From positions 1 to 64,000 of IMG/VR virus record IMGVR_UViG_3300032213_000722: 64,000 bases of DNA, one strand, 5' to 3'. Position numbers and translations under genes: made by a program. Source of the DNA: a virus. Below the pieces are notes generated by a model. It saw only the letters and a list, made by a program, of their open reading frames with translations. It was not told the origin of the DNA and did not search any database. Below, one piece after another: positions 1-64,000 of this stretch; the first letter of the stretch is position 1; the number at the start of each line of letters is the position of its first letter.

Positions 1-231
1 AATAGATGCGGATACTGCATATATAGTTGTATTCAAAGATGCGGATACCATTGCTGCTACTGCATCAGTTTCAAATGTAATATCAACTACTTCGTTTAAT
101 GTTGTAGTATCATCAATCATTACGGGTTTTGTACCCATATCTCTATTTTCTCTAGCATTAGTATTAGGTCTTAATGCTTCGTATGCCTGATTTTCTACTG
201 ATGGTGTTGGATTTCCTTTTTGTTGTCCCAT
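1..231 (-). CDS. N-terminal part of an unidentified protein (cut by window edge)
   Basis: An open frame starts with ATG at 231 and runs off the left edge, giving 77 residues beginning MGQQKGNPTPSVENQAYEA. The start is A-rich (AATAATAAAATG), like other starts here. A late-type promoter motif lies 36 nt upstream at 268-277, so this is the first gene of a unit continuing leftwards. The end of the visible part (FETDAVAAMVSASLNTT) resembles an alanine-rich helical or virion-protein segment, but I do not recognise the family. In a T4-like layout further tail or head genes would be expected beyond this edge. Confidence 0.6.
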   Translation of the reverse strand, partial: MGQQKGNPTPSVENQAYEALRPNTNARENRDMGTKPVMIDDTTTLNEVVDITFETDAVAAMVSASLNTTIYAVSASI

Positions 232-267
232 TTTATTATTACTTTTTTATATTATACTATATAACAC

Positions 268-277
268 ATATAAATAT
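268..277 (-). promoter_or_regulatory. Late-type promoter motif ATATTTATAT
   Basis: The decamer reads ATATTTATAT on the minus strand, followed by GTGTTA, and sits 36 nt before the ATG at 231. The same extended string (ATTTATATGTGTTA) precedes the gene starting at 12601. Assignment as a promoter is inferred from recurrence at operon heads. Confidence 0.5.
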
Positions 278-295
278 CAAATAGTTTGGAAAAGA

Positions 296-946
296 TTATT
301 TGGATGATTTCAATAGATTAGTTTTCCAAGGTAGCATTCTTAAATTATTCCACTCTGCAATTACTTCTGCATCTATCCCATTTTTCCATCCCCAATCTAT
401 ACTTCTTATATGGTCTAACTGATATGCACCCTCTACTCCACATCTTCCTCTCAATTCCCAATTCTCTAATGTATCTATTGGTTTCTGATATGTTAATCTC
501 CACACCTCTCTTTTATAGAACTGCTTTTTAGGATATCTTAGTTTATATTCATCGAAGTTTTGGAAACCTGCTTTGGTGGCTCTCATTTGAAGTGTGTGTT
601 CGGGCTTAATTACATCTTTGAATGTTTTGTTGTATTTGTAGGTAGAACAACTATTGCAAATTGTATTTCGTTTTTTTGATGTATTTAAAGTTCCCTCTGA
701 AATGTAACTCATTTCTTTTCCACAATTTGGGCAATTACGTTTAAATGGTTTGATTAAATCACAATCTTTTTTTCTTGGAACTACACTAATTTCACCACTT
801 TTGTATTTTTCTTTTAGTGTAGATGATGCTTGTTTGCTATAACATTTTTTACAAGGTTTATTATCATTACCAGCCCATTTAAAACTTCTTGGGTTTTTGT
901 AATTTATAACATCACCGCATTTTGGGCAATCTCTTTTATATATCAT
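296..946 (-). CDS. HNH endonuclease with two zinc-finger pairs (probable free-standing homing endonuclease)
   Basis: This 216-residue protein has two Cys4 treble-clef or ribbon-like units: C7/C10 with C32/C35, and C72/C75 with C97/C100. A C-terminal HNH-like core follows, with DHIRSIDWGWKNG (D178-H179), then WNNLRMLPWKTNLLKS carrying the late Asn residues. The frame is open up to 1051, but that upstream stretch lies in the capsid-gene terminator and would encode an odd hydrophobic leader. The ATG at 946 begins directly before the first CxxC and has a promoter-like motif 24 nt upstream. Such genes are common free-standing mobile elements in T4-like phages. It is not known to have a structural role. 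Confidence 0.75.
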   Translation of the reverse strand: MIYKRDCPKCGDVINYKNPRSFKWAGNDNKPCKKCYSKQASSTLKEKYKSGEISVVPRKKDCDLIKPFKRNCPNCGKEMSYISEGTLNTSKKRNTICNSCSTYKYNKTFKDVIKPEHTLQMRATKAGFQNFDEYKLRYPKKQFYKREVWRLTYQKPIDTLENWELRGRCGVEGAYQLDHIRSIDWGWKNGIDAEVIAEWNNLRMLPWKTNLLKSSK

Positions 947-970
947 ATCTATACTTTTAGGAGTATTTAC

Positions 971-978
971 TATAAATA
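971..978 (-). promoter_or_regulatory. Late-type promoter motif TATTTATA
   Basis: TATATTTATAG on the minus strand, 24 nt before the chosen ATG (946) of the HNH gene. Its distance matches that of the other operon-head copies and supports this start over an upstream one. Confidence 0.45.
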
Positions 979-1012
979 TATAAAACTTTACCCAAACGAT
1001 AAAAAAGAGCAT

Positions 1013-1039
1013 AAAAAAGGGGGAAATCCATTTTCCCCC
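1013..1039 (-). terminator. Rho-independent terminator of the capsid gene
   Basis: On the minus strand an 8-bp perfect stem (GGGGGAAA / TTTCCCCC, 1032-1039 with 1019-1026) with a 5-nt loop is followed by six T (1013-1018). It begins about 31 nt after the stop codon of the major capsid gene. Strong termination here would insulate the HNH gene from capsid transcription. Confidence 0.85.
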
Positions 1040-1070
1040 AATTTTATTCACTCTAAGAGTATGTTATTGA

Positions 1071-2729
1071 TTAGATATTTTGTAAATCTTTAACATAAAT
1101 CTTCCCGTAGTATTCCGGACGGACCATCTTCTTAGCGTAACGAGTCATCACGCCCCGACGAGGTGTGAAATTTTGTGGGTCGTACACTAAAGGAGTCATA
1201 ATCAAAGGAACATATGGAGCGTAAACTGCACCTGTCTCTAAGAAGTTGTTACCTCTATATCCTAATAAGATTTCGTTAGAAGTCATATAAGGGTTTTTGT
1301 AAACAGTGTAGCGATTAGCCATAGCACCTACTTGAGTTACACCAGCTGCGAAAGATGTTGCATCTTTATCAGCGTTTACTACGAATCCAGGAATAGATTC
1401 CAAGATAGTACAAACATCAGGAGAAGCAACGATGAAGTTAGCTCCACCTCTCAATGTTAATTGGTGAATCTTATTAGATACCTTATTGATTTTAGTTCCT
1501 AAAGTCTGGAACCAAGTGTTCTTTTGGTAAGCCAATGAAGAGTTACCAGTAGACCAAGCTGCTTGTCCAGTTGCACCATTGTTAAGTAATTCCTCACCAA
1601 TAGTTGCAGACCAGTATTCAGTAGTCAATGCGTTGCTCTTTAACATATCTAAGATTTCTAAGTCAATCTCTAATGAGATATAATCAGATAACATAGAAGT
1701 TAATTCAGCTTCTGCATCGATTGAGTGATATGCATTTAAGTCTTGTGCTAATTCAGGAGTCCACACTGCTTTCAACTTACGAGTCTTAGCAACGATTGCC
1801 TCTGATTTCAATTCTAAGTCGATTTCAGGAATATCCAATGCAGTTGTTGTGTTACCAGCAGCGTTTGCAGTTGAATCTTCGAAATCACCTCTATCGTAAG
1901 CTACAGGAACTTCAGAGTAAACGATAGTGTTTGAAGGACCACCAGCTGCTGCTAAAGTAGAACCAGAAACGTATAATACCGCTAATCCAGAAGTTGAGTT
2001 GTAATAGTTGTATTGGTTTAAGTTAGCGAATACACCAGCGTTTGTTACTAATGTAGAACGAACTGCATTAGAATCAAAAGTTGAAGCGATTGCTGAACCA
2101 GATACAGTTAATTTGAATACTTTACCAGCCGAAACTGATGCAGAAATTGCTCCATCATATCCAACTTCAGACCAAGTTACACCAGATGCTGAAGTGATTG
2201 TACCATTTACTTGAGTAGTAGTAATAGTTGCAGTAGCATCGTTTACTGAATAACCATAACGGCCTTCACCATATAAACCACCTGTTGCTGCATCAGTTCT
2301 ACCAAAGTTAGTAGCTGAACCAGTTGCGTTAGTACCACCGAAAAGTGATTTTCCACCGAATTGTCCTGCTGCTCCTTGTGAAGAACCATATTTGAAATCT
2401 AAGAAGAATACAAGACCAGAAGGTAAGTTCATAGGTTGTACACTAACGAATTCTTTAGAAGCAATCTCACCAAAGATTCTTCTTACTAAAGGTAAAGCTA
2501 CACCACTCCACTCTTCTGAACCAGAAGAAGTACCAGTTTGAGTTGCCTCGTCCAACAATTGCTTAGCTTGGTTCTCTAAAAGAACTGCCATAGAGTGTTG
2601 GTCTCTATCTTTCATACCTTCTAATAGACCGGTTTTTTCCCACTTAGATTTCAATTGACGTGTTTCAGCCAACATTACTGCTTGTGGGTTTTTGCCTTCC
2701 ATTAATTTGGATAAATCAAAATTTGCCAT
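1071..2729 (-). CDS. 23: Major capsid protein, T4 gp23-like
   Basis: The 552-residue protein (T4 gp23 is 521) has the hallmark VQPMNLPSGLVFFLDFKYG segment near residues 97-115, equivalent to VQPMNSPTGQVF in T4. The C-terminal part has APYVPLIMTPLVYDPQNFTPRRG and MTRYAKK, like T4 APYVPL and KTRYG. LLDE-A at residues 58-62 fits the prohead protease LxE^A site and lies where T4 gp23 is cut (after residue 65). Residues of about 120-290 form a Gly/Ser/Thr-rich beta insertion, probably a surface-exposed Ig-like domain. The gene sits directly behind the scaffold gene (26 nt apart) and in front of a strong terminator. It forms the capsid hexamers. Confidence 0.93.
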   Translation of the reverse strand: MANFDLSKLMEGKNPQAVMLAETRQLKSKWEKTGLLEGMKDRDQHSMAVLLENQAKQLLDEATQTGTSSGSEEWSGVALPLVRRIFGEIASKEFVSVQPMNLPSGLVFFLDFKYGSSQGAAGQFGGKSLFGGTNATGSATNFGRTDAATGGLYGEGRYGYSVNDATATITTTQVNGTITSASGVTWSEVGYDGAISASVSAGKVFKLTVSGSAIASTFDSNAVRSTLVTNAGVFANLNQYNYYNSTSGLAVLYVSGSTLAAAGGPSNTIVYSEVPVAYDRGDFEDSTANAAGNTTTALDIPEIDLELKSEAIVAKTRKLKAVWTPELAQDLNAYHSIDAEAELTSMLSDYISLEIDLEILDMLKSNALTTEYWSATIGEELLNNGATGQAAWSTGNSSLAYQKNTWFQTLGTKINKVSNKIHQLTLRGGANFIVASPDVCTILESIPGFVVNADKDATSFAAGVTQVGAMANRYTVYKNPYMTSNEILLGYRGNNFLETGAVYAPYVPLIMTPLVYDPQNFTPRRGVMTRYAKKMVRPEYYGKIYVKDLQNI

Positions 2730-2755
2730 TTTATAATATTTTTTGTTTAGTTTGT

Positions 2756-3853
2756 TTATTTAATGATACCAGCTAATTGCTTAAAGCGATTTGCTAATTC
2801 ATTTGTATTTTCTGAAATAATTTGTTTTGCTGGTGCAGTAGATGCAGTTGGCTTAGATGCTAACCCTTCAGTTATGCTTTTCTTAGCTGCTACTTTTCTT
2901 TCAGTACCAGTGAATTTCATTGATTCAGATAATGTTGCGTAAACCAATTTAACTTCTCTTACGTTAGAAGTTCTGTCTAAATTCTCTACAACTTTAATTT
3001 TTTGCTCATTAGTTAAGTTATATCCTCTGAACAATTTGTTAGTGTAAAGTAATTTAGCGTTTAATAAATTTACTTCGTTGATAGTTTTTCTCAAAGATTG
3101 AATAGTTGAATATGCTTCTTTCAATTCAGATTGCATTGCTGCCATTTCTTCTTCGTTTCCTGCTTCTTCTTCTTCAGAAACTTCTTCGTCATCTCCGTAA
3201 CCCATCTCACGAAGGATTTCGTCTAAATCGATAGTTTCTTCTTCTTCTCCTTCTATCGCTGGAGCTTCCATTTCATCTTCCGCTGGAGCTTCTGCTGCTG
3301 GAGCTTCTTCTTCACCTTCGTATGCGTTCTCAACACCAGTTGGGTCTTCGTATCCTAATTCATCGGATTCTTCCATACCTAACTCATCTTCTAATTCTCT
3401 GATGATAGATTCTAAATCTAATTCATCTTCATCAGCCTCTGGTGCCATTTCTTCACCTTCTGCTGCGTACTCAGCCTCATCTTCACCTTCCATTGCCGGT
3501 GCTTCTTCGTCTTCGCCTTCCATTAAGTCATCAACTTCTTCGTGTCCTTCTAACTCATCACCAGCTGATGCCGATTGGTTAGCAATTCCACTTAAGTCAG
3601 TCTGCGCTGAGTAAGCTTTGTCTGCCGGCTCTTTGTTATCACCTGTACCAATTTCGCTAGATACATCATTCTCTTCGTTCATATCTGCTTCTTCTTCATC
3701 ACCTTCCATTTCGGCTTGTAATTTTCTAGAAAGAATAGATTGTAAACGTGGAGTAAATGCTTCTTCTAAAGCGATTTTAGCGTTGGCAATAGCAGTTTCA
3801 CGTACAGCTTTAGCGTCAGCGATTGCTTCTTTTAATAATTTTGAACTTGCCAT
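2756..3853 (-). CDS. 22: Prohead core scaffold protein, gp22-like
   Basis: This 365-residue, extremely acidic protein starts with an alanine-rich helix (residues 1-45). A long Glu/Asp-rich low-complexity middle (about 50-235) follows, then a helical C-terminus ending NELANRFKQLAGIIK. Composition and position directly upstream of the major capsid gene match the T4 order gp21-gp22-gp23. A C-terminal SITE-G and other xxE sites fit digestion by the prohead protease. The scaffold fills the prohead during assembly and is degraded before packaging. Sequence identity to T4 gp22 itself is not obvious, so the call depends on context and composition. Confidence 0.7.
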   Translation of the reverse strand: MASSKLLKEAIADAKAVRETAIANAKIALEEAFTPRLQSILSRKLQAEMEGDEEEADMNEENDVSSEIGTGDNKEPADKAYSAQTDLSGIANQSASAGDELEGHEEVDDLMEGEDEEAPAMEGEDEAEYAAEGEEMAPEADEDELDLESIIRELEDELGMEESDELGYEDPTGVENAYEGEEEAPAAEAPAEDEMEAPAIEGEEEETIDLDEILREMGYGDDEEVSEEEEAGNEEEMAAMQSELKEAYSTIQSLRKTINEVNLLNAKLLYTNKLFRGYNLTNEQKIKVVENLDRTSNVREVKLVYATLSESMKFTGTERKVAAKKSITEGLASKPTASTAPAKQIISENTNELANRFKQLAGIIK

Positions 3854-4003
3854 TCTTTTACTTTGTTTTTCTTATTCTGAAGTCATTCGATTTTTGGACT
3901 TCAATGTAGGTAGTTCGGTTGTTCGGTCACCTCATATAAATGGGTATTCATTAACCAACTGTCTTAAACCTATATGAAATAGGTTATTGTTATCAATAAG
4001 TAT
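3854..4003 (-). promoter_or_regulatory. Leader of the scaffold-capsid operon with a late-type promoter motif
   Basis: About 150 nt without a gene lies between the terminator at 4006-4039 and the gp22 start. A motif ATTTATAT at 3934-3941 is followed by a roughly 80-nt leader, much longer than the usual 17-26 nt in this window. The long leader before the most highly expressed genes could stabilise the mRNA or boost translation, but no clear hairpin of note was found. Confidence 0.4.
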
Positions 4004-4005
4004 AT

Positions 4006-4039
4006 AAAAAAAAATTAAACATAAAAATATGTTTAATTT
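4006..4039 (-). terminator. Rho-independent terminator after the 604-aa polyprotein gene
   Basis: On the minus strand a 12-bp perfect stem (AAATTAAACATA / TATGTTTAATTT, 4028-4039 with 4012-4023) with a 4-nt TTTT loop runs into a T-tract (4006-4011). It starts about 31 nt after the stop of the gene ending at 4070. Confidence 0.8.
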
Positions 4040-4069
4040 TCTTTAGTTTTTATATATTTTTGTTTTTTT

Positions 4070-5884
4070 TTAATTTAATAAACCAATTGCTATATCTTTA
4101 ACTTCTCTCTCCGCACCAGCTGCATATTTCTTATTACAAATTGCAATAGTGTTACCAGATACTTTAATCATATACATAGGAATCATTGAAGTTGTGAAAT
4201 CATATTTAATTCCTGCTTTCTTCAATTCAGAACCTACATTCATAAAAGATGTTGCGTTTTTAACTACTGCTTCAATTTTATCCAAATCTGCATCGTATCT
4301 TCCTTCCGTTACTACTGATTCTTCAACAAATCCTTTACTCTTGTAATCTTTGATTCCTTTTTCCAAATCTACTTTGTTCTTAAAAATCTTTATATCATAA
4401 AAATCACTACCATCATTGTGTGTTGATGTACCATTGTGAGAACTGATACTATATTTTGAACTACCAATTGGTGGATTTACTTTAAATACTTTCTTACCTT
4501 CGTTTACTGATTCGTTTGCGTAAGTTTTTACATATGCGTTTTGTATTGAACTATTTGGTGCAGCTTTTATTGCTTTTATAAAATCAGTTTTTCCTTGTGA
4601 AGTTTTATGGGCGATTGCAAATATTTTTTCTATATTCAATTTATTATCTTCAATAAACTTTTTAACATCTTTTGTATCTATTTGTGTAAGATTTGATATA
4701 GCATTAGCGTATCTATCAGTCCATGCCCAACTTAAACTAGCTTCGTTTACTGATTCGTTTGCGTAATTTTTTACATACCATTTGAAAGAAGAATTATTAG
4801 GAGTTCCAACTAATGCCTGAACAAAACGAATTCTCTCCGGCAATTTACCTTTGGTAACGTGAGTTAATATTTCTTTTGCGTTTAAATCATTATCATCAAT
4901 AAACTTTTGAACTGCTTCTTTTCTAGTGTTAGTCATTGAAGCGATTCCCATTGCTTCATGTGATATTGTTTCGTTTACTACGGATTCGATAACAATTCCG
5001 TTTTCATCTCCTCTTTTAGCAGTTTTGATACCACCTTCGATTGAATCTAATTTATGTCTAACTTTCTTTGAACCTGTTATCTTACCTTTTTCATCACATG
5101 GTACTAATGTTGCTGAATAATCATCCATTTCAACAACTTTGTAGTATTTACCACCTTCAATTCCTTTTAATCCAGTAAATCCTTGTCCATAAATTACAGA
5201 ACCAACATATAAATTGGTTGGGTATTTTGCTTCGTTTACCGATTCGTTTTCTATAATACTATTAAACAAATCACCAGATAGGGCAATTGCCGAACCAAAT
5301 TTATGATTCCAAATACTTCTCCAAGCATCATCCAATTTTACAATACCAGATTTTGTTGGTTTAGAAATAACCATATCTACAATATTTTCAAACTTTTTAA
5401 GTTCAGAAATAAATGTTTTTATTTTACTATCAGCCTCAGGATATTTTGGATGTGGCTTATATTTGTGTTTTAAAGTTTCTTTTATAGCATTTTTTAACAC
5501 ATTACCAAAAGCCTCAACTGCTTGTTGTACATCTTTCTTTTCTCTTATAACGGATGTATGTAATGCAGCAACATTATTATTAATAGCTACAACTAATCTA
5601 ACTCCCCAATCATCTTTTGGCTCTATCTTAGCTTCATTTACCGATTCTCTCAAACTATCTCTATATGTTTGACGGATGATTTCTTTTAATTCTTTTTCCA
5701 TATTTTCTTTTTTCACATGGTTAGGTAAACCTTTGTGTTTAGTTGATGCGTAATCTTTTGCGTCTGCATCACTCATTGAATCAGCTGCTTTTTCAACTTC
5801 CGATGATGGGGCATCCATGTCTCCTTTTTGTACGGCATGAACCATTCCCATAAAACGTTGTTGAGCTTTTGATTTTGCAGGCAT
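4070..5884 (-). CDS. Head-internal polyprotein with DUF3008-like N-terminus and six protease-type sites
   Basis: The 604-residue protein starts with a DUF3008-like module (MPAKSKAQQRFMGMV ... KHKGLPNHV, residues 1-56). Six near-identical sites follow: ESVNE^A at 84/85, 218/219 and 381/382, ESVVNE^T at 305/306, ESVNE^G at 462/463 and ESVVTE^G at 527/528. They divide the chain into seven segments of about 65-134 residues. Segments 306-381 and 382-462 are homologous to each other (xKFI(D/E)DNxLN ... SSxxxxYVKxYANESVNE). The sites match the LxE^A/G pattern of T4-type gp21. The gene lies between the core-protein operon and gp22, so I infer packaged internal proteins released by cleavage. Segment functions are unknown. 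Confidence 0.7.
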   Translation of the reverse strand: MPAKSKAQQRFMGMVHAVQKGDMDAPSSEVEKAADSMSDADAKDYASTKHKGLPNHVKKENMEKELKEIIRQTYRDSLRESVNEAKIEPKDDWGVRLVVAINNNVAALHTSVIREKKDVQQAVEAFGNVLKNAIKETLKHKYKPHPKYPEADSKIKTFISELKKFENIVDMVISKPTKSGIVKLDDAWRSIWNHKFGSAIALSGDLFNSIIENESVNEAKYPTNLYVGSVIYGQGFTGLKGIEGGKYYKVVEMDDYSATLVPCDEKGKITGSKKVRHKLDSIEGGIKTAKRGDENGIVIESVVNETISHEAMGIASMTNTRKEAVQKFIDDNDLNAKEILTHVTKGKLPERIRFVQALVGTPNNSSFKWYVKNYANESVNEASLSWAWTDRYANAISNLTQIDTKDVKKFIEDNKLNIEKIFAIAHKTSQGKTDFIKAIKAAPNSSIQNAYVKTYANESVNEGKKVFKVNPPIGSSKYSISSHNGTSTHNDGSDFYDIKIFKNKVDLEKGIKDYKSKGFVEESVVTEGRYDADLDKIEAVVKNATSFMNVGSELKKAGIKYDFTTSMIPMYMIKVSGNTIAICNKKYAAGAEREVKDIAIGLLN

Positions 5885-5908
5885 AATATTATTCCTTTGG
5901 TTATATGG

Positions 5909-5918
5909 AATAAATATT
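5909..5918 (-). promoter_or_regulatory. Late-type promoter motif AATATTTATT
   Basis: Variant of the common motif, 24 nt before the ATG at 5884 of the head polyprotein gene. Confidence 0.4.
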
Positions 5919-5923
5919 AGATT

Positions 5924-7255
5924 CTATGAAAATAAGTAAAAGTAATCAGTATGTTTGTCCGATTGGATTTTCTGTCTGATTCTTTCATCTGATACACCAA
6001 ATCTTTCACCGGCATCCTTTAGTGTGTAGAATAGTTCTCCCTCACAACTTATCGTATGTATCTTATCTCTAACTTTAATATCCTTTAGAGTTCTTTCATG
6101 TGCATCGTAAGTAATAGTTGTAAGTGGTTCATCTAACTTTTTCCAATGTCTATAATGGTCAGCTTTTGATTCTAAGCGATTACGAATTTCAGTTTCACTA
6201 TATTCAATGTACTCTGCTGCTTGTACAGGTGACTCAAAGTAATACCCATCTATACAATATTTTAAGATAGGATATGTTTCCTCACCAATTACCTGCCATC
6301 CTTTGTATTTGGTTTTTGGTGATTGACATCTTCTTTCTACTTCAGATGCTACTAACTCATTTGGATTGATTGAAATTGCTGCTTCTCTAAATGATTTATA
6401 TTGTTTTCCGTTCACCACACATTTGTAAGTACCATCCCATTCAATATCTTCCGTTGCCAAATCAGGATTTCCTTTTACAAATACTAATACATTTTGATGA
6501 ACTGATGCTACCTTACGATTACGTTTGAAATATGTATCTACCACTCTTCCAGCCTGATGTTGTGAATTAAATAGTACCATATCGTTATAGAAGTGTAATC
6601 CACATTCTTCCATTGCTGAAATAGTTTTGTTTACCAATCCTCTATACTTTCCAATTTTGTAATCTCCTGTCTTTGATACTTCTCTAACTTCAGATACCAC
6701 AACTGCAAAGAATCTATTGTTCTTTAACTTTTCTGCTGATTTTTGTAATATGGAAATATATCTATCATCAAATTGTGCATCCGCCATATTGGATAAATCA
6801 TTCGCATTATCACTATATACCTCCAAATCATAGTATGGTGGACAAGTGAATACAAAATCATATGTATTCCCTTCCAATACATTTAATAATAGGTAACTAT
6901 CCCCACCCATCCATCTAGGTTTATCGGATTGCTTTCTATTTGCTTCTATTTGTGTTTGTGATATATCAATTCCATCGTATTTGAATCCCATCTCCGTTGC
7001 CACAATTCCCCTCACACTTCCACCGGCGAATGGGTCTAATACCTTACCACTTTTTGGAACAAACCATTCATACATCTTTTCACATAAGGTAGCATCAAAT
7101 ACTGAAACAGTATCTTCATCATCCCAAAACTTACTATTTGATTGAGTATCTTCCCTACCTAATTCTGATTTGATATTGTAGGTTTGTATCCACCATCGTT
7201 TACGGTCTTGCCATTCTTTGGTGCGGGTATCGAGTATTGAAAATGGTTTTATCAT
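5924..7255 (-). CDS. DNA methyltransferase (N6-adenine/N4-cytosine type) with C-terminal NUMOD1-like repeats
   Basis: Counting from the ATG at 7255 the protein has 443 residues. Motif I is LDPFAGGS (73-80) for SAM binding, followed by the acidic GIDIS, and the catalytic motif is TCPPYYD (137-143, CPPY in place of DPPY). The C-terminal third holds three repeats at about 278-322, 334-372 and 402-443, each with a Tyr/Phe-S/T-xxx-AA/AG helix-turn-helix core and W/F ending. They resemble NUMOD1/IENR1 modules of homing endonucleases. The frame is open to 7294, but that region is the terminator hairpin, so 7255 is preferred. It has its own TATATTTG promoter and interrupts the head gene block, suggesting an inserted, probably early-expressed gene. 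Confidence 0.8.
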   Translation of the reverse strand: MIKPFSILDTRTKEWQDRKRWWIQTYNIKSELGREDTQSNSKFWDDEDTVSVFDATLCEKMYEWFVPKSGKVLDPFAGGSVRGIVATEMGFKYDGIDISQTQIEANRKQSDKPRWMGGDSYLLLNVLEGNTYDFVFTCPPYYDLEVYSDNANDLSNMADAQFDDRYISILQKSAEKLKNNRFFAVVVSEVREVSKTGDYKIGKYRGLVNKTISAMEECGLHFYNDMVLFNSQHQAGRVVDTYFKRNRKVASVHQNVLVFVKGNPDLATEDIEWDGTYKCVVNGKQYKSFREAAISINPNELVASEVERRCQSPKTKYKGWQVIGEETYPILKYCIDGYYFESPVQAAEYIEYSETEIRNRLESKADHYRHWKKLDEPLTTITYDAHERTLKDIKVRDKIHTISCEGELFYTLKDAGERFGVSDERIRQKIQSDKHTDYFYLFS

Positions 7256-7263
7256 AGATAACA

Positions 7264-7271
7264 CAAATATA
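7264..7271 (-). promoter_or_regulatory. Host-type promoter box TATATTTG
   Basis: TTTGTATATTTGTGTTA precedes the methyltransferase ATG by 8 nt. TATATTTG fits the Bacteroidota -7 consensus TAnnTTTG. The same GTATATTTGT string precedes the genes starting at 24220 and 37145, all non-structural. No convincing -33 element was identified. Confidence 0.4.
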
Positions 7272-7272
7272 C

Positions 7273-7300
7273 AAAAAAAGCTTGGGATTACCAAGCTTTT
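7273..7300 (-). terminator. Rho-independent terminator closing the gp21/core operon
   Basis: On the minus strand AAAAGCTTGG (7291-7300) pairs with CCAAGCTTTT (7276-7285) around a 5-nt loop and continues into T residues to 7273. It follows the stop codon at 7324 by about 24 nt and separates head genes from the methyltransferase. Confidence 0.8.
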
Positions 7301-7323
7301 CTTTAATTATATTTTATTTGATT

Positions 7324-8439
7324 TTATGCAAAGTTAGGGTCTAACTCATCATCCTTACCCATATTAGCATAATATTTTTCCTCATCATCCATCATTTTAA
7401 GTAAGTTCTTTTGATACATTGTTATTTGCTTTGTTATAGCAAATATTGGTTGTGCTAATTCATGTTTCCTTTTAGGGTCAGTTTCTGAATTTAATTTTCT
7501 AGCATATTCTCCACCATATTTAGATTTTCTCTCAGCTTCTAATGCTTTTATTTTATTTTTTACTGCTTCAATTTTTAAATAAAGTTTTGGAATACCTGCT
7601 TCTTTAACAACTCCTTCAGGAACACAATTTGGAACTTCTTTACCATTCTTGTCTTTCATTCCAACTTGCTTATATCCTTTCCAACAAGGGTCATTTTCCA
7701 TTAACTTTGTTAATTTAATCATACCCTCATTTTTCATATATGGTTTATTATCAAATACCGATTGAATAGTATCTGCTTCTTTATGGAATCCATTCATTCT
7801 TAATGTAAATGCAATACCATCTGCTGCTTGAACACCATCCCAACCTGATGCTTGTGATACGTTTCTTCCATATTCATGTGCGTTATCATCACCATTCCAA
7901 TATTCCGAACTATCTACACCATTACTTCGTATATCTGCCATCTTTTCTTTATACTTAGGGTCATCCATTTTAGGATAATCCACTCTCTTAGCCCATTCAG
8001 GCTTTCCTTCAATCTTTGAAATCAATTCTCTCGCCTCATCATGAAAGTTTGCATCAGTTAAAGCCTCAACTGCTGCTTTTAACATTGTTTTTTTATATCC
8101 ATCATTACCCAATTTTTGTGGAGTAATACCATATTCTTCTGCTTTTTTCTTAGCTTCTTTGTTTACTTGAGGATTACCTTTTCTTTCTTTTTTAGGAGCT
8201 GATGTAGTATCAGCTTTAGGAGCTTCACCGCCTCTATCTTTTGCATAATCTCCACCAAACATATCACTACCAACTGCTTTTGGTGCTGATGGTTGTTCTG
8301 TATCTTTTATAGGATTGTGAGTACCAGCTTTAATCGCAGCATCTCTACTATCTTTGGTTTTGAATACGGATGTTTTACCAGTTGCTTTATTAGTTGCGGT
8401 AAATGTTTCCTCTTTAAGTAGTTGGTTTAACTTAATCAT
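7324..8439 (-). CDS. Head-internal protein, apparent in-frame fusion of two cargo units
   Basis: The 371-residue protein begins MIKLNQLLKE^E, a 10-residue leader of the same form as other head genes here and like the T4 internal-protein capsid-targeting leader. A second leader-like string, MIKLTKLMEN, occurs at residues 240-249, followed by a compact module DPCWKGYKQVGMKDKNGKE ... PNCVPEG and a cleavage-type site VVKE^A (280/281). The C-terminal part (285-371) is highly charged and helical. I infer two ancestral internal-head-protein genes joined in frame, or a polyprotein with an internal start at 7722. The gene is the last of the gp21 operon, 1 nt after its neighbour, and ends in a terminator. 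Confidence 0.6.
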   Translation of the reverse strand: MIKLNQLLKEETFTATNKATGKTSVFKTKDSRDAAIKAGTHNPIKDTEQPSAPKAVGSDMFGGDYAKDRGGEAPKADTTSAPKKERKGNPQVNKEAKKKAEEYGITPQKLGNDGYKKTMLKAAVEALTDANFHDEARELISKIEGKPEWAKRVDYPKMDDPKYKEKMADIRSNGVDSSEYWNGDDNAHEYGRNVSQASGWDGVQAADGIAFTLRMNGFHKEADTIQSVFDNKPYMKNEGMIKLTKLMENDPCWKGYKQVGMKDKNGKEVPNCVPEGVVKEAGIPKLYLKIEAVKNKIKALEAERKSKYGGEYARKLNSETDPKRKHELAQPIFAITKQITMYQKNLLKMMDDEEKYYANMGKDDELDPNFA

Positions 8440-8440
8440 T

Positions 8441-9061
8441 TTATAATTTATTAAATAATTTATCAGTATCTATATCAAATGCGTAACCTGCTCCAGCATA
8501 TCTTCTATTTGGTATTACTGAAATTCCTAACTTCTTTTCCAAACGAATTTTTATTAATGATAAAATTTCATCTTCCGCATCATTTCCTAATTGTTTTAAT
8601 ACACCCTCAATCTTTTCTCTATCCTTCATTGATTTTGGTAATAATACAATATTGTTCATTGGAGATGATACTATAAATTCAATACCATTTGCTTGTGGAA
8701 AATCAAACTTTGCATCTTTTGCTTCTGCTATTTGTTTTTTTGATTCGTTTGTTCCGTATTCGTGATAGTTTTCAGCAGCTTGTGAAATGTAGTTTCCTGC
8801 ATTTGTAATGTGGTCTTGAATCCACGCAGGTATATTCTTTTCGTTTGCACCAATTTTAGATTTTAATTCGGTAGCATGTTTAATGATTGCATCTAAAGTG
8901 TTATTTGCCATAGATACTTCATGGTCAGGTTCCTCACCCTCTTTAACTTGCGGAGCGAATGCTCTTGCATAAGGATTAGATACTACTTGCCCCAATTGTG
9001 GTTTTAATCTACCATAAGTAGAACTATCCGCAAAGTTAAACATTTCGGTTAAACGAATCAT
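8441..9061 (-). CDS. Head-internal/prohead core protein
   Basis: 206 residues. It starts MIRLTEMFNF, a variant of the MIKLxxLL leader seen in neighbouring head genes. A cleavage-type site QVKE^G lies near residue 42 and AEA near 112 (IAE^A). Between them is a helical module (SMANNTLDAIIKHATELKS ... WIQDHITNAGNYISQAAENYHEY) of a kind that recurs in phage head proteins. The C-terminal half is unidentified. It sits 1 nt from each neighbour within the gp21 operon. The role as packaged cargo or core protein is inferred. Confidence 0.55.
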   Translation of the reverse strand: MIRLTEMFNFADSSTYGRLKPQLGQVVSNPYARAFAPQVKEGEEPDHEVSMANNTLDAIIKHATELKSKIGANEKNIPAWIQDHITNAGNYISQAAENYHEYGTNESKKQIAEAKDAKFDFPQANGIEFIVSSPMNNIVLLPKSMKDREKIEGVLKQLGNDAEDEILSLIKIRLEKKLGISVIPNRRYAGAGYAFDIDTDKLFNKL

Positions 9062-9062
9062 C

Positions 9063-9821
9063 TTATCTTATTTTTGATTTCAACTTTGCAATAACAGAAT
9101 TTATAGAATCATTATCACCATCAATTGTTAATACTTTTTTATTGTTGTGATATAAATCATACCCTATACTATAAAATATACCCTTAAATCTTTTTTTAAG
9201 TTCTAAAGATAATTGCATTTGAAATGGACTTGCTAATTTTGATTTTGGCCAAATACCTTCCTTAATTGATTTTCCTAAACCCAATCTTTCTTTCATAACA
9301 TCAGGCTGAATATCTGCAATCTCATAGTAACGAGATAGAATGTGTCCCATATCTTCGTATAATGAATGTAATCTTTCATCCATTGCTTTTGCTTCCACAG
9401 CAAACTTTTGGAAACTTTTATCTAACTTATCTAATTCAGTCATATTACGTTTAACAGTCACACCATCAAACCAATCTGCTGTTTCTCTCAAAGTTAATTC
9501 TTTTGCTGCTTCAACAATTCCACCCAAAGTGTTAGCTACTTCCGTTAAATCGGATGCTCTTTGCATTTGTTCTTGGAATGTAGCATATGTAGATATGATT
9601 TCTAAAAAATGTTTTTTAACCTCATTACTTAAAGGTCTTTTATCTCCTGCTAAACTTTCTTTAAGACTAAACTTTCCGTTTACAATCTTTACTTCGTTTA
9701 AGTTAGTTTTACGAATGTCATTATATCCCTTTGATACGTTAGTAGCTTTTCTTTCAGCTTCTACCTTCAAAGTGATTTTGTTGTTATGTACATAATCGTA
9801 TATGTCAAATGGCTTGCTCAT
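9063..9821 (-). CDS. Prohead core or head-internal protein next to the protease gene
   Basis: 252 residues, predominantly helical, with KVE^A near residue 21 and NLNE^V near 43 as possible prohead protease sites. The middle (about 65-170) is a long amphipathic helical domain of the type EVKKHFLEIISTYATFQ ... RYYEIADIQ. The start codon overlaps the gp21 stop by one nucleotide (TAATG), implying translational coupling. In T4, small core proteins gp67 and gp68 also neighbour gp21. I do not recognise the family with certainty. Confidence 0.5.
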   Translation of the reverse strand: MSKPFDIYDYVHNNKITLKVEAERKATNVSKGYNDIRKTNLNEVKIVNGKFSLKESLAGDKRPLSNEVKKHFLEIISTYATFQEQMQRASDLTEVANTLGGIVEAAKELTLRETADWFDGVTVKRNMTELDKLDKSFQKFAVEAKAMDERLHSLYEDMGHILSRYYEIADIQPDVMKERLGLGKSIKEGIWPKSKLASPFQMQLSLELKKRFKGIFYSIGYDLYHNNKKVLTIDGDNDSINSVIAKLKSKIR

Positions 9822-10408
9822 TATGATATTTCAGTTATAATTTCTCTCATTAAATCTTGTGCTTTGCAGTAATCTCCGCAAACATCAGTTCCAATTTGTC
9901 TTGTTACCGATTCGTTTACAGGTACCATAAATGCACCATGTGTAGACGGATTAGAAACAAAATCCCAACCTATAAGCTCAAAATCTTCCTGAACTTCTAC
10001 TTTATTTCCTTCCATTTGTTTTGTAGAACCCATACCTCTTGATGATATACCTAATAGGATACCAGCTTTAAGTAATTCTTTAAGGATATTACCAGATGGA
10101 GTTGCAAGGATTTCAACCGTCCCACATAAATCATCTCCTTCCCAATGTATTTCTCTAACATTGTGTGATACGTTCTTTAAGTTGATTACAGTTGAATCAG
10201 GATGGTCTAATTCACCTAATGCTCTACGTTCTTTGATAAGTTGCTCATACTTTTGAGCTTCTCTCATTAATGTAGGCTTTGGATATATTCTACCATTTTG
10301 ATTCTCAGCACCAGCTCTTTGAAGAACACCTTTAACGATAGTTCTACCACCAGCATCCTCTTCTACCTTGCCTTCGAATAATTTGGTTTCTATTAAAAGA
10401 TTCTTCAT
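9821..10408 (-). CDS. 21: Prohead core protease, gp21-like
   Basis: The 195-residue protein (T4 gp21 is 212) carries the serine-protease signature of the herpesvirus/gp21 assembly-protease fold. It has NGRIYPKPTLMREAQKY, a catalytic His in LGELDHPDS (H69) and a catalytic Ser in LGISSRGMGS (S122/S123), followed by DFELIGWDFVSNPS. VNE^S at 166/167 and LFE^G at 12/13 are plausible self-cleavage sites. It matures the head by cutting the capsid protein, scaffold and internal proteins at xxE^A/G sites, which recur in the surrounding genes. Confidence 0.92.
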   Translation of the reverse strand: MKNLLIETKLFEGKVEEDAGGRTIVKGVLQRAGAENQNGRIYPKPTLMREAQKYEQLIKERRALGELDHPDSTVINLKNVSHNVREIHWEGDDLCGTVEILATPSGNILKELLKAGILLGISSRGMGSTKQMEGNKVEVQEDFELIGWDFVSNPSTHGAFMVPVNESVTRQIGTDVCGDYCKAQDLMREIITEIS

Positions 10409-10421
10409 TTTATTTTAATTC

Positions 10422-11162
10422 TTAGTTTTTAAGTAAATCATTTATTACTTTATCAAATAATCTTTGGCTATTTGTATTACGAGCTCCAGTAAATCCTCTT
10501 TCTTTTTGTAAATATGCAACAACTCCACCTCTTAATGCTCGTTCAACTTCATCGGATTGCATTACTTTTTTAACCGCTGCTTTAACATCATCGTATTCGG
10601 GAAATTCATTTCCTTCGGCATCTCTTGCTTCGTTTACTACGGATTCGGATTTTTCAACTGCATTCCATTTGATTTCTTCTTCGTTTAACTTACCAGATAC
10701 CATTGCAGACCACATTTCATCAATAATATTAGATGTGATAAAACCCTCTTTATCAAAAAATTCCTGTGCTAATTTTTTTACTTTTTCAATTTTATCACGT
10801 TTAAGTCTGTTTTCACGACTATCTGGGTCATTATTATAAGCATAAGCTACCTCACGAAATTCTGTATTAAATTCACGTTGAGTTTTTACTTTACGGCTAA
10901 ACAATGGCCCTCCACCATTTGCATATTTTTTCCAATGGTTAATATCAATTGCTTCCGTTACTACGGATTCGGATTTTTCACCTTTACCATTCCAAGCAGA
11001 ATCAATTTTATTAAAGAACTCTTTTTTCTCCTCATCACTCATAGATGGGATAGATTTACCAGCCTTATCCAATGCCTTTTGGAAGAATGCCTGATATTCA
11101 GTTTCTTCTACCATTACTTCCTTAACTAATTCTTTTAGTCTTTGTTTTGTTATACCTGCCAT
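10422..11162 (-). CDS. Head-internal polyprotein with two ESVV(T/N)EA sites
   Basis: 246 residues. The N-terminal segment (1-70) contains EYQAFFQKALDKAGKSIPS and MSDEEKKEFFNKIDSAW, a short helical module I associate with phage head proteins. Two nearly identical sites, KSESVVTE^A (70/71) and KSESVVNE^A (178/179), split the chain into three units of about 70, 108 and 68 residues. The N-terminus (MAGITKQRLKELVKEVMVEE) could be a removable leader. The gene lies immediately upstream of gp21, 13 nt away. Unit functions are unknown; capsid packaging is inferred from site type and position. Confidence 0.6.
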   Translation of the reverse strand: MAGITKQRLKELVKEVMVEETEYQAFFQKALDKAGKSIPSMSDEEKKEFFNKIDSAWNGKGEKSESVVTEAIDINHWKKYANGGGPLFSRKVKTQREFNTEFREVAYAYNNDPDSRENRLKRDKIEKVKKLAQEFFDKEGFITSNIIDEMWSAMVSGKLNEEEIKWNAVEKSESVVNEARDAEGNEFPEYDDVKAAVKKVMQSDEVERALRGGVVAYLQKERGFTGARNTNSQRLFDKVINDLLKN

Positions 11163-11163
11163 A

Positions 11164-11730
11164 TTACATCGAGTGGATTTTCTCCGCTATTTTATTTAAT
11201 CTTTCTTTGATAGTATTTAAGTTACTATATGTTCTTTTATAATAACCTGTTCTGTCCAAATTGTTTTCAGTTTTTAATCTTGAATACCAATTAACAAATT
11301 TTTCTATTTCTGATAATTGAGATTTTACACTTCTCAATCCTACTGCTATTTTCTTTTGTGGAGAAGCATCTTCTCTTTTCAATTCTAACCAACGATTTTC
11401 AACTAATTCCATTGAGGATACATTAGCCATTTCATCATCTTTATCATTTTCATCTTTCGCAGGAGTTGCAGTTGGTTTTGCTTTTTCAGGTTGTAAATCC
11501 AAAATTCCCATCTCCTCTTTCAATTTACCTTCTTCTAAATCATCCACAACAGTTCCACCAGTAACTTTAGCTAATCTATTATTTTTCTTTCCAGTTTGAC
11601 CGGGTTTAGAAAATGCGTTTGGAGTATCATAACCAGCAACTGCACCAGTTCCAGTCATTTCTTCCAATTCTTTTTCGGATTGAATTTCTCTAACCAAACC
11701 TCTGATTATTTCTCTTAATTTATTTTCCAT
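11164..11730 (-). CDS. Prohead core/scaffold-associated protein
   Basis: 188 residues, acidic and lysine-rich, with an N-terminal helix (MENKLREIIRGLVREIQSEK). A conserved-looking stretch EEMTGTGAVAGYDTPNAF at about 22-40 follows; I associate this with head-region proteins of myoviruses. The C-terminal 90 residues are a helical domain (VGLRSVKSQLSEIEKFVNWY ...). Several EE/KEE sites could serve the prohead protease. It overlaps the upstream gene by 11 nt and is 1 nt from the downstream one, so it belongs to the gp21 operon. Confidence 0.5.
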   Translation of the reverse strand: MENKLREIIRGLVREIQSEKELEEMTGTGAVAGYDTPNAFSKPGQTGKKNNRLAKVTGGTVVDDLEEGKLKEEMGILDLQPEKAKPTATPAKDENDKDDEMANVSSMELVENRWLELKREDASPQKKIAVGLRSVKSQLSEIEKFVNWYSRLKTENNLDRTGYYKRTYSNLNTIKERLNKIAEKIHSM

Positions 11731-12601
11731 TTACTTTGTTCTTTAATTCTTTAACTAATTCATAAGAAAGCATAATAGATGAAACTTGAGAATCGGAAAC
11801 AGTCTTTCCAATCTTCATTTTTTCTAATACTGAAATTGTTTCTAATAATTTGATTTTAGTTACTTTATCACAAACTTTAGTTTCGATTAATCTCAACTCT
11901 TTTGCAATTTTAGGAATTTCTACGCCAACATAATCTTTGAATTTTGTTGTGTTACTCATATTGTTAATATACTCTTTTAACAAACCTTTTTGTTTTTCAT
12001 CTAAATTAGTATATTTTTTATTAAAACTTTCAACAAGAATTTTATAAGTCAATAAACGTAAATCTTTTTCTTGTTGAGAATAGGTTTCCATTAATTTAAC
12101 GGATTCTACATTTTTAACTGCTTCTACTTTAGCAGGTCTTGCTATGATGTTTTCAATCAGGGTAATCTTTGAATTGAATATATCTTTGATATCGTAGTTT
12201 TCCGATTTTTTAGATTCAAATACTTTGTAAATTGAAGCTAATACTTTGTAGTTAGTAATCGGTGATGAAAGGAATTGCTCTATTTCAAATTTAGCACCAA
12301 TTTCTTTAATCAAACCATATTTTTCTTTAGCTAACTTTCCCTCATTTAATTTTGAGTGAGCTTGCGATACGGTATCTACAAATTTCTCTGCTCTACTTTC
12401 CGTATTATATTTTTCTTTTAAAAGTAGTTCATACAAACGCAACTCTTTATTAAGTTCCGTACCAGGAGCAAAAAACTCCTTAACTATCTTTTTAGCATTT
12501 TCCGTTTTGTCTCCGTTTAATACCTCTAATGTTATTTGTCTTACTAATAATTCAAATAACACTCCAGTATTTTTGAACTTGGAATGTTTTATTTTTTTCA
12601 T
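11720..12601 (-). CDS. Head-region protein of unknown function, first gene of the gp21 operon
   Basis: 293 residues, basic and helical throughout, starting MKKIKHSKFKNTGVLFELLVRQ, with the segment FELLVRQITLEVLNGD near residues 16-31. It follows the portal gene in map order and starts the core/protease operon, with a late-type promoter motif 40 nt upstream. Proteins of this type sit beside portal genes in many T4-like phages and may be head or core components. I cannot assign a specific T4 counterpart. Confidence 0.5.
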   Translation of the reverse strand: MKKIKHSKFKNTGVLFELLVRQITLEVLNGDKTENAKKIVKEFFAPGTELNKELRLYELLLKEKYNTESRAEKFVDTVSQAHSKLNEGKLAKEKYGLIKEIGAKFEIEQFLSSPITNYKVLASIYKVFESKKSENYDIKDIFNSKITLIENIIARPAKVEAVKNVESVKLMETYSQQEKDLRLLTYKILVESFNKKYTNLDEKQKGLLKEYINNMSNTTKFKDYVGVEIPKIAKELRLIETKVCDKVTKIKLLETISVLEKMKIGKTVSDSQVSSIMLSYELVKELKNKVNGK

Positions 12602-12641
12602 TTATTTACCCTATATTTAACTTACGACCGTATAGTAACAC

Positions 12642-12651
12642 ATATAAATAT
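12642..12651 (-). promoter_or_regulatory. Late-type promoter motif ATATTTATAT
   Basis: Located 40 nt before the ATG at 12601, followed by GTGTTA exactly as at 268-277. It heads the gp21/core operon, which ends at the terminator at 7273-7300. Confidence 0.5.
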
Positions 12652-12668
12652 AAACCTTTTTTTATTTG

Positions 12669-14432
12669 TTAAATTTTCGTGTCATCTAATAGATTTTTTT
12701 CATCTAACATACCTGATTTTTCAATCAAAACCTTTCTTTTAGCTGATATTCCATTTACATATTCTTTTGCTAATTTTGCACTTGCTATGTTTCTATTTTC
12801 TCTTTTTCGTTCTCCGTGGTTTTCTTTATCACCTAAAGGGTCTCTACCATATGGATGTTTGTCTTTACCATATGTGTTACCTTCTCTTGGTCTACCACCT
12901 TTATCTTGACTCATACCCAATTTTAACTCCTCTATCTCCTGCTCCACATTTTGTTGTTTTGGTGGATTTGCTGGGTCTTCACCTTGCTGTTCAATTGAGT
13001 TGTGTCTAAATCTATCTTTGATATCTAATATTACTTTAGCTCTTTCAGTATTTATTTCATCTTCACTCATATTAAATACATTATGATACACCCAATCCGT
13101 AGATAGCATATTCATATTTTTAATATCAGTTCCCAATCTTACCTTTTCACTCCAAAGATTTACTTTCTCTTGCTCATAGATTGTAGATGAGTTTGTAAGA
13201 GTTAATTCAAAGTTTACCATTTCAGCATCATCGATACCTTGAGCTGCTAAGTGAACAATTGCTATTTTAGTTAATTCACTTACTACCGTTCTCTGAATTC
13301 TTTCAACAGTTCTTGCGAATCTAACATCTTCTGCCGCAAGAGTTGCTTTACCATTTACGTTCTCATCATATGATAAGTAAGCCTTTGGTACTCTCAATGC
13401 AGCAAATAATTTGTTCTTTAAGTAATCAATATCTTCCGTTGCAGTATATTCTAAACCACTAATGTTTTCAATTGATGTACCACTATCTCCACCTCTAACA
13501 GGTAAGAAGAAATCTTCCGTAAGGTTTTGGATATTGTATTTTAAGTTGTAATCTCCTGTATTTCTATCAACGAATGGAGTTTTCTTCATTTTGTTGATAA
13601 TTTTTTGCATATAGTTATCAACCTCTTGTGGTGGAATGTTACCAATATCAATTTTGAATACTCTCTTTTCAGGAGCTCTCATAATACGATGGATTAACAT
13701 CGCATCTTCCATAAGAGTTAGTTGTTTCCAAATTCTTCTTGCACCTTCCAACATTGATTTACCATATGGTAGGAAGTTTGTATCTGAAAGTAAACGGAAG
13801 TGAGCCATTTCATAGTTCTCATATTCCTTTTTACCAATCTCATCCAACTCTACTTTAAACTTCACATAGTTTGGATTTTGTGGGTCGGTATTTTCTAATC
13901 TTTCAGTATTATATGTTGAATATGGTTTTACGTTTACAATACCAGCATTCTCACCAATCTCCAATGCCAAAAAGAAATCACCATACTTAACCATATTGCG
14001 AACCCAAGGCCATAAGTTAAACTCTACGTTCATTACATCGTAGAATAGGTTATGTAATGATTCTTTCACATTTTCATTAGATGATTTGATTGTCAATACC
14101 TCACCATACTCATCCTTTGTAGTTGATTCATCCGCATAAATGTCTAATGCCGATGAAAGTATCGGGTCATTATCCATTGCATCATAATCTCTGAATAATT
14201 CTCTACGAACTTGTGCATATGCCATTGATTGTGCACCACCTTGTTGTTCGTAGAATGATTTTTGTAACTTTGTGTACCTATCACGTAGGTTCATAAAGTT
14301 TGTATTGAATTGTCTCTCATCGGTATCTACAACTTTACGTCTACCGTCTTTATCAATACGCACAACCGCTTGTGTTGAGAATAACTTTCTTAATCTACCA
14401 AAAAAACTTCTATCATCATTTGCTTCTGCCAT
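12669..14432 (-). CDS. 20: Portal protein, gp20-like
   Basis: The 587-residue protein (T4 gp20 is 524) has typical portal segments. These include YDAMDNDPILSSALDIYADE (about 86-105), the long wing or stem region with MVKYGDFFLALEI, RLLSDTNFLPYGKSMLEGAR, MRAPEKRVFKIDIGN, and LRVPKAYLSYDENVNGKATL. The C-terminal 70 residues are charged and Gly/Lys-rich, longer than in T4. It forms the dodecameric DNA channel at the unique vertex that docks the terminase. It lies 11 nt after the small 145-aa head gene, apparently in one transcription unit. Confidence 0.92.
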   Translation of the reverse strand: MAEANDDRSFFGRLRKLFSTQAVVRIDKDGRRKVVDTDERQFNTNFMNLRDRYTKLQKSFYEQQGGAQSMAYAQVRRELFRDYDAMDNDPILSSALDIYADESTTKDEYGEVLTIKSSNENVKESLHNLFYDVMNVEFNLWPWVRNMVKYGDFFLALEIGENAGIVNVKPYSTYNTERLENTDPQNPNYVKFKVELDEIGKKEYENYEMAHFRLLSDTNFLPYGKSMLEGARRIWKQLTLMEDAMLIHRIMRAPEKRVFKIDIGNIPPQEVDNYMQKIINKMKKTPFVDRNTGDYNLKYNIQNLTEDFFLPVRGGDSGTSIENISGLEYTATEDIDYLKNKLFAALRVPKAYLSYDENVNGKATLAAEDVRFARTVERIQRTVVSELTKIAIVHLAAQGIDDAEMVNFELTLTNSSTIYEQEKVNLWSEKVRLGTDIKNMNMLSTDWVYHNVFNMSEDEINTERAKVILDIKDRFRHNSIEQQGEDPANPPKQQNVEQEIEELKLGMSQDKGGRPREGNTYGKDKHPYGRDPLGDKENHGERKRENRNIASAKLAKEYVNGISAKRKVLIEKSGMLDEKNLLDDTKI

Positions 14433-14443
14433 AATTTTCTATT

Positions 14444-14881
14444 TTACCATTTTCGGCAACTCCAATAGTTTGCCTTTGTTCTTGGACCGGGATTATCACA
14501 ATTCATTCTTGCTCTAAATGATTTTCTTCTTGCTGGATTGTCTTTTTTAATAACCATTCCTTTCTGTCCAAAATTCACCTTAATCACCTTACCTGTTTTT
14601 GGGTTTTTGACGTAGACCTTAAATTTCTTTACATCGCCTTGCATCGGTTTACCCAACTTTACTTCTCTTCCCTGATATTCAGCTTCAAATACACAATTAC
14701 AATTCGCCTCATCCAATTCGTTTGAGTACCCTTTTAAGAATGTAATAAAATCATCCATATCTTCTTGCTCAACATCCAATTCATCATAATCATCAATTGG
14801 ATTATCTTGCGGAGTATCACCCATAGCATATGCTTGGTCAATATACTCATCTTCGTTCAGTAAAGATTTTAACTTAATCAT
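14444..14881 (-). CDS. Small head-internal protein with cleavable leader
   Basis: 145 residues beginning MIKLKSLLNE^D, a 10-residue leader ending in Glu, like T4 internal-protein leaders removed by gp21. An acidic spacer (about 11-58) ends in ELDE^A. The C-terminal basic module (about 70-145) reads GKPMQGDVKKFKVYVKNP ... KVNFG ... RRKSFRARMNCDNPGPRTKANYWSCRKW. This cysteine-containing, Arg/Lys-rich module is one I recall from many phage head-region proteins and could bind DNA. It lies between portal and terminase. Packaging in the capsid is inferred. Confidence 0.6.
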   Translation of the reverse strand: MIKLKSLLNEDEYIDQAYAMGDTPQDNPIDDYDELDVEQEDMDDFITFLKGYSNELDEANCNCVFEAEYQGREVKLGKPMQGDVKKFKVYVKNPKTGKVIKVNFGQKGMVIKKDNPARRKSFRARMNCDNPGPRTKANYWSCRKW

Positions 14882-14905
14882 AGTAAATAGTATTTTGATA
14901 TATAC

Positions 14906-14914
14906 AATAAATAT
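14906..14914 (-). promoter_or_regulatory. Late-type promoter motif ATATTTATT
   Basis: Located 24 nt before the ATG at 14881, heading the 145-aa gene plus portal unit. It lies in the gap behind the terminase gene. Confidence 0.4.
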
Positions 14915-14931
14915 GTAAAAATATTAAAACA

Positions 14932-16524
14932 CTATAACCATTGGGATAAATCTTCAAACGTATCACCCACTCTCATCTTCCAAGGATTCTCATCCATATT
15001 AGATGGTGAATACACACCTTCGTATGTATTTGCAGTAATTCCAGCTACTGCCATTTTTGTTAAATCAATACCTTCTTGTCTTAATCTTAACGCAGTATCT
15101 CTTACCCATAATCCAATAGAGAATGCCATCACCAAGTCATCGTTGTAACCCTTCATAGCTTGTGCTCTACCGCTTGAATATATAAATGTAAACAATTCAT
15201 CAATCAATCGAGATGAACGAACTATAACGGATTTCTCTCTGAAATAATCATCCAATTTTGATATGATTAAAGGTCTTGTATTTGATGTAGTTGAAAAACC
15301 AGCAACTAATCCTCTATCTTGTGCTCTGTATCTATTGTTTAATTGATTCTCAACATCCACATATTTTAAATCTTTACTCATATAGAATAAGTTACGATAC
15401 CCTCTATCTATTACCTGTTGTATTGTTGCCCAACCAATGTTTGCGTTTTCTATTACTAATAATGCATCATTGTATTCGGTTGATATTGCTACTAATAAAT
15501 TTCCAAAATCTTTTGTATCCATCTTACCTTTGTATTCACCAACTTGCGTTGCCGTTACAATATCCATAACGTGAAAAGTAGAATAATCGGCACCATCTCC
15601 CCTTGCAACGTCAGCTACAACCATATAAGATGCATTTGATGTTGGATATTCCCATCTCCAAAAGTTGTTATCTATACCACCTTTTGAAACAGGGTTTTGA
15701 ACATAAGTTTCTTTGTAGAACATTAAGAGTTCTGGGTCAATTACATTATCTCCAGATGAAATAAAGTCACAATCACATTCTTGTGCAGCTCCTTTTCTTC
15801 CCAACAATCTTTCTTGCTCGTCTCTCCAAGTTTGGTCTCTTTCTGGATGAACTGTCCAATGTAAACGAATTGTGTTGAATGGATTTATAGATGATTCCGC
15901 ATCACTCCATGTTTGGTGAAACCAATTACCCACACCATTAGGAGTTGAAAGGGCAATACACGCCCCACCGGTTGATAGAGTAGATTGAGCTGCTTTCCAA
16001 ATCTCATCGATATCATCAATGAAAGCTGCCTCATCAAATATTAGCAGTGATAATGCTTCCGAACGTCCTGCATCAGGTGAGGAAGCAATTGCTTTAATTT
16101 GAGAACCATTTTGTAATTTAAGTGAGAGTTTGTTATCTTCTAATGCACCACCCTTTAACCAACTAGGTAGTAACTCATACATTACTCTTACTTTTGTTAC
16201 CAAGTTCTTTGCAACCTCTTGTTTTGTTGCAATAACCAATACGTTAAAATCCGTATTGAATAGCATACTCCACAATGCATAACCTGCGGATAGTGTGGAT
16301 ATACCAGTTTGACGAGATTTAAGAACGATATTAAATCTATGGTTCTTAAATTCGGTTAGTGTCTTCTCTTGAAACGGAAATAGATGAAATGGTATTTTAC
16401 CTTTCACCGGATGTTGAATCATGCAATATTTCTTCATAAAGTGGATAGGGTCACTAGCACACTTTATGTATTCTTCTCCTATAATTTGCTTTAGAGATTT
16501 CTTTTGTTGTATTCCGTTACTCAT
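14932..16524 (-). CDS. 17: Terminase large subunit, gp17-like
   Basis: The 530-residue packaging motor has an N-terminal ATPase with Walker A LKSRQTGIST (68-77, terminase-type RxxGxS/T). Walker B is LLIFDEAAFID (160-170) and the coupling motif is ALSTPNGVGN (191-200). The C-terminal RNase H-like nuclease has MVVADVARGDGADYSTF (301-317) with catalytic Asp residues and the later IENANIG and NDDLVMAF motifs. It is shorter than T4 gp17 (610). Its start overlaps the end of the upstream gene by 4 nt (ATGA), the T4-like gp16-gp17 arrangement. It pumps DNA through the portal and cuts the concatemer. Confidence 0.95.
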   Translation of the reverse strand: MSNGIQQKKSLKQIIGEEYIKCASDPIHFMKKYCMIQHPVKGKIPFHLFPFQEKTLTEFKNHRFNIVLKSRQTGISTLSAGYALWSMLFNTDFNVLVIATKQEVAKNLVTKVRVMYELLPSWLKGGALEDNKLSLKLQNGSQIKAIASSPDAGRSEALSLLIFDEAAFIDDIDEIWKAAQSTLSTGGACIALSTPNGVGNWFHQTWSDAESSINPFNTIRLHWTVHPERDQTWRDEQERLLGRKGAAQECDCDFISSGDNVIDPELLMFYKETYVQNPVSKGGIDNNFWRWEYPTSNASYMVVADVARGDGADYSTFHVMDIVTATQVGEYKGKMDTKDFGNLLVAISTEYNDALLVIENANIGWATIQQVIDRGYRNLFYMSKDLKYVDVENQLNNRYRAQDRGLVAGFSTTSNTRPLIISKLDDYFREKSVIVRSSRLIDELFTFIYSSGRAQAMKGYNDDLVMAFSIGLWVRDTALRLRQEGIDLTKMAVAGITANTYEGVYSPSNMDENPWKMRVGDTFEDLSQWL

Positions 16525-17210
16525 ACTAAATCTTTAGGTGGCTTTACTAAATCGTAATTTTTATCTTTTAGTAACTCCCAAGCTTCATTTCTTAATTTTG
16601 TAACTTGTGCAACTTCAGCTTCTACGTTGGTAATTTCAAGCAATATTTCTGCTTTTAATTCCTCAACAGGTCTTTCCATAGTCCACTTTTCAGTTGTACC
16701 ATTTTCGTTTACATACTCATATTCCTGTCTTGCATCTTTATATGCTTGATTAAATTGAGCAAGTACATCAGTTCCGTGGTCAATCATATTTGATGTTAAT
16801 TTGTAGGTTTCATACGCATCCCACAACCCATCTACTCTTATTTCAAATTCTTTTTTAGCAAGACAAGTTGTACAATATCCTGTTTTAGATATTAACTTTT
16901 TATCTACTCTACCTAATTTGATTGTTTTACATTCAGTACCTTTACATCTATTAAGTTCTGATAGGTAATTTCTTACACTAGACATTGTTTCACTTAATGA
17001 TGATATTTGCTCCTTACCCCATTTTTTTTGTTCCCATTGAACTCCATTTGAATCAGTCCAAGTTTCTCCAACTTCTCTAGTAATATTAGCTTCTGGATTT
17101 ACTGATAATGAGATTTGTGCATTTGTTTCATATTCCTGCCCACGTAATACCATATCCGATAACTTTCTACGAGTCGGATGCATGTACTTTCGATTGAATT
17201 CTTTTGCCAT
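16521..17210 (-). CDS. Putative small terminase subunit (gp16 position) with a zinc-ribbon
   Basis: 229 residues immediately upstream of gp17 with a 4-nt overlap, the expected place for gp16. The centre contains CKGTEC (about 94-99) and YCTTCL (about 117-122), a probable Cys4 zinc-binding unit that T4 gp16 lacks. The C-terminal half (about 125-215) is a helical coiled-coil-like region (ELKAEILLEITNVEAEVAQV). T4 gp16 is 164 residues. Assignment is by gene order and helical content only; DNA recognition by the zinc unit would fit a terminase small subunit. Confidence 0.45.
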   Translation of the reverse strand: MAKEFNRKYMHPTRRKLSDMVLRGQEYETNAQISLSVNPEANITREVGETWTDSNGVQWEQKKWGKEQISSLSETMSSVRNYLSELNRCKGTECKTIKLGRVDKKLISKTGYCTTCLAKKEFEIRVDGLWDAYETYKLTSNMIDHGTDVLAQFNQAYKDARQEYEYVNENGTTEKWTMERPVEELKAEILLEITNVEAEVAQVTKLRNEAWELLKDKNYDLVKPPKDLV

Positions 17211-17232
17211 ATTATTTCCTATATATTCGTAT

Positions 17233-17242
17233 ATATAAGTAT
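17233..17242 (-). promoter_or_regulatory. Late-type promoter motif variant ATACTTATAT
   Basis: One mismatch to ATATTTATAT, 22 nt before the ATG at 17210 of the terminase unit. Confidence 0.35.
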
Positions 17243-17268
17243 ATACTTTTTGGAAAAAACGTTAAAAA

Positions 17269-20200
17269 TTATTCGTAAAAAAGACCTAATATCTGATTAA
17301 GTGGAGCGAATGCTCCTGTTAATTTGTAAGTGTTTCCGTTATATACAAATACGATACCTTCGTTTGGTACTATCTTTTCAAACCCACCCAAAGCCTGTAA
17401 TCTTTGTAGTTCCAATTTAAGTTTATCCAACTTCTTAGGGTCTCCCAACTTTCTAACATCATCAACCGTCTTATGCAATCTAGCTACCATTTGTTTAGTT
17501 GCTTCCGTTGGATTTGCAGTAAGTACGGATTCCATAAATGAAAGAACATCTGCCCCAACTCCTAAGAATATTTCTTCAAATTTCATTAGGTTATCTTTTG
17601 CTATTTTAGCTTGGTCTTTCTTTTCGGTATTGTCTGCCCAACTTCTTAACTTAGGGTCTTGTATTGTTGCTATTCTAAATCCTTTATCTCCAAATGCCCA
17701 TCTCTTAACTAAACCAATCTTTTCTTGTGCATCTAAACCTTTTGCGTTTTTATCCACAAAGTTACTCCACCAAGCTTGATGATAATCAGCTACCCCATCG
17801 GAATCAGATAACCCAAACTCACTTTGTAGTTTAGATATCATACTCATATACTTTGATTGTAGTTTTGTTAAATCCTCACTCTTTGGTAATTTTTGCATTG
17901 GAGGTCCTTGTATTGTGTATTTGGATTGAACACTTGCATTTATCTGCTTAATCATACCAGCTAATATTCTTGCTGATGTTTGGTTCTCACCAGTTATGTT
18001 ACCATCAATATCATAATCAAATGTTCCGTGAAATACTAATAGCGGTTGGTTGTATGGAATTACGTTTACCGATGTTGGGTATATTACTTCCAAATTCATA
18101 AACGAACTACCATCATTGAATACCTTTTTTCTTTGTGGTTCGGATAATGAGCCAATTGCTTTTGATAAATCTTTCATAGCAAAGTTGTAAGCATCGGTTA
18201 ATCCACCTCTACCACCAAACTTATCTGCTACCTGTCCTATTGTCATAGCACCCTCACCTTTATTCTTTAGATGCGATTTGTTACGAGCTGCAACTAATCT
18301 TCCGTTTACCCAACTGATTGCCAATGCCTGTCCATCTGTCTTTTCTCTTGCTACATCCAAATCTCCAGTAAGTGCCTTCTTAACAATGTTCTTTAGGTCA
18401 GAGAACGTAAGGTTCATTTCAATATCAAACGGATGATGCATGTGTCCATAAGCTCCACCTTCGTTTAGTATTTGTTCCGTTACATAGACGGGTGTTGAAG
18501 ATTTGAAATCATCTTTTCTCATTATGGTTTTAGCAATCAATTTGTTTGCTACTGCCATAAACGGAATGTTAATGTTTGTTCTCTTATCTTTAACAACAAA
18601 CTCCTTATATTGTTTTATAAAATCTAAAAATTTCTTTTTATTTTTTGCTAATCTCTTAAAGAAACCAGTTAGTTCTGCTGGGGATATTTGTTTACCATTA
18701 CGAGGGTCATTTAATCTTTGAAAGAAATGGTCACTCTCTCTTCCCAACTCAATATCTTCAGGTGATAATTGTGCATCTGCGTATTTTTCAATCTGGTCTA
18801 AATCCGATTTAGCCATTTCTGCCATTTCCAATAAATCATTTGGCATTGGTAAATCTTGCTTTAATATACGATTGTATTTATCAGTTTTACCATCACCATG
18901 TAAATGTAATGGTAATTCTTGGTCTACTGCTTTTTTCTTTTCTCTTTCAGATGGTATTTCATCAAAGAAAGACCAACCATCTAAATTATCTAAATAATAT
19001 CCAGCATCATCATAATCATCCCAATCGGAATTCCAGTTAGTACCAGTAGTACCACCCATATCATTATCAAATGAATTGTTGCCACTATATTCTAAAATTG
19101 TATCTTCATCAATCTCATCAACCTCCTCATACCCACTCATTCCTTTGTTCTTCAACTTTTTACTTACTTTAGCAACATCATCTGCTTTCGGTGCACCATT
19201 GATAAATCCACCCGGCAGAGATAAACCTATACCAGCTCCCCCACCCAATCCCATTTCATCCAATGCAGTTATATAATCTTCTACAATTTCATTTAAATCC
19301 TCTTCAGATATTAATGATAAGTTTGTATCCAATTCAGTATCTTCCCAAAATCTTTTTGGTTTTTTAATTTTTTTCTTTGGTTTTACTTCTTTCCAATCTT
19401 CAACTTTATGTGGGTCTTTAGCAGGGTCCAAATCACTCGTATCTATATTGGTTACTTTATAGTAAACTTTTCTAAATGTTGAATCGTTATCTCTATTTTT
19501 ACCTTTACCTCTAATCCAATCACCCTGTGGTACATGTAATTGTTTATATCCACCTTGCTTAAACCAAGGTTCTGGTTTTGCTTTATTTATCAATCTTTTT
19601 TGTCCATCCGCAACATATCCAGTTTCAGGCTCACCTGCTTCAGCTGAGTATCCGCCTAATGATGATTCATTAAATAGATTTGATTTTGGTGGTATTCTAA
19701 ATGTGGTTGCTTTCTTACCATTGATAGTTGGCATACCATGCTCATCTTTATCAATATTTTTTACAACCACTCTTTTATTCTTAAACTTACCCATTAATAA
19801 AGTATCACCTACATTTACATCTAAGTTAATATCTTCGGAAAGTTTTCTTAATTTTAATGTAATAAATTTGAAAACAGTTGCATCAAACTTTGGATATGCT
19901 TTTAAGAACCCCTCTTTCTTTTCTTCTTCAGTTCCCTTACCTAACCAATTACGAACATCAGTACCACTAATAGGATTTGATTGTGATGGTGAAGCGTAAA
20001 CGTATCCTTTATCCAAATATCCCATCTCCACCTTACCTTTATATGGAGTAAAATAGTTTCCACCTAAACGTTGCTCATCCTTCTCACCAACTACAACTAT
20101 TAAACCAGTCTTAGCTGCATCGTATGAACTTACAATTTCCGTTGGTTGGTATGGGTTTTTAACCTGAACTATTTTGTTTGATGGAATACCAAACATTTTA

Positions 20201-20433
20201 GTCATTATAGTTTTTTTCTCTCTGAAATCAAATGGAGATTTTTGGCTATCGGTTTTGTTAGATGTTGCTATATAAACATCATTCTTTCCGAATTTTGATA
20301 CAAGTTGTTTGTATGTGGCGAAATGCCCTTTATGAAACGGTTGAAATCTGCCGGAATAGACAACTATTACGTTTTCCATTTCGACAGATTCTCCTAATAT
20401 GCTTTCTACTAAAAAGTTAGATAATTCACTCAT
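17269..20433 (-). CDS. Large bifunctional protein: NMN/cytidylyl-type adenylyltransferase fused to a KxDG ligase-like nucleotidyltransferase
   Basis: 1054 residues. Residues of about 21-190 form a HIGH-superfamily nucleotidyltransferase: GRFQPFHKGH (28-37), VGEKDEQRLGG (115-125) and ISGTDVR (155-161), as in NMNAT/NadR-type adenylyltransferases. A charged linker (about 200-640) follows. The C-terminal domain has the covalent nucleotidyltransferase motifs of DNA/RNA ligases: REKTDGQAL (motif I, Lys698), MNLEVIYP (779-786), LLVFHGTFD (798-806), EGIVF (1025-1029, motif IV) and YKLTG (1036-1040, motif V). ILNE^G at 657/658 is a possible prohead protease site separating the domains. The N-terminus MSELSNFLVESILGESVE could be a packaging leader. 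Related large proteins occur in other T4-like phages, but the activity is, to my knowledge, undefined. Confidence 0.75.
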   Translation of the reverse strand: MSELSNFLVESILGESVEMENVIVVYSGRFQPFHKGHFATYKQLVSKFGKNDVYIATSNKTDSQKSPFDFREKKTIMTKMFGIPSNKIVQVKNPYQPTEIVSSYDAAKTGLIVVVGEKDEQRLGGNYFTPYKGKVEMGYLDKGYVYASPSQSNPISGTDVRNWLGKGTEEEKKEGFLKAYPKFDATVFKFITLKLRKLSEDINLDVNVGDTLLMGKFKNKRVVVKNIDKDEHGMPTINGKKATTFRIPPKSNLFNESSLGGYSAEAGEPETGYVADGQKRLINKAKPEPWFKQGGYKQLHVPQGDWIRGKGKNRDNDSTFRKVYYKVTNIDTSDLDPAKDPHKVEDWKEVKPKKKIKKPKRFWEDTELDTNLSLISEEDLNEIVEDYITALDEMGLGGGAGIGLSLPGGFINGAPKADDVAKVSKKLKNKGMSGYEEVDEIDEDTILEYSGNNSFDNDMGGTTGTNWNSDWDDYDDAGYYLDNLDGWSFFDEIPSEREKKKAVDQELPLHLHGDGKTDKYNRILKQDLPMPNDLLEMAEMAKSDLDQIEKYADAQLSPEDIELGRESDHFFQRLNDPRNGKQISPAELTGFFKRLAKNKKKFLDFIKQYKEFVVKDKRTNINIPFMAVANKLIAKTIMRKDDFKSSTPVYVTEQILNEGGAYGHMHHPFDIEMNLTFSDLKNIVKKALTGDLDVAREKTDGQALAISWVNGRLVAARNKSHLKNKGEGAMTIGQVADKFGGRGGLTDAYNFAMKDLSKAIGSLSEPQRKKVFNDGSSFMNLEVIYPTSVNVIPYNQPLLVFHGTFDYDIDGNITGENQTSARILAGMIKQINASVQSKYTIQGPPMQKLPKSEDLTKLQSKYMSMISKLQSEFGLSDSDGVADYHQAWWSNFVDKNAKGLDAQEKIGLVKRWAFGDKGFRIATIQDPKLRSWADNTEKKDQAKIAKDNLMKFEEIFLGVGADVLSFMESVLTANPTEATKQMVARLHKTVDDVRKLGDPKKLDKLKLELQRLQALGGFEKIVPNEGIVFVYNGNTYKLTGAFAPLNQILGLFYE

Positions 20434-20458
20434 TAAATATAGTATTACTCTTTATACT

Positions 20459-20468
20459 ATATAAATAT
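20459..20468 (-). promoter_or_regulatory. Late-type promoter motif ATATTTATAT
   Basis: 25 nt before the ATG at 20433 of the 1054-aa gene. Expression with late genes would fit packaging of this enzyme into virions. Confidence 0.5.
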
Positions 20469-20479
20469 AGAATAAATTT

Positions 20480-20845
20480 TTATTGGTTAGCTTGGCCGGA
20501 TGCTTGTTGTTCAGCTAATTGCTTACGAGTTGGTGCACCTGGTTGATATTGAACAGTACCCTCTTGAATGTTGATTCTACCTTGTGGATATTTTTCATCA
20601 ACTTGCTCTCCAATTTCGTTTAATTGTTGTTGATACATTTTGTATTCATCATTACCTTTTTCTAAAAACTCATCCATACGAAGCAATTCTTCTTCAATTT
20701 GTTGTTTTCTAATGTAGATTCCTCCAAACTCCTGAATTAATAAAGCAGATTTTTGGTTTAACTCTTGAATTTGTTTGATTACATCTTCATCTAATTTTGC
20801 AGTTGCAATCTCTACGTTTTGTATTTGTGGAACATCTAATGCCAT
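20480..20845 (-). CDS. Prefoldin-like coiled-coil protein (paralogue of the 24254-24535 product)
   Basis: 121 residues. A long coiled coil (about 12-85) precedes a short beta-like tail DEKYPQGRINIQEGTVQYQPG (about 83-103). The tail matches the C-terminus of the 93-aa protein at 24254-24535 (EKTYPSAEIDLADGTITYQEN) in spacing and pattern, so the two genes are paralogues. A glycosylation cassette lies between them. A role as fibre or tail assembly chaperone is a guess from the coiled-coil shape and location; no enzymatic motif is present. Confidence 0.5.
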   Translation of the reverse strand: MALDVPQIQNVEIATAKLDEDVIKQIQELNQKSALLIQEFGGIYIRKQQIEEELLRMDEFLEKGNDEYKMYQQQLNEIGEQVDEKYPQGRINIQEGTVQYQPGAPTRKQLAEQQASGQANQ

Positions 20846-20869
20846 AATATTATTGTTTTGTTTGTTTAT

Positions 20870-20879
20870 ATATAAATAT
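20870..20879 (-). promoter_or_regulatory. Late-type promoter motif ATATTTATAT
   Basis: 24 nt before the ATG at 20845. The surrounding GTATATTTATATATAAAC closely matches the motif before the paralogue at 24535, so the promoter region was probably duplicated with the gene. Confidence 0.5.
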
Positions 20880-20894
20880 ACTCTTTTTTAATTT

Positions 20895-22052
20895 TTATAA
20901 GAATTTTTCTAATTCTTTTATTACTGATTGTGGTGTTATTGATTTAGTACATTCAAATTGTCTATCCGTACCTTTGTGGTCGGGACACCAATTCCAATCC
21001 CCAGCATCTAATCTATAACGATTAAAACATCCTTCACATTTTCCTTTTGGTGCCGCAATTCTTACACAATCTTGCATCTCTGCCCAATCATATGAGAATC
21101 CACTCACCAATACCGTTGGAGTATTAACTGCCCAACTTAACCAACTTAAACCACTACCAATTCCTATAAATGCTTTTGATTTCCTAAGTTCATCAATTAC
21201 ATCACTTAAAGGACCGTTTGGATGTTTAACAATTCCAGTTGGTAATTTATTCCCCATATAATCATCTCCCTCTTTTGATATAAGTTTAACAGTGTATCCT
21301 TTTGAGTTTAACCAATCAACTACATACTGCCAACCATCTTTATTATTCCAAAATTTAGGTTGAGCCGTACCAAATACACCAATACAAATTTGTTTTAGTT
21401 CTGAATTTATTTCAATTGGATTTTGTTTTATTTTAGGTCTAATCTCCACATATTCCAATCCTAAAATATCCGAAGACATTTTTTGTAATGGTTGCTTTCG
21501 GAAATCGTTTGGATTTTTTAGTAGGTTTGGTTCATTGTTATCATTATAAAATAATCCGATTGAATACATTGCATATAAACCATCGGCCGCTTCACCTGGT
21601 TTAATAAACTCTAATTCAGGGTATTCATCTATAAATAGCTCATTCATAAATGTAGATGTTACAACTTTACAATTATGTTTTTTACGGAACTCATCTACAT
21701 ATGGAAACCAAGCCATCGTATCACCCAATGCTTTTGAATCTAATGGAATGTAAACTCTTTTATCAGTTGCATCATATAGATGTTCATACCAAAGTTTACC
21801 ATTTTGATAAATTTGTATTTTCCATTCTATAAAATATTCATGTGTACATTTTGTCCAACAATTGTTTCCAATATTAGTAGAAAATATTCGTTTACCACTT
21901 CTATTATCTATAAAATCAACAACGTATTCTGCTTTATAAGGTCCTTTGATTTCTACAAAAGCACCTTTAACAAAATTAACTGATACGTTGTTTTTTACTT
22001 CGGTTATGTTATTTATATTTCTTTTTAAATTTTCGTATATCATACGTTCCAA
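20895..22052 (-). CDS. Autotransporter-type O-heptosyltransferase (TibC/BAHT-like GT9)
   Basis: 385 residues. Residues near 123-150 contain LGDTMAWFPYVDEFRKKHNCKVV, and a later stretch reads SIGLFYNDNN, as in the TibC/BAHT-type heptosyltransferases that modify serines of autotransporter adhesins. The GT-B C-terminal part has FIGIGSGLSWLSWAVNTPTV (donor-binding region). A Cys cluster follows (GKCEGCFN ... NWCPDHKG ... FECTKS, about 338-372), the position of the iron-binding cysteines in TibC. It overlaps the upstream glycosyltransferase gene by 13 nt and is co-transcribed with it. The likely acceptor is a phage fibre or another protein rather than LPS; this is inferred from family and neighbourhood. 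Confidence 0.7.
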   Translation of the reverse strand: MERMIYENLKRNINNITEVKNNVSVNFVKGAFVEIKGPYKAEYVVDFIDNRSGKRIFSTNIGNNCWTKCTHEYFIEWKIQIYQNGKLWYEHLYDATDKRVYIPLDSKALGDTMAWFPYVDEFRKKHNCKVVTSTFMNELFIDEYPELEFIKPGEAADGLYAMYSIGLFYNDNNEPNLLKNPNDFRKQPLQKMSSDILGLEYVEIRPKIKQNPIEINSELKQICIGVFGTAQPKFWNNKDGWQYVVDWLNSKGYTVKLISKEGDDYMGNKLPTGIVKHPNGPLSDVIDELRKSKAFIGIGSGLSWLSWAVNTPTVLVSGFSYDWAEMQDCVRIAAPKGKCEGCFNRYRLDAGDWNWCPDHKGTDRQFECTKSITPQSVIKELEKFL

Positions 22053-24220
22053 GTTTTAATTGTTTGGTCTAATAATGAGAATCCCTCTGTCTGATTACTA
22101 TACATTTTGTTTGTAGTGTATCGTTTCATTGGATATTTAGCAAATATGTGGTTGTACCATAAATCACCAACATCCCATTCACAATCTGCTATTCTATCTT
22201 TCCACCATTGTTTATCTTTGTTTCGGACTAAATACGCATGTGCAAGGTCTTGGTTATGTGCAGTTTGTGAAAATAAATCATCTACCTTTTCTTTTGAACG
22301 AGATGGGTTATTTGCCAATCCAATGTAGTACACATCATCTCTTTCTGAAATGAAACATGCTTTATGAACTATATCTACAAACTCTTCTAAGCCGGTATAT
22401 ATGAACGCATCTGCTTCGAATATAAGAGTGTAATCGTATTTAGAATCCAAACTATCAACTGCGTTCTTATGTGCTAAATAACACCCATAATGCCCACCAG
22501 TTATCCAACCCAATCCAGCACCAGGCCATAATTCACCCGGCTTATTATCTTTACTTATATGTTCCGGTCTTCTACAATGTTCAATAGGTGGAATATCCTT
22601 ATACACTTCAGTTACACTTTGAGTATAATCAATTCCATACTTTTGTAATTGTTTTATAGAAGCAATACTAATATATTCTCTTGCATTAAATGGAGATGTT
22701 AATAGATGTTTAATTTGTATTCTTGGTTTCTTTCTTAGGAATGCTCTATAATATGTTTTATCAAATTGCCCATAAAAGAAATCATCAACTGCTTGAGTTG
22801 TTTCGGTTGAAATGGTATAATCATCTCCACTAATAATTCCACCCGGTTTTACTTTTTTATACCAAGAGTTTAAATCATTAGTAACTTCGGTATATGAGTG
22901 TCCTCCATCAATCATTATGTAATCAATACTATTATTCTTAAATTGATTAACTGCATTTAGTGAATCATCTTTTATAATATCAAATAATCCATAATTGTTT
23001 GATAGGAGTGTATTATCAATGAATTCAGGAAATAAATCTCCGTTATAATCTTGTATTACAGGCGTATGCCACTCTTCCGATGGACTTCCCTTAAATGTAT
23101 CTATGGTTGTAAAGTGAATACGTTTACCAGATTCTTTTATTTTTTGAACCATATAGTTGGTAGATTTACCCATCCATGCACCAATCTCCACAAATTCACA
23201 CCCATCATATCCAGCCTGAACTATATCTTTGTACATATCTTTATAACTAAACCATCCACTTATTTCACCAAATTCAGGTTTTAATTGTTCCAATATAATT
23301 TTTTTAGTTTCAGGTACATTACCATCAATATAAGTTACCAATGGATTATTATCGTATGTATCCAAATAAGTGTGTAATCTTCTAAAAATACAAGGTAGTT
23401 TATACGATAGTGCTTCTTTAATTGATAATGGATTTAATTCCCAAAGTGTTGAAAAGTAAAAGAAATCGGCCGCTGCGTAAAACTTATCAGCATCATTTCG
23501 TTCTCCCCATATTACACAATTAGATGGTTTATCTTCCATTAAAGGTTTCCAATAATCCTCAAAGTTCATAGCTTGATTTCCTACAAAGTGAAATTTGATT
23601 TTGTACTTTTCTAGTAATCTAGCTACCTCAAATATTTCAGCTTGGTTTTTGCCGGGAGCAAACAATCCCATATTGAGAACGTGCTTCCAATCTTTTTCAA
23701 ATCCCAATACCTCCTTTGCTTTATCTTTATCGTATTTGATATCTTCAATTGGATACTCCCATAACATAGTATCAATACCCAAATGTTCAAACTTTTTTCT
23801 ACTCCATTCAGATACTAAAATATATCTATCGGGTTGATAAATAATTGCATCAGGGTCTGTAAATGAACCATGTGTTGATGATATAATAAAATACTTACGA
23901 TTGGTATCCCAAATTTTATCTAATATATCATAATCCAAATCATGCTGTGGAATTTCCTGAAAGTGTATAATATCAGGTTCAAAATCATCTATAACTTTTA
24001 GTATATCCGATTTATCCTCATATAAAGTGTGAATGGGAACTAATGCTTTGATTTTGTTTTTTTGAACCACAAATGCATCACCACCACTATTTCTTACTTC
24101 AACTACCTTTATTTGGTAATCTTTGTAGAAATGTTCAATTTGCTTTAATAGGTATTGTGGAAGCCCTCCAGTAGATAAATGGGGAGCAACGTATAATATT
24201 TTTTTACGTGGATTGTTCAT
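22040..24220 (-). CDS. Three-domain sugar enzyme: GT4 glycosyltransferase, SAM methyltransferase, GT25-like glycosyltransferase
   Basis: 726 residues. Residues 1 to about 300 are a GT-B/GT4 glycosyltransferase (KKILYVAPHLSTGGLPQYLL at the N-terminus, LNMGLFAPGKNQAEIFE mid-domain, ELNPLSIKEALSYKLP near the donor site). Residues of about 325-475 are a class I SAM methyltransferase (FVEIGAWMGKSTNYM, DYIMIDGGHSY, KPGGIISGDDY). Residues of about 500-726 resemble GT25 (GGHYGCYLAHKNAVDSL, YDYTLIFEADAF). Each domain is about full length. Such fusions suggest one enzyme building and capping a glycan. It has its own TATATTTG promoter box and lies near the fibre genes. Confidence 0.75.
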   Translation of the reverse strand: MNNPRKKILYVAPHLSTGGLPQYLLKQIEHFYKDYQIKVVEVRNSGGDAFVVQKNKIKALVPIHTLYEDKSDILKVIDDFEPDIIHFQEIPQHDLDYDILDKIWDTNRKYFIISSTHGSFTDPDAIIYQPDRYILVSEWSRKKFEHLGIDTMLWEYPIEDIKYDKDKAKEVLGFEKDWKHVLNMGLFAPGKNQAEIFEVARLLEKYKIKFHFVGNQAMNFEDYWKPLMEDKPSNCVIWGERNDADKFYAAADFFYFSTLWELNPLSIKEALSYKLPCIFRRLHTYLDTYDNNPLVTYIDGNVPETKKIILEQLKPEFGEISGWFSYKDMYKDIVQAGYDGCEFVEIGAWMGKSTNYMVQKIKESGKRIHFTTIDTFKGSPSEEWHTPVIQDYNGDLFPEFIDNTLLSNNYGLFDIIKDDSLNAVNQFKNNSIDYIMIDGGHSYTEVTNDLNSWYKKVKPGGIISGDDYTISTETTQAVDDFFYGQFDKTYYRAFLRKKPRIQIKHLLTSPFNAREYISIASIKQLQKYGIDYTQSVTEVYKDIPPIEHCRRPEHISKDNKPGELWPGAGLGWITGGHYGCYLAHKNAVDSLDSKYDYTLIFEADAFIYTGLEEFVDIVHKACFISERDDVYYIGLANNPSRSKEKVDDLFSQTAHNQDLAHAYLVRNKDKQWWKDRIADCEWDVGDLWYNHIFAKYPMKRYTTNKMYSNQTEGFSLLDQTIKTWNV

Positions 24221-24225
24221 TGTAA

Positions 24226-24233
24226 CAAATATA
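24226..24233 (-). promoter_or_regulatory. Host-type promoter box TATATTTG
   Basis: TTTTGTATATTTGTTA lies 5 nt before the ATG at 24220. The same string precedes the methyltransferase and primase genes. The short distance would give a nearly leaderless mRNA if the box is a -7 element. Confidence 0.4.
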
Positions 24234-24253
24234 CAAAACTTTTTTGATATTTC

Positions 24254-24535
24254 CTAATTTTCTTGATAAGTAATTGTACCATCTGCCAAATCTATTTCTG
24301 CGGATGGATATGTTTTTTCCAATACCCTTAAAACATCATTTAATTCTTCGTTTTTTTCATCAAATGTTTTTTCAACACCCATCAATGAAAGATTTAAGTT
24401 TTTTAATTCCTCATTCAACGCTCTAATTTGTAAGTGTGCAGTTCCAATTGTATTTACCAAACCATTTATTTCAGTTTGCAAATTAACCAATTTTTTATAG
24501 GTTTCCTCTGCTAATTTTTCAGTTTTAATAGCCAT
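24254..24535 (-). CDS. Small coiled-coil protein (paralogue of the 20480-20845 product)
   Basis: 93 residues: a coiled coil (about 5-70) with the C-terminal pattern EKTYPSAEIDLADGTITYQEN, matching the 121-aa paralogue on the other side of the glycosylation cassette. It sits just after the fibre gene in map order and has its own late-type promoter motif. No known catalytic motif. A chaperone or fibre-attachment role is possible but not shown. Confidence 0.5.
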   Translation of the reverse strand: MAIKTEKLAEETYKKLVNLQTEINGLVNTIGTAHLQIRALNEELKNLNLSLMGVEKTFDEKNEELNDVLRVLEKTYPSAEIDLADGTITYQEN

Positions 24536-24556
24536 AATTTTATTCTATATGTTTAT

Positions 24557-24566
24557 ATATAAATAT
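24557..24566 (-). promoter_or_regulatory. Late-type promoter motif ATATTTATAT
   Basis: 21 nt before the ATG at 24535, within ATATATTTATATATAAACA, nearly identical to the copy at 20870-20879. Confidence 0.5.
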
Positions 24567-24588
24567 ATGTTTTTTACTTTTTAATAAA

Positions 24589-25938
24589 TTAACAAGTATT
24601 ACCAGAACTAGTAGCTGCTCCATTTCCAGATGTTATAGTTGGAGTAGTTCCATCCAATACACATATAGTTCCAATATTAGTACTTGTTCCAGACGTATCG
24701 GTGAATGAGAACGAATCACTACCTCCAGCGCAATTTGTATATGTACCAGTTACAGTTTCATTAGCATTATAGTTAAATATATTAAAAGTGTAACACACCG
24801 GCGGTGTTGGCGGCGGTGATGGTGGTGTTGGCGGCGGCGATGGCGGCGTTGGTGTAGCGCCATAGCAAGATGCATTATTACAATCAGCTACCGAAGAACC
24901 TACTGTATCATCATATGATTGAACACCTACTTCATTTTGAATTGTATAGCAATATGATGTACCTCCTGATATTACTACTGTACCTGTACCATAATAGTTA
25001 GTTCCACCATATACAATGTAATTTGTACTATTATCACATCGTGTAGCATTGTAATAATATACAGTTGGTGGTGTTGGCGGTGGCGATGGAGGTGTTGGCG
25101 GTGGTGAACCTCCACAAGATGTTCCAGCAGTTGCAGTACTACCACCACTAAAATCCCAATAAGTTGAACCATTTGAATAGAAACCATTTGATACATATTC
25201 ACCACTATCACCAGTTTGTGCACCCAATTGTGTATTGTACAAATATGTACCACTACCAATTGAATTACTTGTACTCCATTTCGTACCCATATTAGTATAT
25301 GTACCATAATTAGTACATGCGTTTACACCACCACTAGCATCATACGCTAATAGGAATGAATACGTTGCCGGTGTAGGAGTTGGTGATGGTGGGGTTGGCG
25401 ATGGCGGGGTTGGCGATGGCGGGGTTGGCGATGGCGGGGTTGGTGATGGAGGTACAGGCGAACCACCTAAACAATCATAAACAGTAGCTACAACACCAGC
25501 CGAATCAAATGTAACCGCATATCTAAATCCAGCATTTGTATCATATAACATAGCATAATTACCACTATAAGGGTCACTATTATATGTTTGTGTTGATAAT
25601 GCAGAATTATCATATATTACCAAACCATTTGTAATTGCAAAACTATAAGATATATATTTAGTCAATCCACTTGTTATAGCACAAGCTGCTGCGGTGGTAT
25701 TATCACCCGGTGGATTACCCAATTGAATAGTTCTATAAGATGGTGGTGTTGGTGGTGTTGGTGATGGTACACTTAATCCATAAAACTCAGAAAATTGTAA
25801 ATCATTAGTTCCATTTGTAGCATAAGAAACACTATAAGCAGTACCAGCAGTTGCTAAATCTATTTGAGTACCAGATATAATACTTCTATCGGTATTCATA
25901 TCATCCATTGAAATTGGTCCTGATGCCTGTAATGCCAT
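24589..25938 (-). CDS. Proline-rich tail-fibre/adhesin-type virion protein
   Basis: 449 residues. The N-terminal 55 residues (MALQASGPISMDDMNTDRSI ... FSEFYGLS) follow a pattern common at the start of phage tail or fibre proteins. Small Ser/Thr/Tyr/Gly-rich beta domains follow, each with a few Cys, separated by (SPTPP)n or (SPPPTPP)n linkers at about 56-66, 165-188, 278-290 and 364-382. The beads-on-a-string build suggests a flexible surface fibre. Ser/Thr content makes it a candidate acceptor for the nearby glycosyltransferases. Its start overlaps the stop of the 2040-aa fibre gene (TAATG). Confidence 0.65.
   Translation of the reverse strand: MALQASGPISMDDMNTDRSIISGTQIDLATAGTAYSVSYATNGTNDLQFSEFYGLSVPSPTPPTPPSYRTIQLGNPPGDNTTAAACAITSGLTKYISYSFAITNGLVIYDNSALSTQTYNSDPYSGNYAMLYDTNAGFRYAVTFDSAGVVATVYDCLGGSPVPPSPTPPSPTPPSPTPPSPTPPSPTPTPATYSFLLAYDASGGVNACTNYGTYTNMGTKWSTSNSIGSGTYLYNTQLGAQTGDSGEYVSNGFYSNGSTYWDFSGGSTATAGTSCGGSPPPTPPSPPPTPPTVYYYNATRCDNSTNYIVYGGTNYYGTGTVVISGGTSYCYTIQNEVGVQSYDDTVGSSVADCNNASCYGATPTPPSPPPTPPSPPPTPPVCYTFNIFNYNANETVTGTYTNCAGGSDSFSFTDTSGTSTNIGTICVLDGTTPTITSGNGAATSSGNTC
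24795..24856. repeat. GGCGGTGAT-type short tandem repeats (Pro-rich linker)
   Basis: Imperfect short tandem repeats rich in GGTGTTGGCGG encode a Ser/Pro/Thr linker of the fibre protein. The stretch is GC-rich against the AT-rich surroundings, like the copies near 25066-25108 and 25381-25455. Confidence 0.7.
25381..25455. repeat. Tandem 15-bp repeat, about five copies (SPTPP linker)
   Basis: The unit GGGGTTGGCGATGGC is repeated nearly perfectly about five times with point variants at the edges. It encodes consecutive SPTPP on the minus strand. Near-perfect DNA identity indicates recent expansion or slippage, so copy number may vary between relatives. Confidence 0.8.
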
Positions 25939-28900
25939 TATTTATTTCTTTTTAATTCTTCAATTTCTGCTTTCAATTCTTTTATTGCCTCAACTAATAC
26001 AGGTACTAATTTTGTATAATCTATTGTTAAATAGTTTTCCCCAGATTTAGATTCATCGATAGTATTTTCTTTCATATCAAATGGTGCTAATGATACGATA
26101 TCAGGAAATACACTTTGTACTTCTTGTGCCGATAAACCTAATTGTGTTTTGGTATCAGTATATCCAAATGAATTTGCTAACTCATTGGTTGTATAGTAAA
26201 ATCCGTTTAGTTGAGATAGTTTATTTATTGCATTATCTATGTTACCCAATTTTGTTTTTAATCTTTCATCGGAAAAAAATGCCGTAATGTTTCCAGTTGC
26301 GGTTATATAACCATTGGCTGCGACTGCATCATATACTCTTACCCTACTGGCATTCATTATACCAACACAATCAATTGCATATCCACCATTTGGAGTACCA
26401 GTTGTATTAAATACTTTTAATCCACCATCAGTTACATATACTGCAGCGTAACTTGAACCAATGTTGTCACCATCTACCCACAAAGCCGGTTGTGAACCAT
26501 CACCTTGAACAATAACACCTTCCTGTCCAGGAGTTGAATCCCAAGTTAAATAATTAGTAGCATTTCCAAATTTAAATCTAGCTTCACCATCAAACCAATA
26601 GTTATTTGCATCTATGTAAATACCATCATCAGTACCACTTACGTTTGCACCTATTTTCATAGTACCAGCGGTAACAAATCCACTAAACGCTCCACCACTT
26701 GCGTTTATCGTACCACTAAATGTACCACTAGTTGCGGTTATATTACCAGTTATGGTTGCACTTGTTGCAGTAACATCACCATTATTATCAACCCTAAATG
26801 GTGCTGTGGCAAATGAAGCGGTCCCTGCCCCTAACCACATTTGTCCGGCCGAATTTACGTGGAAACTTGTTGCATCATTTCCACCAATATTAATAGTACC
26901 ACCACTAAGTTCACCCGTAAATGTACCACTTGCTGCGGATAGTGCTCCACTAAACGTACCACCACCATTTATATTAAGATTACTTCCATCCCAAGTTAAA
27001 TATTTTGAACCATTACCTAAACTAAAGTAACCAGTATCGTACCAATAGTTATTTGCGTTAATGTATATACCAGTTCCACCAGTAACACCTACTCCAATTT
27101 GAGCTCCACCAATTGTAACAAATCCACTAAAATTACCAGAGGTTGCGTTTACAGCCCCACTAACAGATAAATTATTACCATCCCATGTTAATGAACCACC
27201 ACTACCAACTAAAGATAAACGACTTGTGAAACCAGGAGAACCAAATGTACCCATCCATATACCACTATTTCCATATCCAATTGTACCAGTTTGACCTATT
27301 GAAATATAAGGTCTATTTACATTACCATAAAGAATAATATTAGCAGCAGAACCCAATGCGTTTGTACCAACGTTAATTGTATTTTGAACATATGATTCTT
27401 CAAAAATTGCAATCTTAGCTGCCACAAACAATTCTTGTGTTCCTAATGCTTCCCAATAATCAGTATCAATTCCCGGCGTTTTGTAATTTAAATAAGTTAC
27501 ATAACCACCAGCGGAAGCATCACCAACAGAACCAGAGAAGTATGTATTTGCACTTGGATTTAAATAAGTAGTATCCCCACTACCCGATTTAGCTGCATAG
27601 TATGTTCCACCAGTTCCACCATATAAAACCGCATCTCGTCTTCCAATAGATGGGTCATAATAATATTGGTCAACAGTTGAACTCCAAGGACCTCTGAATA
27701 CAATACCAGGTCCAACTTTACCTTCCAATTGAATTGCCATAGATTGTGTTTTGAAAAGAACTTGTTTTCCATTTTCAAAATCGATTCTATAAACAACAGC
27801 CCCAGTTAAAATTGTTGTTGGTGATGTCCATCCAATTACGTTTCCAATAGTAGCCTGTCCACTAACAACAGGCACTGTACTACCAGAAACCAAACTACCA
27901 GCCAATGTTATATTAGCTGATTTAGAATGTATTGTTACTTTGTACTCACCCAATGAACCAATGTTATTTCCAAATGGGTCTTGAGATTGTGCACTAAATG
28001 AAGTTACGGCAGTTAATGTTGTATTACCTTTTGATGCCACTATTGTTGTACCTGTATTTGTAAATGATATTGTACCTTGTACCGTATATACAATCGTAGA
28101 ACTTTCATTTGTTAGATACCCATTATATGATTTTATACCTTCCCGTATTCCAGTAATTGTAATAGAATCCTGTGCTTTAATTGGTGCAGCGGTTGAACTA
28201 CTACCATCTCTCAATGTTACTTTCCAAGTTGCAATTTCACCAGCAGCAACCGCATCTTCAGGTCCAATTGTTCTAGTTGCAACTGCCGTTATAGGTCCTT
28301 GTGAAACATCATCTTTGAAAAATTGATAATATTTTGAACCCGATGTATTAAATGCGGTTGCTACTAAAGTAATACCATCCGTTGGATTAACAACTTGTCC
28401 ATCACTATCATATGTTACACTATACGATGATGCTGCTAATTTAACACTTCTTGCGGCAGATGATGCAACATTTTTTGTAATGTTTTGAGTTCTTTCAAAT
28501 ACTGATGATGTAAATCTATGACCGGGTCCTAATGAATATGGATGTGCTAAAATATTATAAACAATACTAGCTGATACATATGGATAATCAAATCTACTAA
28601 ATGATGCAGTAACGGTAGTAGTTCCAACCCCACTTAAACTTGCGGTTATATTTTTACTAGCTGATGTTAATAATCTAAATGTACCAGGCGAAGTTGATGC
28701 TGTATTAAATACCAAAAACTTACCAGCTTCTTTTAATTGAATTGTAGTTTGTGCGGATGCGTATGTTGATACATATCCAACCTCATCGGCATTTAATGTA
28801 ATATTAGTGGGTGTTATTATTACATCAATTTGCGGAGGACCATCAACTGCTTTTGTATAATTTTGTACTATACTTTGCGTATATATTGATGATGTGTAAT

Positions 28901-31900
28901 ATGGATGTATAATCAATGGATATGTTATACTACCACTTAAATCCGTAAGATTTGAAGATGCGGATACTATTAAAGATGCCGTATATGGTACTCCAAACGA
29001 TGATGTAAAGTGTACATTACCCGGAGTTATATTTTGTGAACTAATCGAAGATGATGCAATGTGGAATGTACCAGCATCTCTACTACCAGTAAATACCAAA
29101 TATCTGCTACCTTGCTTTAATTTAATATCAGTTATGGATGGTTTGTAATCCAAAACAATTCCTTCCGAATTTGAATTTAAAGTCACATTAGCAGGTACTA
29201 CTTCAAATACAATACTTTCATCACCCGGTTTTCCTTGCGGAACTATTGTAAATGTCTTATCTAAACTTATAGATGATGATGTATAATCTTCAGTATAAGT
29301 TAAAGTTACAGTTAATGTTTTACTTTGAGATATTGGTAATCCTGTATATGAACTAATTGCTCTTGATGGAATTGTTCTTTTCTTTTCATCAATTGCTACT
29401 ACCGAAATATTTGGATGAAATTTACCAGTTACATAATACATCCAATATTCCGGCTCATAATCTAAATTTAAAGACATTGATGGGAATACCTCAAATGATG
29501 CGGTAAATGGTTCTACGTTAGTTCCTCTTTTATAAAATGAACCAGTAACACTTGCCGATACCGGTGTGAATATGGTTTGTGTTCTTGGATTAATAGTAAA
29601 CGTATCCGTATTATATGCCATAAACCCAGCATCTAAACCATCTTGCAAATCCTCTAAATTTATAGATGATAATACAGATGCAGATGCTATAAACGCAGGT
29701 TGTTGTGTTATTGAACCAGAAGATAATATATAAACTACTCTTACTTTATTTATAGAATCTCTATTAAATATTGCATTGTAGTTTAGTTGTTTACTACCCA
29801 ATTGTCCAGTGGATAATCCTTTAATATAATTTTGATTGACTGCTTTTTGTAAATTGATAAACTTATCAGGTTCATTCAATGGGTCTAATGATGCTGATAA
29901 TACGTGAAGTTGATAAGTATGCCACCCCTTTGGTCTTCCGATTGTATCATTTAAAATAATTTCATTAACACCATCAATTCTAACCGCTTGAATTTCTAAT
30001 GAAGCAGTACTACTGTTTCTAATTTGAGTTCCTCTATAAGGTCTAATAATAAAGTTTACACCACCAAACCCATCCAATACTTTTGTTATAACAATAGTAT
30101 CAGTAAATCCCTCCACTTCACCAGTTATTTGTAAATATTGTACATTTTTATCACTTCTACTACCAGTAAAGTTTGCAACAGTTAATATTAAATTATCAGG
30201 ATTTGTTTGATTCAATACACCGGGATATTGCCCACCTGCGTATTGTAAAGCAGTATGAGTACTACCATCATAATCAAATGATTGAGATGTATATCGAACA
30301 GAACCAGTTAATAATGTTTTTACAACTTGAATGTTTATAGAAGTTGGCGGAACAGGGTTTGAGCCAGAATCAAATTGAAAATACAAAGATGATGGGAGTA
30401 ATTGTAAACTTTTTTGTATTGTTTGTAAATTACCACCATTGAATGTTTTTTGTTTTTCAACTAATACAGGTATATAATTGTTATTTATATCATAAAACTC
30501 AAATTTATATATAAATGTTTGTACCGGTAAACTTCTTGGTACTGGTTGTATAAATGTTATTTCATCGGGTGAAAATGCTGTTTCTTTGGATGCTCGTAAA
30601 CTAACATTTGCAATATACCAATTACTACCAACTACCTCAAAATACAATCTAGCATTTTGAATTTCTTCAGCTTTTATATTATTGGTGGATATTGTTTTTT
30701 GTAATAAAGAATCGTTTGATGTTATTGTAGTTATATTTTGTTCAATTTGAACAGCTCCTCCATTCAAAGAACCACTTAAAAATACTCTTATATAATTATT
30801 AGCCGATACATTAGCACCCAATCTAATATTAAAATCTAAAGTATATTCTACATCTTTTGTTATAGGAATGTATTCGGATGTGTAAAATCTATTAACACCG
30901 GATACACTATCTAATTTAGCAGAATCGTACAAATATGTTTGATTGTAAGTAGCTGTTATATTTGCTGAAGATTCAATCCAATAATTATTGATAATATTGG
31001 TTGTAAATAATCCGTAATTTTCTTGGTTTTTGGTTGTTGTAGCTAAATCTACCAACAATTCATTTGCTTCTAATGCTATTTCTTGTACAAATTGATAATC
31101 AGATAAATCAGTTTGTGATTTTCTAAATACTTTAACTCTAGCAACATCCCCAACAAAAGATGTTAAATCGGTAAGTGTTATTTTTGCAAATGAACCAGTT
31201 AATGCAGTTGCTAAATTATCAAGACCTTCTGTGTAATTAAATGTAGTTGTATATGGTGTATTTGTGAAAGAACTTACTAATCCATTTTGGGTGTATGGAG
31301 TTGTTACGACTAACTCCGTTTTGTTTATTACTTCTTGAGCAGTTGTTGTATAATCTAATGATGGTATGCTTATTGTATTTTCAACAACAGATCCAGTCCA
31401 TGCACTAAAATTACCCGTATCGGTAATTTTTAATAAATAAGATGTTGGTAATGTGTATTGACTTAAATTAGTTCCAGCAATTGGAAATAATGGTATTCCT
31501 GTTACATTTCCTGTATTTGTTTTTGGAGTTACTACATTTGAAAATAATGGTTTTACAATTTCAGTTATAGATACTTTAGGTCTTTTATAAAATCTAACTT
31601 TATCTTCATTTGAAAGAAATTTATTTATTTTTACTCGTCTTTCCCATTTGCAATTATAAACTCCTTTCCATTCGGTTGGTACATCTTTAACAACACCATC
31701 GTTATCTACATATGTTTTTAACTCACCTAATACAGTAACGATTGCCTCACCAATAGGAGTATCTTCATAGATATGAACCGATACAATTTTTGATATACCT
31801 TCATAATATTCAGGCACACCATCACCTGGCTCATAATAAATTGGATTACCCTCAACATCAAGTATTTCTAATTTAATTTCAGTACTTTCCAATAGATGCT

Positions 31901-32060
31901 CAGAACCTTCTATTTGAAATCCATTTTTACCTCCAGTTAATGTTTCTTTAAATTCACTAATTCTAAAATAGTCGGAATTGGGATTTGTATCAACAATAAA
32001 TGTTTGAAAAGTTGTTAATTTTTCATTTAAGGTTGGTGCATATTTTTTAATTCTTGCCAT
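25938..32060 (-). CDS. Long tail fibre with C-terminal S74-type intramolecular chaperone
   Basis: 2040 residues. The N-terminal two thirds hold repeated beta-sandwich/Ig-like units with many GS(x)TASF-type strands. The region of about 1450-1920 has repeated GTFSG, ATSGNFSGFV, IGxNVSG and YINANNYWxDxGxFxxGN motifs of fibrous shafts. The last 115 residues (about 1925-2040) form an S74/endosialidase-type chaperone: SDERLKTKLGNIDNAINKL, LGLSAQEVQSVFP, LTIDYTKLVPVLVEAIKELK. This domain trimerises the fibre and cuts itself off at the conserved Ser before SDERLK. It is probably the main host-binding fibre. It has its own late-type promoter. Confidence 0.88.
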   Translation of the reverse strand: MARIKKYAPTLNEKLTTFQTFIVDTNPNSDYFRISEFKETLTGGKNGFQIEGSEHLLESTEIKLEILDVEGNPIYYEPGDGVPEYYEGISKIVSVHIYEDTPIGEAIVTVLGELKTYVDNDGVVKDVPTEWKGVYNCKWERRVKINKFLSNEDKVRFYKRPKVSITEIVKPLFSNVVTPKTNTGNVTGIPLFPIAGTNLSQYTLPTSYLLKITDTGNFSAWTGSVVENTISIPSLDYTTTAQEVINKTELVVTTPYTQNGLVSSFTNTPYTTTFNYTEGLDNLATALTGSFAKITLTDLTSFVGDVARVKVFRKSQTDLSDYQFVQEIALEANELLVDLATTTKNQENYGLFTTNIINNYWIESSANITATYNQTYLYDSAKLDSVSGVNRFYTSEYIPITKDVEYTLDFNIRLGANVSANNYIRVFLSGSLNGGAVQIEQNITTITSNDSLLQKTISTNNIKAEEIQNARLYFEVVGSNWYIANVSLRASKETAFSPDEITFIQPVPRSLPVQTFIYKFEFYDINNNYIPVLVEKQKTFNGGNLQTIQKSLQLLPSSLYFQFDSGSNPVPPTSINIQVVKTLLTGSVRYTSQSFDYDGSTHTALQYAGGQYPGVLNQTNPDNLILTVANFTGSRSDKNVQYLQITGEVEGFTDTIVITKVLDGFGGVNFIIRPYRGTQIRNSSTASLEIQAVRIDGVNEIILNDTIGRPKGWHTYQLHVLSASLDPLNEPDKFINLQKAVNQNYIKGLSTGQLGSKQLNYNAIFNRDSINKVRVVYILSSGSITQQPAFIASASVLSSINLEDLQDGLDAGFMAYNTDTFTINPRTQTIFTPVSASVTGSFYKRGTNVEPFTASFEVFPSMSLNLDYEPEYWMYYVTGKFHPNISVVAIDEKKRTIPSRAISSYTGLPISQSKTLTVTLTYTEDYTSSSISLDKTFTIVPQGKPGDESIVFEVVPANVTLNSNSEGIVLDYKPSITDIKLKQGSRYLVFTGSRDAGTFHIASSSISSQNITPGNVHFTSSFGVPYTASLIVSASSNLTDLSGSITYPLIIHPYYTSSIYTQSIVQNYTKAVDGPPQIDVIITPTNITLNADEVGYVSTYASAQTTIQLKEAGKFLVFNTASTSPGTFRLLTSASKNITASLSGVGTTTVTASFSRFDYPYVSASIVYNILAHPYSLGPGHRFTSSVFERTQNITKNVASSAARSVKLAASSYSVTYDSDGQVVNPTDGITLVATAFNTSGSKYYQFFKDDVSQGPITAVATRTIGPEDAVAAGEIATWKVTLRDGSSSTAAPIKAQDSITITGIREGIKSYNGYLTNESSTIVYTVQGTISFTNTGTTIVASKGNTTLTAVTSFSAQSQDPFGNNIGSLGEYKVTIHSKSANITLAGSLVSGSTVPVVSGQATIGNVIGWTSPTTILTGAVVYRIDFENGKQVLFKTQSMAIQLEGKVGPGIVFRGPWSSTVDQYYYDPSIGRRDAVLYGGTGGTYYAAKSGSGDTTYLNPSANTYFSGSVGDASAGGYVTYLNYKTPGIDTDYWEALGTQELFVAAKIAIFEESYVQNTINVGTNALGSAANIILYGNVNRPYISIGQTGTIGYGNSGIWMGTFGSPGFTSRLSLVGSGGSLTWDGNNLSVSGAVNATSGNFSGFVTIGGAQIGVGVTGGTGIYINANNYWYDTGYFSLGNGSKYLTWDGSNLNINGGGTFSGALSAASGTFTGELSGGTINIGGNDATSFHVNSAGQMWLGAGTASFATAPFRVDNNGDVTATSATITGNITATSGTFSGTINASGGAFSGFVTAGTMKIGANVSGTDDGIYIDANNYWFDGEARFKFGNATNYLTWDSTPGQEGVIVQGDGSQPALWVDGDNIGSSYAAVYVTDGGLKVFNTTGTPNGGYAIDCVGIMNASRVRVYDAVAANGYITATGNITAFFSDERLKTKLGNIDNAINKLSQLNGFYYTTNELANSFGYTDTKTQLGLSAQEVQSVFPDIVSLAPFDMKENTIDESKSGENYLTIDYTKLVPVLVEAIKELKAEIEELKRNK

Positions 32061-32082
32061 TATATATTTCTATTAGTTCTCA

Positions 32083-32092
32083 ATATAAATAT
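32083..32092 (-). promoter_or_regulatory. Late-type promoter motif ATATTTATAT
   Basis: 22 nt before the ATG at 32060 of the long fibre gene; it would drive both fibre genes. Confidence 0.5.
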
Positions 32093-32151
32093 TCACAAAA
32101 AATAAAAATTTCCTATTTATTTTAGAAAACTAAAGAAATATAAAGAATTGT

Positions 32152-32856
32152 TTAGATTAGTTCAATACCACCAGTAATAGTGTGACACAATTGGTTGTAC
32201 CATTCATAATCAGAATCTGTAAATTTTATTTTGAAAGGTATTCTTGCTAAACTCAAAGCTATTGCAGCTCCAGTCCTTACTGTTACAACTTGTTTAGCTC
32301 CAGCAGATAGTTGTAAATTTTTTATTATTGAATTTGATTCATTTAAATTTATTGCATCAAAATCTTGCAATTGTGGTGAATATAACTTATCTATTTTAAC
32401 TAAATTATCTTTATAGGTATAATCTATATTACCATAATTTAATTTATATTCGTAATCTACACCAAACCCATACTCTTCTGCAAAATGTTCACTAAAAAAT
32501 TTAATTTGTTTGGTAGAGTATTGTTCATTATCATAACCAAAGCAGTAAACATTATCATAATAGTTATTAAATTTTTTGTTTAATATACCACTAATATTAC
32601 TATAAGGTCTAAAACAACAAGTTGTCAATGGGATTTTCCATTCCTCTATTGATGAAAATTGAAAAATATGAACTTTATTTACAAATTTTTCATATGATAA
32701 TATTTCAACTAATTCATTATAATATGGTGTATTATCACAAATTGCCCAATCAATTTTTGTATTATATTCTTTACAAAACCAAGAAACAATTGGTAATATG
32801 TGTAAACAATCACCCAATCGCATAGCTGTAGCAAATAATACTTTTTTAGATTCCAT
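32152..32856 (-). CDS. Heptosyltransferase-like (GT9-type) protein, short form
   Basis: 234 residues. The N-terminus KVLFATAMRLGDCLHILPIV is the GT9 start pattern (GDxLHxLP), followed by a Rossmann-type region. The C-terminal part (KQVVTVRTGAAIALSLARIP) resembles the acceptor-excluding end of GT9 enzymes, where a conserved S/T-x-x-x-LA stretch occurs. At 234 residues it is shorter than the usual 320-390, so the second half is reduced. It lies directly upstream of the long fibre gene. A role in fibre glycosylation is inferred; it might also be inactive. Confidence 0.45.
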   Translation of the reverse strand: MESKKVLFATAMRLGDCLHILPIVSWFCKEYNTKIDWAICDNTPYYNELVEILSYEKFVNKVHIFQFSSIEEWKIPLTTCCFRPYSNISGILNKKFNNYYDNVYCFGYDNEQYSTKQIKFFSEHFAEEYGFGVDYEYKLNYGNIDYTYKDNLVKIDKLYSPQLQDFDAINLNESNSIIKNLQLSAGAKQVVTVRTGAAIALSLARIPFKIKFTDSDYEWYNQLCHTITGGIELI

Positions 32857-32859
32857 TAA

Positions 32860-32869
32860 ATATAAATAT
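32860..32869. promoter_or_regulatory. Late-type motif between divergent genes (32856 minus, 32910 plus)
   Basis: ATATTTATAT on the minus strand lies only 3 nt before the ATG at 32856, too close for the usual layout. Read on the plus strand it is ATATAAATAT, which contains the T4 late box TATAAATA, 40 nt before the ATG at 32910. Which gene it serves is unclear. Confidence 0.35.
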
Positions 32870-32909
32870 TATTTTTTGATATAGTTATATCTAAAGAATT
32901 CTAAAGAAT

Positions 32910-33077
32910 ATGAAAAAATATGCAATGATACAAATTGATGCGGAAGTGCATCTTATGTTGAAAGAATTTTGTAAAGATAAAGGTTATAAATTAAATGGTT
33001 TGGTTGAAGCTTTGATAAAAGAAAAAGTATTACCAAAACCCCAACCAAAAAATATATTACCATCTGTTAAAAGTTAA
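32910..33077 (+). CDS. Small ribbon-helix-helix-type DNA-binding protein
   Basis: A 55-residue plus-strand frame starting MKKYAMIQIDAEVHLMLKEF. The pattern is beta-strand (YAMIQID), AEVHLMLKEFCKDKG helix, turn, then LNGLVEALIKEKV helix, which is the RHH/Arc-MetJ layout. It converges on the gp47/46 gene and overlaps its 3' end by 11 nt. It is one of only two probable plus-strand genes in the window. RHH proteins are small dimeric repressors; the target here is unknown. It is too short for routine gene calling, so protein-level confirmation would matter. Confidence 0.6.
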   Translation: MKKYAMIQIDAEVHLMLKEFCKDKGYKLNGLVEALIKEKVLPKPQPKNILPSVKS

Positions 33078-36000
33078 TCTTACTGAAACCATTATCTTTT
33101 TTAATTTCAATTAGTCCATCTACAATATCTCTCATTTGCTCTAAGTGAGAAATCATCCAAATGAAATCAAATTGAGTTTTAAGATATTGCATCATCATAA
33201 ATAGGGATGATAGATTATCGGAATCCAATGTACCAAACCCCTCATCAATTACTAAGAAGTTTGGTCTAGGTAGATTACATATGTTAATAAGAGCAACTCT
33301 GATTGCCAATCCACTAACAAACTTCTCCATACCACTACACATTTCCAATGCCCATTCCTGGTCATCGTAAACTATCTTAGCGTTGATGTTTTTACCATCA
33401 GTATCCATTACAATTCCAAAATCAACAACCTGTCCTAATATGTTATTAATCTCTTCTTCAATTACAGGTAGAGCTTTAGTAATCAATTCATATGGAATTC
33501 CATCTCTCTTAACCGCATCTAAATAAAATGTGTACAATTGATTCTTTGTTTCCAAATCCTTAACCTCAACCATCTTAGCTTTCATATCTTTGATGAATGT
33601 GTTAATAGAACCGGTATCGGATGATAACTTTAGAAGTTTCTTTTTAGCACTTTCTATCTTACTTTCAATTTCTTTTTTAGATGTTGTTAGTTCTGATATT
33701 TTGGTTTGTATTTCTTTGTTTTTAGAAATAGTTTCCAAATTATCATTATAACGTTGGATATCCCCCTCAACTGCTTCCAATTGGTGTTGGAATAAACGCA
33801 ATTGAGTTTCCATCTGCTCTAACTCCAATTTGGTACTATCAGATAATGTATTACCTTTCTTTTGTTTTTCGGTTAAAGAAATCCACAAATCATATTGAGA
33901 TTTAACATCTTTTAATGATTGTAGGTTTTCGGTAATTGTTTTTGAACCTCTTTCCAATTCTTCTAATACAATCAACTGCTCCCCAACTATCTTTTCGGTT
34001 TCCTTTGCATCCTTTACAAATACGTTGTTCATACAAAAATTACAATTAGGGTCATACTCATGCTTTTCTAAATGAGATAACTTTTCTTTGTTAGCATCTA
34101 ATGATATGTGTAATTTATCAATCGAATGTAATGATGATGTGTATGTAGATTGAAGAGTTGTAAATTTAGTGTACATATAATCAATTGGATTACCATCGTA
34201 TAATTTACTTTCTGTAATACTCTTTCCGATTTGTTCTAATGCAGATTCGTACTCTTCCAATTTAGATGCCTTATCGGTCATCTTTTCAATTTGCTTTTCA
34301 ATACTTTCATCCAAATTTGATTTTTTGGTATTCAAACTATCAATGTTTAAATTACCATCCATTGGAGTCAATTGTTGTGATAGCTGAATAATTTCTTTTT
34401 CCAACTCACTCTTTTGGGTTTCCAACTCTTTGGATTGAGTATCCAATGTATCAAACTCTTCTTTCTTTTCTTTGAGTTCACTTTGCTTTTCTGCTAATTC
34501 GGAAGTAAAGTCGGTCCTCTTAAAATTTCTGATAAGTGTTGTTACCTCTTTAATATCTTCACTAGCCGTTTCATATAATTTATCAAAGATAGTTAATCCC
34601 ATAAATTGAGAAAGTAATTCCTTTCTTTCACTTTGAGATTTATCAATGAATAGGGCATTGTTTCCCTGCAATGATAAGGCAGTTAGAACAAAATCCTCAT
34701 ACCTACCAACATACTGCTCAATGATGTTATTGGTATCTCTACGTTCCGTTCCATTTAGAATTTCCGTACCATCTCCATTCTCTTTCCAAAATTGTACATC
34801 TACCTTAACACTCTTACCCTTACTAACTGTCTTTGCTTCCCTTTGAATAAAGTACCTTACCCCATCAATCTCAATCTCCAACTTACAACTAAAGGTATCC
34901 TTACGATTGTTTAGAATGTTACCTGCTTTGAATGCTCTACTACACTTATCAAAAAGACAGAATGAAATGGCATCAAAGAGTGAAGATTTACCTGCTGCGT
35001 TTGGTGCAAACAATCCCATCAATCCACCTACCTTATCAAAGTTGATTGTATTATCCTCCCCATAAGAGAACATATTACTGAATTCGAATCTTACAGGTTT
35101 CCAATGAATATTTCTATGAATATCTTCCGTTACGATTCTACTATTTACATCTCTATTTATCGTTTCTAAGCCCTTCAAATCCTCTTCGGTAGTGTATGGA
35201 ATCATTCGTTTAACATACTCCGATATGAGAGAGTTCTGGTGGTTAATATCCGATATATCTTCGAAGTCCAACTTACTACTTCTATTACCCGTCTTACTCT
35301 TTGAGAATGAGTCTGTCCGAATGATTGTAAAGTCATCTACGTTGTACTTCATCTTAATCTCCGTTACCACTCTTTTAGTATCCGCAGTATCGGTGTTGGA
35401 TAATTTAACCCGTAAACGGGGATGTACAGGCATATCATCCACATCAGGTACAATACCATTATCCACATTCATAGTGTAGTATCCGTATTCGTTTTGGATA
35501 TCAACTTCTTCATAGTTTAGAGTATCCATATCCCAAACTACAAATCCATGCTTATCTAAACTCTCTCCAAAGTTTTGTTGTACCAATGAACCAGCATATA
35601 CAATCTTACATCCTGCTTCCGATATGATTTCTTGTCTCTTATGTATATCTCCCAATAGAGCTAAATCAAACCCATCAAATATCTCCGGCTTAAAATGTCT
35701 ACTACTTACCACATATCCTACATCGGTTGTGGATGTATCCAATGGTCCGTGAAATAGTGCAATCTTTTTATTACCAAATAGTTTATCTGCTGTAATCCAA
35801 TTATCTCTTTTATCAAAAATAGAGAATACTGAAAAATCAATGCCTCCAATTGAATATACTTGCGTATCTCTAAGGTAATGAAAGTTTGGTAGATTCAATG
35901 CATCTACGATTGGAGTCAGAACATCTAATCTATCAGAGTTGTTCATATTACAATCGTGATTTCCTGCTATGAGGATAGTTTCACAATGTTTAGAACACTC

Positions 36001-36210
36001 CGTAAATAACCAACTAATTTCTTTTAATAATTCAGGACTCATTTCCAATTTAGCATGGGCAATATCTCCAGCTAAATAAATGAGTGAATCTTCCGTTCCC
36101 CTCTTACTAATCTCCTCAAACATTTTTTCAAATACTTGTCTATATTCGTTGTGTCTTTTTACATTACGGATATGAACATCTGCAATGTGATATATTCTTT
36201 TTATACTCAT
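33067..36210 (-). CDS. Fused recombination nuclease-ATPase, gp47-gp46 (Mre11-Rad50/SbcDC-like)
   Basis: 1047 residues in one frame. Residues 1 to about 350 form an Mre11/SbcD/gp47 metallophosphoesterase: ADVHIRN (10-16), YLAGDIAH, IAGNHDCN, LFHGPL and LLGDIHKR. From about 365 a Rad50/SbcC/gp46 ATPase follows: Walker A FAPNAAGKSS near 400 (Ala in place of the usual first and fourth Gly residues), long coiled coils, a zinc hook CNFC near 722, signature CSGMEKFVSGLAIRVAL near 957 and Walker B FLVIDEGFGTLD near 985-996. In T4 these are separate genes 47 and 46. It processes DNA ends for recombination-dependent replication. The start overlaps the primase stop (ATGA). Confidence 0.93.
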   Translation of the reverse strand: MSIKRIYHIADVHIRNVKRHNEYRQVFEKMFEEISKRGTEDSLIYLAGDIAHAKLEMSPELLKEISWLFTECSKHCETILIAGNHDCNMNNSDRLDVLTPIVDALNLPNFHYLRDTQVYSIGGIDFSVFSIFDKRDNWITADKLFGNKKIALFHGPLDTSTTDVGYVVSSRHFKPEIFDGFDLALLGDIHKRQEIISEAGCKIVYAGSLVQQNFGESLDKHGFVVWDMDTLNYEEVDIQNEYGYYTMNVDNGIVPDVDDMPVHPRLRVKLSNTDTADTKRVVTEIKMKYNVDDFTIIRTDSFSKSKTGNRSSKLDFEDISDINHQNSLISEYVKRMIPYTTEEDLKGLETINRDVNSRIVTEDIHRNIHWKPVRFEFSNMFSYGEDNTINFDKVGGLMGLFAPNAAGKSSLFDAISFCLFDKCSRAFKAGNILNNRKDTFSCKLEIEIDGVRYFIQREAKTVSKGKSVKVDVQFWKENGDGTEILNGTERRDTNNIIEQYVGRYEDFVLTALSLQGNNALFIDKSQSERKELLSQFMGLTIFDKLYETASEDIKEVTTLIRNFKRTDFTSELAEKQSELKEKKEEFDTLDTQSKELETQKSELEKEIIQLSQQLTPMDGNLNIDSLNTKKSNLDESIEKQIEKMTDKASKLEEYESALEQIGKSITESKLYDGNPIDYMYTKFTTLQSTYTSSLHSIDKLHISLDANKEKLSHLEKHEYDPNCNFCMNNVFVKDAKETEKIVGEQLIVLEELERGSKTITENLQSLKDVKSQYDLWISLTEKQKKGNTLSDSTKLELEQMETQLRLFQHQLEAVEGDIQRYNDNLETISKNKEIQTKISELTTSKKEIESKIESAKKKLLKLSSDTGSINTFIKDMKAKMVEVKDLETKNQLYTFYLDAVKRDGIPYELITKALPVIEEEINNILGQVVDFGIVMDTDGKNINAKIVYDDQEWALEMCSGMEKFVSGLAIRVALINICNLPRPNFLVIDEGFGTLDSDNLSSLFMMMQYLKTQFDFIWMISHLEQMRDIVDGLIEIKKDNGFSKINF

Positions 36211-37145
36211 ACGTTGTTTAATTTGGCAAGGACTAAATCATCCCAACCAGTTTCAGTAGTAGTTTTAATAAGTTCGTTTACTCTTTCGTATCCCAACTCC
36301 CCAGCATCTTTGCCAGTAGGTATTATATTTTTAACTTTAATTCCGTTTTTAATAAACCATTCTGAATGCTTTGTGGAATCTTCAATAGCATCTGAATCTA
36401 ACATTATGGTAATTTCTTTTACACCTTTTTCAAAAATCTTATTCTTCAATTTACTCAATAGGAATTTACCCAATAGAGGAATCACATTTCTCTTTACTGA
36501 GAATGCATCAAATGCCCCCTCAACTAATGTGATGGGTTCATTCCAATTGATTTGATTTTCAAACACAATAACATCTCTATTAACGGGTGGGTTTTTGTAT
36601 TTCATCTTTTCATCCTCATAAAAAGAACGAGCAATAAAATAATTTAACTCACCGTTATCATCATAGGATGGTATAATAATTCTACCACCATATAATCCAT
36701 CTTCACAATATCCAATGTTATACTTTACAATCTCCGATTCTTTAATACCTCTTTGTTTTAGGTAATGGATTGCAGTATTGTATATTGGATTGAATAGACC
36801 CGATGGTTTAAAATACAATTGTTTGAACTCTTTGGGTAATTGTAGTTTGATTACATACTCTTCCGTTGGCGAATATACAGGTTCATCTCCATAGATTTTA
36901 TGTAACCTATCCAAATCTCTCCTATCAACATTTAGTTTACGAAGAAGAGATGTGATGGAACGACCTTTGGAGTTACACACCCAACAATGCCATTGTTGTG
37001 TATCTAAATTGACTTGTAGTTTCTTTTTGTGATGATGGCAGAATGGACAATGGTGTTGTTGCTCATTTCCTTTAAGAGATGAACCAACACCAAGCGTTGT
37101 GTCTAAAATCGATATAACTACAATTTTATTTTTACCAGATAGCAT
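36207..37145 (-). CDS. 61: DNA primase, gp61/DnaG-like
   Basis: 312 residues. A zinc-binding domain has Cys33-Pro-Phe-Cys36 and Cys54-Trp-Val-Cys57 (CHC2-like). A DnaG-type core includes GRIIIPSYDDNGELNYFIAR. The TOPRIM domain has the catalytic Glu in LVEGAFDAF (E209) and the metal-binding Asp pair in IMLDSDA (D250, D252). It synthesises RNA primers for lagging-strand replication. It leads a two-gene unit with the gp47/46 fusion (4-nt overlap), preceded by a TATATTTG box flanked by an inverted repeat. Confidence 0.9.
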   Translation of the reverse strand: MLSGKNKIVVISILDTTLGVGSSLKGNEQQHHCPFCHHHKKKLQVNLDTQQWHCWVCNSKGRSITSLLRKLNVDRRDLDRLHKIYGDEPVYSPTEEYVIKLQLPKEFKQLYFKPSGLFNPIYNTAIHYLKQRGIKESEIVKYNIGYCEDGLYGGRIIIPSYDDNGELNYFIARSFYEDEKMKYKNPPVNRDVIVFENQINWNEPITLVEGAFDAFSVKRNVIPLLGKFLLSKLKNKIFEKGVKEITIMLDSDAIEDSTKHSEWFIKNGIKVKNIIPTGKDAGELGYERVNELIKTTTETGWDDLVLAKLNNV

Positions 37146-37155
37146 AATTTGGATT

Positions 37156-37182
37156 ATAATCTTACAAATATACGAAGATTAT
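37156..37182 (-). promoter_or_regulatory. TATATTTG promoter box inside an 8-bp inverted repeat (possible operator)
   Basis: On the minus strand ATAATCTT, then CGTATATTTGT (11 nt, containing the TATATTTG box at 37165-37172), then AAGATTAT. The perfect inverted repeat encloses the promoter of the primase/recombination unit, about 11-37 nt upstream of the ATG at 37145. A dimeric repressor such as the nearby RHH protein could bind it; that is inference. Confidence 0.4.
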
Positions 37183-37196
37183 TTTACAATTCCAAA

Positions 37197-37397
37197 TTAA
37201 TGATTAGAATTTTTTACATCATATAAGAAATCTGCTAAAAACTGCATTTTCTTTGTGATAGTTTCTTTTGGGTGATTTTGCTCAACCATAGCTTTTAAAT
37301 CTAATATAGATGCTGCTGCAATTTGTACTGCATCATCTTTTGCATTTAAATATGCTTCGGAGATTCCGTATTTTTTTGATATTTCAGGTATTGTCAT
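37197..37397 (-). CDS. Small protein of unknown function
   Basis: 66 residues: MTIPEISKKYGISEAYLNAK resembles a helix-turn-helix-like start, followed by helices AASILDLKAMVEQNH and MQFLADFLYDVKNS. It lies in a three-gene unit with the GIY-YIG protein and a small 66-aa protein, all co-directional. No recognisable family. It is not part of the primase unit, which has its own promoter downstream. Confidence 0.5.
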   Translation of the reverse strand: MTIPEISKKYGISEAYLNAKDDAVQIAAASILDLKAMVEQNHPKETITKKMQFLADFLYDVKNSNH

Positions 37398-37408
37398 AAC
37401 TTTTGTGT

Positions 37409-37816
37409 TTAAAGTAAATCCCTACGATAGAATTTACCCATTAGGTTTTCGTTTATTGCATTATCATCGGCAAGTACATTATAATGAAACTGCCAATAGA
37501 TTTCGTAATATGTTAATGATTTTTTAGAGAAGCAATATTGGATGATTTCTCTACTGAATTCTTCAGCCTTACCTTCCTTTATTTGTTCTTTAATCCAATC
37601 ATTTGAAGAAAAGTATTTTTCCCAATCTGATGATTTGGTTATTGTTCTTTTTCTTTTTTGTCCTTTGAGTGGTGCTAATTTTCTAGTTGATGTAAGTGAT
37701 TTCTTACCTATATAGTATCTACCAGTTGGAGTATGAATTATTTTATATACGAATCCCACCGCACCAACAGGCACGTCTTCTTCCGTAACAATATTTCCCT
37801 CATATAACCAACTCAT
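37409..37816 (-). CDS. GIY-YIG-type nuclease domain protein
   Basis: 135 residues. GFVYKIIHTPTGRYYIGKKS (21-40) carries the GIY...YIG core in the form GFVY...YYIG, followed by conserved WEKYFSS and EFSREIIQYCFSKKSLTYYE, including a Glu (E121-type region) used by these nucleases. Small GIY-YIG proteins occur as phage homing or DNA-degradation endonucleases. Context between tail genes and replication genes does not decide which. Spacing to the next gene is 1 nt. Confidence 0.65.
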   Translation of the reverse strand: MSWLYEGNIVTEEDVPVGAVGFVYKIIHTPTGRYYIGKKSLTSTRKLAPLKGQKRKRTITKSSDWEKYFSSNDWIKEQIKEGKAEEFSREIIQYCFSKKSLTYYEIYWQFHYNVLADDNAINENLMGKFYRRDLL

Positions 37817-37817
37817 T

Positions 37818-38018
37818 TTATTTCTTTACAGTAGTTGAGTAAATTTTATTATTTACTTTACCACCCCTTGCTTTTTCTAATCTGCTATTATTTTTTATTA
37901 AATCAGCAGAACCAACAAAAGGAAATTCAGTACCAATTGGAGTTTTATCTTTTCCTTTTTTATCTATTTGAGCAGTTTTAGGTCCACTCTTTCCGTATAA
38001 ATCTAATATTGATGCCAT
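37818..38018 (-). CDS. Small basic protein of unknown function, first of its unit
   Basis: 66 residues, basic, beginning MASILDLYGKSGPKTAQIDK with no predicted membrane segment. It lies 1 nt before the GIY-YIG gene and has a late-type promoter motif 17 nt upstream. It may be a minor virion protein, but nothing in the sequence proves it. Confidence 0.45.
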   Translation of the reverse strand: MASILDLYGKSGPKTAQIDKKGKDKTPIGTEFPFVGSADLIKNNSRLEKARGGKVNNKIYSTTVKK

Positions 38019-38035
38019 TTTATTATTTCTTTATG

Positions 38036-38044
38036 TATAAATAT
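38036..38044 (-). promoter_or_regulatory. Late-type promoter motif ATATTTATA
   Basis: 17 nt before the ATG at 38018, within TTTATATTTATACATAAAG. Confidence 0.45.
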
Positions 38045-38058
38045 AAAACAAAACTATT

Positions 38059-39027
38059 TTAAGTATCAAACCTTATAATAAAGTTTACAGGATAATCAGG
38101 TAATGATTTTATTGGTTGTGGTAATTTAGCAACAGCAACCATATTCAATTCATTATCATACAATCCTATTGTTGTAATATACGGAGCTAAATACGAACCT
38201 GTTCTATCAGTAGTTGCCAACTCATTATAATCATCCCAGCTTCCATATTTTGTTAAATCTAATTTTGATTGTATTCTATAATCCAATTCAGTTCCATTAT
38301 TTAATTTTGTTAATTTTTTAACAAATTTAATTCCAGAATCATAAACTTCTTTTGTAAATTTATTATTTCCAGTTATATCATTAGGGTCAGTAAAAACTAT
38401 TGTTTTTTTACCAGCACCACTTTCATAAACAGCTGTTGGGTTTTGTGAATAGTTAAATTCATTTTCTAAAACTGATATGAATATTTCGTTTTCATAAATA
38501 GTTTTAGTAGAGCGATACTCTAATCTAAAAGTATTAAAGTTTGAACCAGATGTAATATCTTTAGTTACAACAACCATACCCCTATCATAAAATATATTAC
38601 CTTTTATATTATTACCCGAATCTACTAAATTTGAGTATCTATCATCGGTGTAAGTTATACCAGTATCATCATCTAATAAAGTAACACTACCAATTTTTAT
38701 ACCCTCACCATACATATTTTGTGGAATTGAAAATACCACTAATTCATCTTCCAAATTTCTTTCATTGGTTGATGCATATGATTTTCGTAATCCAACTTCA
38801 GTTAAAATTGATGCCGTTGCCGTATTACGATAGAATTGAGCTTTAACCGAAGCGTATAAACTTTTTTTAGAAACACCATAACTAACTTCATCGATAGTAT
38901 CATCAAAGTTACCACTACTCCCACTTAAAGCAAATGTGGGATGTATATCATTTTCATCCAATGACCATTCTTTATAAACCCTAAAAGGTCTAATAATAAT
39001 ATCGGATTTTGGAATTTCTTTAATCAT
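38059..39027 (-). CDS. Tail structural protein, paralogue of the 39113-40351 product
   Basis: 322 residues, rich in beta-strands. The C-terminal pattern EFNYSQNPTAVY ... YITTIGLYDNELNMVAVAKLPQPIKS is repeated in the upstream gene (EFNYSNNPTYVN ... YITTIGLLNDANELIAVAKTSQPIAKS). Both also share a (D)RGxxV strand, NIFYDRGMVVV here and LFYPDRGLIVL there. This module recurs in tail/baseplate proteins of T4-like phages. The gene has its own promoter after a terminator, so it forms a separate unit. Confidence 0.65.
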   Translation of the reverse strand: MIKEIPKSDIIIRPFRVYKEWSLDENDIHPTFALSGSSGNFDDTIDEVSYGVSKKSLYASVKAQFYRNTATASILTEVGLRKSYASTNERNLEDELVVFSIPQNMYGEGIKIGSVTLLDDDTGITYTDDRYSNLVDSGNNIKGNIFYDRGMVVVTKDITSGSNFNTFRLEYRSTKTIYENEIFISVLENEFNYSQNPTAVYESGAGKKTIVFTDPNDITGNNKFTKEVYDSGIKFVKKLTKLNNGTELDYRIQSKLDLTKYGSWDDYNELATTDRTGSYLAPYITTIGLYDNELNMVAVAKLPQPIKSLPDYPVNFIIRFDT

Positions 39028-39044
39028 TTAATTTATTTACTTTT

Positions 39045-39054
39045 ATATAAATAT
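39045..39054 (-). promoter_or_regulatory. Late-type promoter motif ATATTTATAT
   Basis: 17 nt before the ATG at 39027, immediately behind the terminator of the upstream tail unit. Confidence 0.5.
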
Positions 39055-39057
39055 GAA

Positions 39058-39088
39058 TAAAAAGAAAAACCCCCAACGAATTGGGGGT
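39058..39088 (-). terminator. Rho-independent terminator with TTCG loop
   Basis: On the minus strand a stem ACCCCCAA / TTGGGGGT (39081-39088 with 39069-39076) closes a TTCG tetraloop and runs into TTTTCTTTTT. It follows the stop at 39113 by about 24 nt. A UUCG-type loop on an 8-bp stem is one of the most stable terminator shapes. Confidence 0.9.
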
Positions 39089-39112
39089 CTTCAATTTATC
39101 TAATTAATTGTA

Positions 39113-40351
39113 TTAGAATGATAATTTAACTTTAATTAAAACTTCCTTATCAAATGATTTTGCAATTGGTTGAGATGTTTTAGCCACCGCAATTAATTCG
39201 TTTGCATCATTTAATAAACCTATTGTTGTAATATAAGTATATGGGTCAGTTTTAAATGTAGTTTCAACAAATGTTCCATCTGTATTTACATACGTTGGGT
39301 TGTTAGAGTAGTTGAACTCTCTATTTGTTGCTCTTACAAAGAAATGCTGAGTTGAAATGTTTTCAGTTCTTCTCATTTCAAAATCACCACCACCTTTAAT
39401 AGATTGATATAATCTAGCTTGATTTATTTGTTCTTTATCAACAGCCAAATTACCAGCCAAACTACCACTAATAATAGTAGAACCAATTGGGGTATATACT
39501 CTTTGAGTTAATATATCACCAACTTTAGATGAGATTGCGGATGGATTCAATACGATAAGTCCTCTATCAGGATAGAATAATCCATATCCCAATCCGTTTG
39601 GTGCAGTTGTTGTAGTTACAGTTGCTGCGTTTTGAGTTCCTAAATTTAATGTACCATGAACAACTTTAAATACTCTACCACTTAAACCATCCTCGTCACT
39701 AAATTTCTTACCACTATCATCAATAAAAGTAAATATTCCGTTAGAACCACTTAAACTTAATGACCAGTTACCAGCATCAATTTTTTCTCTAAATCTATTT
39801 CTAGCTAAGTTGATTACATAGATATCATTTGAATCTGTTGATATGTTTGAACTATTATCAAATGAGAATTTACTATCAGTTGGGTCTAACAACATTGAAC
39901 GATATTGTGCATATGTTGCTTTTGTTGCTAATAATGAGTTATCATCATTTGATAATGTAATTGAACCACTACCATCAACGTGTCCATATGCTACTGCAAA
40001 TTGAACTTCTGCAGTTGTATCCGTTTCTGGATTTACCGAATATGCATTGTAGTAATAGTAACCACTTTTATTAGTATTGATTGCTTGAGTTGATGATGTA
40101 AAGAATGTAGTTAATGAACCAGCATCTCCACTCCATAAACCAGTAGTTACTACTTCAGTTTTTGCGTTTACTTTATCAAATTCTCCAAATCTTTTGTATA
40201 TTCCAGTTGTAGTTCCAGTACCAGATGCAACTTGCTGTCCAGCTGGTAATGCTCTATTAAGAGCTGCAACGACTTCTTCGGATGTGAACGTACCAGCGTT
40301 TACTATTCGTAAAATCTCTGCCGAAACTGCTGCGTTATTTATTAGTGCCAT
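39113..40351 (-). CDS. Tail/baseplate structural protein
   Basis: 412 residues starting MALINNAAVSAEILRIVNAG, Ser/Thr/Gly-rich and mostly beta. The C-terminal 120 residues share a module with the 38059-39027 protein (RxEFNYSNNPTYV and YITTIGL ... AVAKTSQPI). It lies 13 nt behind the 209-aa structural protein and ends in a strong terminator. I take it as a virion protein of the tail, but no specific T4 counterpart is clear. Confidence 0.65.
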   Translation of the reverse strand: MALINNAAVSAEILRIVNAGTFTSEEVVAALNRALPAGQQVASGTGTTTGIYKRFGEFDKVNAKTEVVTTGLWSGDAGSLTTFFTSSTQAINTNKSGYYYYNAYSVNPETDTTAEVQFAVAYGHVDGSGSITLSNDDNSLLATKATYAQYRSMLLDPTDSKFSFDNSSNISTDSNDIYVINLARNRFREKIDAGNWSLSLSGSNGIFTFIDDSGKKFSDEDGLSGRVFKVVHGTLNLGTQNAATVTTTTAPNGLGYGLFYPDRGLIVLNPSAISSKVGDILTQRVYTPIGSTIISGSLAGNLAVDKEQINQARLYQSIKGGGDFEMRRTENISTQHFFVRATNREFNYSNNPTYVNTDGTFVETTFKTDPYTYITTIGLLNDANELIAVAKTSQPIAKSFDKEVLIKVKLSF

Positions 40352-40364
40352 TTTCTATATTTTA

Positions 40365-40994
40365 TTATACTGTTTGTTTGTATGTTACAGTTACCGGTAT
40401 TGTTTGAGAACCTCCTGTTTCATTACCATAAACCGTTATTGTTGTTGCAACATCGATAGTTAAATTAGGATTTGGAGTAAATCTAAATTCCAAACCACTA
40501 ACTACTTGTGCGGTTGTTGTAATTTCTTCGCCTAAGAATACAGGAATAGTTCCAGTTCCAGTTGCTCCAGAAGTTACAGTTAATGTACCTGCTCTTTGGT
40601 CTGCTAATACAACAGTGTATCCAGCATTTTGATTTCCAGCAGGAGAAGTTGTTGGAGTTAATCCCACACCACCTTCGGTTTGATTTACTGCAATTGCAGT
40701 TACACCCAATTTAACCACTGGGATTTGTGTTGTTCCTTTTGGTAAAGTTACCAATTTATATCTTAATACTTGAGTCTCATCAGGAGATGCTTCCGTTACA
40801 GGAATTGCTCTGATTGCTGAATCATAATATGCCGAACCTTTTGGATGTGCTGGTTCGTATAATGTATAATCAATTTCATCATCTGCCAAAGCGAACTTTG
40901 TAATGTTTAGAGATTGACCGGATGCTAATTTTTGTCTACCTTTTTTGGTTAAAATTGCATCTACTGTTATTTCTGAATTATCTAAATATGCCAT
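40365..40994 (-). CDS. Tail-associated virion protein
   Basis: 209 residues. The start MAYLDNSEITVDAILTKKGRQKLASG, then ITKFALADDEIDYTLYEPAHP, is a pattern I associate with myovirus tail or virion proteins. The C-terminal half has beta-rich, Ig-like repeats (TLTVTSGATGTGTI, TITVYGNETGG). It is the first gene of a two-gene unit with a promoter motif 23 nt upstream. Confidence 0.65.
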   Translation of the reverse strand: MAYLDNSEITVDAILTKKGRQKLASGQSLNITKFALADDEIDYTLYEPAHPKGSAYYDSAIRAIPVTEASPDETQVLRYKLVTLPKGTTQIPVVKLGVTAIAVNQTEGGVGLTPTTSPAGNQNAGYTVVLADQRAGTLTVTSGATGTGTIPVFLGEEITTTAQVVSGLEFRFTPNPNLTIDVATTITVYGNETGGSQTIPVTVTYKQTV

Positions 40995-41017
40995 TTGTTA
41001 TGCGTTTATTCTATATT

Positions 41018-41027
41018 ATATAAATAT
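41018..41027 (-). promoter_or_regulatory. Late-type promoter motif ATATTTATAT
   Basis: 23 nt before the ATG at 40994, within GTTATATTTATATAATATAG. Confidence 0.5.
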
Positions 41028-41047
41028 AACTTATTTTTATTTTTCAA

Positions 41048-44000
41048 TTACTCCACAATAAGTATTGGTTCACCACTACCTCTACCTGTTTTAGCAACTT
41101 TAAGTATATTAGGATTAGTAGTAAATATTTCAACCGGGTCTAAACCATCAGGTGTTGTTGCTGCAGTTTGCAAAGACCCATTAAAGTATGAATTTTGTAA
41201 TCCTTTGGATAAATTGTTTACAAACTTATAGTGTGTTGGGAAATACCCATTTAATGAAGTTACTTCTGTTGTTTCGTTTCCAATAGTAATACTTCCACTA
41301 AATGGTAAAACCGAAACTTTATATCTGTATTTTGTGTTTACTATATCTTCATATAAAACTTGCTCACCTAATGGAGCACCATTTACAGGCCATCCTTTTG
41401 TTTGAGTTGAAACTTTTGTAGTAAATTGTTCTTTTACTAAAAATACACTTTTTCTACTTCCACTTGTTTGATAATTACCAAAAATAGGTTCAATAGTAGA
41501 TACAATAGAGTTACCATTTTCTCCATATAAACCAAAACCAGCGTTTGCTAATGATTCAGGATTAATACCAACAATGGTTGTATTAAACGAATCAATTTCA
41601 GCAGTTATAGTGGCACCAGTTGGTATATATATTTCTACAGAACCAGTAGGTGGGTATGTCGGATATTCTGTTTCTATTAAATAAAGTTCAGATGTTGGTA
41701 TTTCCGTTTCATATCCATTATTTTCCGATTCAATTAGATAAACTTCATCCGTATTTACTAAAGCATCATACGATGGTAAATCGGAAACCAATGTTGCTAT
41801 TTGAGTTGCATCTATTAAAGCATCTTTACTTTCATATGATAACTCAATTTCATTATATTGCTGTGCATTTACAACACTTTCATAATCACCTCTTTCCGAT
41901 TTTGGTTTATTCCAACGAATTTTACTTCTTTCTAAATAATGGGGTTCAATTAAAAGACCTTTGGAAACATTTGTTCTAGCAGGAGCTAAATCACTTAAAA
42001 CATCAAATAAAGATTTATCAATATATCTTACTAATTGGATATATTCATTCATATTTCTATTCAATCTTTGAAAATAATATTTTCTTAAATCCGCAAGTTC
42101 TCTATATGAATCTTTGTAATCATCCGATGGGTCTCCAATATAGTTATCAATATTAAAATCTCCAAATGCTTTTACAATATCCATATTCAACTCCTTAATT
42201 GGAGACATGAATATACCCAATCGATTTGAATCAATTGTAGATTGGTCAAATGATTTTTTAGTTGCTCTAGCTTTATATGATAAATCACCCACCAAAGATG
42301 CTGATTCAAATCTTATTTTGTTTGAATAGTTTAATCCTAATGATGGTACAGTTGCCGTTACAGTTCTATCATATGGGTCGTATTGATATGGATAATTTGG
42401 TGCAACAAACATATTACTTGCCGTTGCCGAATTTTCACTATATTGAGTACTTAATGATACGTTTTTAATGTATGGGTCTAATATTCTATTTTTTGGATAT
42501 TCAAAATCCAAACGGAATAGCATATCAGCGGTTGATGCAGTATATGAATTACCGTTTATTGCGTCTGGGTGTAATGTATGATTTTCAAATTTAGATGGTT
42601 GTAATGGAACTCTCCACAAACGGAATTCATCCAAACTACCACTAAAATCATTACCAATAGATACATATGAACCACTTTCCCAACATTCTTTTGTACTAAC
42701 AAAAGACATACTTACGGAATTTATAATTCGTTGTCCATCGGATGTTTTTAATAATACTTCATAAATAGATGCAGATGATAATTGTCCTCCGATTGGATAT
42801 CTATTTATTAACACATTACTATAATATTCAGTAGATAATGGAAAATCAGAACTACCACTAACAGTATCAGGCCCTAAAACATAATCAAACCCAGATGGAA
42901 AATATGTGGTTGATACAGATGCTGATATGAATGGTGTTTCTATGTAAGGTGCCGATAATGCATTATTACCCAACCCAAATGTTAAATTTGCAAAAGAACC
43001 AGTAGTTTGTTCTATATCTAAATAGAATTGAGAACTTGATATAATTCTGGTATTTTTTACACTATTTGGTTTTATTCTAAATTCAATACTTTGTGGATAT
43101 GAACCATTTACCGATTTCCAAGGAACAATAATAGATGAATTATTTTGTAATTTAATTGCAGCAGTTCTATCATCAAATGTAAATTTAGTACTACCTTCTT
43201 TGGTTGGGTCTTGAGGTCCACCAAACTCCATTATTGTCAACATTGATTGAGGAACGCCATAACAAGCCATTACCGCTTTCATAGCTCTTGATGTTCCTTT
43301 ATGTTTTAATAGATATGGTAGATTGTTTAGTATTCTTCTCCATATTTGATTGTTTGCTTCCTCTAATGGCATTGAGTATTTTTGAAAACCTTCTTTATTA
43401 GTTCCAAATGCATACTCCCAAAGAGAATTAGAATCAAATGCTATCTTAGAATCCCAACCCATTGATTCCAATAAGTAATAAATTAACTTATCAATTGCAC
43501 CAGTAGATTGCTTTTCTTCTATTAAATGAACTTTCTTTAAGCCATTTATGTAAGCCCAAATAATATCAAAATGTTGACCAATCATATCTAAAAAAACTAT
43601 GAAGTCATTATTATCATAATCTTCTTGTATAAACGTTGGTATATTATTTACTAAATAATTTGGATTATATTTATCAAATTCGGCGGATAGCTGTATTATA
43701 CTATCATACCAATTTACAACATCCGAATCATCAATTGGTTTTAAAATATAAATGGTTAGTCCATTTATTGGATTAGTATATGTTGTTTTTGGATATGATA
43801 ACGTATTTAAGTATTCGGTATCAGAATATAACCATTTTTCAAATCCATCAAATCCTCTAATTAAAGCATTTGCACTATCCAAAATCTTTTTAGCTTCAGA
43901 AATTTGAGCAGTACCTTTTGGTTGATTAATCTCCCAGTTAATTTCATCAAATATAAAATCTTCAGTTATTAAGGTAGCTCCATCATATATTAAAAACGAA

Positions 44001-46057
44001 GGGTCACCAATATTATTTGGATATTCAGCTAATAAACTTGAAGTTAAATCTACATATGGTTGGGTAAACGTATCTGCTATCAAAGCAGTATATTTGGTTT
44101 TATAATCTTCAATTAATTGTACCTTATAAAAAAAGTTGTTTACTCTTTCTTCAGCAGAACTAAAATTTACAAAATTAGTAAATAAATAATCAGAACCACT
44201 AGCATATGTTATATTTAATTTAGAAGTATCAATTCCAGTACTTTCTAAATATTTTGTTACTAAATCATTTGATGTTTGCGAACCACTTGCAATAACTTCA
44301 TCAAATACTTTATATCCAATTCCATTGTCAGGTTCTAATGAAAAGTTAGGTCCTTTTAATGGAGGACATATATTATTTGTTTGTTCTGATAATGTTACAG
44401 TTTCAACAATTGGATTTGATTGTAATTTTGAAATCCAAACTTGTTGATTTGTTTGTATTGTAGTTGGTAGTGGTTCGTATAATTTTGCAATCAATGAACC
44501 AGCACTACCAGTCCAAGTTGTTATTACTTTATTATTACCATTACCTAAATGTAATAAATGCGTTAAATATTTAGAAGTTTCATCTTTAAAAATAGATGTA
44601 TCTAATTGAGATAAAAACCCTTCAGCTATTCTATTGATTGCAACTTCTCTTGGAATTGTTAAATCACCTTTATCAAGATTGATTGTAATTATTTCATCTT
44701 TACCTGCTAATTGTTTAAAACCACTTATATTGTATGGTGTTAATACTAAACTTAAAGATATCTTATCATCGTTTTCAGATACAATTGTATTATCTAATTC
44801 ATACAATTGTTTAAAATTTAAATCAACAAATCCAGATTTTGTAGCTGTTATTGAACTAGCTCCACCTAATTTTTTAATTTTAACAAAATCCGTATTAACA
44901 GAATCATATGATATTTTAAAATAAACATCAGCACCAATATAATCAGCTCCCTTTATTAATTTTGGATACTTAATATTTCGTATATCAGGCGTACCAACAA
45001 ACATTTCTTCAACGGCACTAATTGCAAATTCTAATGGAGTACCATCCCCAACAGTTGAATTATATGGAACTAAAATAGTTTTATAATTTCCAATTCTATC
45101 AAATGCCGAGTCTGGTATTGTTATTACATTTGACTTATTTACATCAAATCTATATGTTTTTTTGTTTATATAAGCGGTTACCTGTTCAACCTTTCCACTT
45201 TTAATTAAACCAATTGGTAAACCTACATTTGAATTTATATTATATCGTTTTGCAGAATCTTCTTTATTTGATAATTCAATTGAAAATTGCGCAGAAATGG
45301 TTTGTTTTATTAAATTTGTTTCTGTATATAAATCTACATTATATGTCCCATCAATATTAAGTTCAGTTGTAAGACTTGGAGTATCCTTTGATGATTTTAA
45401 ATTTTTCTTTGTTTTACCAGAATCAATATCAATTCCAATTAAATTATATAAAGATGCGTTTGCACTTATAAAAGTTATATTAGAACCTATATTTATTTTT
45501 ATTTCAGTTAATCCTTGTTTTAATTTTGTAGTTTGTCCATTACTTGTAAAAGCAGCAGAATAATTAGGTCCAGACAAATTCACAAAAATAGTATATATAG
45601 TATTTTGTGGAATGTTTAATGGAGTATCTACAATAACAGGAACAGGTATATCACCAACTCTATCATCCGTAATGCTTGTTGCTCCTTTTAGTAAATTATT
45701 TAATCCTTCTGTTGTTGTTGGTAAATTAAACGGATTTTTTGAATCTATAATTACATCCGGCTTGTCATCATATTTAATAGTAGTGTATGATGGCATTACA
45801 GTATCACCCAATTGTGCAGCTTGAATTTGCAATGGAATACCACCAGGTAATCCAGTATTTTGTGCCATAGATTCAGCTATACCAGCAATGGAAGCTGCTT
45901 GTCCTTCTGGTGTACCTATACCACCGGGAGCAGTAAATGATGCTACAGCTGCGGCAAGAGCTTTTTCATCAAAAGTTGCAGTTTGTAATTTCTCATACAA
46001 ATCATAACTTATTCCAAAGCTGTCTGCTTCTGCCTTTTGGGCGTCGGTTAATGGCAT
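41048..46057 (-). CDS. Very large baseplate/tail protein with a LamG-like domain
   Basis: 1669 residues, larger than T4 gp7 (1032). The N-terminal 700 residues are beta-rich and unknown. Residues of about 850-960 hold RRILNNLPYLLKHKGTSRAM and KAVMACYGVPQSMLTIMEFG, a pattern recalled from large myovirus tail proteins. A concanavalin/LamG-like domain follows (IEFRIKPNSVKNTRIISSSQ ... SLDEFRLWRVPL, about 990-1150), then a region LFDVLSDLAPARTNVSKGLL. It is the last gene of the gp25-gp6 operon, so it is probably a wedge protein comparable in place to gp7. The homology itself is unproven. Confidence 0.65.
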   Translation of the reverse strand: MPLTDAQKAEADSFGISYDLYEKLQTATFDEKALAAAVASFTAPGGIGTPEGQAASIAGIAESMAQNTGLPGGIPLQIQAAQLGDTVMPSYTTIKYDDKPDVIIDSKNPFNLPTTTEGLNNLLKGATSITDDRVGDIPVPVIVDTPLNIPQNTIYTIFVNLSGPNYSAAFTSNGQTTKLKQGLTEIKINIGSNITFISANASLYNLIGIDIDSGKTKKNLKSSKDTPSLTTELNIDGTYNVDLYTETNLIKQTISAQFSIELSNKEDSAKRYNINSNVGLPIGLIKSGKVEQVTAYINKKTYRFDVNKSNVITIPDSAFDRIGNYKTILVPYNSTVGDGTPLEFAISAVEEMFVGTPDIRNIKYPKLIKGADYIGADVYFKISYDSVNTDFVKIKKLGGASSITATKSGFVDLNFKQLYELDNTIVSENDDKISLSLVLTPYNISGFKQLAGKDEIITINLDKGDLTIPREVAINRIAEGFLSQLDTSIFKDETSKYLTHLLHLGNGNNKVITTWTGSAGSLIAKLYEPLPTTIQTNQQVWISKLQSNPIVETVTLSEQTNNICPPLKGPNFSLEPDNGIGYKVFDEVIASGSQTSNDLVTKYLESTGIDTSKLNITYASGSDYLFTNFVNFSSAEERVNNFFYKVQLIEDYKTKYTALIADTFTQPYVDLTSSLLAEYPNNIGDPSFLIYDGATLITEDFIFDEINWEINQPKGTAQISEAKKILDSANALIRGFDGFEKWLYSDTEYLNTLSYPKTTYTNPINGLTIYILKPIDDSDVVNWYDSIIQLSAEFDKYNPNYLVNNIPTFIQEDYDNNDFIVFLDMIGQHFDIIWAYINGLKKVHLIEEKQSTGAIDKLIYYLLESMGWDSKIAFDSNSLWEYAFGTNKEGFQKYSMPLEEANNQIWRRILNNLPYLLKHKGTSRAMKAVMACYGVPQSMLTIMEFGGPQDPTKEGSTKFTFDDRTAAIKLQNNSSIIVPWKSVNGSYPQSIEFRIKPNSVKNTRIISSSQFYLDIEQTTGSFANLTFGLGNNALSAPYIETPFISASVSTTYFPSGFDYVLGPDTVSGSSDFPLSTEYYSNVLINRYPIGGQLSSASIYEVLLKTSDGQRIINSVSMSFVSTKECWESGSYVSIGNDFSGSLDEFRLWRVPLQPSKFENHTLHPDAINGNSYTASTADMLFRLDFEYPKNRILDPYIKNVSLSTQYSENSATASNMFVAPNYPYQYDPYDRTVTATVPSLGLNYSNKIRFESASLVGDLSYKARATKKSFDQSTIDSNRLGIFMSPIKELNMDIVKAFGDFNIDNYIGDPSDDYKDSYRELADLRKYYFQRLNRNMNEYIQLVRYIDKSLFDVLSDLAPARTNVSKGLLIEPHYLERSKIRWNKPKSERGDYESVVNAQQYNEIELSYESKDALIDATQIATLVSDLPSYDALVNTDEVYLIESENNGYETEIPTSELYLIETEYPTYPPTGSVEIYIPTGATITAEIDSFNTTIVGINPESLANAGFGLYGENGNSIVSTIEPIFGNYQTSGSRKSVFLVKEQFTTKVSTQTKGWPVNGAPLGEQVLYEDIVNTKYRYKVSVLPFSGSITIGNETTEVTSLNGYFPTHYKFVNNLSKGLQNSYFNGSLQTAATTPDGLDPVEIFTTNPNILKVAKTGRGSGEPILIVE

Positions 46058-46098
46058 GTTATATTATTTACTATAATTATTTATTTTTCAATTTATTA

Positions 46099-47625
46099 TT
46101 AACCACAACCGGCTAAAGCTGTTTTAGTTACATTTCCATAAACAGTTCCAACATTAGCACAAACCATACTAGTCTGTCCAGCTCGAACTACTAAAGTTAA
46201 TAATTGTGCATTAGGTCCAACATTGTATGTTACTTTTTCATCACCACCAGTTTCATTAACTAATTGATAATAAAATTTTAAAGGAGATTCTTGATTTGAT
46301 GTTCCAGTGGGTAGTGTTTCTTCTAATGGTTCTACTGGAGGTCCTATTGGTACATCAGGAGAAAATCCAAATGGACTTGATTCAAATGTATAAGTAGGTG
46401 TTTGTGAACCATTATTTACAACCGAAGTTGGTCCAGTATTTGGTACAGCTCCTTGACCAGGTGCATATAAACCGCCGGGTAATCTTGTACCAGTTGTAGG
46501 GAGAACACCTGGTTCATATGGTTTAGTTGTAACACCAGTATTATCAAATGGATTCATAGGTACGATAACAGGTGGTGGAGTAACTGCAGCTGGGTCTTCT
46601 TTTTGTACTGCTGCACTTAATTCACTTGTCTTTGGCTTTAATAATGTTACTTGTCTTAATATAGGATATGATGTATCAATTATAGTATCCGTTTCATTTC
46701 TCTGAAGAATATTTGTAATATCATCGAAACTAGCTAAAATCCCACTATCAAATGTTGATGTTGATTTTACATCTTGCTTAATTAAATAATAATTAATAGT
46801 TTGAATTAGTACAAGTTTTGCAGTGTTTAATATATCATCAACAGATAAAGATAATAATGGTGTTGTACTTCTAGGTTGTCCATAATTTAATTCACCAATC
46901 GATGAGTATCTATTTGTAAATTCATATTGACATGATTGAATAAATGCATTACGAACTTTTGTAGCAAATTCATCAAAATTAGCTATTTTAAATTCTGCTT
47001 TTAATTTGTCAAACCATTTTGAAGTGTATTTATTTGTAATCAATTCTTTAACATAATCAGCTTTTGCAGTTTCAACAAAAGGAACTGCATTAATAATCGT
47101 ATCTTCTCTAAAATTTTTATCGTTTACAAAAATATTAAATCTTTCTTGCAATTGTTTGTGTTCAGATAATCCTTTTTTAAGAGGATATAATCTTATTTCG
47201 GTTCTTGATGGAGATATTTCAGATATCCATAATTTATTATTTATATCTTCTCCACTTCCAGCTCTTTTATTAATTAAAGTTACTTGAATTTTAAATATAC
47301 CATTTACATATCCTGCTTGACTCAATAAACGTTCAGCATCTATAAAATATTCTTTTGGAAATTTGTATTTTTGAAACAATGTTCCCTGTGGAATTAATAT
47401 ATAATCTTTTATATTTTGAGTTGTTAGTGGTATATATCTAACTAACCCATAATTAGCTTGATTTAATTGATTATCATTTATATCATATATAACAAGCTCA
47501 ATAACATCGTAATCACTAAGACCAAAAAAAGATTGTAGATTTCCTTGCTCAAATACTTCTCTGTCTTGAGTTGAAATTCTATATCCTTTATTTTGTATTA
47601 CCTCTTTAAATGTTTGTAATGCCAT
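46099..47625 (-). CDS. Baseplate-region structural protein
   Basis: 508 residues. The N-terminal half is well ordered (EVFEQGNLQSFFGLSDYDV, LIPQGTLFQKYKFPKEYFID). The middle has QSCQYEFTNRYSSIGELNYG. A Pro/Thr/Gly-rich linker of about 345-440 leads to a C-terminal beta module (KFYYQLVNETGGDEKVTYNV ... TSMVCANVGTVYG). No catalytic motifs. It lies within the baseplate operon and is assumed to be a virion protein. Confidence 0.55.
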   Translation of the reverse strand: MALQTFKEVIQNKGYRISTQDREVFEQGNLQSFFGLSDYDVIELVIYDINDNQLNQANYGLVRYIPLTTQNIKDYILIPQGTLFQKYKFPKEYFIDAERLLSQAGYVNGIFKIQVTLINKRAGSGEDINNKLWISEISPSRTEIRLYPLKKGLSEHKQLQERFNIFVNDKNFREDTIINAVPFVETAKADYVKELITNKYTSKWFDKLKAEFKIANFDEFATKVRNAFIQSCQYEFTNRYSSIGELNYGQPRSTTPLLSLSVDDILNTAKLVLIQTINYYLIKQDVKSTSTFDSGILASFDDITNILQRNETDTIIDTSYPILRQVTLLKPKTSELSAAVQKEDPAAVTPPPVIVPMNPFDNTGVTTKPYEPGVLPTTGTRLPGGLYAPGQGAVPNTGPTSVVNNGSQTPTYTFESSPFGFSPDVPIGPPVEPLEETLPTGTSNQESPLKFYYQLVNETGGDEKVTYNVGPNAQLLTLVVRAGQTSMVCANVGTVYGNVTKTALAGCG

Positions 47626-47639
47626 TTTATTTTTATTTA

Positions 47640-48653
47640 TTAATCACCAAATGCGTTACCATATTGTTTTTGTAAATTGACAGATAACGTAACTGTAGAT
47701 GTTTTTGATTTTATAGTTAATGCTGCTATATATAATGTATCACCCTGCCCAATTCTAGTTGGTGGTTTATCTGCCACCGGACCTGGTTTGGGTTTTATTG
47801 ATATAATCTTTGTTTCTTGAGATTGTAGTGTAACGGATGTTGGTGCATATATTACATCGGCAGCAGGTCCACTTGTAAAAAATGTTAATGTTACTGCATC
47901 TTTTGTAAAATTGTATAGTTCAATATCGGGTCCATTAACCCAATTACCCTGGCCATTCGCATCGTATCTAGAATTAAATGTTAAATCAGCGTATTTAGTA
48001 TCTGCTTTAGATATTACTTTAACTGAAAACTCCCTCCCTACCTTAGCACCTTCTGCTATTTTTGCGGTTTTTCCAGTCAATTGTTCTTTTAAATCTTCAT
48101 TTTCTTTTAATAAAGCTTGGTTTCTTGCAAAAAGTGAAACTCTTTGTAATGATTCATTGGTTGCTTTTTGAATAGCTTTTTGTAATTCAGTTACAGTTGT
48201 AGCAATTTTACTATTTGCTTGAGTGGTTTGATTTTGAGCGGAAGCTACTACAAGTTCTTTAGAATCCATTTCTTCTCGTAAACTTTGAGATACAATTTGT
48301 AATCCAGATACTTTTGAATTTAAATTAGTAACTAATGTATTCAATCTTTCAACTTGAAAAGTCAAATCTATTACAGATTGAGTTACAGGATTATATACAC
48401 TTCGCAAAACAGTATCAGGTACTTCAGGTACTTCAGGTGGAAGTAATTCTGTTATTACAATATCTACTGTTTTTTGGATTTCAGCTATATCGTATTTTGG
48501 TTTTTGTAACTTACCACTAATAATACCATCATCTACAACCGAACCACTAAATATGTGAACACCAAAGTCATTTTTAGTCGTGATGGCTTCAGAACCCTTA
48601 ACTAAAAGTTCGCTAATTTTTGCTTCATTTTTTAAACCACTATTTACTGCCAT
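47640..48653 (-). CDS. Baseplate-region fibrous protein with central coiled coil
   Basis: 337 residues. Residues of about 95-200 form a coiled coil with heptad character (VERLNTLVTNLNSKVSGLQI ... ALLKENEDLKEQL). They are followed by a C-terminal beta domain of about 205-337 that resembles a small sandwich (EFSVKVISKADTKYADLTFN ...). The shape fits a short trimeric fibre. The gene is 2 nt behind the neighbouring structural gene. T4 has trimeric short fibres among its baseplate genes, but sequence similarity is not visible. Confidence 0.5.
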   Translation of the reverse strand: MAVNSGLKNEAKISELLVKGSEAITTKNDFGVHIFSGSVVDDGIISGKLQKPKYDIAEIQKTVDIVITELLPPEVPEVPDTVLRSVYNPVTQSVIDLTFQVERLNTLVTNLNSKVSGLQIVSQSLREEMDSKELVVASAQNQTTQANSKIATTVTELQKAIQKATNESLQRVSLFARNQALLKENEDLKEQLTGKTAKIAEGAKVGREFSVKVISKADTKYADLTFNSRYDANGQGNWVNGPDIELYNFTKDAVTLTFFTSGPAADVIYAPTSVTLQSQETKIISIKPKPGPVADKPPTRIGQGDTLYIAALTIKSKTSTVTLSVNLQKQYGNAFGD

Positions 48654-48655
48654 TT

Positions 48656-49723
48656 TTAGTATTTAACTATATCAAATGTTATACTATTATCAAAATATTG
48701 AACACCACCATTTTGTTCAATTTTAAATTCTATTTTATATGTTCTATTAGGCTCCCAATTTGAAAGATTTAAATTTATATAATTTCCATTTGAATCACAA
48801 CTTACTTTTGAATAGTCCGAAAATGGTACTATTACATCATCAGATGAAAAATCTTTTATCTGATAATATGTTGTTTGTGGTAAGTACTTAACGCTATTAT
48901 AAGCGAATGTATTTGTAAAAGTTTTTAATGGATATAGTTCTCTAGCTAATATTCTTAATTTTGGAGTACTACCTAATTTATATTCTTTTTTTAGATTAGA
49001 TATACTAACTTTAATATCTTCGGAAGTCAAAGCAGTCAATGAAGCTGTTACAAATGATTGGTCATTCCACCCAATACTAATTTTAGGTTGATATATAGTA
49101 TGTGTTTCTTTACTAAAAAATTTAAGTATTCCATAATCTTCAGTATTATTTTCAACCACATCGGAATATCTTAATAAAAATCCATCATTTGGAATAGAAC
49201 TACTCATCCATGCGTTTAATATAGATTTAACATCCATATTAATATCGGCTGTTTGGTAACTATATGATTGAGTACCACCATAACCAGTCCACCAAGTTCC
49301 ACCAGTTCCATTATTTGGATTGGCATCAGTTCCTAAATTAAGATTGTTTTCTAACCAGTCTTTTTTAGTATCACCCTCTCTGTAATTCCAAGTTACACCA
49401 GCCGTAGATACATTATCAAATCGTGTACCAATACCCATATCCCAACTTCCAGAAAGTGGATTTGCATATATAGTATATTCTAATGGAAGTTCTTCACTTT
49501 CAGTTTCTCTTAAAATTAAATTAGCAGAATCCAATCCAATTGTACCAGTTGAAATTGATGATGATAAAAATCCAACATCAAATTTAATTATACTTCTAGC
49601 AACATCTTTTATGTTACCATAATAGACTTTACTAATTTCTAATATTTCATCAAGCCCAGTATTTTGATTGGGCTGTTGTAAATAAACTGATGCATCTTTA
49701 GATGCTGTTAAAAAATATATCAT
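48656..49723 (-). CDS. Baseplate-associated protein with a DNRLRE-like beta domain
   Basis: 355 residues. The N-terminal part (TASKDASVYLQQPNQNTGLDEI ... VARSIIKFDV) follows the DNRLRE/CBM96-like pattern: a start with DAxV, a GxxxxLxVxxx strand and a RxLIKFD strand. GTRFDNV, VTWNYREGD and GGTWWTG are typical of this fold. The C-terminal part is Ig-like. It overlaps the gp6 stop by one nucleotide and probably attaches to the wedge as a peripheral carbohydrate-binding or structural protein. Confidence 0.6.
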   Translation of the reverse strand: MIYFLTASKDASVYLQQPNQNTGLDEILEISKVYYGNIKDVARSIIKFDVGFLSSSISTGTIGLDSANLILRETESEELPLEYTIYANPLSGSWDMGIGTRFDNVSTAGVTWNYREGDTKKDWLENNLNLGTDANPNNGTGGTWWTGYGGTQSYSYQTADINMDVKSILNAWMSSSIPNDGFLLRYSDVVENNTEDYGILKFFSKETHTIYQPKISIGWNDQSFVTASLTALTSEDIKVSISNLKKEYKLGSTPKLRILARELYPLKTFTNTFAYNSVKYLPQTTYYQIKDFSSDDVIVPFSDYSKVSCDSNGNYINLNLSNWEPNRTYKIEFKIEQNGGVQYFDNSITFDIVKY

Positions 49724-51756
49724 TAGCGTACCCTTCCTTTAATATCCGAATTTGGAAACTTAACTTCAAAAACCGATGGGTCTAATGACGGATATACAAT
49801 CTTATCTTTAGTTGCCGCATCTATATTATATGAGTTTGGTGAATATTTACCACCACATTTATTTGTTATTTTAAGCATTGGTACAGATGATACACCTTCT
49901 ACATTTGCTAATAATAATTCTATTTCACTTAAATTAATTGTTTGATTGAAAGACCACCCATCTATATTAAAATAATTTCTTAACTCATTAATACAATTAG
50001 TTAATAATTCTGTTTTATTATAATTTTTGTATGCTAGAACTTCAAATTCAACACCAATATTAATAACAAACCCATCATTAATATTAACACCATCGGTTAA
50101 TATACGATATTCATTTAAATATGTTTTAAGATTTTCTTTTATAGCTCTATTTAAATTTGTTAAATTTTGATTTGAGTTGTATCCCAACAAATAAAGATTA
50201 ATTGCAAATGGATTATTTTTTTCTTTTACATTGCTATCTTTTCCAATCAAAAATTTTGTTATTTCTTCTTTAACAGATGCTAAGGATGGTTCTTGTATAT
50301 CGGGTTTATTTACAAATCTCATTACTAAATCTGAAAACTCTTGTAAATGGTTTGGTGATGCTAATATTGATGATGGTGAATTATTATCCAACGTACCATC
50401 GGCAACTGCGTAAGCTTTTGCAATACCACCAAATTTTGCAGGCATTGATAAAGCTCTAACTTGATAATCCTTTGCGGTTACTGCTCTATTTTGTGCTCCA
50501 AAATTTGCTAAAGCATTTTGTCTAACTTCTTCAATTGTTTCACCACCCCTACCACCAACGGCAGGTACTTCATTATCAACTACTAATGTATTTTTTATCG
50601 ATTGATATGCTGCAATTTCTGCTTGATTTAAAGAATTTAAATTATTCTGAAAATCCACACCTGTTATTTTTGTTATTTTTCCTTGAGCAACATTTGAACT
50701 AACCCCACCCCCTACAAAATATTTAACAGTAATTGTAGTGTTTGATGGTGATGTTCCATATGTTTTTGTTTTTAAAAAGTTTGTTGGGTCAAATGATTCT
50801 TCCAATCTACTAATAGAATTTGGCAATCCTAATCCAACATTTTTAAGGTTTGGAATTAATTGCTCATCGTTTGCAGTTGCATCACCAGAACCAAATTGAA
50901 TAGTAGTTGTACTATTTTGATTTACTTTAGTTACAAATCTTCTAGGAGTTTTTATTGTTTTTAGTACATATGGTACTGTATCTTTAAATTGAGCCAAATC
51001 TGGGTCTGATGTTTCGTTATTTGGTTCATCTATAAAAATCATTTCTTGAGCTAAATAAGGAACTTCATAATATTTATTTCCATTTGAATCTCTAACATCA
51101 TATATTTCAATAATATCAGTATCAGCTAAATCTATTTTTTGAAATGGTTTATATGAACCAAATGAAAAAGTTGCTTCCTTTTCAATTGCAGATATAGCTT
51201 GTATATTTTTTTTAATTAAATAAAATGTAGGTTCTCCCGTATTTACATCTCTTTGATATACGCTTATTTGCCTATCTAATATATCTGAAAAATTTAAATT
51301 TTCTAATGTTCGAAATACAATGTTATCATTTGATTCAACTCGCATTCCTTGTTTTATTTCCAAATAATATCTGCTATCTGGTTTATTGGATGTACCACTA
51401 CCAATAGATGGTACTAATTGATAAATGGATAGAGTTGTTATTGATGGTGATGTTACTTTTGGCTTATAACCTAAAAATTGAGATAAGGCTATTACATTTT
51501 GTAAATCTTCTGCATACGGCATTAATGATTCTTTTAATGTATCATCCACATAGTATGATAGGGAATCACCAACATAAGATGCCATTTCAATAAACATCAT
51601 ACCAGGTGATGTTTCATTAAAATCAGCATATGATTTTGGAAAATAAATTTTGGCAAATTCTATTAAATTATTTCTATAATCAGAAAAATCTTTATTTAGA
51701 TATTTTATATCCTTACCCTTATTTTTAAAATTTCTATTTGTTGTAGTTATTGCCAT
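49723..51756 (-). CDS. 6: Baseplate wedge protein, gp6-like (gpJ family)
   Basis: 677 residues (T4 gp6 is 660). The N-terminus YLNKDFSDYRNNLIEFAKIY, then FPKSYADFNETSPGMMFIEM and ASYVGDSLSYYVDD, is the recognisable gp6/gpJ signature. The central VPAVGGRGGETIEEVRQNAL and FGAQNRAVTAKDYQVRALSM are the gpJ-like core. gp6 dimers join wedges into the hexagonal baseplate and carry the sheath signal. It lies 4 nt downstream of gp25, as in a compact wedge operon. Confidence 0.92.
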   Translation of the reverse strand: MAITTTNRNFKNKGKDIKYLNKDFSDYRNNLIEFAKIYFPKSYADFNETSPGMMFIEMASYVGDSLSYYVDDTLKESLMPYAEDLQNVIALSQFLGYKPKVTSPSITTLSIYQLVPSIGSGTSNKPDSRYYLEIKQGMRVESNDNIVFRTLENLNFSDILDRQISVYQRDVNTGEPTFYLIKKNIQAISAIEKEATFSFGSYKPFQKIDLADTDIIEIYDVRDSNGNKYYEVPYLAQEMIFIDEPNNETSDPDLAQFKDTVPYVLKTIKTPRRFVTKVNQNSTTTIQFGSGDATANDEQLIPNLKNVGLGLPNSISRLEESFDPTNFLKTKTYGTSPSNTTITVKYFVGGGVSSNVAQGKITKITGVDFQNNLNSLNQAEIAAYQSIKNTLVVDNEVPAVGGRGGETIEEVRQNALANFGAQNRAVTAKDYQVRALSMPAKFGGIAKAYAVADGTLDNNSPSSILASPNHLQEFSDLVMRFVNKPDIQEPSLASVKEEITKFLIGKDSNVKEKNNPFAINLYLLGYNSNQNLTNLNRAIKENLKTYLNEYRILTDGVNINDGFVINIGVEFEVLAYKNYNKTELLTNCINELRNYFNIDGWSFNQTINLSEIELLLANVEGVSSVPMLKITNKCGGKYSPNSYNIDAATKDKIVYPSLDPSVFEVKFPNSDIKGRVR

Positions 51757-51760
51757 TTTT

Positions 51761-52189
51761 TTATGCTTTTACTTTAAATGTAACTGTTTCAAGTTGTGGC
51801 ATTCCTGATATTTTAAAACTTACGGATACATATACGATATTAGAATCTTTATTGCCATCACTTTGTTCAATAACAATATCATCAACAATTACATATGGAA
51901 GCCAATATTCTAAAGAATTTACTATTGTATCCTCAATATCCGTTTCCAATTTATTATCATTAAAATTAAATAATAATTCTCTAAGTCCACTACCAAATTC
52001 AGGTTGCATTACCCTCTCACCTCTATTTGTTAATAATAAATTTTTAATATTAGATTTAGCTTGCTCTATTGTAGTAAATGCTTGATTAAATGCATTATTT
52101 CCAATTTGTATAGGTAATGTTATACCAATAGCATAGTCTTCGTATTGACCGGTATCGTTTAACATTTTTTTACCTATAATAACTGCCAT
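51761..52189 (-). CDS. 25: Baseplate wedge subunit, gp25-like
   Basis: 142 residues (T4 gp25 is 132). FNQAFTTIEQAKSNIKNLLL and TNRGERVMQPEFGSGLRELL carry the conserved gp25/gpW core with the EPR-type turn (MQPEFG). gp25 caps the wedge and starts the sheath, and it shares a fold with type VI secretion TssE. Its stop lies 4 nt before gp6, and its start overlaps the previous gene by 1 nt (TAATG). Confidence 0.93.
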   Translation of the reverse strand: MAVIIGKKMLNDTGQYEDYAIGITLPIQIGNNAFNQAFTTIEQAKSNIKNLLLTNRGERVMQPEFGSGLRELLFNFNDNKLETDIEDTIVNSLEYWLPYVIVDDIVIEQSDGNKDSNIVYVSVSFKISGMPQLETVTFKVKA

Positions 52190-52695
52190 TATTTCTTATT
52201 AAATCGTTTTACTAATTCAGAATAATCTCTATTCAATGCTTTATCCAATTCAGGTACTCCAGTTTGTACACCCAATCCACTTGGTTGAGGTCCTCTTGCC
52301 AAATCACCATATCCCATTTTTTCAGCTACTGCGGTTCTACCTACAACAGAACCCATATCACCTTGTCCAAAATTCATTGTTCTAAATCCACCATCATTAC
52401 TCACAGGAGCCATTGCAGTTTCATTTAGAATTTGGTTAATCATTGGGTTTTTACTAAATTGTTTGTTTGATACTACTTTAGTTTCAACCGATTCTTTAAT
52501 AGTATCATCTCCCAATATTGCTTTAGCCATAGAAAACCCTTCACTTTCTTTTTTAGGTTGTGGTTTAGTATTTCCTTCCGCTAAAACCTTTTTCATTTCC
52601 GCTTTCACTCCTTCTTTAATCAAAGCAGGGAGTTGTTGTTTTAACTCCTCTTTGATAAGAATCTGAATAGCTTTTAATAATTTATCCGTATTCAT
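52189..52695 (-). CDS. Structural or assembly protein, first gene of the wedge operon
   Basis: 168 residues. An N-terminal helix pair (MNTDKLLKAIQILIKEELKQ ... KKVLAEG) precedes a Gly/Met/Asn-rich middle (GFRTMNFGQGDMGSVVGRTA) and a C-terminal helix. VLAE^G and ILNE^T resemble the prohead protease sites of the head genes, though a tail-region protein would not be expected to meet that protease. It has its own late-type promoter motif and no recognisable family. Confidence 0.45.
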   Translation of the reverse strand: MNTDKLLKAIQILIKEELKQQLPALIKEGVKAEMKKVLAEGNTKPQPKKESEGFSMAKAILGDDTIKESVETKVVSNKQFSKNPMINQILNETAMAPVSNDGGFRTMNFGQGDMGSVVGRTAVAEKMGYGDLARGPQPSGLGVQTGVPELDKALNRDYSELVKRFNKK

Positions 52696-52718
52696 TTGAT
52701 TATCTTTCGTTGTTGTTA

Positions 52719-52728
52719 ATATAAATAT
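52719..52728 (-). promoter_or_regulatory. Late-type promoter motif ATATTTATAT
   Basis: 23 nt before the ATG at 52695. It heads the longest unit in the window, gp25, gp6 and five further baseplate genes down to 41048. Confidence 0.5.
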
Positions 52729-52750
52729 TTAATTTGTTTATTTTTGGGAT

Positions 52751-54913
52751 TTATTTCGTTGGTGCTTTAAATACCAAATATCTCCATTTTGTAGCAGGTC
52801 CTATTGACTCTCCTTTATATACCATAGATGTACCAAAGTTATTATAGGCATCACTATCCCAATTTGATGCTCTATCCCATCTTTCTTTATATGAACCTTT
52901 TCCAGATGGTGCTTTTGTACCTCTTTCTGCTTTTTTATAATTTTGATAACCACCTGTAAAAAACTGAGTATGTCCATGTTTGTAAGATGATAGACCCTTT
53001 GGTCCATCTATTCCCCAATATACAACCACATCACCTATATCATATTTGTTTCCTGCTAATTTTTTTATCAATTCAGCTTTTGTATATATAGTATTTGTTA
53101 CAATTTCATATCCCAAAATTTCCAAACTTCTCCAATAGCCTGCTAGCTTTTTATTATCTCTACTTGCATTTGCATGTCCACCTGCCGCAAATGCAGGTCC
53201 ATTGGTTGTTCCCTTACCTCTTAATGCATTTACATAATTCTTAGCCCAATTATATGTCCATCTAGCACATAAGCCCCCATTAAATCCTACCGATTTTAAA
53301 TTTTTACCCAATTGGTAATCATAATATTGTCCAATATAGTGTACCGCATTTCCTGCGTTTGCTAATGCACGTAGTTGGGCATTAGTTACTATACCATTAA
53401 ATTTAGTTGCACTTTCATCCAGTCCACCATATTCTTCCGTATCTTGCTCTTCCTCATCCTCAAAATCAATTCCTTCATTTTGTAATTGTTTTAGTCTGGA
53501 GCCATCATCATCAACATAATCATTATTTACTTCAGCTAATATAATTTGGTTTTGCTTAGCTTTGTCTACAAAATACCCAATCCAAGTAATTTGACCTGGT
53601 GCTGGATTACCTACTGGTGGATATGTACTTGTTGTTAGTATTGTTCCTTTTACTGTATTTAAATGTGAAGTTGCTGTTCTGATAAAACGGTCTACTAATA
53701 GACTAGTGTTATCATTTGGTTCTAAAGGACCACTGGAAATAGGTGGCAATACTATTACACTTTCGGATGTTACCGATGTAGAACTACTTTTTTGCTCTTT
53801 TGCTGGTTGTTCTGAATCTTTCTTTTGTGTACTCTCATTATAATAAGTTTCTATTGTAGATGGTCTCGCCTTCCAAGTAAGAGGATATGCGGCTTTGTAA
53901 TAATTTGCCCACTTTACATCATTTTTTTTAATCCTACTATCATATTCCGATGTGGATATTGATTGATACATTTCATCCAACACCTTAAAATATGTATCAT
54001 ATGATTTTTCAAAATCAGATGTTGATAATCCTTTTATATATTTTATAGCCTCATCTCTTAAAACTTTATTAGTTCTTATGGATGTTCTATATTGTGCATT
54101 TTCATTTTTCAAGGCTTGAGCTAATCCAGAAACCCATCTTAATTTATCTCCACCATCATTATCTGCATTAGAATCTGCATTATACATAAATGAATAAATT
54201 TGCATTCTAAATTTTGGTGGTATTTTAGCCCAAGTATCTAATCCTATATTAGATGCTATTCTACTTTTAATAATTACTTCCTTCGAATCATTTCCAGGGT
54301 TATATCCACTACAACCTGCTTTTTTATAATCAGCAACATCATTACCAGTTCTATTTGCAATTAAAGTAACACAACCATCGTTATCTTCATATTTATTAAT
54401 TGCATCATATCCAGCATCATCTAATAATCTCCTTATTTTGAAATCATTGGCTGGTTTTGGCGCTTCTTTTGGTTTTATTTGTATTGGATTACTAGCAGCT
54501 ACGTTTGGTTTTATTGGTTCTATCCAATTACCAACACTTGTTACTTTATTAAAATTTATAGCAGTAGTTGATAAAGCGGTTGGTGGGATTGTAGTTGCTA
54601 CACTCTTTGGTAATTCTGGTATTAATTTCATTTGAACACCTCCCCAATATAATTTAACACCAGCACCCATTTCAGCCACCAAATCGTATGGACCATTTGT
54701 AGTCACCCCTTTATCTAATGCTGCTTTGAAAGAGGTTTTCATTAATTCAATACTACCACTAACAATACCAAATCCGTAATTTAAATCATAACCACGTTTA
54801 ATAGCAAGGTCATACTCTGTTGCATATAAATTGGCTACAAATTCCGTACTTGGTATATTTTCCGGTTGATTTGCTATTCTTACAATGTTATCTTTAAATT
54901 GTTGCCAAGACAT
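52751..54913 (-). CDS. Baseplate hub-associated peptidoglycan hydrolase with two candidate catalytic regions
   Basis: 720 residues. A lysozyme- or chitosanase-like helical region at about 165-360 contains DDAGYDAINKYEDNDGCVTL and LDTWAKIPPKFRMQIYSFMY, compatible with a glycoside hydrolase core but without a confirmed catalytic pair. A Pro/Ser/Thr linker (about 365-440) leads to a C-terminal Cys/His peptidase-like (CHAP/NlpC-type) domain: GGLCARWTYNW (Cys near 549), YDIGDVVVYWG, and HGHTQFF (His near 644). It lies 1 nt behind the gp5-like hub gene. T4 gp5 combines hub and lysozyme; here the enzyme appears as a separate protein. Confidence 0.6.
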   Translation of the reverse strand: MSWQQFKDNIVRIANQPENIPSTEFVANLYATEYDLAIKRGYDLNYGFGIVSGSIELMKTSFKAALDKGVTTNGPYDLVAEMGAGVKLYWGGVQMKLIPELPKSVATTIPPTALSTTAINFNKVTSVGNWIEPIKPNVAASNPIQIKPKEAPKPANDFKIRRLLDDAGYDAINKYEDNDGCVTLIANRTGNDVADYKKAGCSGYNPGNDSKEVIIKSRIASNIGLDTWAKIPPKFRMQIYSFMYNADSNADNDGGDKLRWVSGLAQALKNENAQYRTSIRTNKVLRDEAIKYIKGLSTSDFEKSYDTYFKVLDEMYQSISTSEYDSRIKKNDVKWANYYKAAYPLTWKARPSTIETYYNESTQKKDSEQPAKEQKSSSTSVTSESVIVLPPISSGPLEPNDNTSLLVDRFIRTATSHLNTVKGTILTTSTYPPVGNPAPGQITWIGYFVDKAKQNQIILAEVNNDYVDDDGSRLKQLQNEGIDFEDEEEQDTEEYGGLDESATKFNGIVTNAQLRALANAGNAVHYIGQYYDYQLGKNLKSVGFNGGLCARWTYNWAKNYVNALRGKGTTNGPAFAAGGHANASRDNKKLAGYWRSLEILGYEIVTNTIYTKAELIKKLAGNKYDIGDVVVYWGIDGPKGLSSYKHGHTQFFTGGYQNYKKAERGTKAPSGKGSYKERWDRASNWDSDAYNNFGTSMVYKGESIGPATKWRYLVFKAPTK

Positions 54914-54914
54914 A

Positions 54915-56147
54915 TTATGATGTGCTATTTAAACCACTTAATATAGTTTTTAGTTTCCCTTTTATTGTATCAAATTGTGCTACGTTTTGAGGAGCGGGTT
55001 TAGATGGACCGGCTGGTGTTAAATATTGTTGTACTTTTATTTGCTCTATTAATTCTTCTAAAATCTGAACAAGTTTGTTTCCCATAACTAATGGTTCTAA
55101 ATTAGTATCTCCCAAATTTATATGACCATTTCCTGTACGAAAATTTATATCTTGTCCATTTGTTTTTATGTTAATTTTACCACCAACGTTTGCATTTATT
55201 CCCAATTTATTATCAATTGACATATTACCATCTGAAATGAATCCGTAATTTTTCTTTGAATAAAATATCAATTCACTACTTTTAGCAGATAGTATTATTC
55301 TATCCGAATTTAAAAGTATTTGATTGCCATCTAATTTTGTAGGATAATTTGTAAATGCTAATATTTTTTTAGTTTCAAAATTAGTAGAACCATTTTTATC
55401 AATTGTACCAGGTTGAAAATTCAATACCGTTTCACCAGATGACATGGATATTACGCTACCATCTCTATTTATATCTTCATCAACACTAACATTAGCACCA
55501 CTATTTTGATAATTTAAAGTAGTCTCACCATTTCTTATTATTATTGATGGTGCATATCTTTTATTAGTATTGTTATATCCAGAGAGTCTTATAGATTGTC
55601 CAAATTTACTTTCAATTAAAGTATCACCTTCATATAATTTTAATTTATGAAGTCCTTCAATTGGTTGATAATATTTGCCAAACCCAACATTATCTTGAGA
55701 TTTATCCCCATTAGTAGTTGGAGTTTTATGTTTAGCTACATCTATATCTACAGTTGGTGGCACACCTCCATTTTTTCCCGAATCAGATTCCGTACTGTTT
55801 ATTTGATTTGGATTTGCTGTTACAGATGGATTATTAGTTACAACAATTAATGAATAGTATGGTATTTCATTAATATAGTGAATATGTACTAATTCATTTT
55901 TAGTTGGAAGAGTACGAATTGTAGGGTCTATTGGATATGCCTTTGGATATCCGGTATTTCCAACAGTTATTCCTTCTGCTTTAAATTGTATAGCTCCAAT
56001 ATCTCTAGCACCTCTAGCTGCTGGGTGGGATTCGTTTAAAATGACATCAATAACAACACCAACATTTATCCTTACATTTGATTGAGTTGGCGTTTGTGGT
56101 TTTGCGGGTGTTAGATTTTTATTATCTAATTCTCTTTCATTTGGCAT
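54915..56147 (-). CDS. Baseplate hub/spike protein, gp5-like OB-fold plus beta-helix
   Basis: 410 residues. The N-terminal OB-fold contains RINVGVVIDVILNESHPAAR and AYPIDPTIRTLPTKNELVHI, the gp5/VgrG-type start. Residues of about 180-370 are short repeating strands (SIIIRNGETTLNYQ, QILLNSDRIILSAKSSELIF, DGNMSIDNKLGINANVGGKI, FRTGNGHINLG) as in a trimeric beta-helical spike. The lysozyme domain of T4 gp5 is absent, consistent with the hydrolase in the next gene. The end is a coiled segment and a Pro-rich tail. Confidence 0.7.
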   Translation of the reverse strand: MPNERELDNKNLTPAKPQTPTQSNVRINVGVVIDVILNESHPAARGARDIGAIQFKAEGITVGNTGYPKAYPIDPTIRTLPTKNELVHIHYINEIPYYSLIVVTNNPSVTANPNQINSTESDSGKNGGVPPTVDIDVAKHKTPTTNGDKSQDNVGFGKYYQPIEGLHKLKLYEGDTLIESKFGQSIRLSGYNNTNKRYAPSIIIRNGETTLNYQNSGANVSVDEDINRDGSVISMSSGETVLNFQPGTIDKNGSTNFETKKILAFTNYPTKLDGNQILLNSDRIILSAKSSELIFYSKKNYGFISDGNMSIDNKLGINANVGGKINIKTNGQDINFRTGNGHINLGDTNLEPLVMGNKLVQILEELIEQIKVQQYLTPAGPSKPAPQNVAQFDTIKGKLKTILSGLNSTS

Positions 56148-56148
56148 T

Positions 56149-56541
56149 TTATTTTACTTTTTGTTTAAGTTCTTCTATTTCATTTTCCAAATCATCAACT
56201 CTTTCCAATTCTAATTGAGTATCTTCAATATCTTTAAGTAATTGTTCTTTTTCAAATGCTGAAAGGAATCCATCATCTCCCTCCGATTTCTTTTCCGATG
56301 CTATTAGTTTTTGAGCAAGGTTTGCTAACTTAACTAATTGGTCATCATTCTTTACGGATGTATCTATAAGGTCTCTAATTAAAGGACCTATAACAGCCAT
56401 ATCCCCAGCGTGTCTAACCATCTTTTTTAGTTCAATGATTAGTTCTGATATTTTTGCTTTTTTTTGTGTTTGGTTGTTATAGATATCTTCGAAAAGTGAA
56501 CCTAATGTTTTACCTTTGAATAATTCGAAATCGGTTGACAT
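56149..56541 (-). CDS. Coiled-coil protein, first gene of the hub unit
   Basis: 130 residues, all helical: FKGKTLGSLFEDIYNNQTQ near the start, HAGDMAVIGPLIRDLIDTSV in the middle, and a C-terminal coiled coil (LLKDIEDTQLELERVDDLEN). It lies 1 nt before the gp5-like gene. This compact helical type occurs in the tail blocks of T4-like phages and may be a chaperone or small structural component; the exact counterpart is unknown. Confidence 0.5.
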   Translation of the reverse strand: MSTDFELFKGKTLGSLFEDIYNNQTQKKAKISELIIELKKMVRHAGDMAVIGPLIRDLIDTSVKNDDQLVKLANLAQKLIASEKKSEGDDGFLSAFEKEQLLKDIEDTQLELERVDDLENEIEELKQKVK

Positions 56542-56567
56542 AGTAATTTTATTTATATATTGCTTGT

Positions 56568-56577
56568 ATATAAATAT
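56568..56577 (-). promoter_or_regulatory. Late-type promoter motif ATATTTATAT
   Basis: 26 nt before the ATG at 56541, heading the hub unit. Confidence 0.5.
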
Positions 56578-56592
56578 CTAAACTATAAAAAG

Positions 56593-57399
56593 TTAGGATT
56601 GAATTGGTTTAACTACAATACTTATTTTAGCTTTGTAGTCCTTTGGTAACTTGTTAGTTATACCAACAAACTCTTGAACATTATCAGTAAAATATTCTAT
56701 TTGTAATATTCTATCAGTAAGGTTAAGTACAGTTTGAGATGATGTGAACATCTCTTTGGATTTTCTTGCCATATTAAGTTGAGATTGTTTTGGAAAGAAT
56801 TCTTTTCTCATTGCATTTGCAATCTCTTTCCAATCTTCAACTTTATCAACTGATTTTTCAGCTGATATCTTTCTCATTTTAGATGATAAGTATTTTTGTC
56901 CATGTGTGTATCCAGCATCAGTAAACATATGTCCGTGATTTGTACGAACAACTGGATTTTCCATATTATGTAAAATAATATTAGGTTTGTGTTTTGATGT
57001 CTTTTCAATACTAACCATATACTTTGGAGATGAAACAAACGTATGTCCATTAACACCACCATCGGTTAATACTGCTGCTTTGATTGCTTCTCTTAAAGTT
57101 TTTTGTGAAAGTGCAGTTCTAATTTTCTTTCCATCTTTGGATGGTTTACCACTCTTCTTTACCAACTTTGCTTCTGCCTCATCATGTCCTACCATTAGAG
57201 CTGAATTTACAATACCAATTCCAAACTCGTTCATACCCTCACTCCAATCGGTAATCATATCGTGAATGTATGCAACCTCCACACCATTTATGATAGTGTG
57301 GATAATTTCTAATTTTGGTTTGTAAGCTCTATCTCTATTTTTAGCTAAGATGAATTTATCACCAACTTCTTTAGATACAATGATACACTCGTTGAGCAT
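56593..57399 (-). CDS. Ntn-hydrolase-like protein (C45/acyl-transferase type)
   Basis: 268 residues from the ATG at 57399, which follows the previous stop at TAAAATG as in other pairs here; an open frame extends 30 nt further into that gene. The N-terminus MLNECIIVSKEVGDKFILAKNRDR has a Cys near the start and the NRDR motif typical of C45/U34 Ntn-hydrolases, followed by DMITDWSEGMNEFGIGIVNS, also typical. Cys5 would be the nucleophile after removal of four residues. Substrate is unknown; roles in amide-bond cleavage of cell-wall or signalling compounds are possible. Confidence 0.55.
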   Translation of the reverse strand: MLNECIIVSKEVGDKFILAKNRDRAYKPKLEIIHTIINGVEVAYIHDMITDWSEGMNEFGIGIVNSALMVGHDEAEAKLVKKSGKPSKDGKKIRTALSQKTLREAIKAAVLTDGGVNGHTFVSSPKYMVSIEKTSKHKPNIILHNMENPVVRTNHGHMFTDAGYTHGQKYLSSKMRKISAEKSVDKVEDWKEIANAMRKEFFPKQSQLNMARKSKEMFTSSQTVLNLTDRILQIEYFTDNVQEFVGITNKLPKDYKAKISIVVKPIQS

Positions 57400-57400
57400 T

Positions 57401-58027
57401 TTATTTTTTAAGTCTAATTTTCCAACCAACTGAAACTCCTAAGTATTTGTTTCCATTACCATCAATCAATACTCCGGCACCATACATATTATCTTTTTTA
57501 GTTTTCAATGTAAGTTGTGGTCCAGCCATTACATTTGAATTTCCGATTATAGTTTGTACTCCAACGTAGACTTGATTCTTTGGTAACTCTTTTACTATTT
57601 TGGTATCAGTTATAGTTCTTTCCCTTATTTGAGCGTTCCATTTTCTACCAATAATCTTATTCATAGATATAGTATCAGTCAATTCAATTGTTCCCAATCC
57701 GTTTTCTAATACTAACTTATCTTTATACAAAACTTTTTGATGATACTCTCTGATAATTCTTTCACTATCAGATTTAATATAAACAGGTACTTCTACTCTC
57801 TTTTCTTTTTCCACAATTGTTTCGTGGTAGATATCTTGTCCTCTTTTATATTTTATTTGAGTATGCTCGACAACAAAAGTATCAATTTTGTGTTTTATTA
57901 ACTCATACTTTTTACCATCCACATTCACAGTTTCACCCGGTGCATCCGATGAAGAACATTCACGGAATATAAATATTCCAACTGCGATTGCTATAACGAT
58001 TACACCTAATTTAAGAAACGTGTTCAT
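57401..58027 (-). CDS. Membrane-anchored periplasmic protein with beta-rich C-terminus
   Basis: 208 residues. One N-terminal membrane segment (LGVIVIAIAVGIFIF, about 7-21) is followed by a cysteine and a charged, partly coiled region (about 45-120). A beta-rich end (VYVGVQTIIGNSNVMAGPQL, then NKYLGVSVGWKIRLKK) completes it. An N-terminal anchor with a periplasmic rod could fit an inner-membrane spanin, but the beta end argues against a simple spanin. It is first in a two-gene unit with the Ntn-hydrolase-like gene. Function open. Confidence 0.5.
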   Translation of the reverse strand: MNTFLKLGVIVIAIAVGIFIFRECSSSDAPGETVNVDGKKYELIKHKIDTFVVEHTQIKYKRGQDIYHETIVEKEKRVEVPVYIKSDSERIIREYHQKVLYKDKLVLENGLGTIELTDTISMNKIIGRKWNAQIRERTITDTKIVKELPKNQVYVGVQTIIGNSNVMAGPQLTLKTKKDNMYGAGVLIDGNGNKYLGVSVGWKIRLKK

Positions 58028-58209
58028 AATGTATATTTTTTACACCAATAAATATTAAATACTTAATAATCAATAAAATTATAATATTTTTGTATTATAT
58101 AAAGAACCTTTTTCAACTTATTGGGAAAATCCTATTTTTATTATCTTTTTAGTATTTTTCCAATACTTATATTAGAAAAGTGATAAAACAATACAAATAA
58201 TACAAAAAA
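58028..58209. promoter_or_regulatory. Divergent intergenic region with late-type motif for the minus-strand gene
   Basis: About 180 nt without a gene. A motif AATATTTATT (58047-58056) lies 19 nt before the ATG at 58027. Toward the plus strand the sequence is very A/T-rich with several TATA-like strings but no TAnnTTTG box close to the ATG at 58210. Nothing else was recognised. Confidence 0.35.
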
Positions 58210-58350
58210 ATGATAAATTTATTAATTACAATAATTTTAATTTGTGGTTCTTTGGGAGCTACAATTTCTAAAACAACTACTCATTATGGTGTTAGAAAAC
58301 AAAGACAACATACTGAACCTTTGAAAATAGATAAAGAAGTTCTTTCTTAA
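58210..58350 (+). CDS. Small single-membrane-segment protein, plus strand (tentative)
   Basis: 46 residues: MINLLITIILICGSLGATIS forms a membrane segment or signal-like start, then a charged tail ending KIDKEVLS. A-rich leader (CAAAAAAATG) like real starts in this window. It converges on the outer-membrane-protein gene and overlaps its stop by 4 nt. Together with the 32910 gene it would be the only other plus-strand gene. Chance is not excluded for an ORF of this length. Confidence 0.35.
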   Translation: MINLLITIILICGSLGATISKTTTHYGVRKQRQHTEPLKIDKEVLS

Positions 58351-59981
58351 AGCATCAATCTAGAACCAATTAAAAAGTTACTTAATATAGGAGCCCCTGT
58401 AGCAGTAGACGTATTGATTTTATAATTAAAACTAAATCCAAAACGTTTACTGATTTTGTAATCAATCGAAGTACCCAATAAAAATCCAACATCAGAACCA
58501 TAAGTGAATTTACCATTGGTTGTATCCCAACTACCACCAGGTATCATTGTAAATACTTGTGGTGATAGTGTTAATTTTTTTGTAGTTTGATATGGTTTAG
58601 TCCAAAATACTACACCAGAATTACTTACACTATATCCATATCCACCACCTTCTTTTGGTGAGAATAGATTAACTAAACCAACATTGTATCCATATACTCC
58701 AATCTTTGGGTGTGGCATTATTATGGTTAATCCAACTAAACTCATATATGTTCTATCTAAATATGCACCAGTTAATGAGTATGAGTTCATAGAATGTAAT
58801 GCCCCATCTTTGAAGTTCATCTTAGTATAACCACCACTTAGGGCAAATTGTTTTAGATTACTCCAAATCATTGAACTAGCTGAATAACTTTCATCTCCAG
58901 CCATCGAGGAACGGGATACACCAGTTGATAGGATTGCTTGCCAACTACCCGGCTCTGATTCAACTACACTCAAATCTGATGCTAATAATAATGGATTTAT
59001 TGGTGCTGCTTTTTGTTTCTTTTCTTCCTTCTTCTCCTCTTTCTTTTCTTCTTTTTTAGATTCTGATTTTGATTCTTCTTTCTTTTCTTCACTCTTACTT
59101 TCCGATTTTGCTTCTTCTTTAGATTCGGATTTGGACTCTGATTTAGATTCACTCTTACTTTCCGATTTTGATTCAGCTTTAGCTTCTGCTTTAGCTTCAG
59201 CTTTTGCCTCAGCCTTTGCTTCTGCTTTTGGTGAAGAACTACTACCTCCGTTTCCTCCACCAGAAGAACTATTTGATGCTGGTGCGGGTGAACCTCCACC
59301 AGAAGGAGCCGGAGCGCTAGGAGCAGGTGCGGATGGAGTTGGTGGGGGTGGTGGTACTGCCGCTCCGGCTGCCGAAGCTGCTGCTCCACTAGCCGCAGAA
59401 CCAGCTGCCGATGAAGCCGCTCCACTAGCCGCAGAAGAAGCGGCAGATGATGCAGCTGAACTTGCCGCTGAACTTGCCGCAGAAGAAGCGGCAGATGATG
59501 CAGCTGAACTTGCGGCTGATTGAGCTGCCGAAGCTGCGGCTGATTGTGCTGCCGAAGCTGCGGCTGATTGTGCTGCCGAAGCCGCTGCTGCCGATGCTGC
59601 TTGAGCTGCTGCTTGTGATGCGGCTTGAGCTGCTGCCTGTTGAGCCGCTTGAGATGCTGCTTGTTGAACTGCTTGGTTTACCGTTTGTTGAATGGTTTGT
59701 TGAACTACCGTTGCAGTTGCACAAGTCTTATTTGCATAAGCAAGGTAAACTGCTTGTAACCAAATTTTCATTGCACCACTTTGAACTTCTTCGGGTGAGA
59801 ATACTTTCATTTGGTCATAGAATGATACAAAGGCATTTCCATTGACATAGGTAGTGGTGGCAAGTTTTACTTCACCAGTACACTTATCTATAAATGTTTG
59901 TGTAAATGTTGTTTGTCCGTTAGCTTTGGAAGCTAGACAGAATATGAATAATACACTTAATAAAACTTTTAACTTTTTCAA
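58347..59981 (-). CDS. Secreted outer-membrane beta-barrel protein with long low-complexity stalk, TTG start
   Basis: 544 residues. The start is TTG at 59981, directly preceded by an in-frame TGA; KKLKVLLSVLFIFCLASKANG-Q is a good signal peptide with cleavage near residue 23. Residues of about 95-205 are Ala/Ser/Gln runs, then a Pro-rich part. A charged repeat block follows (KAEA, KSES and KKEE units, about 250-325). The last 210 residues look like an outer-membrane barrel (GAYLDRTYMSLVGLTIIMP, FGFSFNYKINTSTAT, SNFLIGSRLML end). The layout is anchor barrel plus extended exposed stalk. A late-type promoter motif 33 nt upstream ties it to phage expression; it may alter the host surface. Confidence 0.7.
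   Translation of the reverse strand: MKKLKVLLSVLFIFCLASKANGQTTFTQTFIDKCTGEVKLATTTYVNGNAFVSFYDQMKVFSPEEVQSGAMKIWLQAVYLAYANKTCATATVVQQTIQQTVNQAVQQAASQAAQQAAAQAASQAAAQAASAAAASAAQSAAASAAQSAAASAAQSAASSAASSAASSAASSAASSAASSAASSAASGAASSAAGSAASGAAASAAGAAVPPPPPTPSAPAPSAPAPSGGGSPAPASNSSSGGGNGGSSSSPKAEAKAEAKAEAKAEAKAESKSESKSESKSESKSESKEEAKSESKSEEKKEESKSESKKEEKKEEKKEEKKQKAAPINPLLLASDLSVVESEPGSWQAILSTGVSRSSMAGDESYSASSMIWSNLKQFALSGGYTKMNFKDGALHSMNSYSLTGAYLDRTYMSLVGLTIIMPHPKIGVYGYNVGLVNLFSPKEGGGYGYSVSNSGVVFWTKPYQTTKKLTLSPQVFTMIPGGSWDTTNGKFTYGSDVGFLLGTSIDYKISKRFGFSFNYKINTSTATGAPILSNFLIGSRLML
59010..59231. repeat. Imperfect short tandem repeats encoding KAEA/KSES/KKEE
   Basis: Repeats of 12 nt and related units (for example GCTTCTGCTTTA and TCCGATTTTGAT types) produce a run of Lys-x-Glu-x residues on the minus strand. 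Low-complexity coding sequence; length is likely variable among relatives. Confidence 0.7.
59365..59690. repeat. Ala/Ser/Gln-encoding low-complexity repeat
   Basis: Repeated GCTGCCGAAGCTGCGGCTGATTGTGC-type blocks (as read on the plus strand, cut into 12- and 24-nt units) encode AASAAQSAA and SSAASSAA tracts. The region is markedly GC-rich relative to the rest of the window. Confidence 0.7.
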
Positions 59982-60014
59982 TCATATCCGATTTATATTT
60001 AAAAGTGTAACCGG

Positions 60015-60024
60015 ATATAAATAT
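60015..60024 (-). promoter_or_regulatory. Late-type promoter motif ATATTTATAT
   Basis: 33 nt before the TTG start at 59981 of the outer-membrane protein, touching the stop codon of the gene before it. Confidence 0.45.
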
Positions 60025-61064
60025 CATTTGAAAAACTTAAACCAAATATGTTTTGTTTTATTTGTATATTTTTCAAGACCCCTTTGATTTAATAATACAT
60101 TTATTTTTGGATATGCATAAGTACATAATAGTGAATCTACAATATCATCAGTATTAGTTTGTCTTGCAGTAAATAATGAATTAGCCCAAGGGATTTCAGG
60201 TGAAGATACCAAAGGAACTCCTTGTGAAACTATATCAGCTCCTACTATATTAAAAGTTTCATTAAATGATATCTGAATTCCAATATCCATCGTAGAACAT
60301 AATTGAATAAATTGCTCTCTAACACTCCACTCATGATGAACTAACTTATGACCTTTATGTTCTAAATGATTGAACATACTTATTAAGTTATTTAATATTG
60401 GTTCTCCTTTTTGTTCAACTCTATCGCAATTGATATGGAAATGTAATTTTTTACCAATTTCATCTGCAAACTTAATTGCTGCAAATGCTTGTATAAGATG
60501 ATTTTTTAGAGGTCTAATTGCACCAAAACATCCTATGTGAATCGTATCACCTTTCTTATTGAATGATTTAGTTTTGTATTGTTGTGGATAAAAATTTGGT
60601 AAAAAAGCTATATGTTTTTTAATACCTAATTTTGTACTCATATAAAACTCAATATCTTTGGTAGTTTGTGGTGAGTTACAAGAAATAATAATATTATCAA
60701 ATTTACTATATTCCCCAATCCAATCCATTGCCATTCCTTCATTTGCTAAAAATGGTATTTCGCTATGTAAACGAATTACCCATTTAACGTTTGGATGTAA
60801 TTTGCAAAGAACTTCGAATTTAGATGGAACAACCCAAAGAGCTTCAATAATAACGTGGGTTGGTTTGTGTAGAGTTACTTCTCTATCTATATCGTTATTA
60901 TCATTTACAACTACCATTTGAGAATCAAACCCGCCATCTAATAGCATTTGATTCATAAATTGAGCCGAATTGTACAGGCCGGTGCTTAATCCAACACTAT
61001 AATCGGTTGAAAGATTATAGTTTTGTTTTCTTTTTAATATAAACAGGATTTTTGAGGATGACAT
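60024..61064 (-). CDS. Glycosyltransferase, GT-B/GT4-like
   Basis: 346 residues. VGLSTGLYNSAQFMNQMLLD near the start, THVIIEALWVVPSKFEVLCK, PNVKWVIRLHSEIPFLANEG, then IHIGCFGAIRPLKNHLIQAF (the donor-side start of GT4) and FNETFNIVGADIVSQGVPLV, the typical nucleotide-sugar-binding loop. The fold is complete. It would transfer sugars to a surface polysaccharide or protein; the acceptor is unknown. It has its own late-type promoter and stands next to the LpxH-like and outer-membrane genes. Confidence 0.75.
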   Translation of the reverse strand: MSSSKILFILKRKQNYNLSTDYSVGLSTGLYNSAQFMNQMLLDGGFDSQMVVVNDNNDIDREVTLHKPTHVIIEALWVVPSKFEVLCKLHPNVKWVIRLHSEIPFLANEGMAMDWIGEYSKFDNIIISCNSPQTTKDIEFYMSTKLGIKKHIAFLPNFYPQQYKTKSFNKKGDTIHIGCFGAIRPLKNHLIQAFAAIKFADEIGKKLHFHINCDRVEQKGEPILNNLISMFNHLEHKGHKLVHHEWSVREQFIQLCSTMDIGIQISFNETFNIVGADIVSQGVPLVSSPEIPWANSLFTARQTNTDDIVDSLLCTYAYPKINVLLNQRGLEKYTNKTKHIWFKFFK

Positions 61065-61083
61065 TTATTTGTTTAGTTTGTAT

Positions 61084-61093
61084 ATATAAATAT
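61084..61093 (-). promoter_or_regulatory. Late-type promoter motif ATATTTATAT
   Basis: 19 nt before the ATG at 61064 of the glycosyltransferase. Confidence 0.5.
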
Positions 61094-61098
61094 CACAA

Positions 61099-61809
61099 TT
61101 ATATTCTTTTAATTGTTATATTATTGTTATCATTTATACATATTGCTGTCATATTCTCAACCCAATCTCCTGAATTGAGATAGTGTTTTTTACCAATCAT
61201 TCTGTCAGCGGGTTGGTGAATGTGTCCACAAATAACACCATCACACATCTTATCACCTGCCATTCGGATTGCGGTTGTTTCAAAATCATTAACATAATTG
61301 GTTGCTATTTTAACACCCTCTTTTATTCTTTGTGATATTGAATAATAAGGTAGATTTCTCCACTTACGATACCAATTATACACGTCATTTAGTAATAAAG
61401 CAAAATCGTATCCAACCGCTCCTATTTGTGATAACCATTTGTATTTTGTAATAAATACATCTATAATATCTCCGTGAAATATGAAGTATCTTTTATCTGC
61501 GGTAATAATATAATCTTCTCTGATTTTTATATTACCCAAATTAGTACCAATAAAATCTTTAAGAAAATCATCGTGATTTCCCCGTATCCAAACTACCTTT
61601 TGCTTTGTGGATAGTTTTATTAGTTTAGCAATTACCTTTGTGTGAGATGTTCTCCATTTAGTTCCTCTTTGCAATGCCCATCCATCAACTATATCCCCAT
61701 TGAGAATAAGTTGTTCGCATGGGTTCTCTTCTATGAATTGTAAGAACTCCTTTGCTTTACTATGTTTAGTACCTAAATGTAAATCTGATACTATGATATA
61801 TTTGTACAT
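61099..61809 (-). CDS. Metallophosphoesterase, LpxH-like (UDP-2,3-diacylglucosamine diphosphatase type)
   Basis: 236 residues with the full calcineurin-type motif set: SDLHLG (8-13), NGDIVDGW, RGNHDD, FHGDIID and CGHIHQPADR. The order and spacing, including YDFALLLNDVYNWYRKWRN, fit LpxH-like enzymes of Gram-negative hosts. LpxH hydrolyses UDP-diacylglucosamine during lipid A synthesis. The family also includes general phosphoesterases. The start overlaps the stop of the small gene at 61809 (TAATG). In a phage it may serve lipid A changes, but DNA- or nucleotide-directed activity cannot be excluded. Confidence 0.7.
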   Translation of the reverse strand: MYKYIIVSDLHLGTKHSKAKEFLQFIEENPCEQLILNGDIVDGWALQRGTKWRTSHTKVIAKLIKLSTKQKVVWIRGNHDDFLKDFIGTNLGNIKIREDYIITADKRYFIFHGDIIDVFITKYKWLSQIGAVGYDFALLLNDVYNWYRKWRNLPYYSISQRIKEGVKIATNYVNDFETTAIRMAGDKMCDGVICGHIHQPADRMIGKKHYLNSGDWVENMTAICINDNNNITIKRI

Positions 61810-61904
61810 TATCTTTTTTTAGAAATTTGGTCTACAATCATCATAACAATACAACCTGCTATAACAACTGCAAATCCAAAAAGAAAAGGAAATATAGTGC
61901 CCAT
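61809..61904 (-). CDS. Small membrane protein (31 residues) coupled to the LpxH-like gene
   Basis: The frame encodes MGTIFPFLFGFAVVIAGCIV then MMIVDQISKKR. A single membrane segment spans about residues 4-24, with a positively charged tail. It starts 2 nt after the glycosyltransferase stop (61907) and its TAA shares bases with the next ATG (TAATG). That exact packing between two genes supports a real gene. It may anchor or regulate the enzymes beside it. Confidence 0.55.
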   Translation of the reverse strand: MGTIFPFLFGFAVVIAGCIVMMIVDQISKKR

Positions 61905-61906
61905 AA

Positions 61907-62620
61907 TTAAACCCAATAATTGTGATGTTGTTTGAAAAATTCAGGATTATTTCTGTTGATGTAACTTTGTATCATTAAAGAAACCATATAGAATAATCCT
62001 TTGTTTTGAAATCTACGAGGTGATGTCCAAACTCCGTTTGTTTTATGTATATGAAAATACTTTTGATTTGATTTTGATGATATTGAATAATCTTCCGCAA
62101 ACAATTCATCTTTTTTATATCCACCAGCTTTCCAATATGCTTGCCTATCCCATAACTGAAATCCCCCCACTGCAAATGGTGAGTTTATCTTTACACTCAA
62201 CCATTGAAATATATCAAAAATACGAAACACCCAATTCCATTTTTTAGAAGTTTGAAATGGTGTAGTCAATAGTTCTATCTTTGTTGTTTCCAACTTTTTG
62301 AATATATCACTTAACAAATTATCGTTTGTAAGAAATACATCTGCATCTAAAAAAAGAATGTAAGGAGTATTGGCAAGTTTAGAACCTGCCAATCTACCCC
62401 CCGATGGATACCCACCTTTTATTACTTCAATTTTTATTTTATCTTTAAAATTACTTCTTGCTTTATATAAGATACCAACTGAATACGGGTCATCTGATAT
62501 ATCTGCTACTATAACTCTAACACCATCTATACCCGTTTGATTGTACAAAAATTGTAAGCAATTATATAAAGTATCACTTTCGTTTTTTGATGGAATGATG
62601 ATAGTTAATTTATCTTTCAT
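61907..62620 (-). CDS. Glycosyltransferase family 2
   Basis: 237 residues from the ATG at 62620, one nucleotide after the upstream stop (TAAAATG); a longer frame overlaps the lipoprotein gene and is unlikely. MKDKLTIIIPSKNESDTLYN is the GT2 start, and FLDADVFLTND carries the DxD nucleotide-sugar/metal motif. GGFQLWDRQAYWKAGGYKKD and LFAEDYSIS are the acceptor-side motifs, with ED in the catalytic-base position. A GT-A fold enzyme for surface glycans. It belongs to the lipoprotein/TonB-receptor unit. Confidence 0.75.
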   Translation of the reverse strand: MKDKLTIIIPSKNESDTLYNCLQFLYNQTGIDGVRVIVADISDDPYSVGILYKARSNFKDKIKIEVIKGGYPSGGRLAGSKLANTPYILFLDADVFLTNDNLLSDIFKKLETTKIELLTTPFQTSKKWNWVFRIFDIFQWLSVKINSPFAVGGFQLWDRQAYWKAGGYKKDELFAEDYSISSKSNQKYFHIHKTNGVWTSPRRFQNKGLFYMVSLMIQSYINRNNPEFFKQHHNYWV

Positions 62621-62621
62621 T

Positions 62622-63824
62622 TTAGTTTCCTTTCGTTGGGAATTTAGTCCAACCCGATGTCCAAGTTGGTTTAGATAAAGTTTCAATTTCAGCTGCAGTT
62701 AAAGTTATTTCAGTATTACCCTCACTTAATGCTTTTGTTTTAACTGCATCCGATGTAATAATAGTAGTTGCCTTACTGATAAAGTTTAATAAGTTGTATG
62801 AACCAATTTTATTGTTTTGAAACTTACTTACACCATCTTTGTAGAATTGTGCAGTTTCATTACTTTCCATTGAGAAACCACCTTTCATATATCCAATGAT
62901 TGTAGAATTATATACTTCAAATTGAGTTGCTCTTCTCCATCTCATTGCTAAATTATGGTTTGGTAAAGATGCCACATCGTTTGGTCCAACTAAAATCATA
63001 TTATCTAAAATAGGATGTGTGAATGGTTCTGCGGTTGAACCTGTTCCATCATTATCACATTCTACACCATTTCCTGCATCACCATTATCTACAAATTGTG
63101 GGTCTCTTTTAGAAACTGAATTGGATACTTTACCTCTATATCCAAAATCAAAATCAAAATCATCATCCGCAGTTCCGTATGCATATAAGTTTTTAGCATT
63201 TACAGTTCCACCAAAGAACTCAAACGCATCATCATTAGCGTAGATAGTTTGAACATTTTCAATCGTTGTTCCACTACCAACACCACCCAATGTCAATGCG
63301 TTGATTTCAGAGTTTGGCATTGCCGCAATACCAGCGTATTCAATTCTTACATATTTTAGAATACCACTATTATCTAAATCATTTGTTCCACCGAACGCTC
63401 TACCAATACCACCTTCAATAGTTGGTTCTGATGTTCTATTGGTTTTTGCTCTACCCAATATTACAATACCACCCCAATCACCAGGTGTTCTTTCTCCAGC
63501 TGGTCTACCAGATGTGAATACAATTGGTTTTGCTGCAGTACCTTCTGCTACAATTTGTGCTCCTCTTTCAATACATAATGCACCTTTCTCACTTATATCG
63601 GATTTGATAATTGTGCCAGGTTGAATGATAAGTTTAGCACCATCGGTTACATAAACATATCCTTTTAATACCCACTCTTTATCCGATGTAAGAGTTGTAG
63701 TTGATGTGATATTACCACTCAAAGTTGTTGAGGTTGGTACATTGATTGGTGTAACTTCTCCACCCAAATCTTTAGAACATCCAAAGATTGTTAAACTTGC
63801 GAACAATACTAATAATTTTTTCAT
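62622..63824 (-). CDS. Bacteroidota-type surface lipoprotein paired with a TonB-dependent receptor
   Basis: 400 residues. MKKLLVLFASLTIFGCSKDL has a signal peptide ending in a lipobox (IFGC), then SKD, which resembles surface-export signals of Bacteroidota lipoproteins. Right-handed beta-helix-like repeats follow: LTSDKEWVLKGYVYVTDGAK, IIQPGTIIKSDISEKGALCI, IVFTSGRPAGERTPGDWGGI, NVQTIYANDDAFEFFGGTVN. I recall this family beside TonB-dependent receptors in Bacteroidota, fitting the upstream gene with a 4-nt overlap (ATGA). In a phage genome this pair is unusual. The function, substrate binding or surface shielding, is not established. Confidence 0.75.
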   Translation of the reverse strand: MKKLLVLFASLTIFGCSKDLGGEVTPINVPTSTTLSGNITSTTTLTSDKEWVLKGYVYVTDGAKLIIQPGTIIKSDISEKGALCIERGAQIVAEGTAAKPIVFTSGRPAGERTPGDWGGIVILGRAKTNRTSEPTIEGGIGRAFGGTNDLDNSGILKYVRIEYAGIAAMPNSEINALTLGGVGSGTTIENVQTIYANDDAFEFFGGTVNAKNLYAYGTADDDFDFDFGYRGKVSNSVSKRDPQFVDNGDAGNGVECDNDGTGSTAEPFTHPILDNMILVGPNDVASLPNHNLAMRWRRATQFEVYNSTIIGYMKGGFSMESNETAQFYKDGVSKFQNNKIGSYNLLNFISKATTIITSDAVKTKALSEGNTEITLTAAEIETLSKPTWTSGWTKFPTKGN

Positions 63825-64000
63825 AGGTTGTAATTTAGTGTTAGTGAAACTGTTGTTTCGTTGTTTGTTTTAATTAAAGTTCTATTTGGTTTTTGGTAAT
63901 ACTCAAATGGTTGTCTGAATATATCCGATACTGCTAATTTAATTTCTCCGTTTTTAATTTTACGAAGAATAACAATATCAACTACATCACGAGAGTTTTC
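63821..64000 (-). CDS. C-terminus of a probable TonB-dependent receptor/outer-membrane barrel (cut by window edge)
   Basis: Only the last 59 residues are visible. KIKNGEIKLAVSDIFRQPFE, then YYQKPNRTLI, and the final strand ETTVSLTLNYNL match the end of Bacteroidota TonB-dependent receptors and related barrels, where VSDIF is a common motif and the chain ends in an aromatic-rich strand. The stop overlaps the lipoprotein start (ATGA), so they are co-translated. The N-terminal plug lies outside the window, so the assignment rests on this short end and on the neighbour. Confidence 0.6.
   Translation of the reverse strand, partial: ENSRDVVDIVILRKIKNGEIKLAVSDIFRQPFEYYQKPNRTLIKTNNETTVSLTLNYNL

Follow-up and report, generated by a model that had tools for sequence, protein, structure and literature searches.

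A predicted multi-cargo precursor of T4-type internal head proteins in an uncultivated phage, with modules shuffled at its putative cleavage sites

The internal proteins of bacteriophage T4 are injected inhibitors of restriction enzymes, each of which is encoded by a gene of its own. They are basic proteins of about 8-20 kDa (PMC9026906), and the mature form of one of them, IPI*, has 76 residues (PMC3012670). The ten-residue capsid-targeting sequence (CTS) of T4 IPIII serves targeting through residues 4 and 7 and processing through residues 8 and 10, and the T4 prohead protease, gp21, cuts after (L/I)-x-E (PMC9026906). Internal proteins of this kind, core proteins that are cut several times, and the ejection proteins of SPN3US with their multiply cut propeptides are already known. 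For a single chain that is cut by a prohead protease into several mature cargo proteins, with its units shuffled at the cleavage sites, we found no precedent in the open-access literature, a search that leaves most subscription papers outside.

Here, we describe a computational analysis of a 604-residue protein encoded in the head block of an uncultivated phage. The window, that is, the whole stretch of 64,000 nucleotides that was analysed, is part of a 67,084-bp IMG/VR virus record (IMGVR_UViG_3300032213_000722). By capsid protein, the closest record overall is uncultured and metagenomic, the closest cultured relatives are Microcystis phage Mel-JY01 (51.8% identity) and Flavobacterium phage immuto (50.5%), and Rhodothermus phage RM378, a member of the Far-T4 group (PMC4360716), follows this cultured pair at 39%. 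We propose, with a probability of roughly 0.7, that the 604-residue protein is a precursor from which the phage's own S77 protease cuts several T4-type internal head proteins as cargo.

A first-pass annotation of this DNA had claimed that six nearly identical ESV(V)[NT]E sites divide the protein into seven small units, two of them homologous to each other. The sites are real; they end at residues 84, 218, 305, 381, 462 and 527, and 20,000 composition-preserving shuffles of the protein gave a mean of 0.009 such sites and a maximum of 2. The neo-N-termini that had been predicted, at residues 85, 219, 306, 382, 463 and 528, agree with these site ends, and the resulting units, U1 to U7 (Table 1), are 84, 134, 87, 76, 81, 65 and 77 residues long. 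The homologous pair is U4 and U5, which share 43% identity over 74 columns (BLASTP E 2e-14 in a single comparison). The gene is under purifying selection, as U1-U4 differ from their counterparts in a related locus (L002) by 18 synonymous and 6 non-synonymous codon differences, where random change would be expected to give a ratio of about 1:3.9.

Table 1. Features of the polyprotein gene and of the head block, in window positions. Arrows mark predicted cuts.
Feature	Position	Strand	Remarks
Putative head-cargo polyprotein gene, 604 aa	4070..5884	-	stop codon 4070-4072; reading direction 5884 -> 4070
U1, residues 1-84	5633..5884	-	DUF3008 domain (PF11450) and amphipathic helix ending ESVNE
Predicted cleavage site 1, ESVNE↓A	5633..5647	-	GAATCGGTAAATGAA
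U2, residues 85-218	5231..5632	-	15.1 kDa, pI 9.1
Predicted cleavage site 2, ESVNE↓A	5231..5245	-	GAATCGGTAAACGAA
U3, residues 219-305	4970..5230	-	9.4 kDa; lone relative after leader MIKLNDLLSE↓A in L021
Predicted cleavage site 3, ESVVNE↓T	4970..4987	-	
U4, residues 306-381	4742..4969	-	8.6 kDa; widespread module
Predicted cleavage site 4, ESVNE↓A	4742..4756	-	
U5, residues 382-462	4499..4741	-	homologous to U4
Predicted cleavage site 5, ESVNE↓G	4499..4513	-	
U6, residues 463-527	4304..4498	-	beta-beta-beta-alpha model, pLDDT 82
Predicted cleavage site 6, ESVVTE↓G	4304..4321	-	
U7, residues 528-604	4073..4303	-	compact alpha-alpha-beta model, pLDDT 91.6, pTM 0.80
Major capsid protein	1071..2729	-	LLDE↓A at residue 61
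Probable scaffold, gp22-like by position	2756..3853	-	very acidic, pI 4.1
Further presumed head cargo	7324..8439	-	CTS-like leader MIKLNQLLKE; internal VVKE↓A
gp21-type prohead protease (Peptidase_S77), presumed processing enzyme	9821..10408	-	Pfam E 8.3e-26; PHROG head maturation protease E 3.7e-50
Second carrier polyprotein, 246 aa	10422..11162	-	two strict sites; middle module AIDINHWKK...
Further presumed head cargo	14444..14881	-	CTS-like leader MIKLKSLLNE
Cytidyltransferase/NMNAT-like protein, 1054 aa	17269..20433	-	CTS-like leader MSELSNFLVE↓S

The gene had also been placed within the head block, and this placement holds; it lies on the minus strand, which the first-pass annotation had not stated, at about 4 kb from the protease gene. 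The order of the block is terminase, 14444-14881, portal, 11720-12601, 11164-11730, 10422-11162, S77 protease, 9063-9821, 8441-9061, 7324-8439, a methyltransferase-like ORF, the polyprotein, the probable scaffold, and the capsid protein. Strict sites are confined to it: eight occur in the 18 ORFs of the 20-kb head block (six in the 604-residue protein and two, absent from the first-pass annotation, in 10422-11162) and none in the 29 other ORFs of the window, and a looser motif, [VILMF]-x-E↓[AGSTV], occurs within the block at about double its density elsewhere (10.5 versus 5.6 per 1000 residues). The protease carries candidate sites of its own, LIE↓T close to its start and VNE↓S close to its end. 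The LDE↓A that had been noted at the T4-equivalent position of the capsid protein is likewise present, and Glu-Ala is kept there in the two closest cultured relatives, as VSE↓A and ISE↓A. Two properties expected of a gp21/Peptidase_S77 substrate are therefore met, namely the form of the six sites and an S77 protease encoded by the phage.

Several other ORFs of the window deserve mention in their own right. The ORF adjoining the polyprotein gene inside the head block (5924-7294, minus strand) is DNA methyltransferase-like and that directly downstream of the capsid gene (296-1051, minus strand) is HNH-endonuclease-like, possibly a homing endonuclease, both from a reading of the sequence only. 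The protein encoded at 58347-59981 (minus strand) has long Ala/Ser runs and Lys/Ser/Glu repeats. The C-terminal module of 14444-14881 (minus strand; EYQGREVKLGKPMQGDVKKFKVYVKNP...) also ends longer multi-unit proteins in many relatives (e.g. L099, L117). Immuto and Mel-JY01 encode enzymes similar to 17269-20433 close to their terminase genes, and such enzymes occur in virions of cyanophage S-SCSM1 (PMC9602691).

In relatives as well, the residues preceding each unit follow a protease-like rule. Homologues were aligned with queries beginning at P1', so that the P1 residue lay outside the alignment. Among the matches listed, Glu stood exactly at P1 in 138 of 152 distinct unit-start contexts and within four residues of it in 151, the single exception arising where U5, which has a longer N-terminus, was aligned as a homologue of U4; at most positions near P1 the frequency of Glu is 0-8%. 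P3 was V, I, L, M or F in 134 of the 138 exact contexts and P1' was G, A, S, T or V in 133, a rule that fits the (L/I)-x-E specificity of T4 gp21. In an earlier tally restricted to contexts without the ES[VI] form, Glu was exactly at P1 in 54 of 65. Since these contexts share ancestry, the counts do not represent independent events. They nevertheless bear out the first-pass annotation's view that the sites match gp21-type specificity, and the outcome it had named as a refutation, a lack of conservation in related phages, did not materialize, the sites being kept at unit boundaries in dozens of relatives. A test that does not presuppose the units gave a weaker result: BLAST breakpoints lay within 5 residues of a strict site for 36% of 5' and 44% of 3' ends, compared to 15% for random positions, and this enrichment of only 2.5-3-fold was counted against our explanation.

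IMG/VR was scanned first with the complete protein and then unit by unit, which retrieved, in turn, 29, 18, at least 80, 35, 7 and at least 80 loci, and the viral metagenome contigs yielded at least 75 non-redundant multi-site proteins. A portal, protease, scaffold, capsid or terminase gene is present in the same locus and on the same strand for 57 of 66 distinct multi-site ORFs. The single-unit scans show the units arranged differently, built into other carrier proteins, or standing alone. U3, for instance, directly follows the U1 helix in L007 and is found in other carriers in L008, L010, L011 and L017, U7 is attached to relatives of the 10422-11162 protein, and the standalone homologues that separate unit searches had been expected to reveal were found, among them the U3 relative of L021. 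Judged by these comparisons, the units are real modules. The most direct evidence for shuffling comes from L002, where U1-U4 are 97-99% identical to the window at the DNA level and the place of U5 is taken by the middle module of the window's 10422-11162 protein. From the site onward, L002 and 10422-11162 share 240 identical nucleotides, and identity is lost within about 15 nucleotides upstream. The second carrier gene of L002 (2934-3137), like that of L003 (3054-3257), encodes only 68 residues and ends ...GEKSESVK-stop, at the site. A module has moved between carrier genes, and the switch occurred at the site. As the same site flanks every unit, exchange, duplication or transfer to another carrier can leave the neighbouring units unharmed. 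The movement of units between at least two carrier genes had escaped the first-pass annotation, as had the leaders and the immuto protein described below.

Relatives of two units are also made behind leaders that resemble the T4 CTS, the arrangement by which T4 produces its own internal proteins. In addition to the U3 relative of L021, U4 relatives come first in the protein after such a leader (MIKLKDILKE↓T, MISLKNILNE↓T, MNLKKLITE↓S) in L054, L055, L058, L063, L068 and L077. These leaders of 9-10 residues match the T4 CTS, with a hydrophobic residue at each of positions 4 and 7, followed by [LI]-x-E at 8-10. The pattern M-x-x-L-x-x-[LI]-[LIV]-x-E begins 130 of the 2,111 ORFs in the loci, against 8.9 expected from scrambled N-termini, and a slightly stricter pattern gave 82 distinct leaders. 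The NMNAT of S-SCSM1, which was detected in virions by mass spectrometry (PMC9602691), begins MKSFLQFLKE↓A. The 604-residue protein itself has no N-terminal CTS-like leader and begins with DUF3008; we infer that the helix ending U1 (MEKELKEIIRQTYRDSLRESVNE) does the work of the leader, and carriers in relatives show similar helices (e.g. MKEQLRKIVREI and MKITREQLRNIVGEVLQEE).

U1 meets the DUF3008 family over residues 3-57 (26.8 bits; gathering cut-off 24), for which we found no paper in the open-access literature. Its homologue in cyanophage S-SCSM1, a protein of 69 residues with 70% identity, is annotated as a virion protein (virion proteomics in PMC9602691) and is the only unit homologue with virion evidence. 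Pfam and PHROGs scans of the 604-residue chain placed only DUF3008 above threshold, the PHROGs matches of U2-U7 being at chance level, and revealed no zincin, other peptidase or known enzymatic domain; as no known family was matched, no function is supported for U2-U7. These six units are small and basic (7.2-15.1 kDa, pI 8.0-9.1; U1, pI 6.8) and in this respect resemble T4 internal protein cargo. AlphaFold2 modelled U7 as a single compact domain and U6 as a compact domain with a pLDDT of 82.3, in which only the last three residues, the VTE that ends the ESVVTE site, fall below 50. Profile searches against solved structures with U4, U6 and U7 returned nothing convincing, Foldseek matched neither the U6 nor the U7 model to anything at an E of 0.001 or below, and a scan with a U7 profile found no relatives in bacterial or archaeal genomes. 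Further structural comparison paired the U6 model with a dynamin PH domain (Z 6.9) and the U7 model with a terminal uridylyl-transferase (Z 5.1) and with RelE/HigB/YoeB-type toxins (Z 4.2-4.7 over 58-63 residues, below the tool's reliable level). With Z scores that are middling at best, none of these resemblances was taken as evidence of function.

These properties bear on a different role for the protein, that of a scaffold-type prohead core protein that is fragmented so that its pieces can leave the head before DNA packaging, in which case the units would not be cargo. T4 gp22, gp67 and gp68 are cut by gp21 into multiple fragments that are mostly removed (PMC9026906), and the gene studied here adjoins the scaffold gene, between the portal and capsid genes. 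The units, however, are diverse and shuffled and have compact predicted folds (U6 and U7), the pI of 8.0-9.1 of U2-U7 is far from the acidic composition of a scaffold (4.1 for that of this phage), and U3 and U4 have relatives that are produced singly behind a leader like that of T4 internal proteins. We regard a core role as unlikely.

Codon use at the sites raises a second alternative. In 124 ESVNE contexts Val is encoded by GTA in 98% of cases and Asn by AAC in 84%, compared to 51% and 38% elsewhere in the same genes, whereas the Ser codon varies and is nearly always TCA, TCG or TCC. Pairwise codon identity at the site versus elsewhere is accordingly 0.99 versus 0.62 for Val and 0.48 versus 0.58 for Ser. 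This unusual uniformity means that common DNA, rather than selection by a protease, may account for some of the conservation; the uniformity could stem from recent copying of sites, from recombination through them or from codon selection, which cannot be separated. The chain might, then, never be cut, with ESVNE serving as a flexible linker and as a patch of DNA homology that joins domains and favours recombination of modules, as is indeed seen at the sites. The free variation of the Ser codon speaks against this, as do the P1 Glu and hydrophobic P3 that are kept where the linker is not ESVNE, the same rule following N-terminal leaders, where no linker is needed, and the protease, of a class with this specificity, encoded in the same block. 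An uncut chain is for these reasons improbable, and the simpler notion of a mere repeated DNA element loses ground too, given that the Ser codon varies and that the P1 Glu persists in non-ESVNE contexts. A synthesis remains possible, although we would not bet on it: the head-block genes may form a recombinational cargo array, in which one DNA cassette (GAATCNGTAAAYGAA) provides both the exchange joint and the codons of the protease site, such that any module, once it lay between two joints, would need no signal of its own for packaging, release and injection. If true, this would constitute a polyprotein strategy by which a tailed DNA phage delivers changeable sets of small effectors.

That the chain is packaged and ejected whole, as is thought for polyvalent proteins, and is cut only after injection or by a host protease is very hard to sustain, for although the N4 virion RNA polymerase is a phage effector packaged unprocessed (PMC5512222), the sites fit the class of prohead protease encoded alongside, by a rule common to the capsid maturation site, and the scans described above found no zincin or other peptidase domain in the chain.

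Our preferred reading, a precursor of several internal head proteins, supports the first-pass annotation's inference of small cargo proteins made as one chain. It starts from the sites, the modules and their shuffling at the sites, the protease gene, and the leader-bearing versions of two units, all of which are observed. The chain would enter the prohead core, most likely by way of the amphipathic helix that ends the DUF3008 unit. A gp21-type serine protease would cut it after Glu at the six [VI]-x-E↓[A/G/T] sites, releasing about seven units of 7-15 kDa, of which U2-U7 are mildly to clearly basic, and the units would stay with the DNA and be ejected into the host like T4 internal proteins. 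Packaging in the core, gp21-type cutting, retention and ejection are inferred from the T4 family. We rate cutting by the prohead protease as very likely and the presence of the cut units in virions as likely, although neither has direct evidence from this phage or its close kin and we found no proteomics on this uncultivated group; injection followed by action on the host we favour only slightly. Within the host the units would probably act on defences or in take-over, and a counter-defence function is a guess by analogy with T4 IPI, Ip2 and Ip3 (PMC12373910).

Several described systems resemble the locus in part. Like the head ejection proteins of SPN3US/phiKZ-type phages, the protein would be cut after Glu by an S77-type enzyme, there sometimes at several places, but 13 of 14 mapped cuts in that system remove N-terminal propeptides from single proteins, and release of several mature proteins from one chain was not reported (PMC10052503). 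Polyvalent proteins (Iyer et al. 2017) also unite numerous modules in a single chain that is delivered together with the phage DNA, and processing was proposed for them; theirs are enzymatic domains, often with a zincin peptidase of their own, whereas none was found here and a separate prohead protease is presumed. With T4 gp22, gp67 and gp68 the protein shares its nature as a head protein, its gene block and several prohead-protease cuts, here predicted, but the T4 fragments are mostly discarded and the modules described here are folded, basic and shuffled. A further likeness is to T4 IPI, IPII and IPIII, which are small and basic, are cut at [LI]-x-E↓A, and are variable cargo sharing only a targeting or processing signal (PMC9026906, PMC12373910). 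Each of these has its own gene and its own leader, whereas up to seven units share one chain here, with sites between units and no N-terminal leader.

The predicted cut sites and the exchanged pieces suggest a modular payload, although cutting has not been shown experimentally. A polyprotein form would explain how many small injected proteins are carried and how their set is changed quickly, and the predicted sites would serve as a handle in the search for unknown phage effectors. A similar protein is encoded by the cultured Flavobacterium phage vB_FspM_immuto: immuto26A_192 (841 aa), whose gene lies close to those of the terminase and portal, is a multi-unit protein that carries at least two sites of this kind (NESVNE↓G and KESLNE↓D) and contains a module related to one in 8441-9061 of the window (32% identity). 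It differs in that U1-U7 are unmatched in the stretch of that genome examined, and its annotation does not call it a polyprotein. The existence of such a protein in a cultured phage makes the idea directly testable.

Follow-up and report, generated by a model that had tools for sequence, protein, structure and literature searches.

A putative capsid-targeted polyprotein with NMN-adenylyltransferase-like and RNA-ligase-like domains in a water-borne T4-like phage

An open reading frame on the minus strand of a water-borne, T4-like phage (17269..20433, 1054 aa) encodes a polyprotein-like product that is composed of: an NMN adenylyltransferase (NMNAT)-like domain, a linker, a mid domain and an RNA-ligase-like domain. 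The window in which it lies is a stretch of 64,000 nucleotides of the virus record IMGVR_UViG_3300032213_000722. The fusion of the NMNAT-type and RNA-ligase-like domains is retained across hundreds of environmental (uncultivated) phage contigs and was intact in 32 of the 36 complete distant ORFs. One relative is the protein WWT39297.1 of Microcystis phage Mel-JY01. We consider it probable, though far from certain, that the product is a T4-style capsid-targeted polyprotein that would be cut in the prohead and whose enzymes would be injected as a counter-defence kit. An earlier sequence-only reading had placed its motifs correctly: GRFQPFHKGH (residues 28-37), ISGTDVR (155-161), ILNE^G (655-659), EKTDG (697-701, with K698), EGIVF (1025-1029) and YKLTG (1036-1040).

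The N-terminal domain (residues 16-196; 19846..20388, minus strand) was assigned to the NMNAT type of the HIGH-superfamily nucleotidylyltransferases on the basis of Pfam, NCBIfam, profile searches against the PDB and an AF2 model compared by Foldseek. It matched the Pfam family CTP_transf_like (PF01467) above the cut-off (E=5.6e-7, 30.3 bits vs 21), and the NCBIfam matches to NadM/archaeal NMNAT were partial and far under the equivalog cut-offs. All 12 matches of the profile search against the PDB were NMN/NaMN adenylyltransferases. The AF2 model (pLDDT 84) retrieved NadD, NadM and MthNMNAT as best Foldseek matches (prob 1.00) and the first 27 matches were again NMN/NaMN adenylyltransferases; phosphopantetheine adenylyltransferases were also among the matches. 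The HIGH-type NMNAT-like domain proposed before is supported by Pfam, profile and predicted fold, the fold being a firm match to NMNATs. The active-site motifs HxGH and SxTxxR are present as HKGH and ISGTDVR. Among 33 relatives of this domain (NAT) the last His of HxGH and the S, G, T and R were kept throughout (33/33), and the first His was found in 17 and replaced by Gly in 16. NadV, which supplies NMN and partners NadM in other phages (PMC9503650), was found in none of 22 related contigs, most of them partial.

The C-terminal domain (residues 659-1054; 17272..18459, minus strand) carries the motifs I, Ia, III, IIIa, IV and V of an RNA-ligase-like covalent nucleotidyltransferase. The predicted adenylylated lysine of motif I, K698 (codon 18340..18342, minus strand), on whose conservation the sequence-only reading had staked its KxDG ligase-type domain, is invariant in 38/38 relatives, as are D700, R717, E782, H802, E1025 and K1037, at identities down to 33-40%; the motifs, the conserved lysine and the fold search together uphold that domain. 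Of the refuting outcomes named with that reading, none was seen among those that the analysis covered. All main motifs that had been listed are indeed there, with one correction: motif V reads Lys-x-Thr and not Lys-x-Lys, its second Lys being absent in 38/38 relatives. We rejected the idea that this is inactivating, because MthRnl has the same motif V and is active, its second Lys being dispensable (PMC3514331).

In the fold search against the PDB the first 25 matches of the C-terminal domain consisted of RNA ligases and one putative DNA ligase, with ATP-dependent RNA ligases ranked first by Foldseek. A large helical insert of ~170 residues between motifs IIIa and IV keeps the match weak (best E 3e-3, global TM about 0.25). 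Against BFVD a match to RnlA was recovered (E 3.8e-4). As RNA ligases ranked above DNA ligases, the reading as a DNA ligase was dropped; the predicted fold would indicate an RNA-ligase identity weakly but consistently. The sequence comparisons gave less: Pfam RNA_ligase (PF09414) stayed below its cut-off (best E 0.0045, weak in 22/38 members) and no match over the cut-off was found in the 22 related contigs, and we therefore call the domain RNA-ligase-like instead of a member of PF09414. Profile-profile comparison (hhalign) with the family alignments of T4 Rnl1, Rnl2 and gp30 scored barely above column-shuffled controls, and that with single T4 proteins was poorly separated from column shuffles; the Rnl1 alignment pairs KxDG and NFEFVAPTNRIVLAY with KxDG and NLEVIYPTSVNVIPY, at a weak score. 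At the sequence level the PDB yielded only matches of the eS6 coiled-coil type, which were discarded as spurious. The C-domain family of uncultivated phages is without Pfam or PHROG model.

Between the two enzymatic domains lie (all minus strand): a small conserved segment (GDTLLMGKFKNKRVVVKNI...KKATTFRI, residues 204-253; 19675..19824), which is found at other places in relatives, a hypervariable linker with several L/I-x-E sites (residues 254-535; 18829..19674) and a conserved mid domain (residues 538-650; 18484..18822), which also occurs in a separate small ORF near the gene of the terminase large subunit (TerL) in Flavobacterium phage immuto. On inspection, the linkers are rich in Glu. The hypervariable linker is the site of domain insertion in relatives, where its length ranges from tens to hundreds of residues and unrelated domains are inserted: zeta/AAA_33 kinases (AAA_33 in 12/43, Zeta in 11/43), CCA/poly(A) polymerases (PolyA_pol, 2), a Nudix domain (NUDIX, 1) and a DEDDh exonuclease (RNase_T, 1). 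A role like that of NadR is not favoured for the P-loop domain in the relatives, for which Pfam gave AAA_33/Zeta and the PDB just a weak match to L-seryl-tRNA kinase.

The protein starts with a putative propeptide, MSELSNFLVE^S (residues 1-10; 20404..20433, minus strand), with an L/I-x-E site at E10 and a second at E15. It resembles the capsid-targeting sequence (CTS) of T4 IPIII/IPII, MKTYQEFIAE^A (T4 N-termini read from the sequence record), and the N-terminal pattern FLVExILxE is conserved among relatives; L/I-x-E is the consensus of the T4 protease (PMC9026906). The protease-type site ILNE^G (E658; 18457..18471, minus strand), where the ligase-like domain begins, is present as the sequence-only reading had it, but it is not the sole one, L/I-x-E being found also at 10, 15, 200, 377-448 and 536. 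In some relatives this junction reads LLLM^GG and not E^GG. The only L/I-x-E within a folded domain of the window protein, at 765, is followed by Pro. Sites of the type L/I-x-E^A/G/S bracket the domains: none of 33 in eight proteins fell inside the enzymatic domains, where 18.5 were expected. Counted as distinct contexts, [IL]xE[AGS] occurred 54 times in linkers vs 2 in domains, and the reversed motif, which served as control, was counted 26 times in linkers and 31 times in domains (Fisher p=8e-10); this p-value, like others from these relatives, is overstated, because the related proteins share ancestry and are not phylogenetically independent. The same genome encodes a gp21-like head maturation (prohead) protease (9821..10408, minus strand; PHROG_207, E=3.7e-50), the presumed processing enzyme. 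Since protease-type sites bracket the domains, the two enzymes would probably be separated in the prohead and co-delivered, and not act as one bifunctional enzyme.

In 107 of 108 loci the gene lies directly upstream of, and in the same orientation as, the TerL gene (14932..16524, minus strand, in the window), and the genes for the portal protein (12669..14432), the head protease and the major capsid protein (1071..2729) are close by, all on the minus strand, which bears out its placement in a packaging block. The late-type promoter that had been assigned to the gene is doubtful: the T4 consensus late promoter was rejected, TATAAATA being absent in sense orientation upstream of the gene, and the octamer at 20460..20467 (minus strand), 34 nt upstream of the start codon, reads TATTTATA in sense orientation. 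This promoter-like octamer recurs ~26-35 nt upstream of many genes in this phage. A search with PADLOC found no defence family. The packaging of the protein in the virion and its delivery, as suggested before, appear likely from its CTS-like start, the sites, the position at TerL and the precedent of cyanophage virions (PMC9602691, PMC10665884).

The same two partners were found in cyanophages, in another arrangement. In S-PM2 (S-PM2d138) the domain order is reversed and the ligase-like half corresponds to Pfam DUF6267 (PF19782); in S-SZBM1, ACG-2014j and P-TIM40 the two partners are split neighbours, and DUF6267/cytidyltransferase gene pairs occur in other cyanophages. Outside this group of named phages, the two halves are likewise split neighbours at the related locus L083. 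The window C-domain matched the S-PM2 protein A0A0M6VVW4 in BFVD by fold (E 8.9e-6, prob 1.00), the entry being taken as S-PM2d138 because it is 591 aa long and contains a NAT domain, and DUF6267 has the motifs in the order of the window C-domain: K[WY]DG, TKSVF, QGD, HT, EG[FY]V and K..[DN/K]R. The hhalign comparison of DUF6267 with the window C-domain was not significant and no DUF6267 Pfam match was found for the window protein, nor among the listed families (25) of the 38 C-domain relatives; the link therefore rests on the fold search and the motif order. Unlike the window protein, the DUF6267 half has no CTS and is located among replication genes. Sequences similar to DUF6267 occur in 471 deposited phage records.

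Several other readings were weighed against this evidence. We hold it very unlikely that the protein stays uncut as a single bifunctional enzyme whose second half draws on NAD or AMP made by the first for NAD-linked ligation or for the 5'-capping of nucleic acid. That many phages have the two domains fused or as neighbours, with either one first, makes a functional link of some sort likely; against a single enzyme, as the sequence-only reading had it, stand the protease-type sites at every domain boundary, the reversal of order, the splitting of the genes and linkers that take up unrelated domains. Nothing was found that points to NAD capping or to the use of NAD by the ligase half. An Ia-type domain of NAD ligases was not recognised in the protein, and ATP-dependent RNA ligases head the Foldseek matches. 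It is unlikely, if less so, that the enzymes are co-delivered and that the product of the first half is not NAD but, for instance, a CoA precursor, FAD, a CDP-compound, or a signal or toxin that is adenylylated. The Pfam assignment merely as cytidylyltransferase-like, the phosphopantetheine adenylyltransferases in the fold list, the Gly for the first HxGH His in 16/33 relatives and the failure to find NadV in the 22 mostly partial contigs would fit such a product, but the uniform NMN/NaMN adenylyltransferase matches (12/12 by profile, first 27 by fold) and GRFQPFHxGH and SGTxxR, which are typical of archaeal/NadM NMNATs, favour NMN.

That the protein is an unpackaged cytoplasmic fusion, with L/I-x-E in the linkers merely since these are acidic and flexible, is in our estimate distinctly unlikely: the linkers do look rich in Glu, but only the forward motif is segregated, the ten N-terminal residues have the layout of a T4 CTS, the gene adjoins TerL in all but one of the loci and a related NMNAT-type protein with a CTS-like start was found in virions. 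An internal head or scaffold filler, in which the enzymatic folds are non-catalytic relics used for head assembly, seems hardly credible; the abundant internal proteins of T4 can in part be dispensed with for growth (PMC9026906) and some motif residues vary (the first His of the NAT), but seven catalytic residues of the ligase type do not change even in relatives of 33% identity, and the accessory modules are known enzymes of diverse kinds.

The capsid-targeted polyprotein has counterparts in several known systems. The NMNAT-like/cytidyltransferase proteins (PHROG_395) of the cyanophages S-SCSM1, S-CBWM1, S-SZBM1 and S-CREM2 have the same HIGH-type NMNAT-like fold, also in T4-like phages, and such proteins were found in virions by mass spectrometry (PMC9602691, PMC10665884). 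That of S-SCSM1, detected in virions (PMC9602691), shares the CTS-like start (MKSFLQFLKE^A) and matches the NAT profile at 8e-12. These are separate proteins of 286-409 aa, whereas the NAT of the window is fused to ligase-like and other domains and its gene lies at TerL. With T4 RNA ligase 1, fungal Trl1, Naegleria RNL and RLIG1 the window protein has motifs I, Ia, III, IIIa, IV and V in common (the motif IIIa His as in RLIG1), and covalent RNA ligases are its best PDB fold matches; it differs by its strong divergence, the helical insert, the MthRnl-like motif V and the delivery in the virion that we infer. T4 Rnl1 and Pnk repair tRNA cut by PrrC (PMC11494293). Like the polyvalent proteins (Iyer et al. 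2017, PMC5512222), which are virion-associated by context, it combines several disparate enzymatic domains in one mosaic polypeptide of virion context; it differs by its constant NMNAT and RNA-ligase-like pair and by prohead-protease-type sites in place of zincin autoprocessing. A text search of PMC5512222 brought up no adenylyltransferases, and RNA ligases only as non-partners of 2H domains. T4 Alt and IPI-IPIII share the CTS propeptide and the L/I-x-E processing by gp21 (predicted from sequence for the window protein) and are ejected into the host for early host takeover or anti-restriction (PMC9026906); each is one enzyme or effector, whereas the window protein is a string of enzymes.

In the proposed mechanism the N-terminal peptide of 10-15 residues would carry the polyprotein into the prohead core, where cleavage by the gp21-like protease, behind the L/I-x-E of both the peptide and the linkers, would release the NMN-adenylyltransferase-like enzyme, the mid domain and the RNA-ligase-like enzyme, which would enter the host together with the DNA. 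There the ligase may close the breaks that host nucleases make in tRNA or other RNA, joined in RNA repair by the kinase, CCA-adding, exonuclease or Nudix modules of the relatives, and the NMNAT may rebuild NAD+ drained by NADase defences or needed for NAD-using phage enzymes. A ready-made counter-defence kit, for RNA repair and NAD+, would be the most likely job. More tentatively, and with slightly more doubt than belief, we propose that marine and freshwater T4-like phages have an undescribed, domain-swapping polyprotein, processed by the prohead protease, that arms virions with an NAD+-making enzyme and an RNA-repair set, in which kinase, CCA-adding, exonuclease and Nudix modules are exchanged around an RNA-ligase-like core, and that cyanophages carry this kit, split or reversed, as their DUF6267-cytidyltransferase pair; DUF6267 would therefore be an RNA-ligase-like family.

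If this is true, RNA repair would arrive pre-made at DNA entry instead of being expressed afterwards, and tRNA-cutting and NAD-draining defences would already be countered when they meet the phage. The prohead protease would then serve, in effect, to process an effector polyprotein that is injected. The proposal gives a function hypothesis for DUF6267 and for a family that is abundant among uncultivated phages, and a candidate reason for the repeated finding of NMNAT-like proteins in cyanophage virions.

The polyprotein-like ORF of 1054 aa at 17269-20433 (minus strand) lies on a 67-kb virus contig of a T4-like phage, near identified genes for the major capsid protein, the head maturation protease, the portal and the large terminase subunit (TerL). 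Searching IMG/VR with the full-length protein recovered 509 relatives, and a second scan, with distant C-terminal domains as queries, at least 577, two sets that possibly overlap; GTDB MAGs contributed 4 further relatives, all on phage-like contigs. The C-terminal domain was found in only 3 of 50,697 deposited phage records, one of which is an isolate (Microcystis phage Mel-JY01). TerL is located downstream on the same strand in 107 of the 108 loci with enough flank. Of 36 complete distant ORFs, 32 match the profiles of both the N- and the C-terminal domain; exceptions are L083 (a stand-alone C-domain gene ahead of a gene with the N-terminal domain at its end), L166 (divergent N-terminus, GSFKPMTGGH) and L084 (split into two ORFs). 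The family is large and unrecognised, and the combination is a new one of known elements.

The sequence-only reading had proposed a HIGH-type NMNAT-like domain at the N-terminus and a ligase-like KxDG domain at the C-terminus, and both assignments were borne out. The N-terminal part scores above cut-off against Pfam CTP_transf_like (5.6e-7) and has NadM and the archaeal NMN adenylyltransferases as nearest NCBIfam and PDB relatives; all 12 matches of a PDB profile search were NMN/NaMN adenylyltransferases, and the model (pLDDT 84) matched NadD, NadM and MthNMNAT with probability 1.00 in the fold search. G28, R29, Q31, P32, F33, H37, S156, G157, T158 and R161 are invariant in 33 such domains, with the first His of HxGH replaced by Gly in 16. 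The C-terminal 400 residues, which matched no Pfam family when searched alone, carry KTDG, ARNK, NLEVIYP, FHG, EGIVF and YKLTG. Among 38 diverse C-domains (identity to the window protein down to 33%), K698, D700, R717, E782, H802, E1025 and K1037 are invariant, residues that correspond to covalent nucleotidyltransferase motifs I, Ia, III, IIIa, IV and V. RLIG1 has the same motif set, and the motif IIIa His and motif V Lys are shared with it (PMC11494293); the Lys-x-Thr of motif V is also present in MthRnl, an active enzyme (PMC3514331). The first 25 PDB fold matches of the model (pLDDT 84.9, pTM 0.81) were RNA ligases or a putative DNA ligase, including fungal tRNA ligase, T4 Rnl1, archaeal RNA ligases, T4 Rnl2 and Naegleria RNL; these matches were modest (best E-value 3e-3), their low global TM probably being due to a long helical stretch inserted between motifs IIIa and IV. 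A viral fold library returned close relatives together with T4-type RnlA (3.8e-4) and a 'cytidyltransferase-like' protein of cyanophage S-PM2 (8.9e-6). Since Pfam PF09414 stayed under its cut-off for the C-domain and its relatives, we call the domain RNA-ligase-like and keep it out of that family.

A similar pair occurs in cyanophages, where DUF6267 (PF19782) is found fused to cytidyltransferase genes or next to them (loci L246:13486-15261, L247, L248 and L250). The S-PM2 gene d138 encodes DUF6267 (1.6e-111) first and the NMNAT-like domain second, the reverse of the window order, and in S-SZBM1, ACG-2014j and P-TIM40 the cytidyltransferase gene directly follows the DUF6267 gene. Sequences resembling DUF6267 are present in 471 deposited phage records. 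DUF6267 has its motifs in ligase order (K[WY]DG, TKSVF, QGD, HT, EG[FY]V, K..[DN/K]R); profile-profile comparison with the C-domain was not significant. Fold search and motif order make DUF6267 a candidate for re-annotation as an RNA-ligase-like family. That the two are fused in both orders and also occur as adjacent genes speaks for a functional link of the NMNAT-like with the RNA-ligase-like enzyme.

In T4, a 10-residue propeptide targets the internal proteins, and gp21 cuts them behind L/I-x-E (PMC9026906). The window protein starts with MSELSNFLVE/S (slash, protease-type cut position), the same layout as the MKTYQEFIAE/A of T4 IPIII and IPII, and most relatives keep it. Its L/I-x-E sites lie at 10, 15, 200, 377-448, 536 and 658, the sole exception being one further site followed by Pro. 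In 29 relatives [IL]xE[AGS] occurred in 54 distinct contexts in linkers versus 2 in the two enzyme domains, compared with 26 versus 31 for the reversed motif (Fisher p=8e-10, forward versus reversed, only indicative because the sequences are related). Of 33 sites in the 8 proteins whose domains were mapped, not one fell within a domain (18.5 expected); these sites often immediately preceded or followed one. Mass spectrometry of cyanophage virions has detected NMNAT-like proteins (PMC9602691, PMC10665884), and the one of S-SCSM1 starts with MKSFLQFLKE/A and matches the NMNAT-like profile (8e-12); by analogy, these proteins offer independent support for packaging and processing of the window protein. 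In two further head-region ORFs on the minus strand, ES[VI]..E motifs mark the junctions of repeats or domains, six at 4070-5884 (0.11 expected) and two at 10422-11162 (0.12 expected); by these motifs, the two ORFs look like additional polyproteins processed by the prohead protease.

In the window protein, a mid domain (residues 538-650; 18484-18822, minus strand) is conserved among relatives; a PDB search with it gave no match. Similar stretches occur in phages of Methylophilales and Sinorhizobium, and Flavobacterium phage immuto has one in a small ORF. In 43 relatives, the N-terminal regions and the linkers contained AAA_33/Zeta-type P-loop kinases (12), DUF5661 (12), poly(A)/CCA polymerase domains (2), and one each of NUDIX, DEDDh exonuclease and Zn-protease-like domain; ParB-like, MNT-type nucleotidyltransferase and HExxH segments were spotted by eye. 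RNA ends or nucleotides are the targets of most of the recognisable module enzymes. Flavobacterium phage immuto_183 has a different polyvalent protein in a comparable position, upstream of TerL (L081:1692-4415): its 907 aa combine an N-terminus resembling a nucleotidyltransferase, an NMNAT-like domain (GGFKPPHLAH) and two segments resembling HExxH metallopeptidases.

TATTTATA recurs in sense orientation, mostly ~26-35 nt ahead of start codons, upstream of the minus-strand genes starting at 12601, 20433, 20845, 24535, 32060, 39027, 40994, 52695, 56541 and 61064. It is the T4 TATAAATA box in reverse complement and probably the late promoter of this phage. TATATTTG boxes of the Bacteroidota -7 type (TAnnTTTG) precede the genes at 24220 and 37145 (both minus strand), a hint that the host belongs to the Bacteroidota; among the related contigs, one sits in a Flavobacteriales MAG. 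Near the window end, the minus-strand ORF 62622-63824 resembles a Bacteroidota surface lipoprotein (MKKLLVLFASLTIFGCSKD...) and is possibly host-derived. Glycosyltransferase-like ORFs lie among the structural genes (20895-24220, 32152-32856, 60024-61064 and 61907-62686, all minus strand), and a methyltransferase is apparently fused to one of them (22040-24220).

Of the earlier proposal of one NAD-linked enzyme, both domains and the packaging context stand; the single enzyme is not supported, and a protease-released delivery polyprotein is now the probable reading. NAD capping, or an enzyme channelling between the NMNAT and ligase halves, is unlikely in view of where the cleavage sites fall. 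What best fits the anatomy is that prohead-type cleavage would set the enzymes free beforehand, and that they would then be injected as a pre-cut set. NadV was not found in 22 related contigs, mostly partial. In phage-host conflict, cleaved tRNA is repaired by RNA ligases together with kinases and CCA-type enzymes (T4 Pnk/Rnl1; PMC7824862, PMC11494293), and NADase defences are countered by phage NMNATs, which rebuild NAD+ (PMC9503650, PMC12774641). A possible bridge between the two activities would be NAD-dependent repair or ADP-ribosylation.
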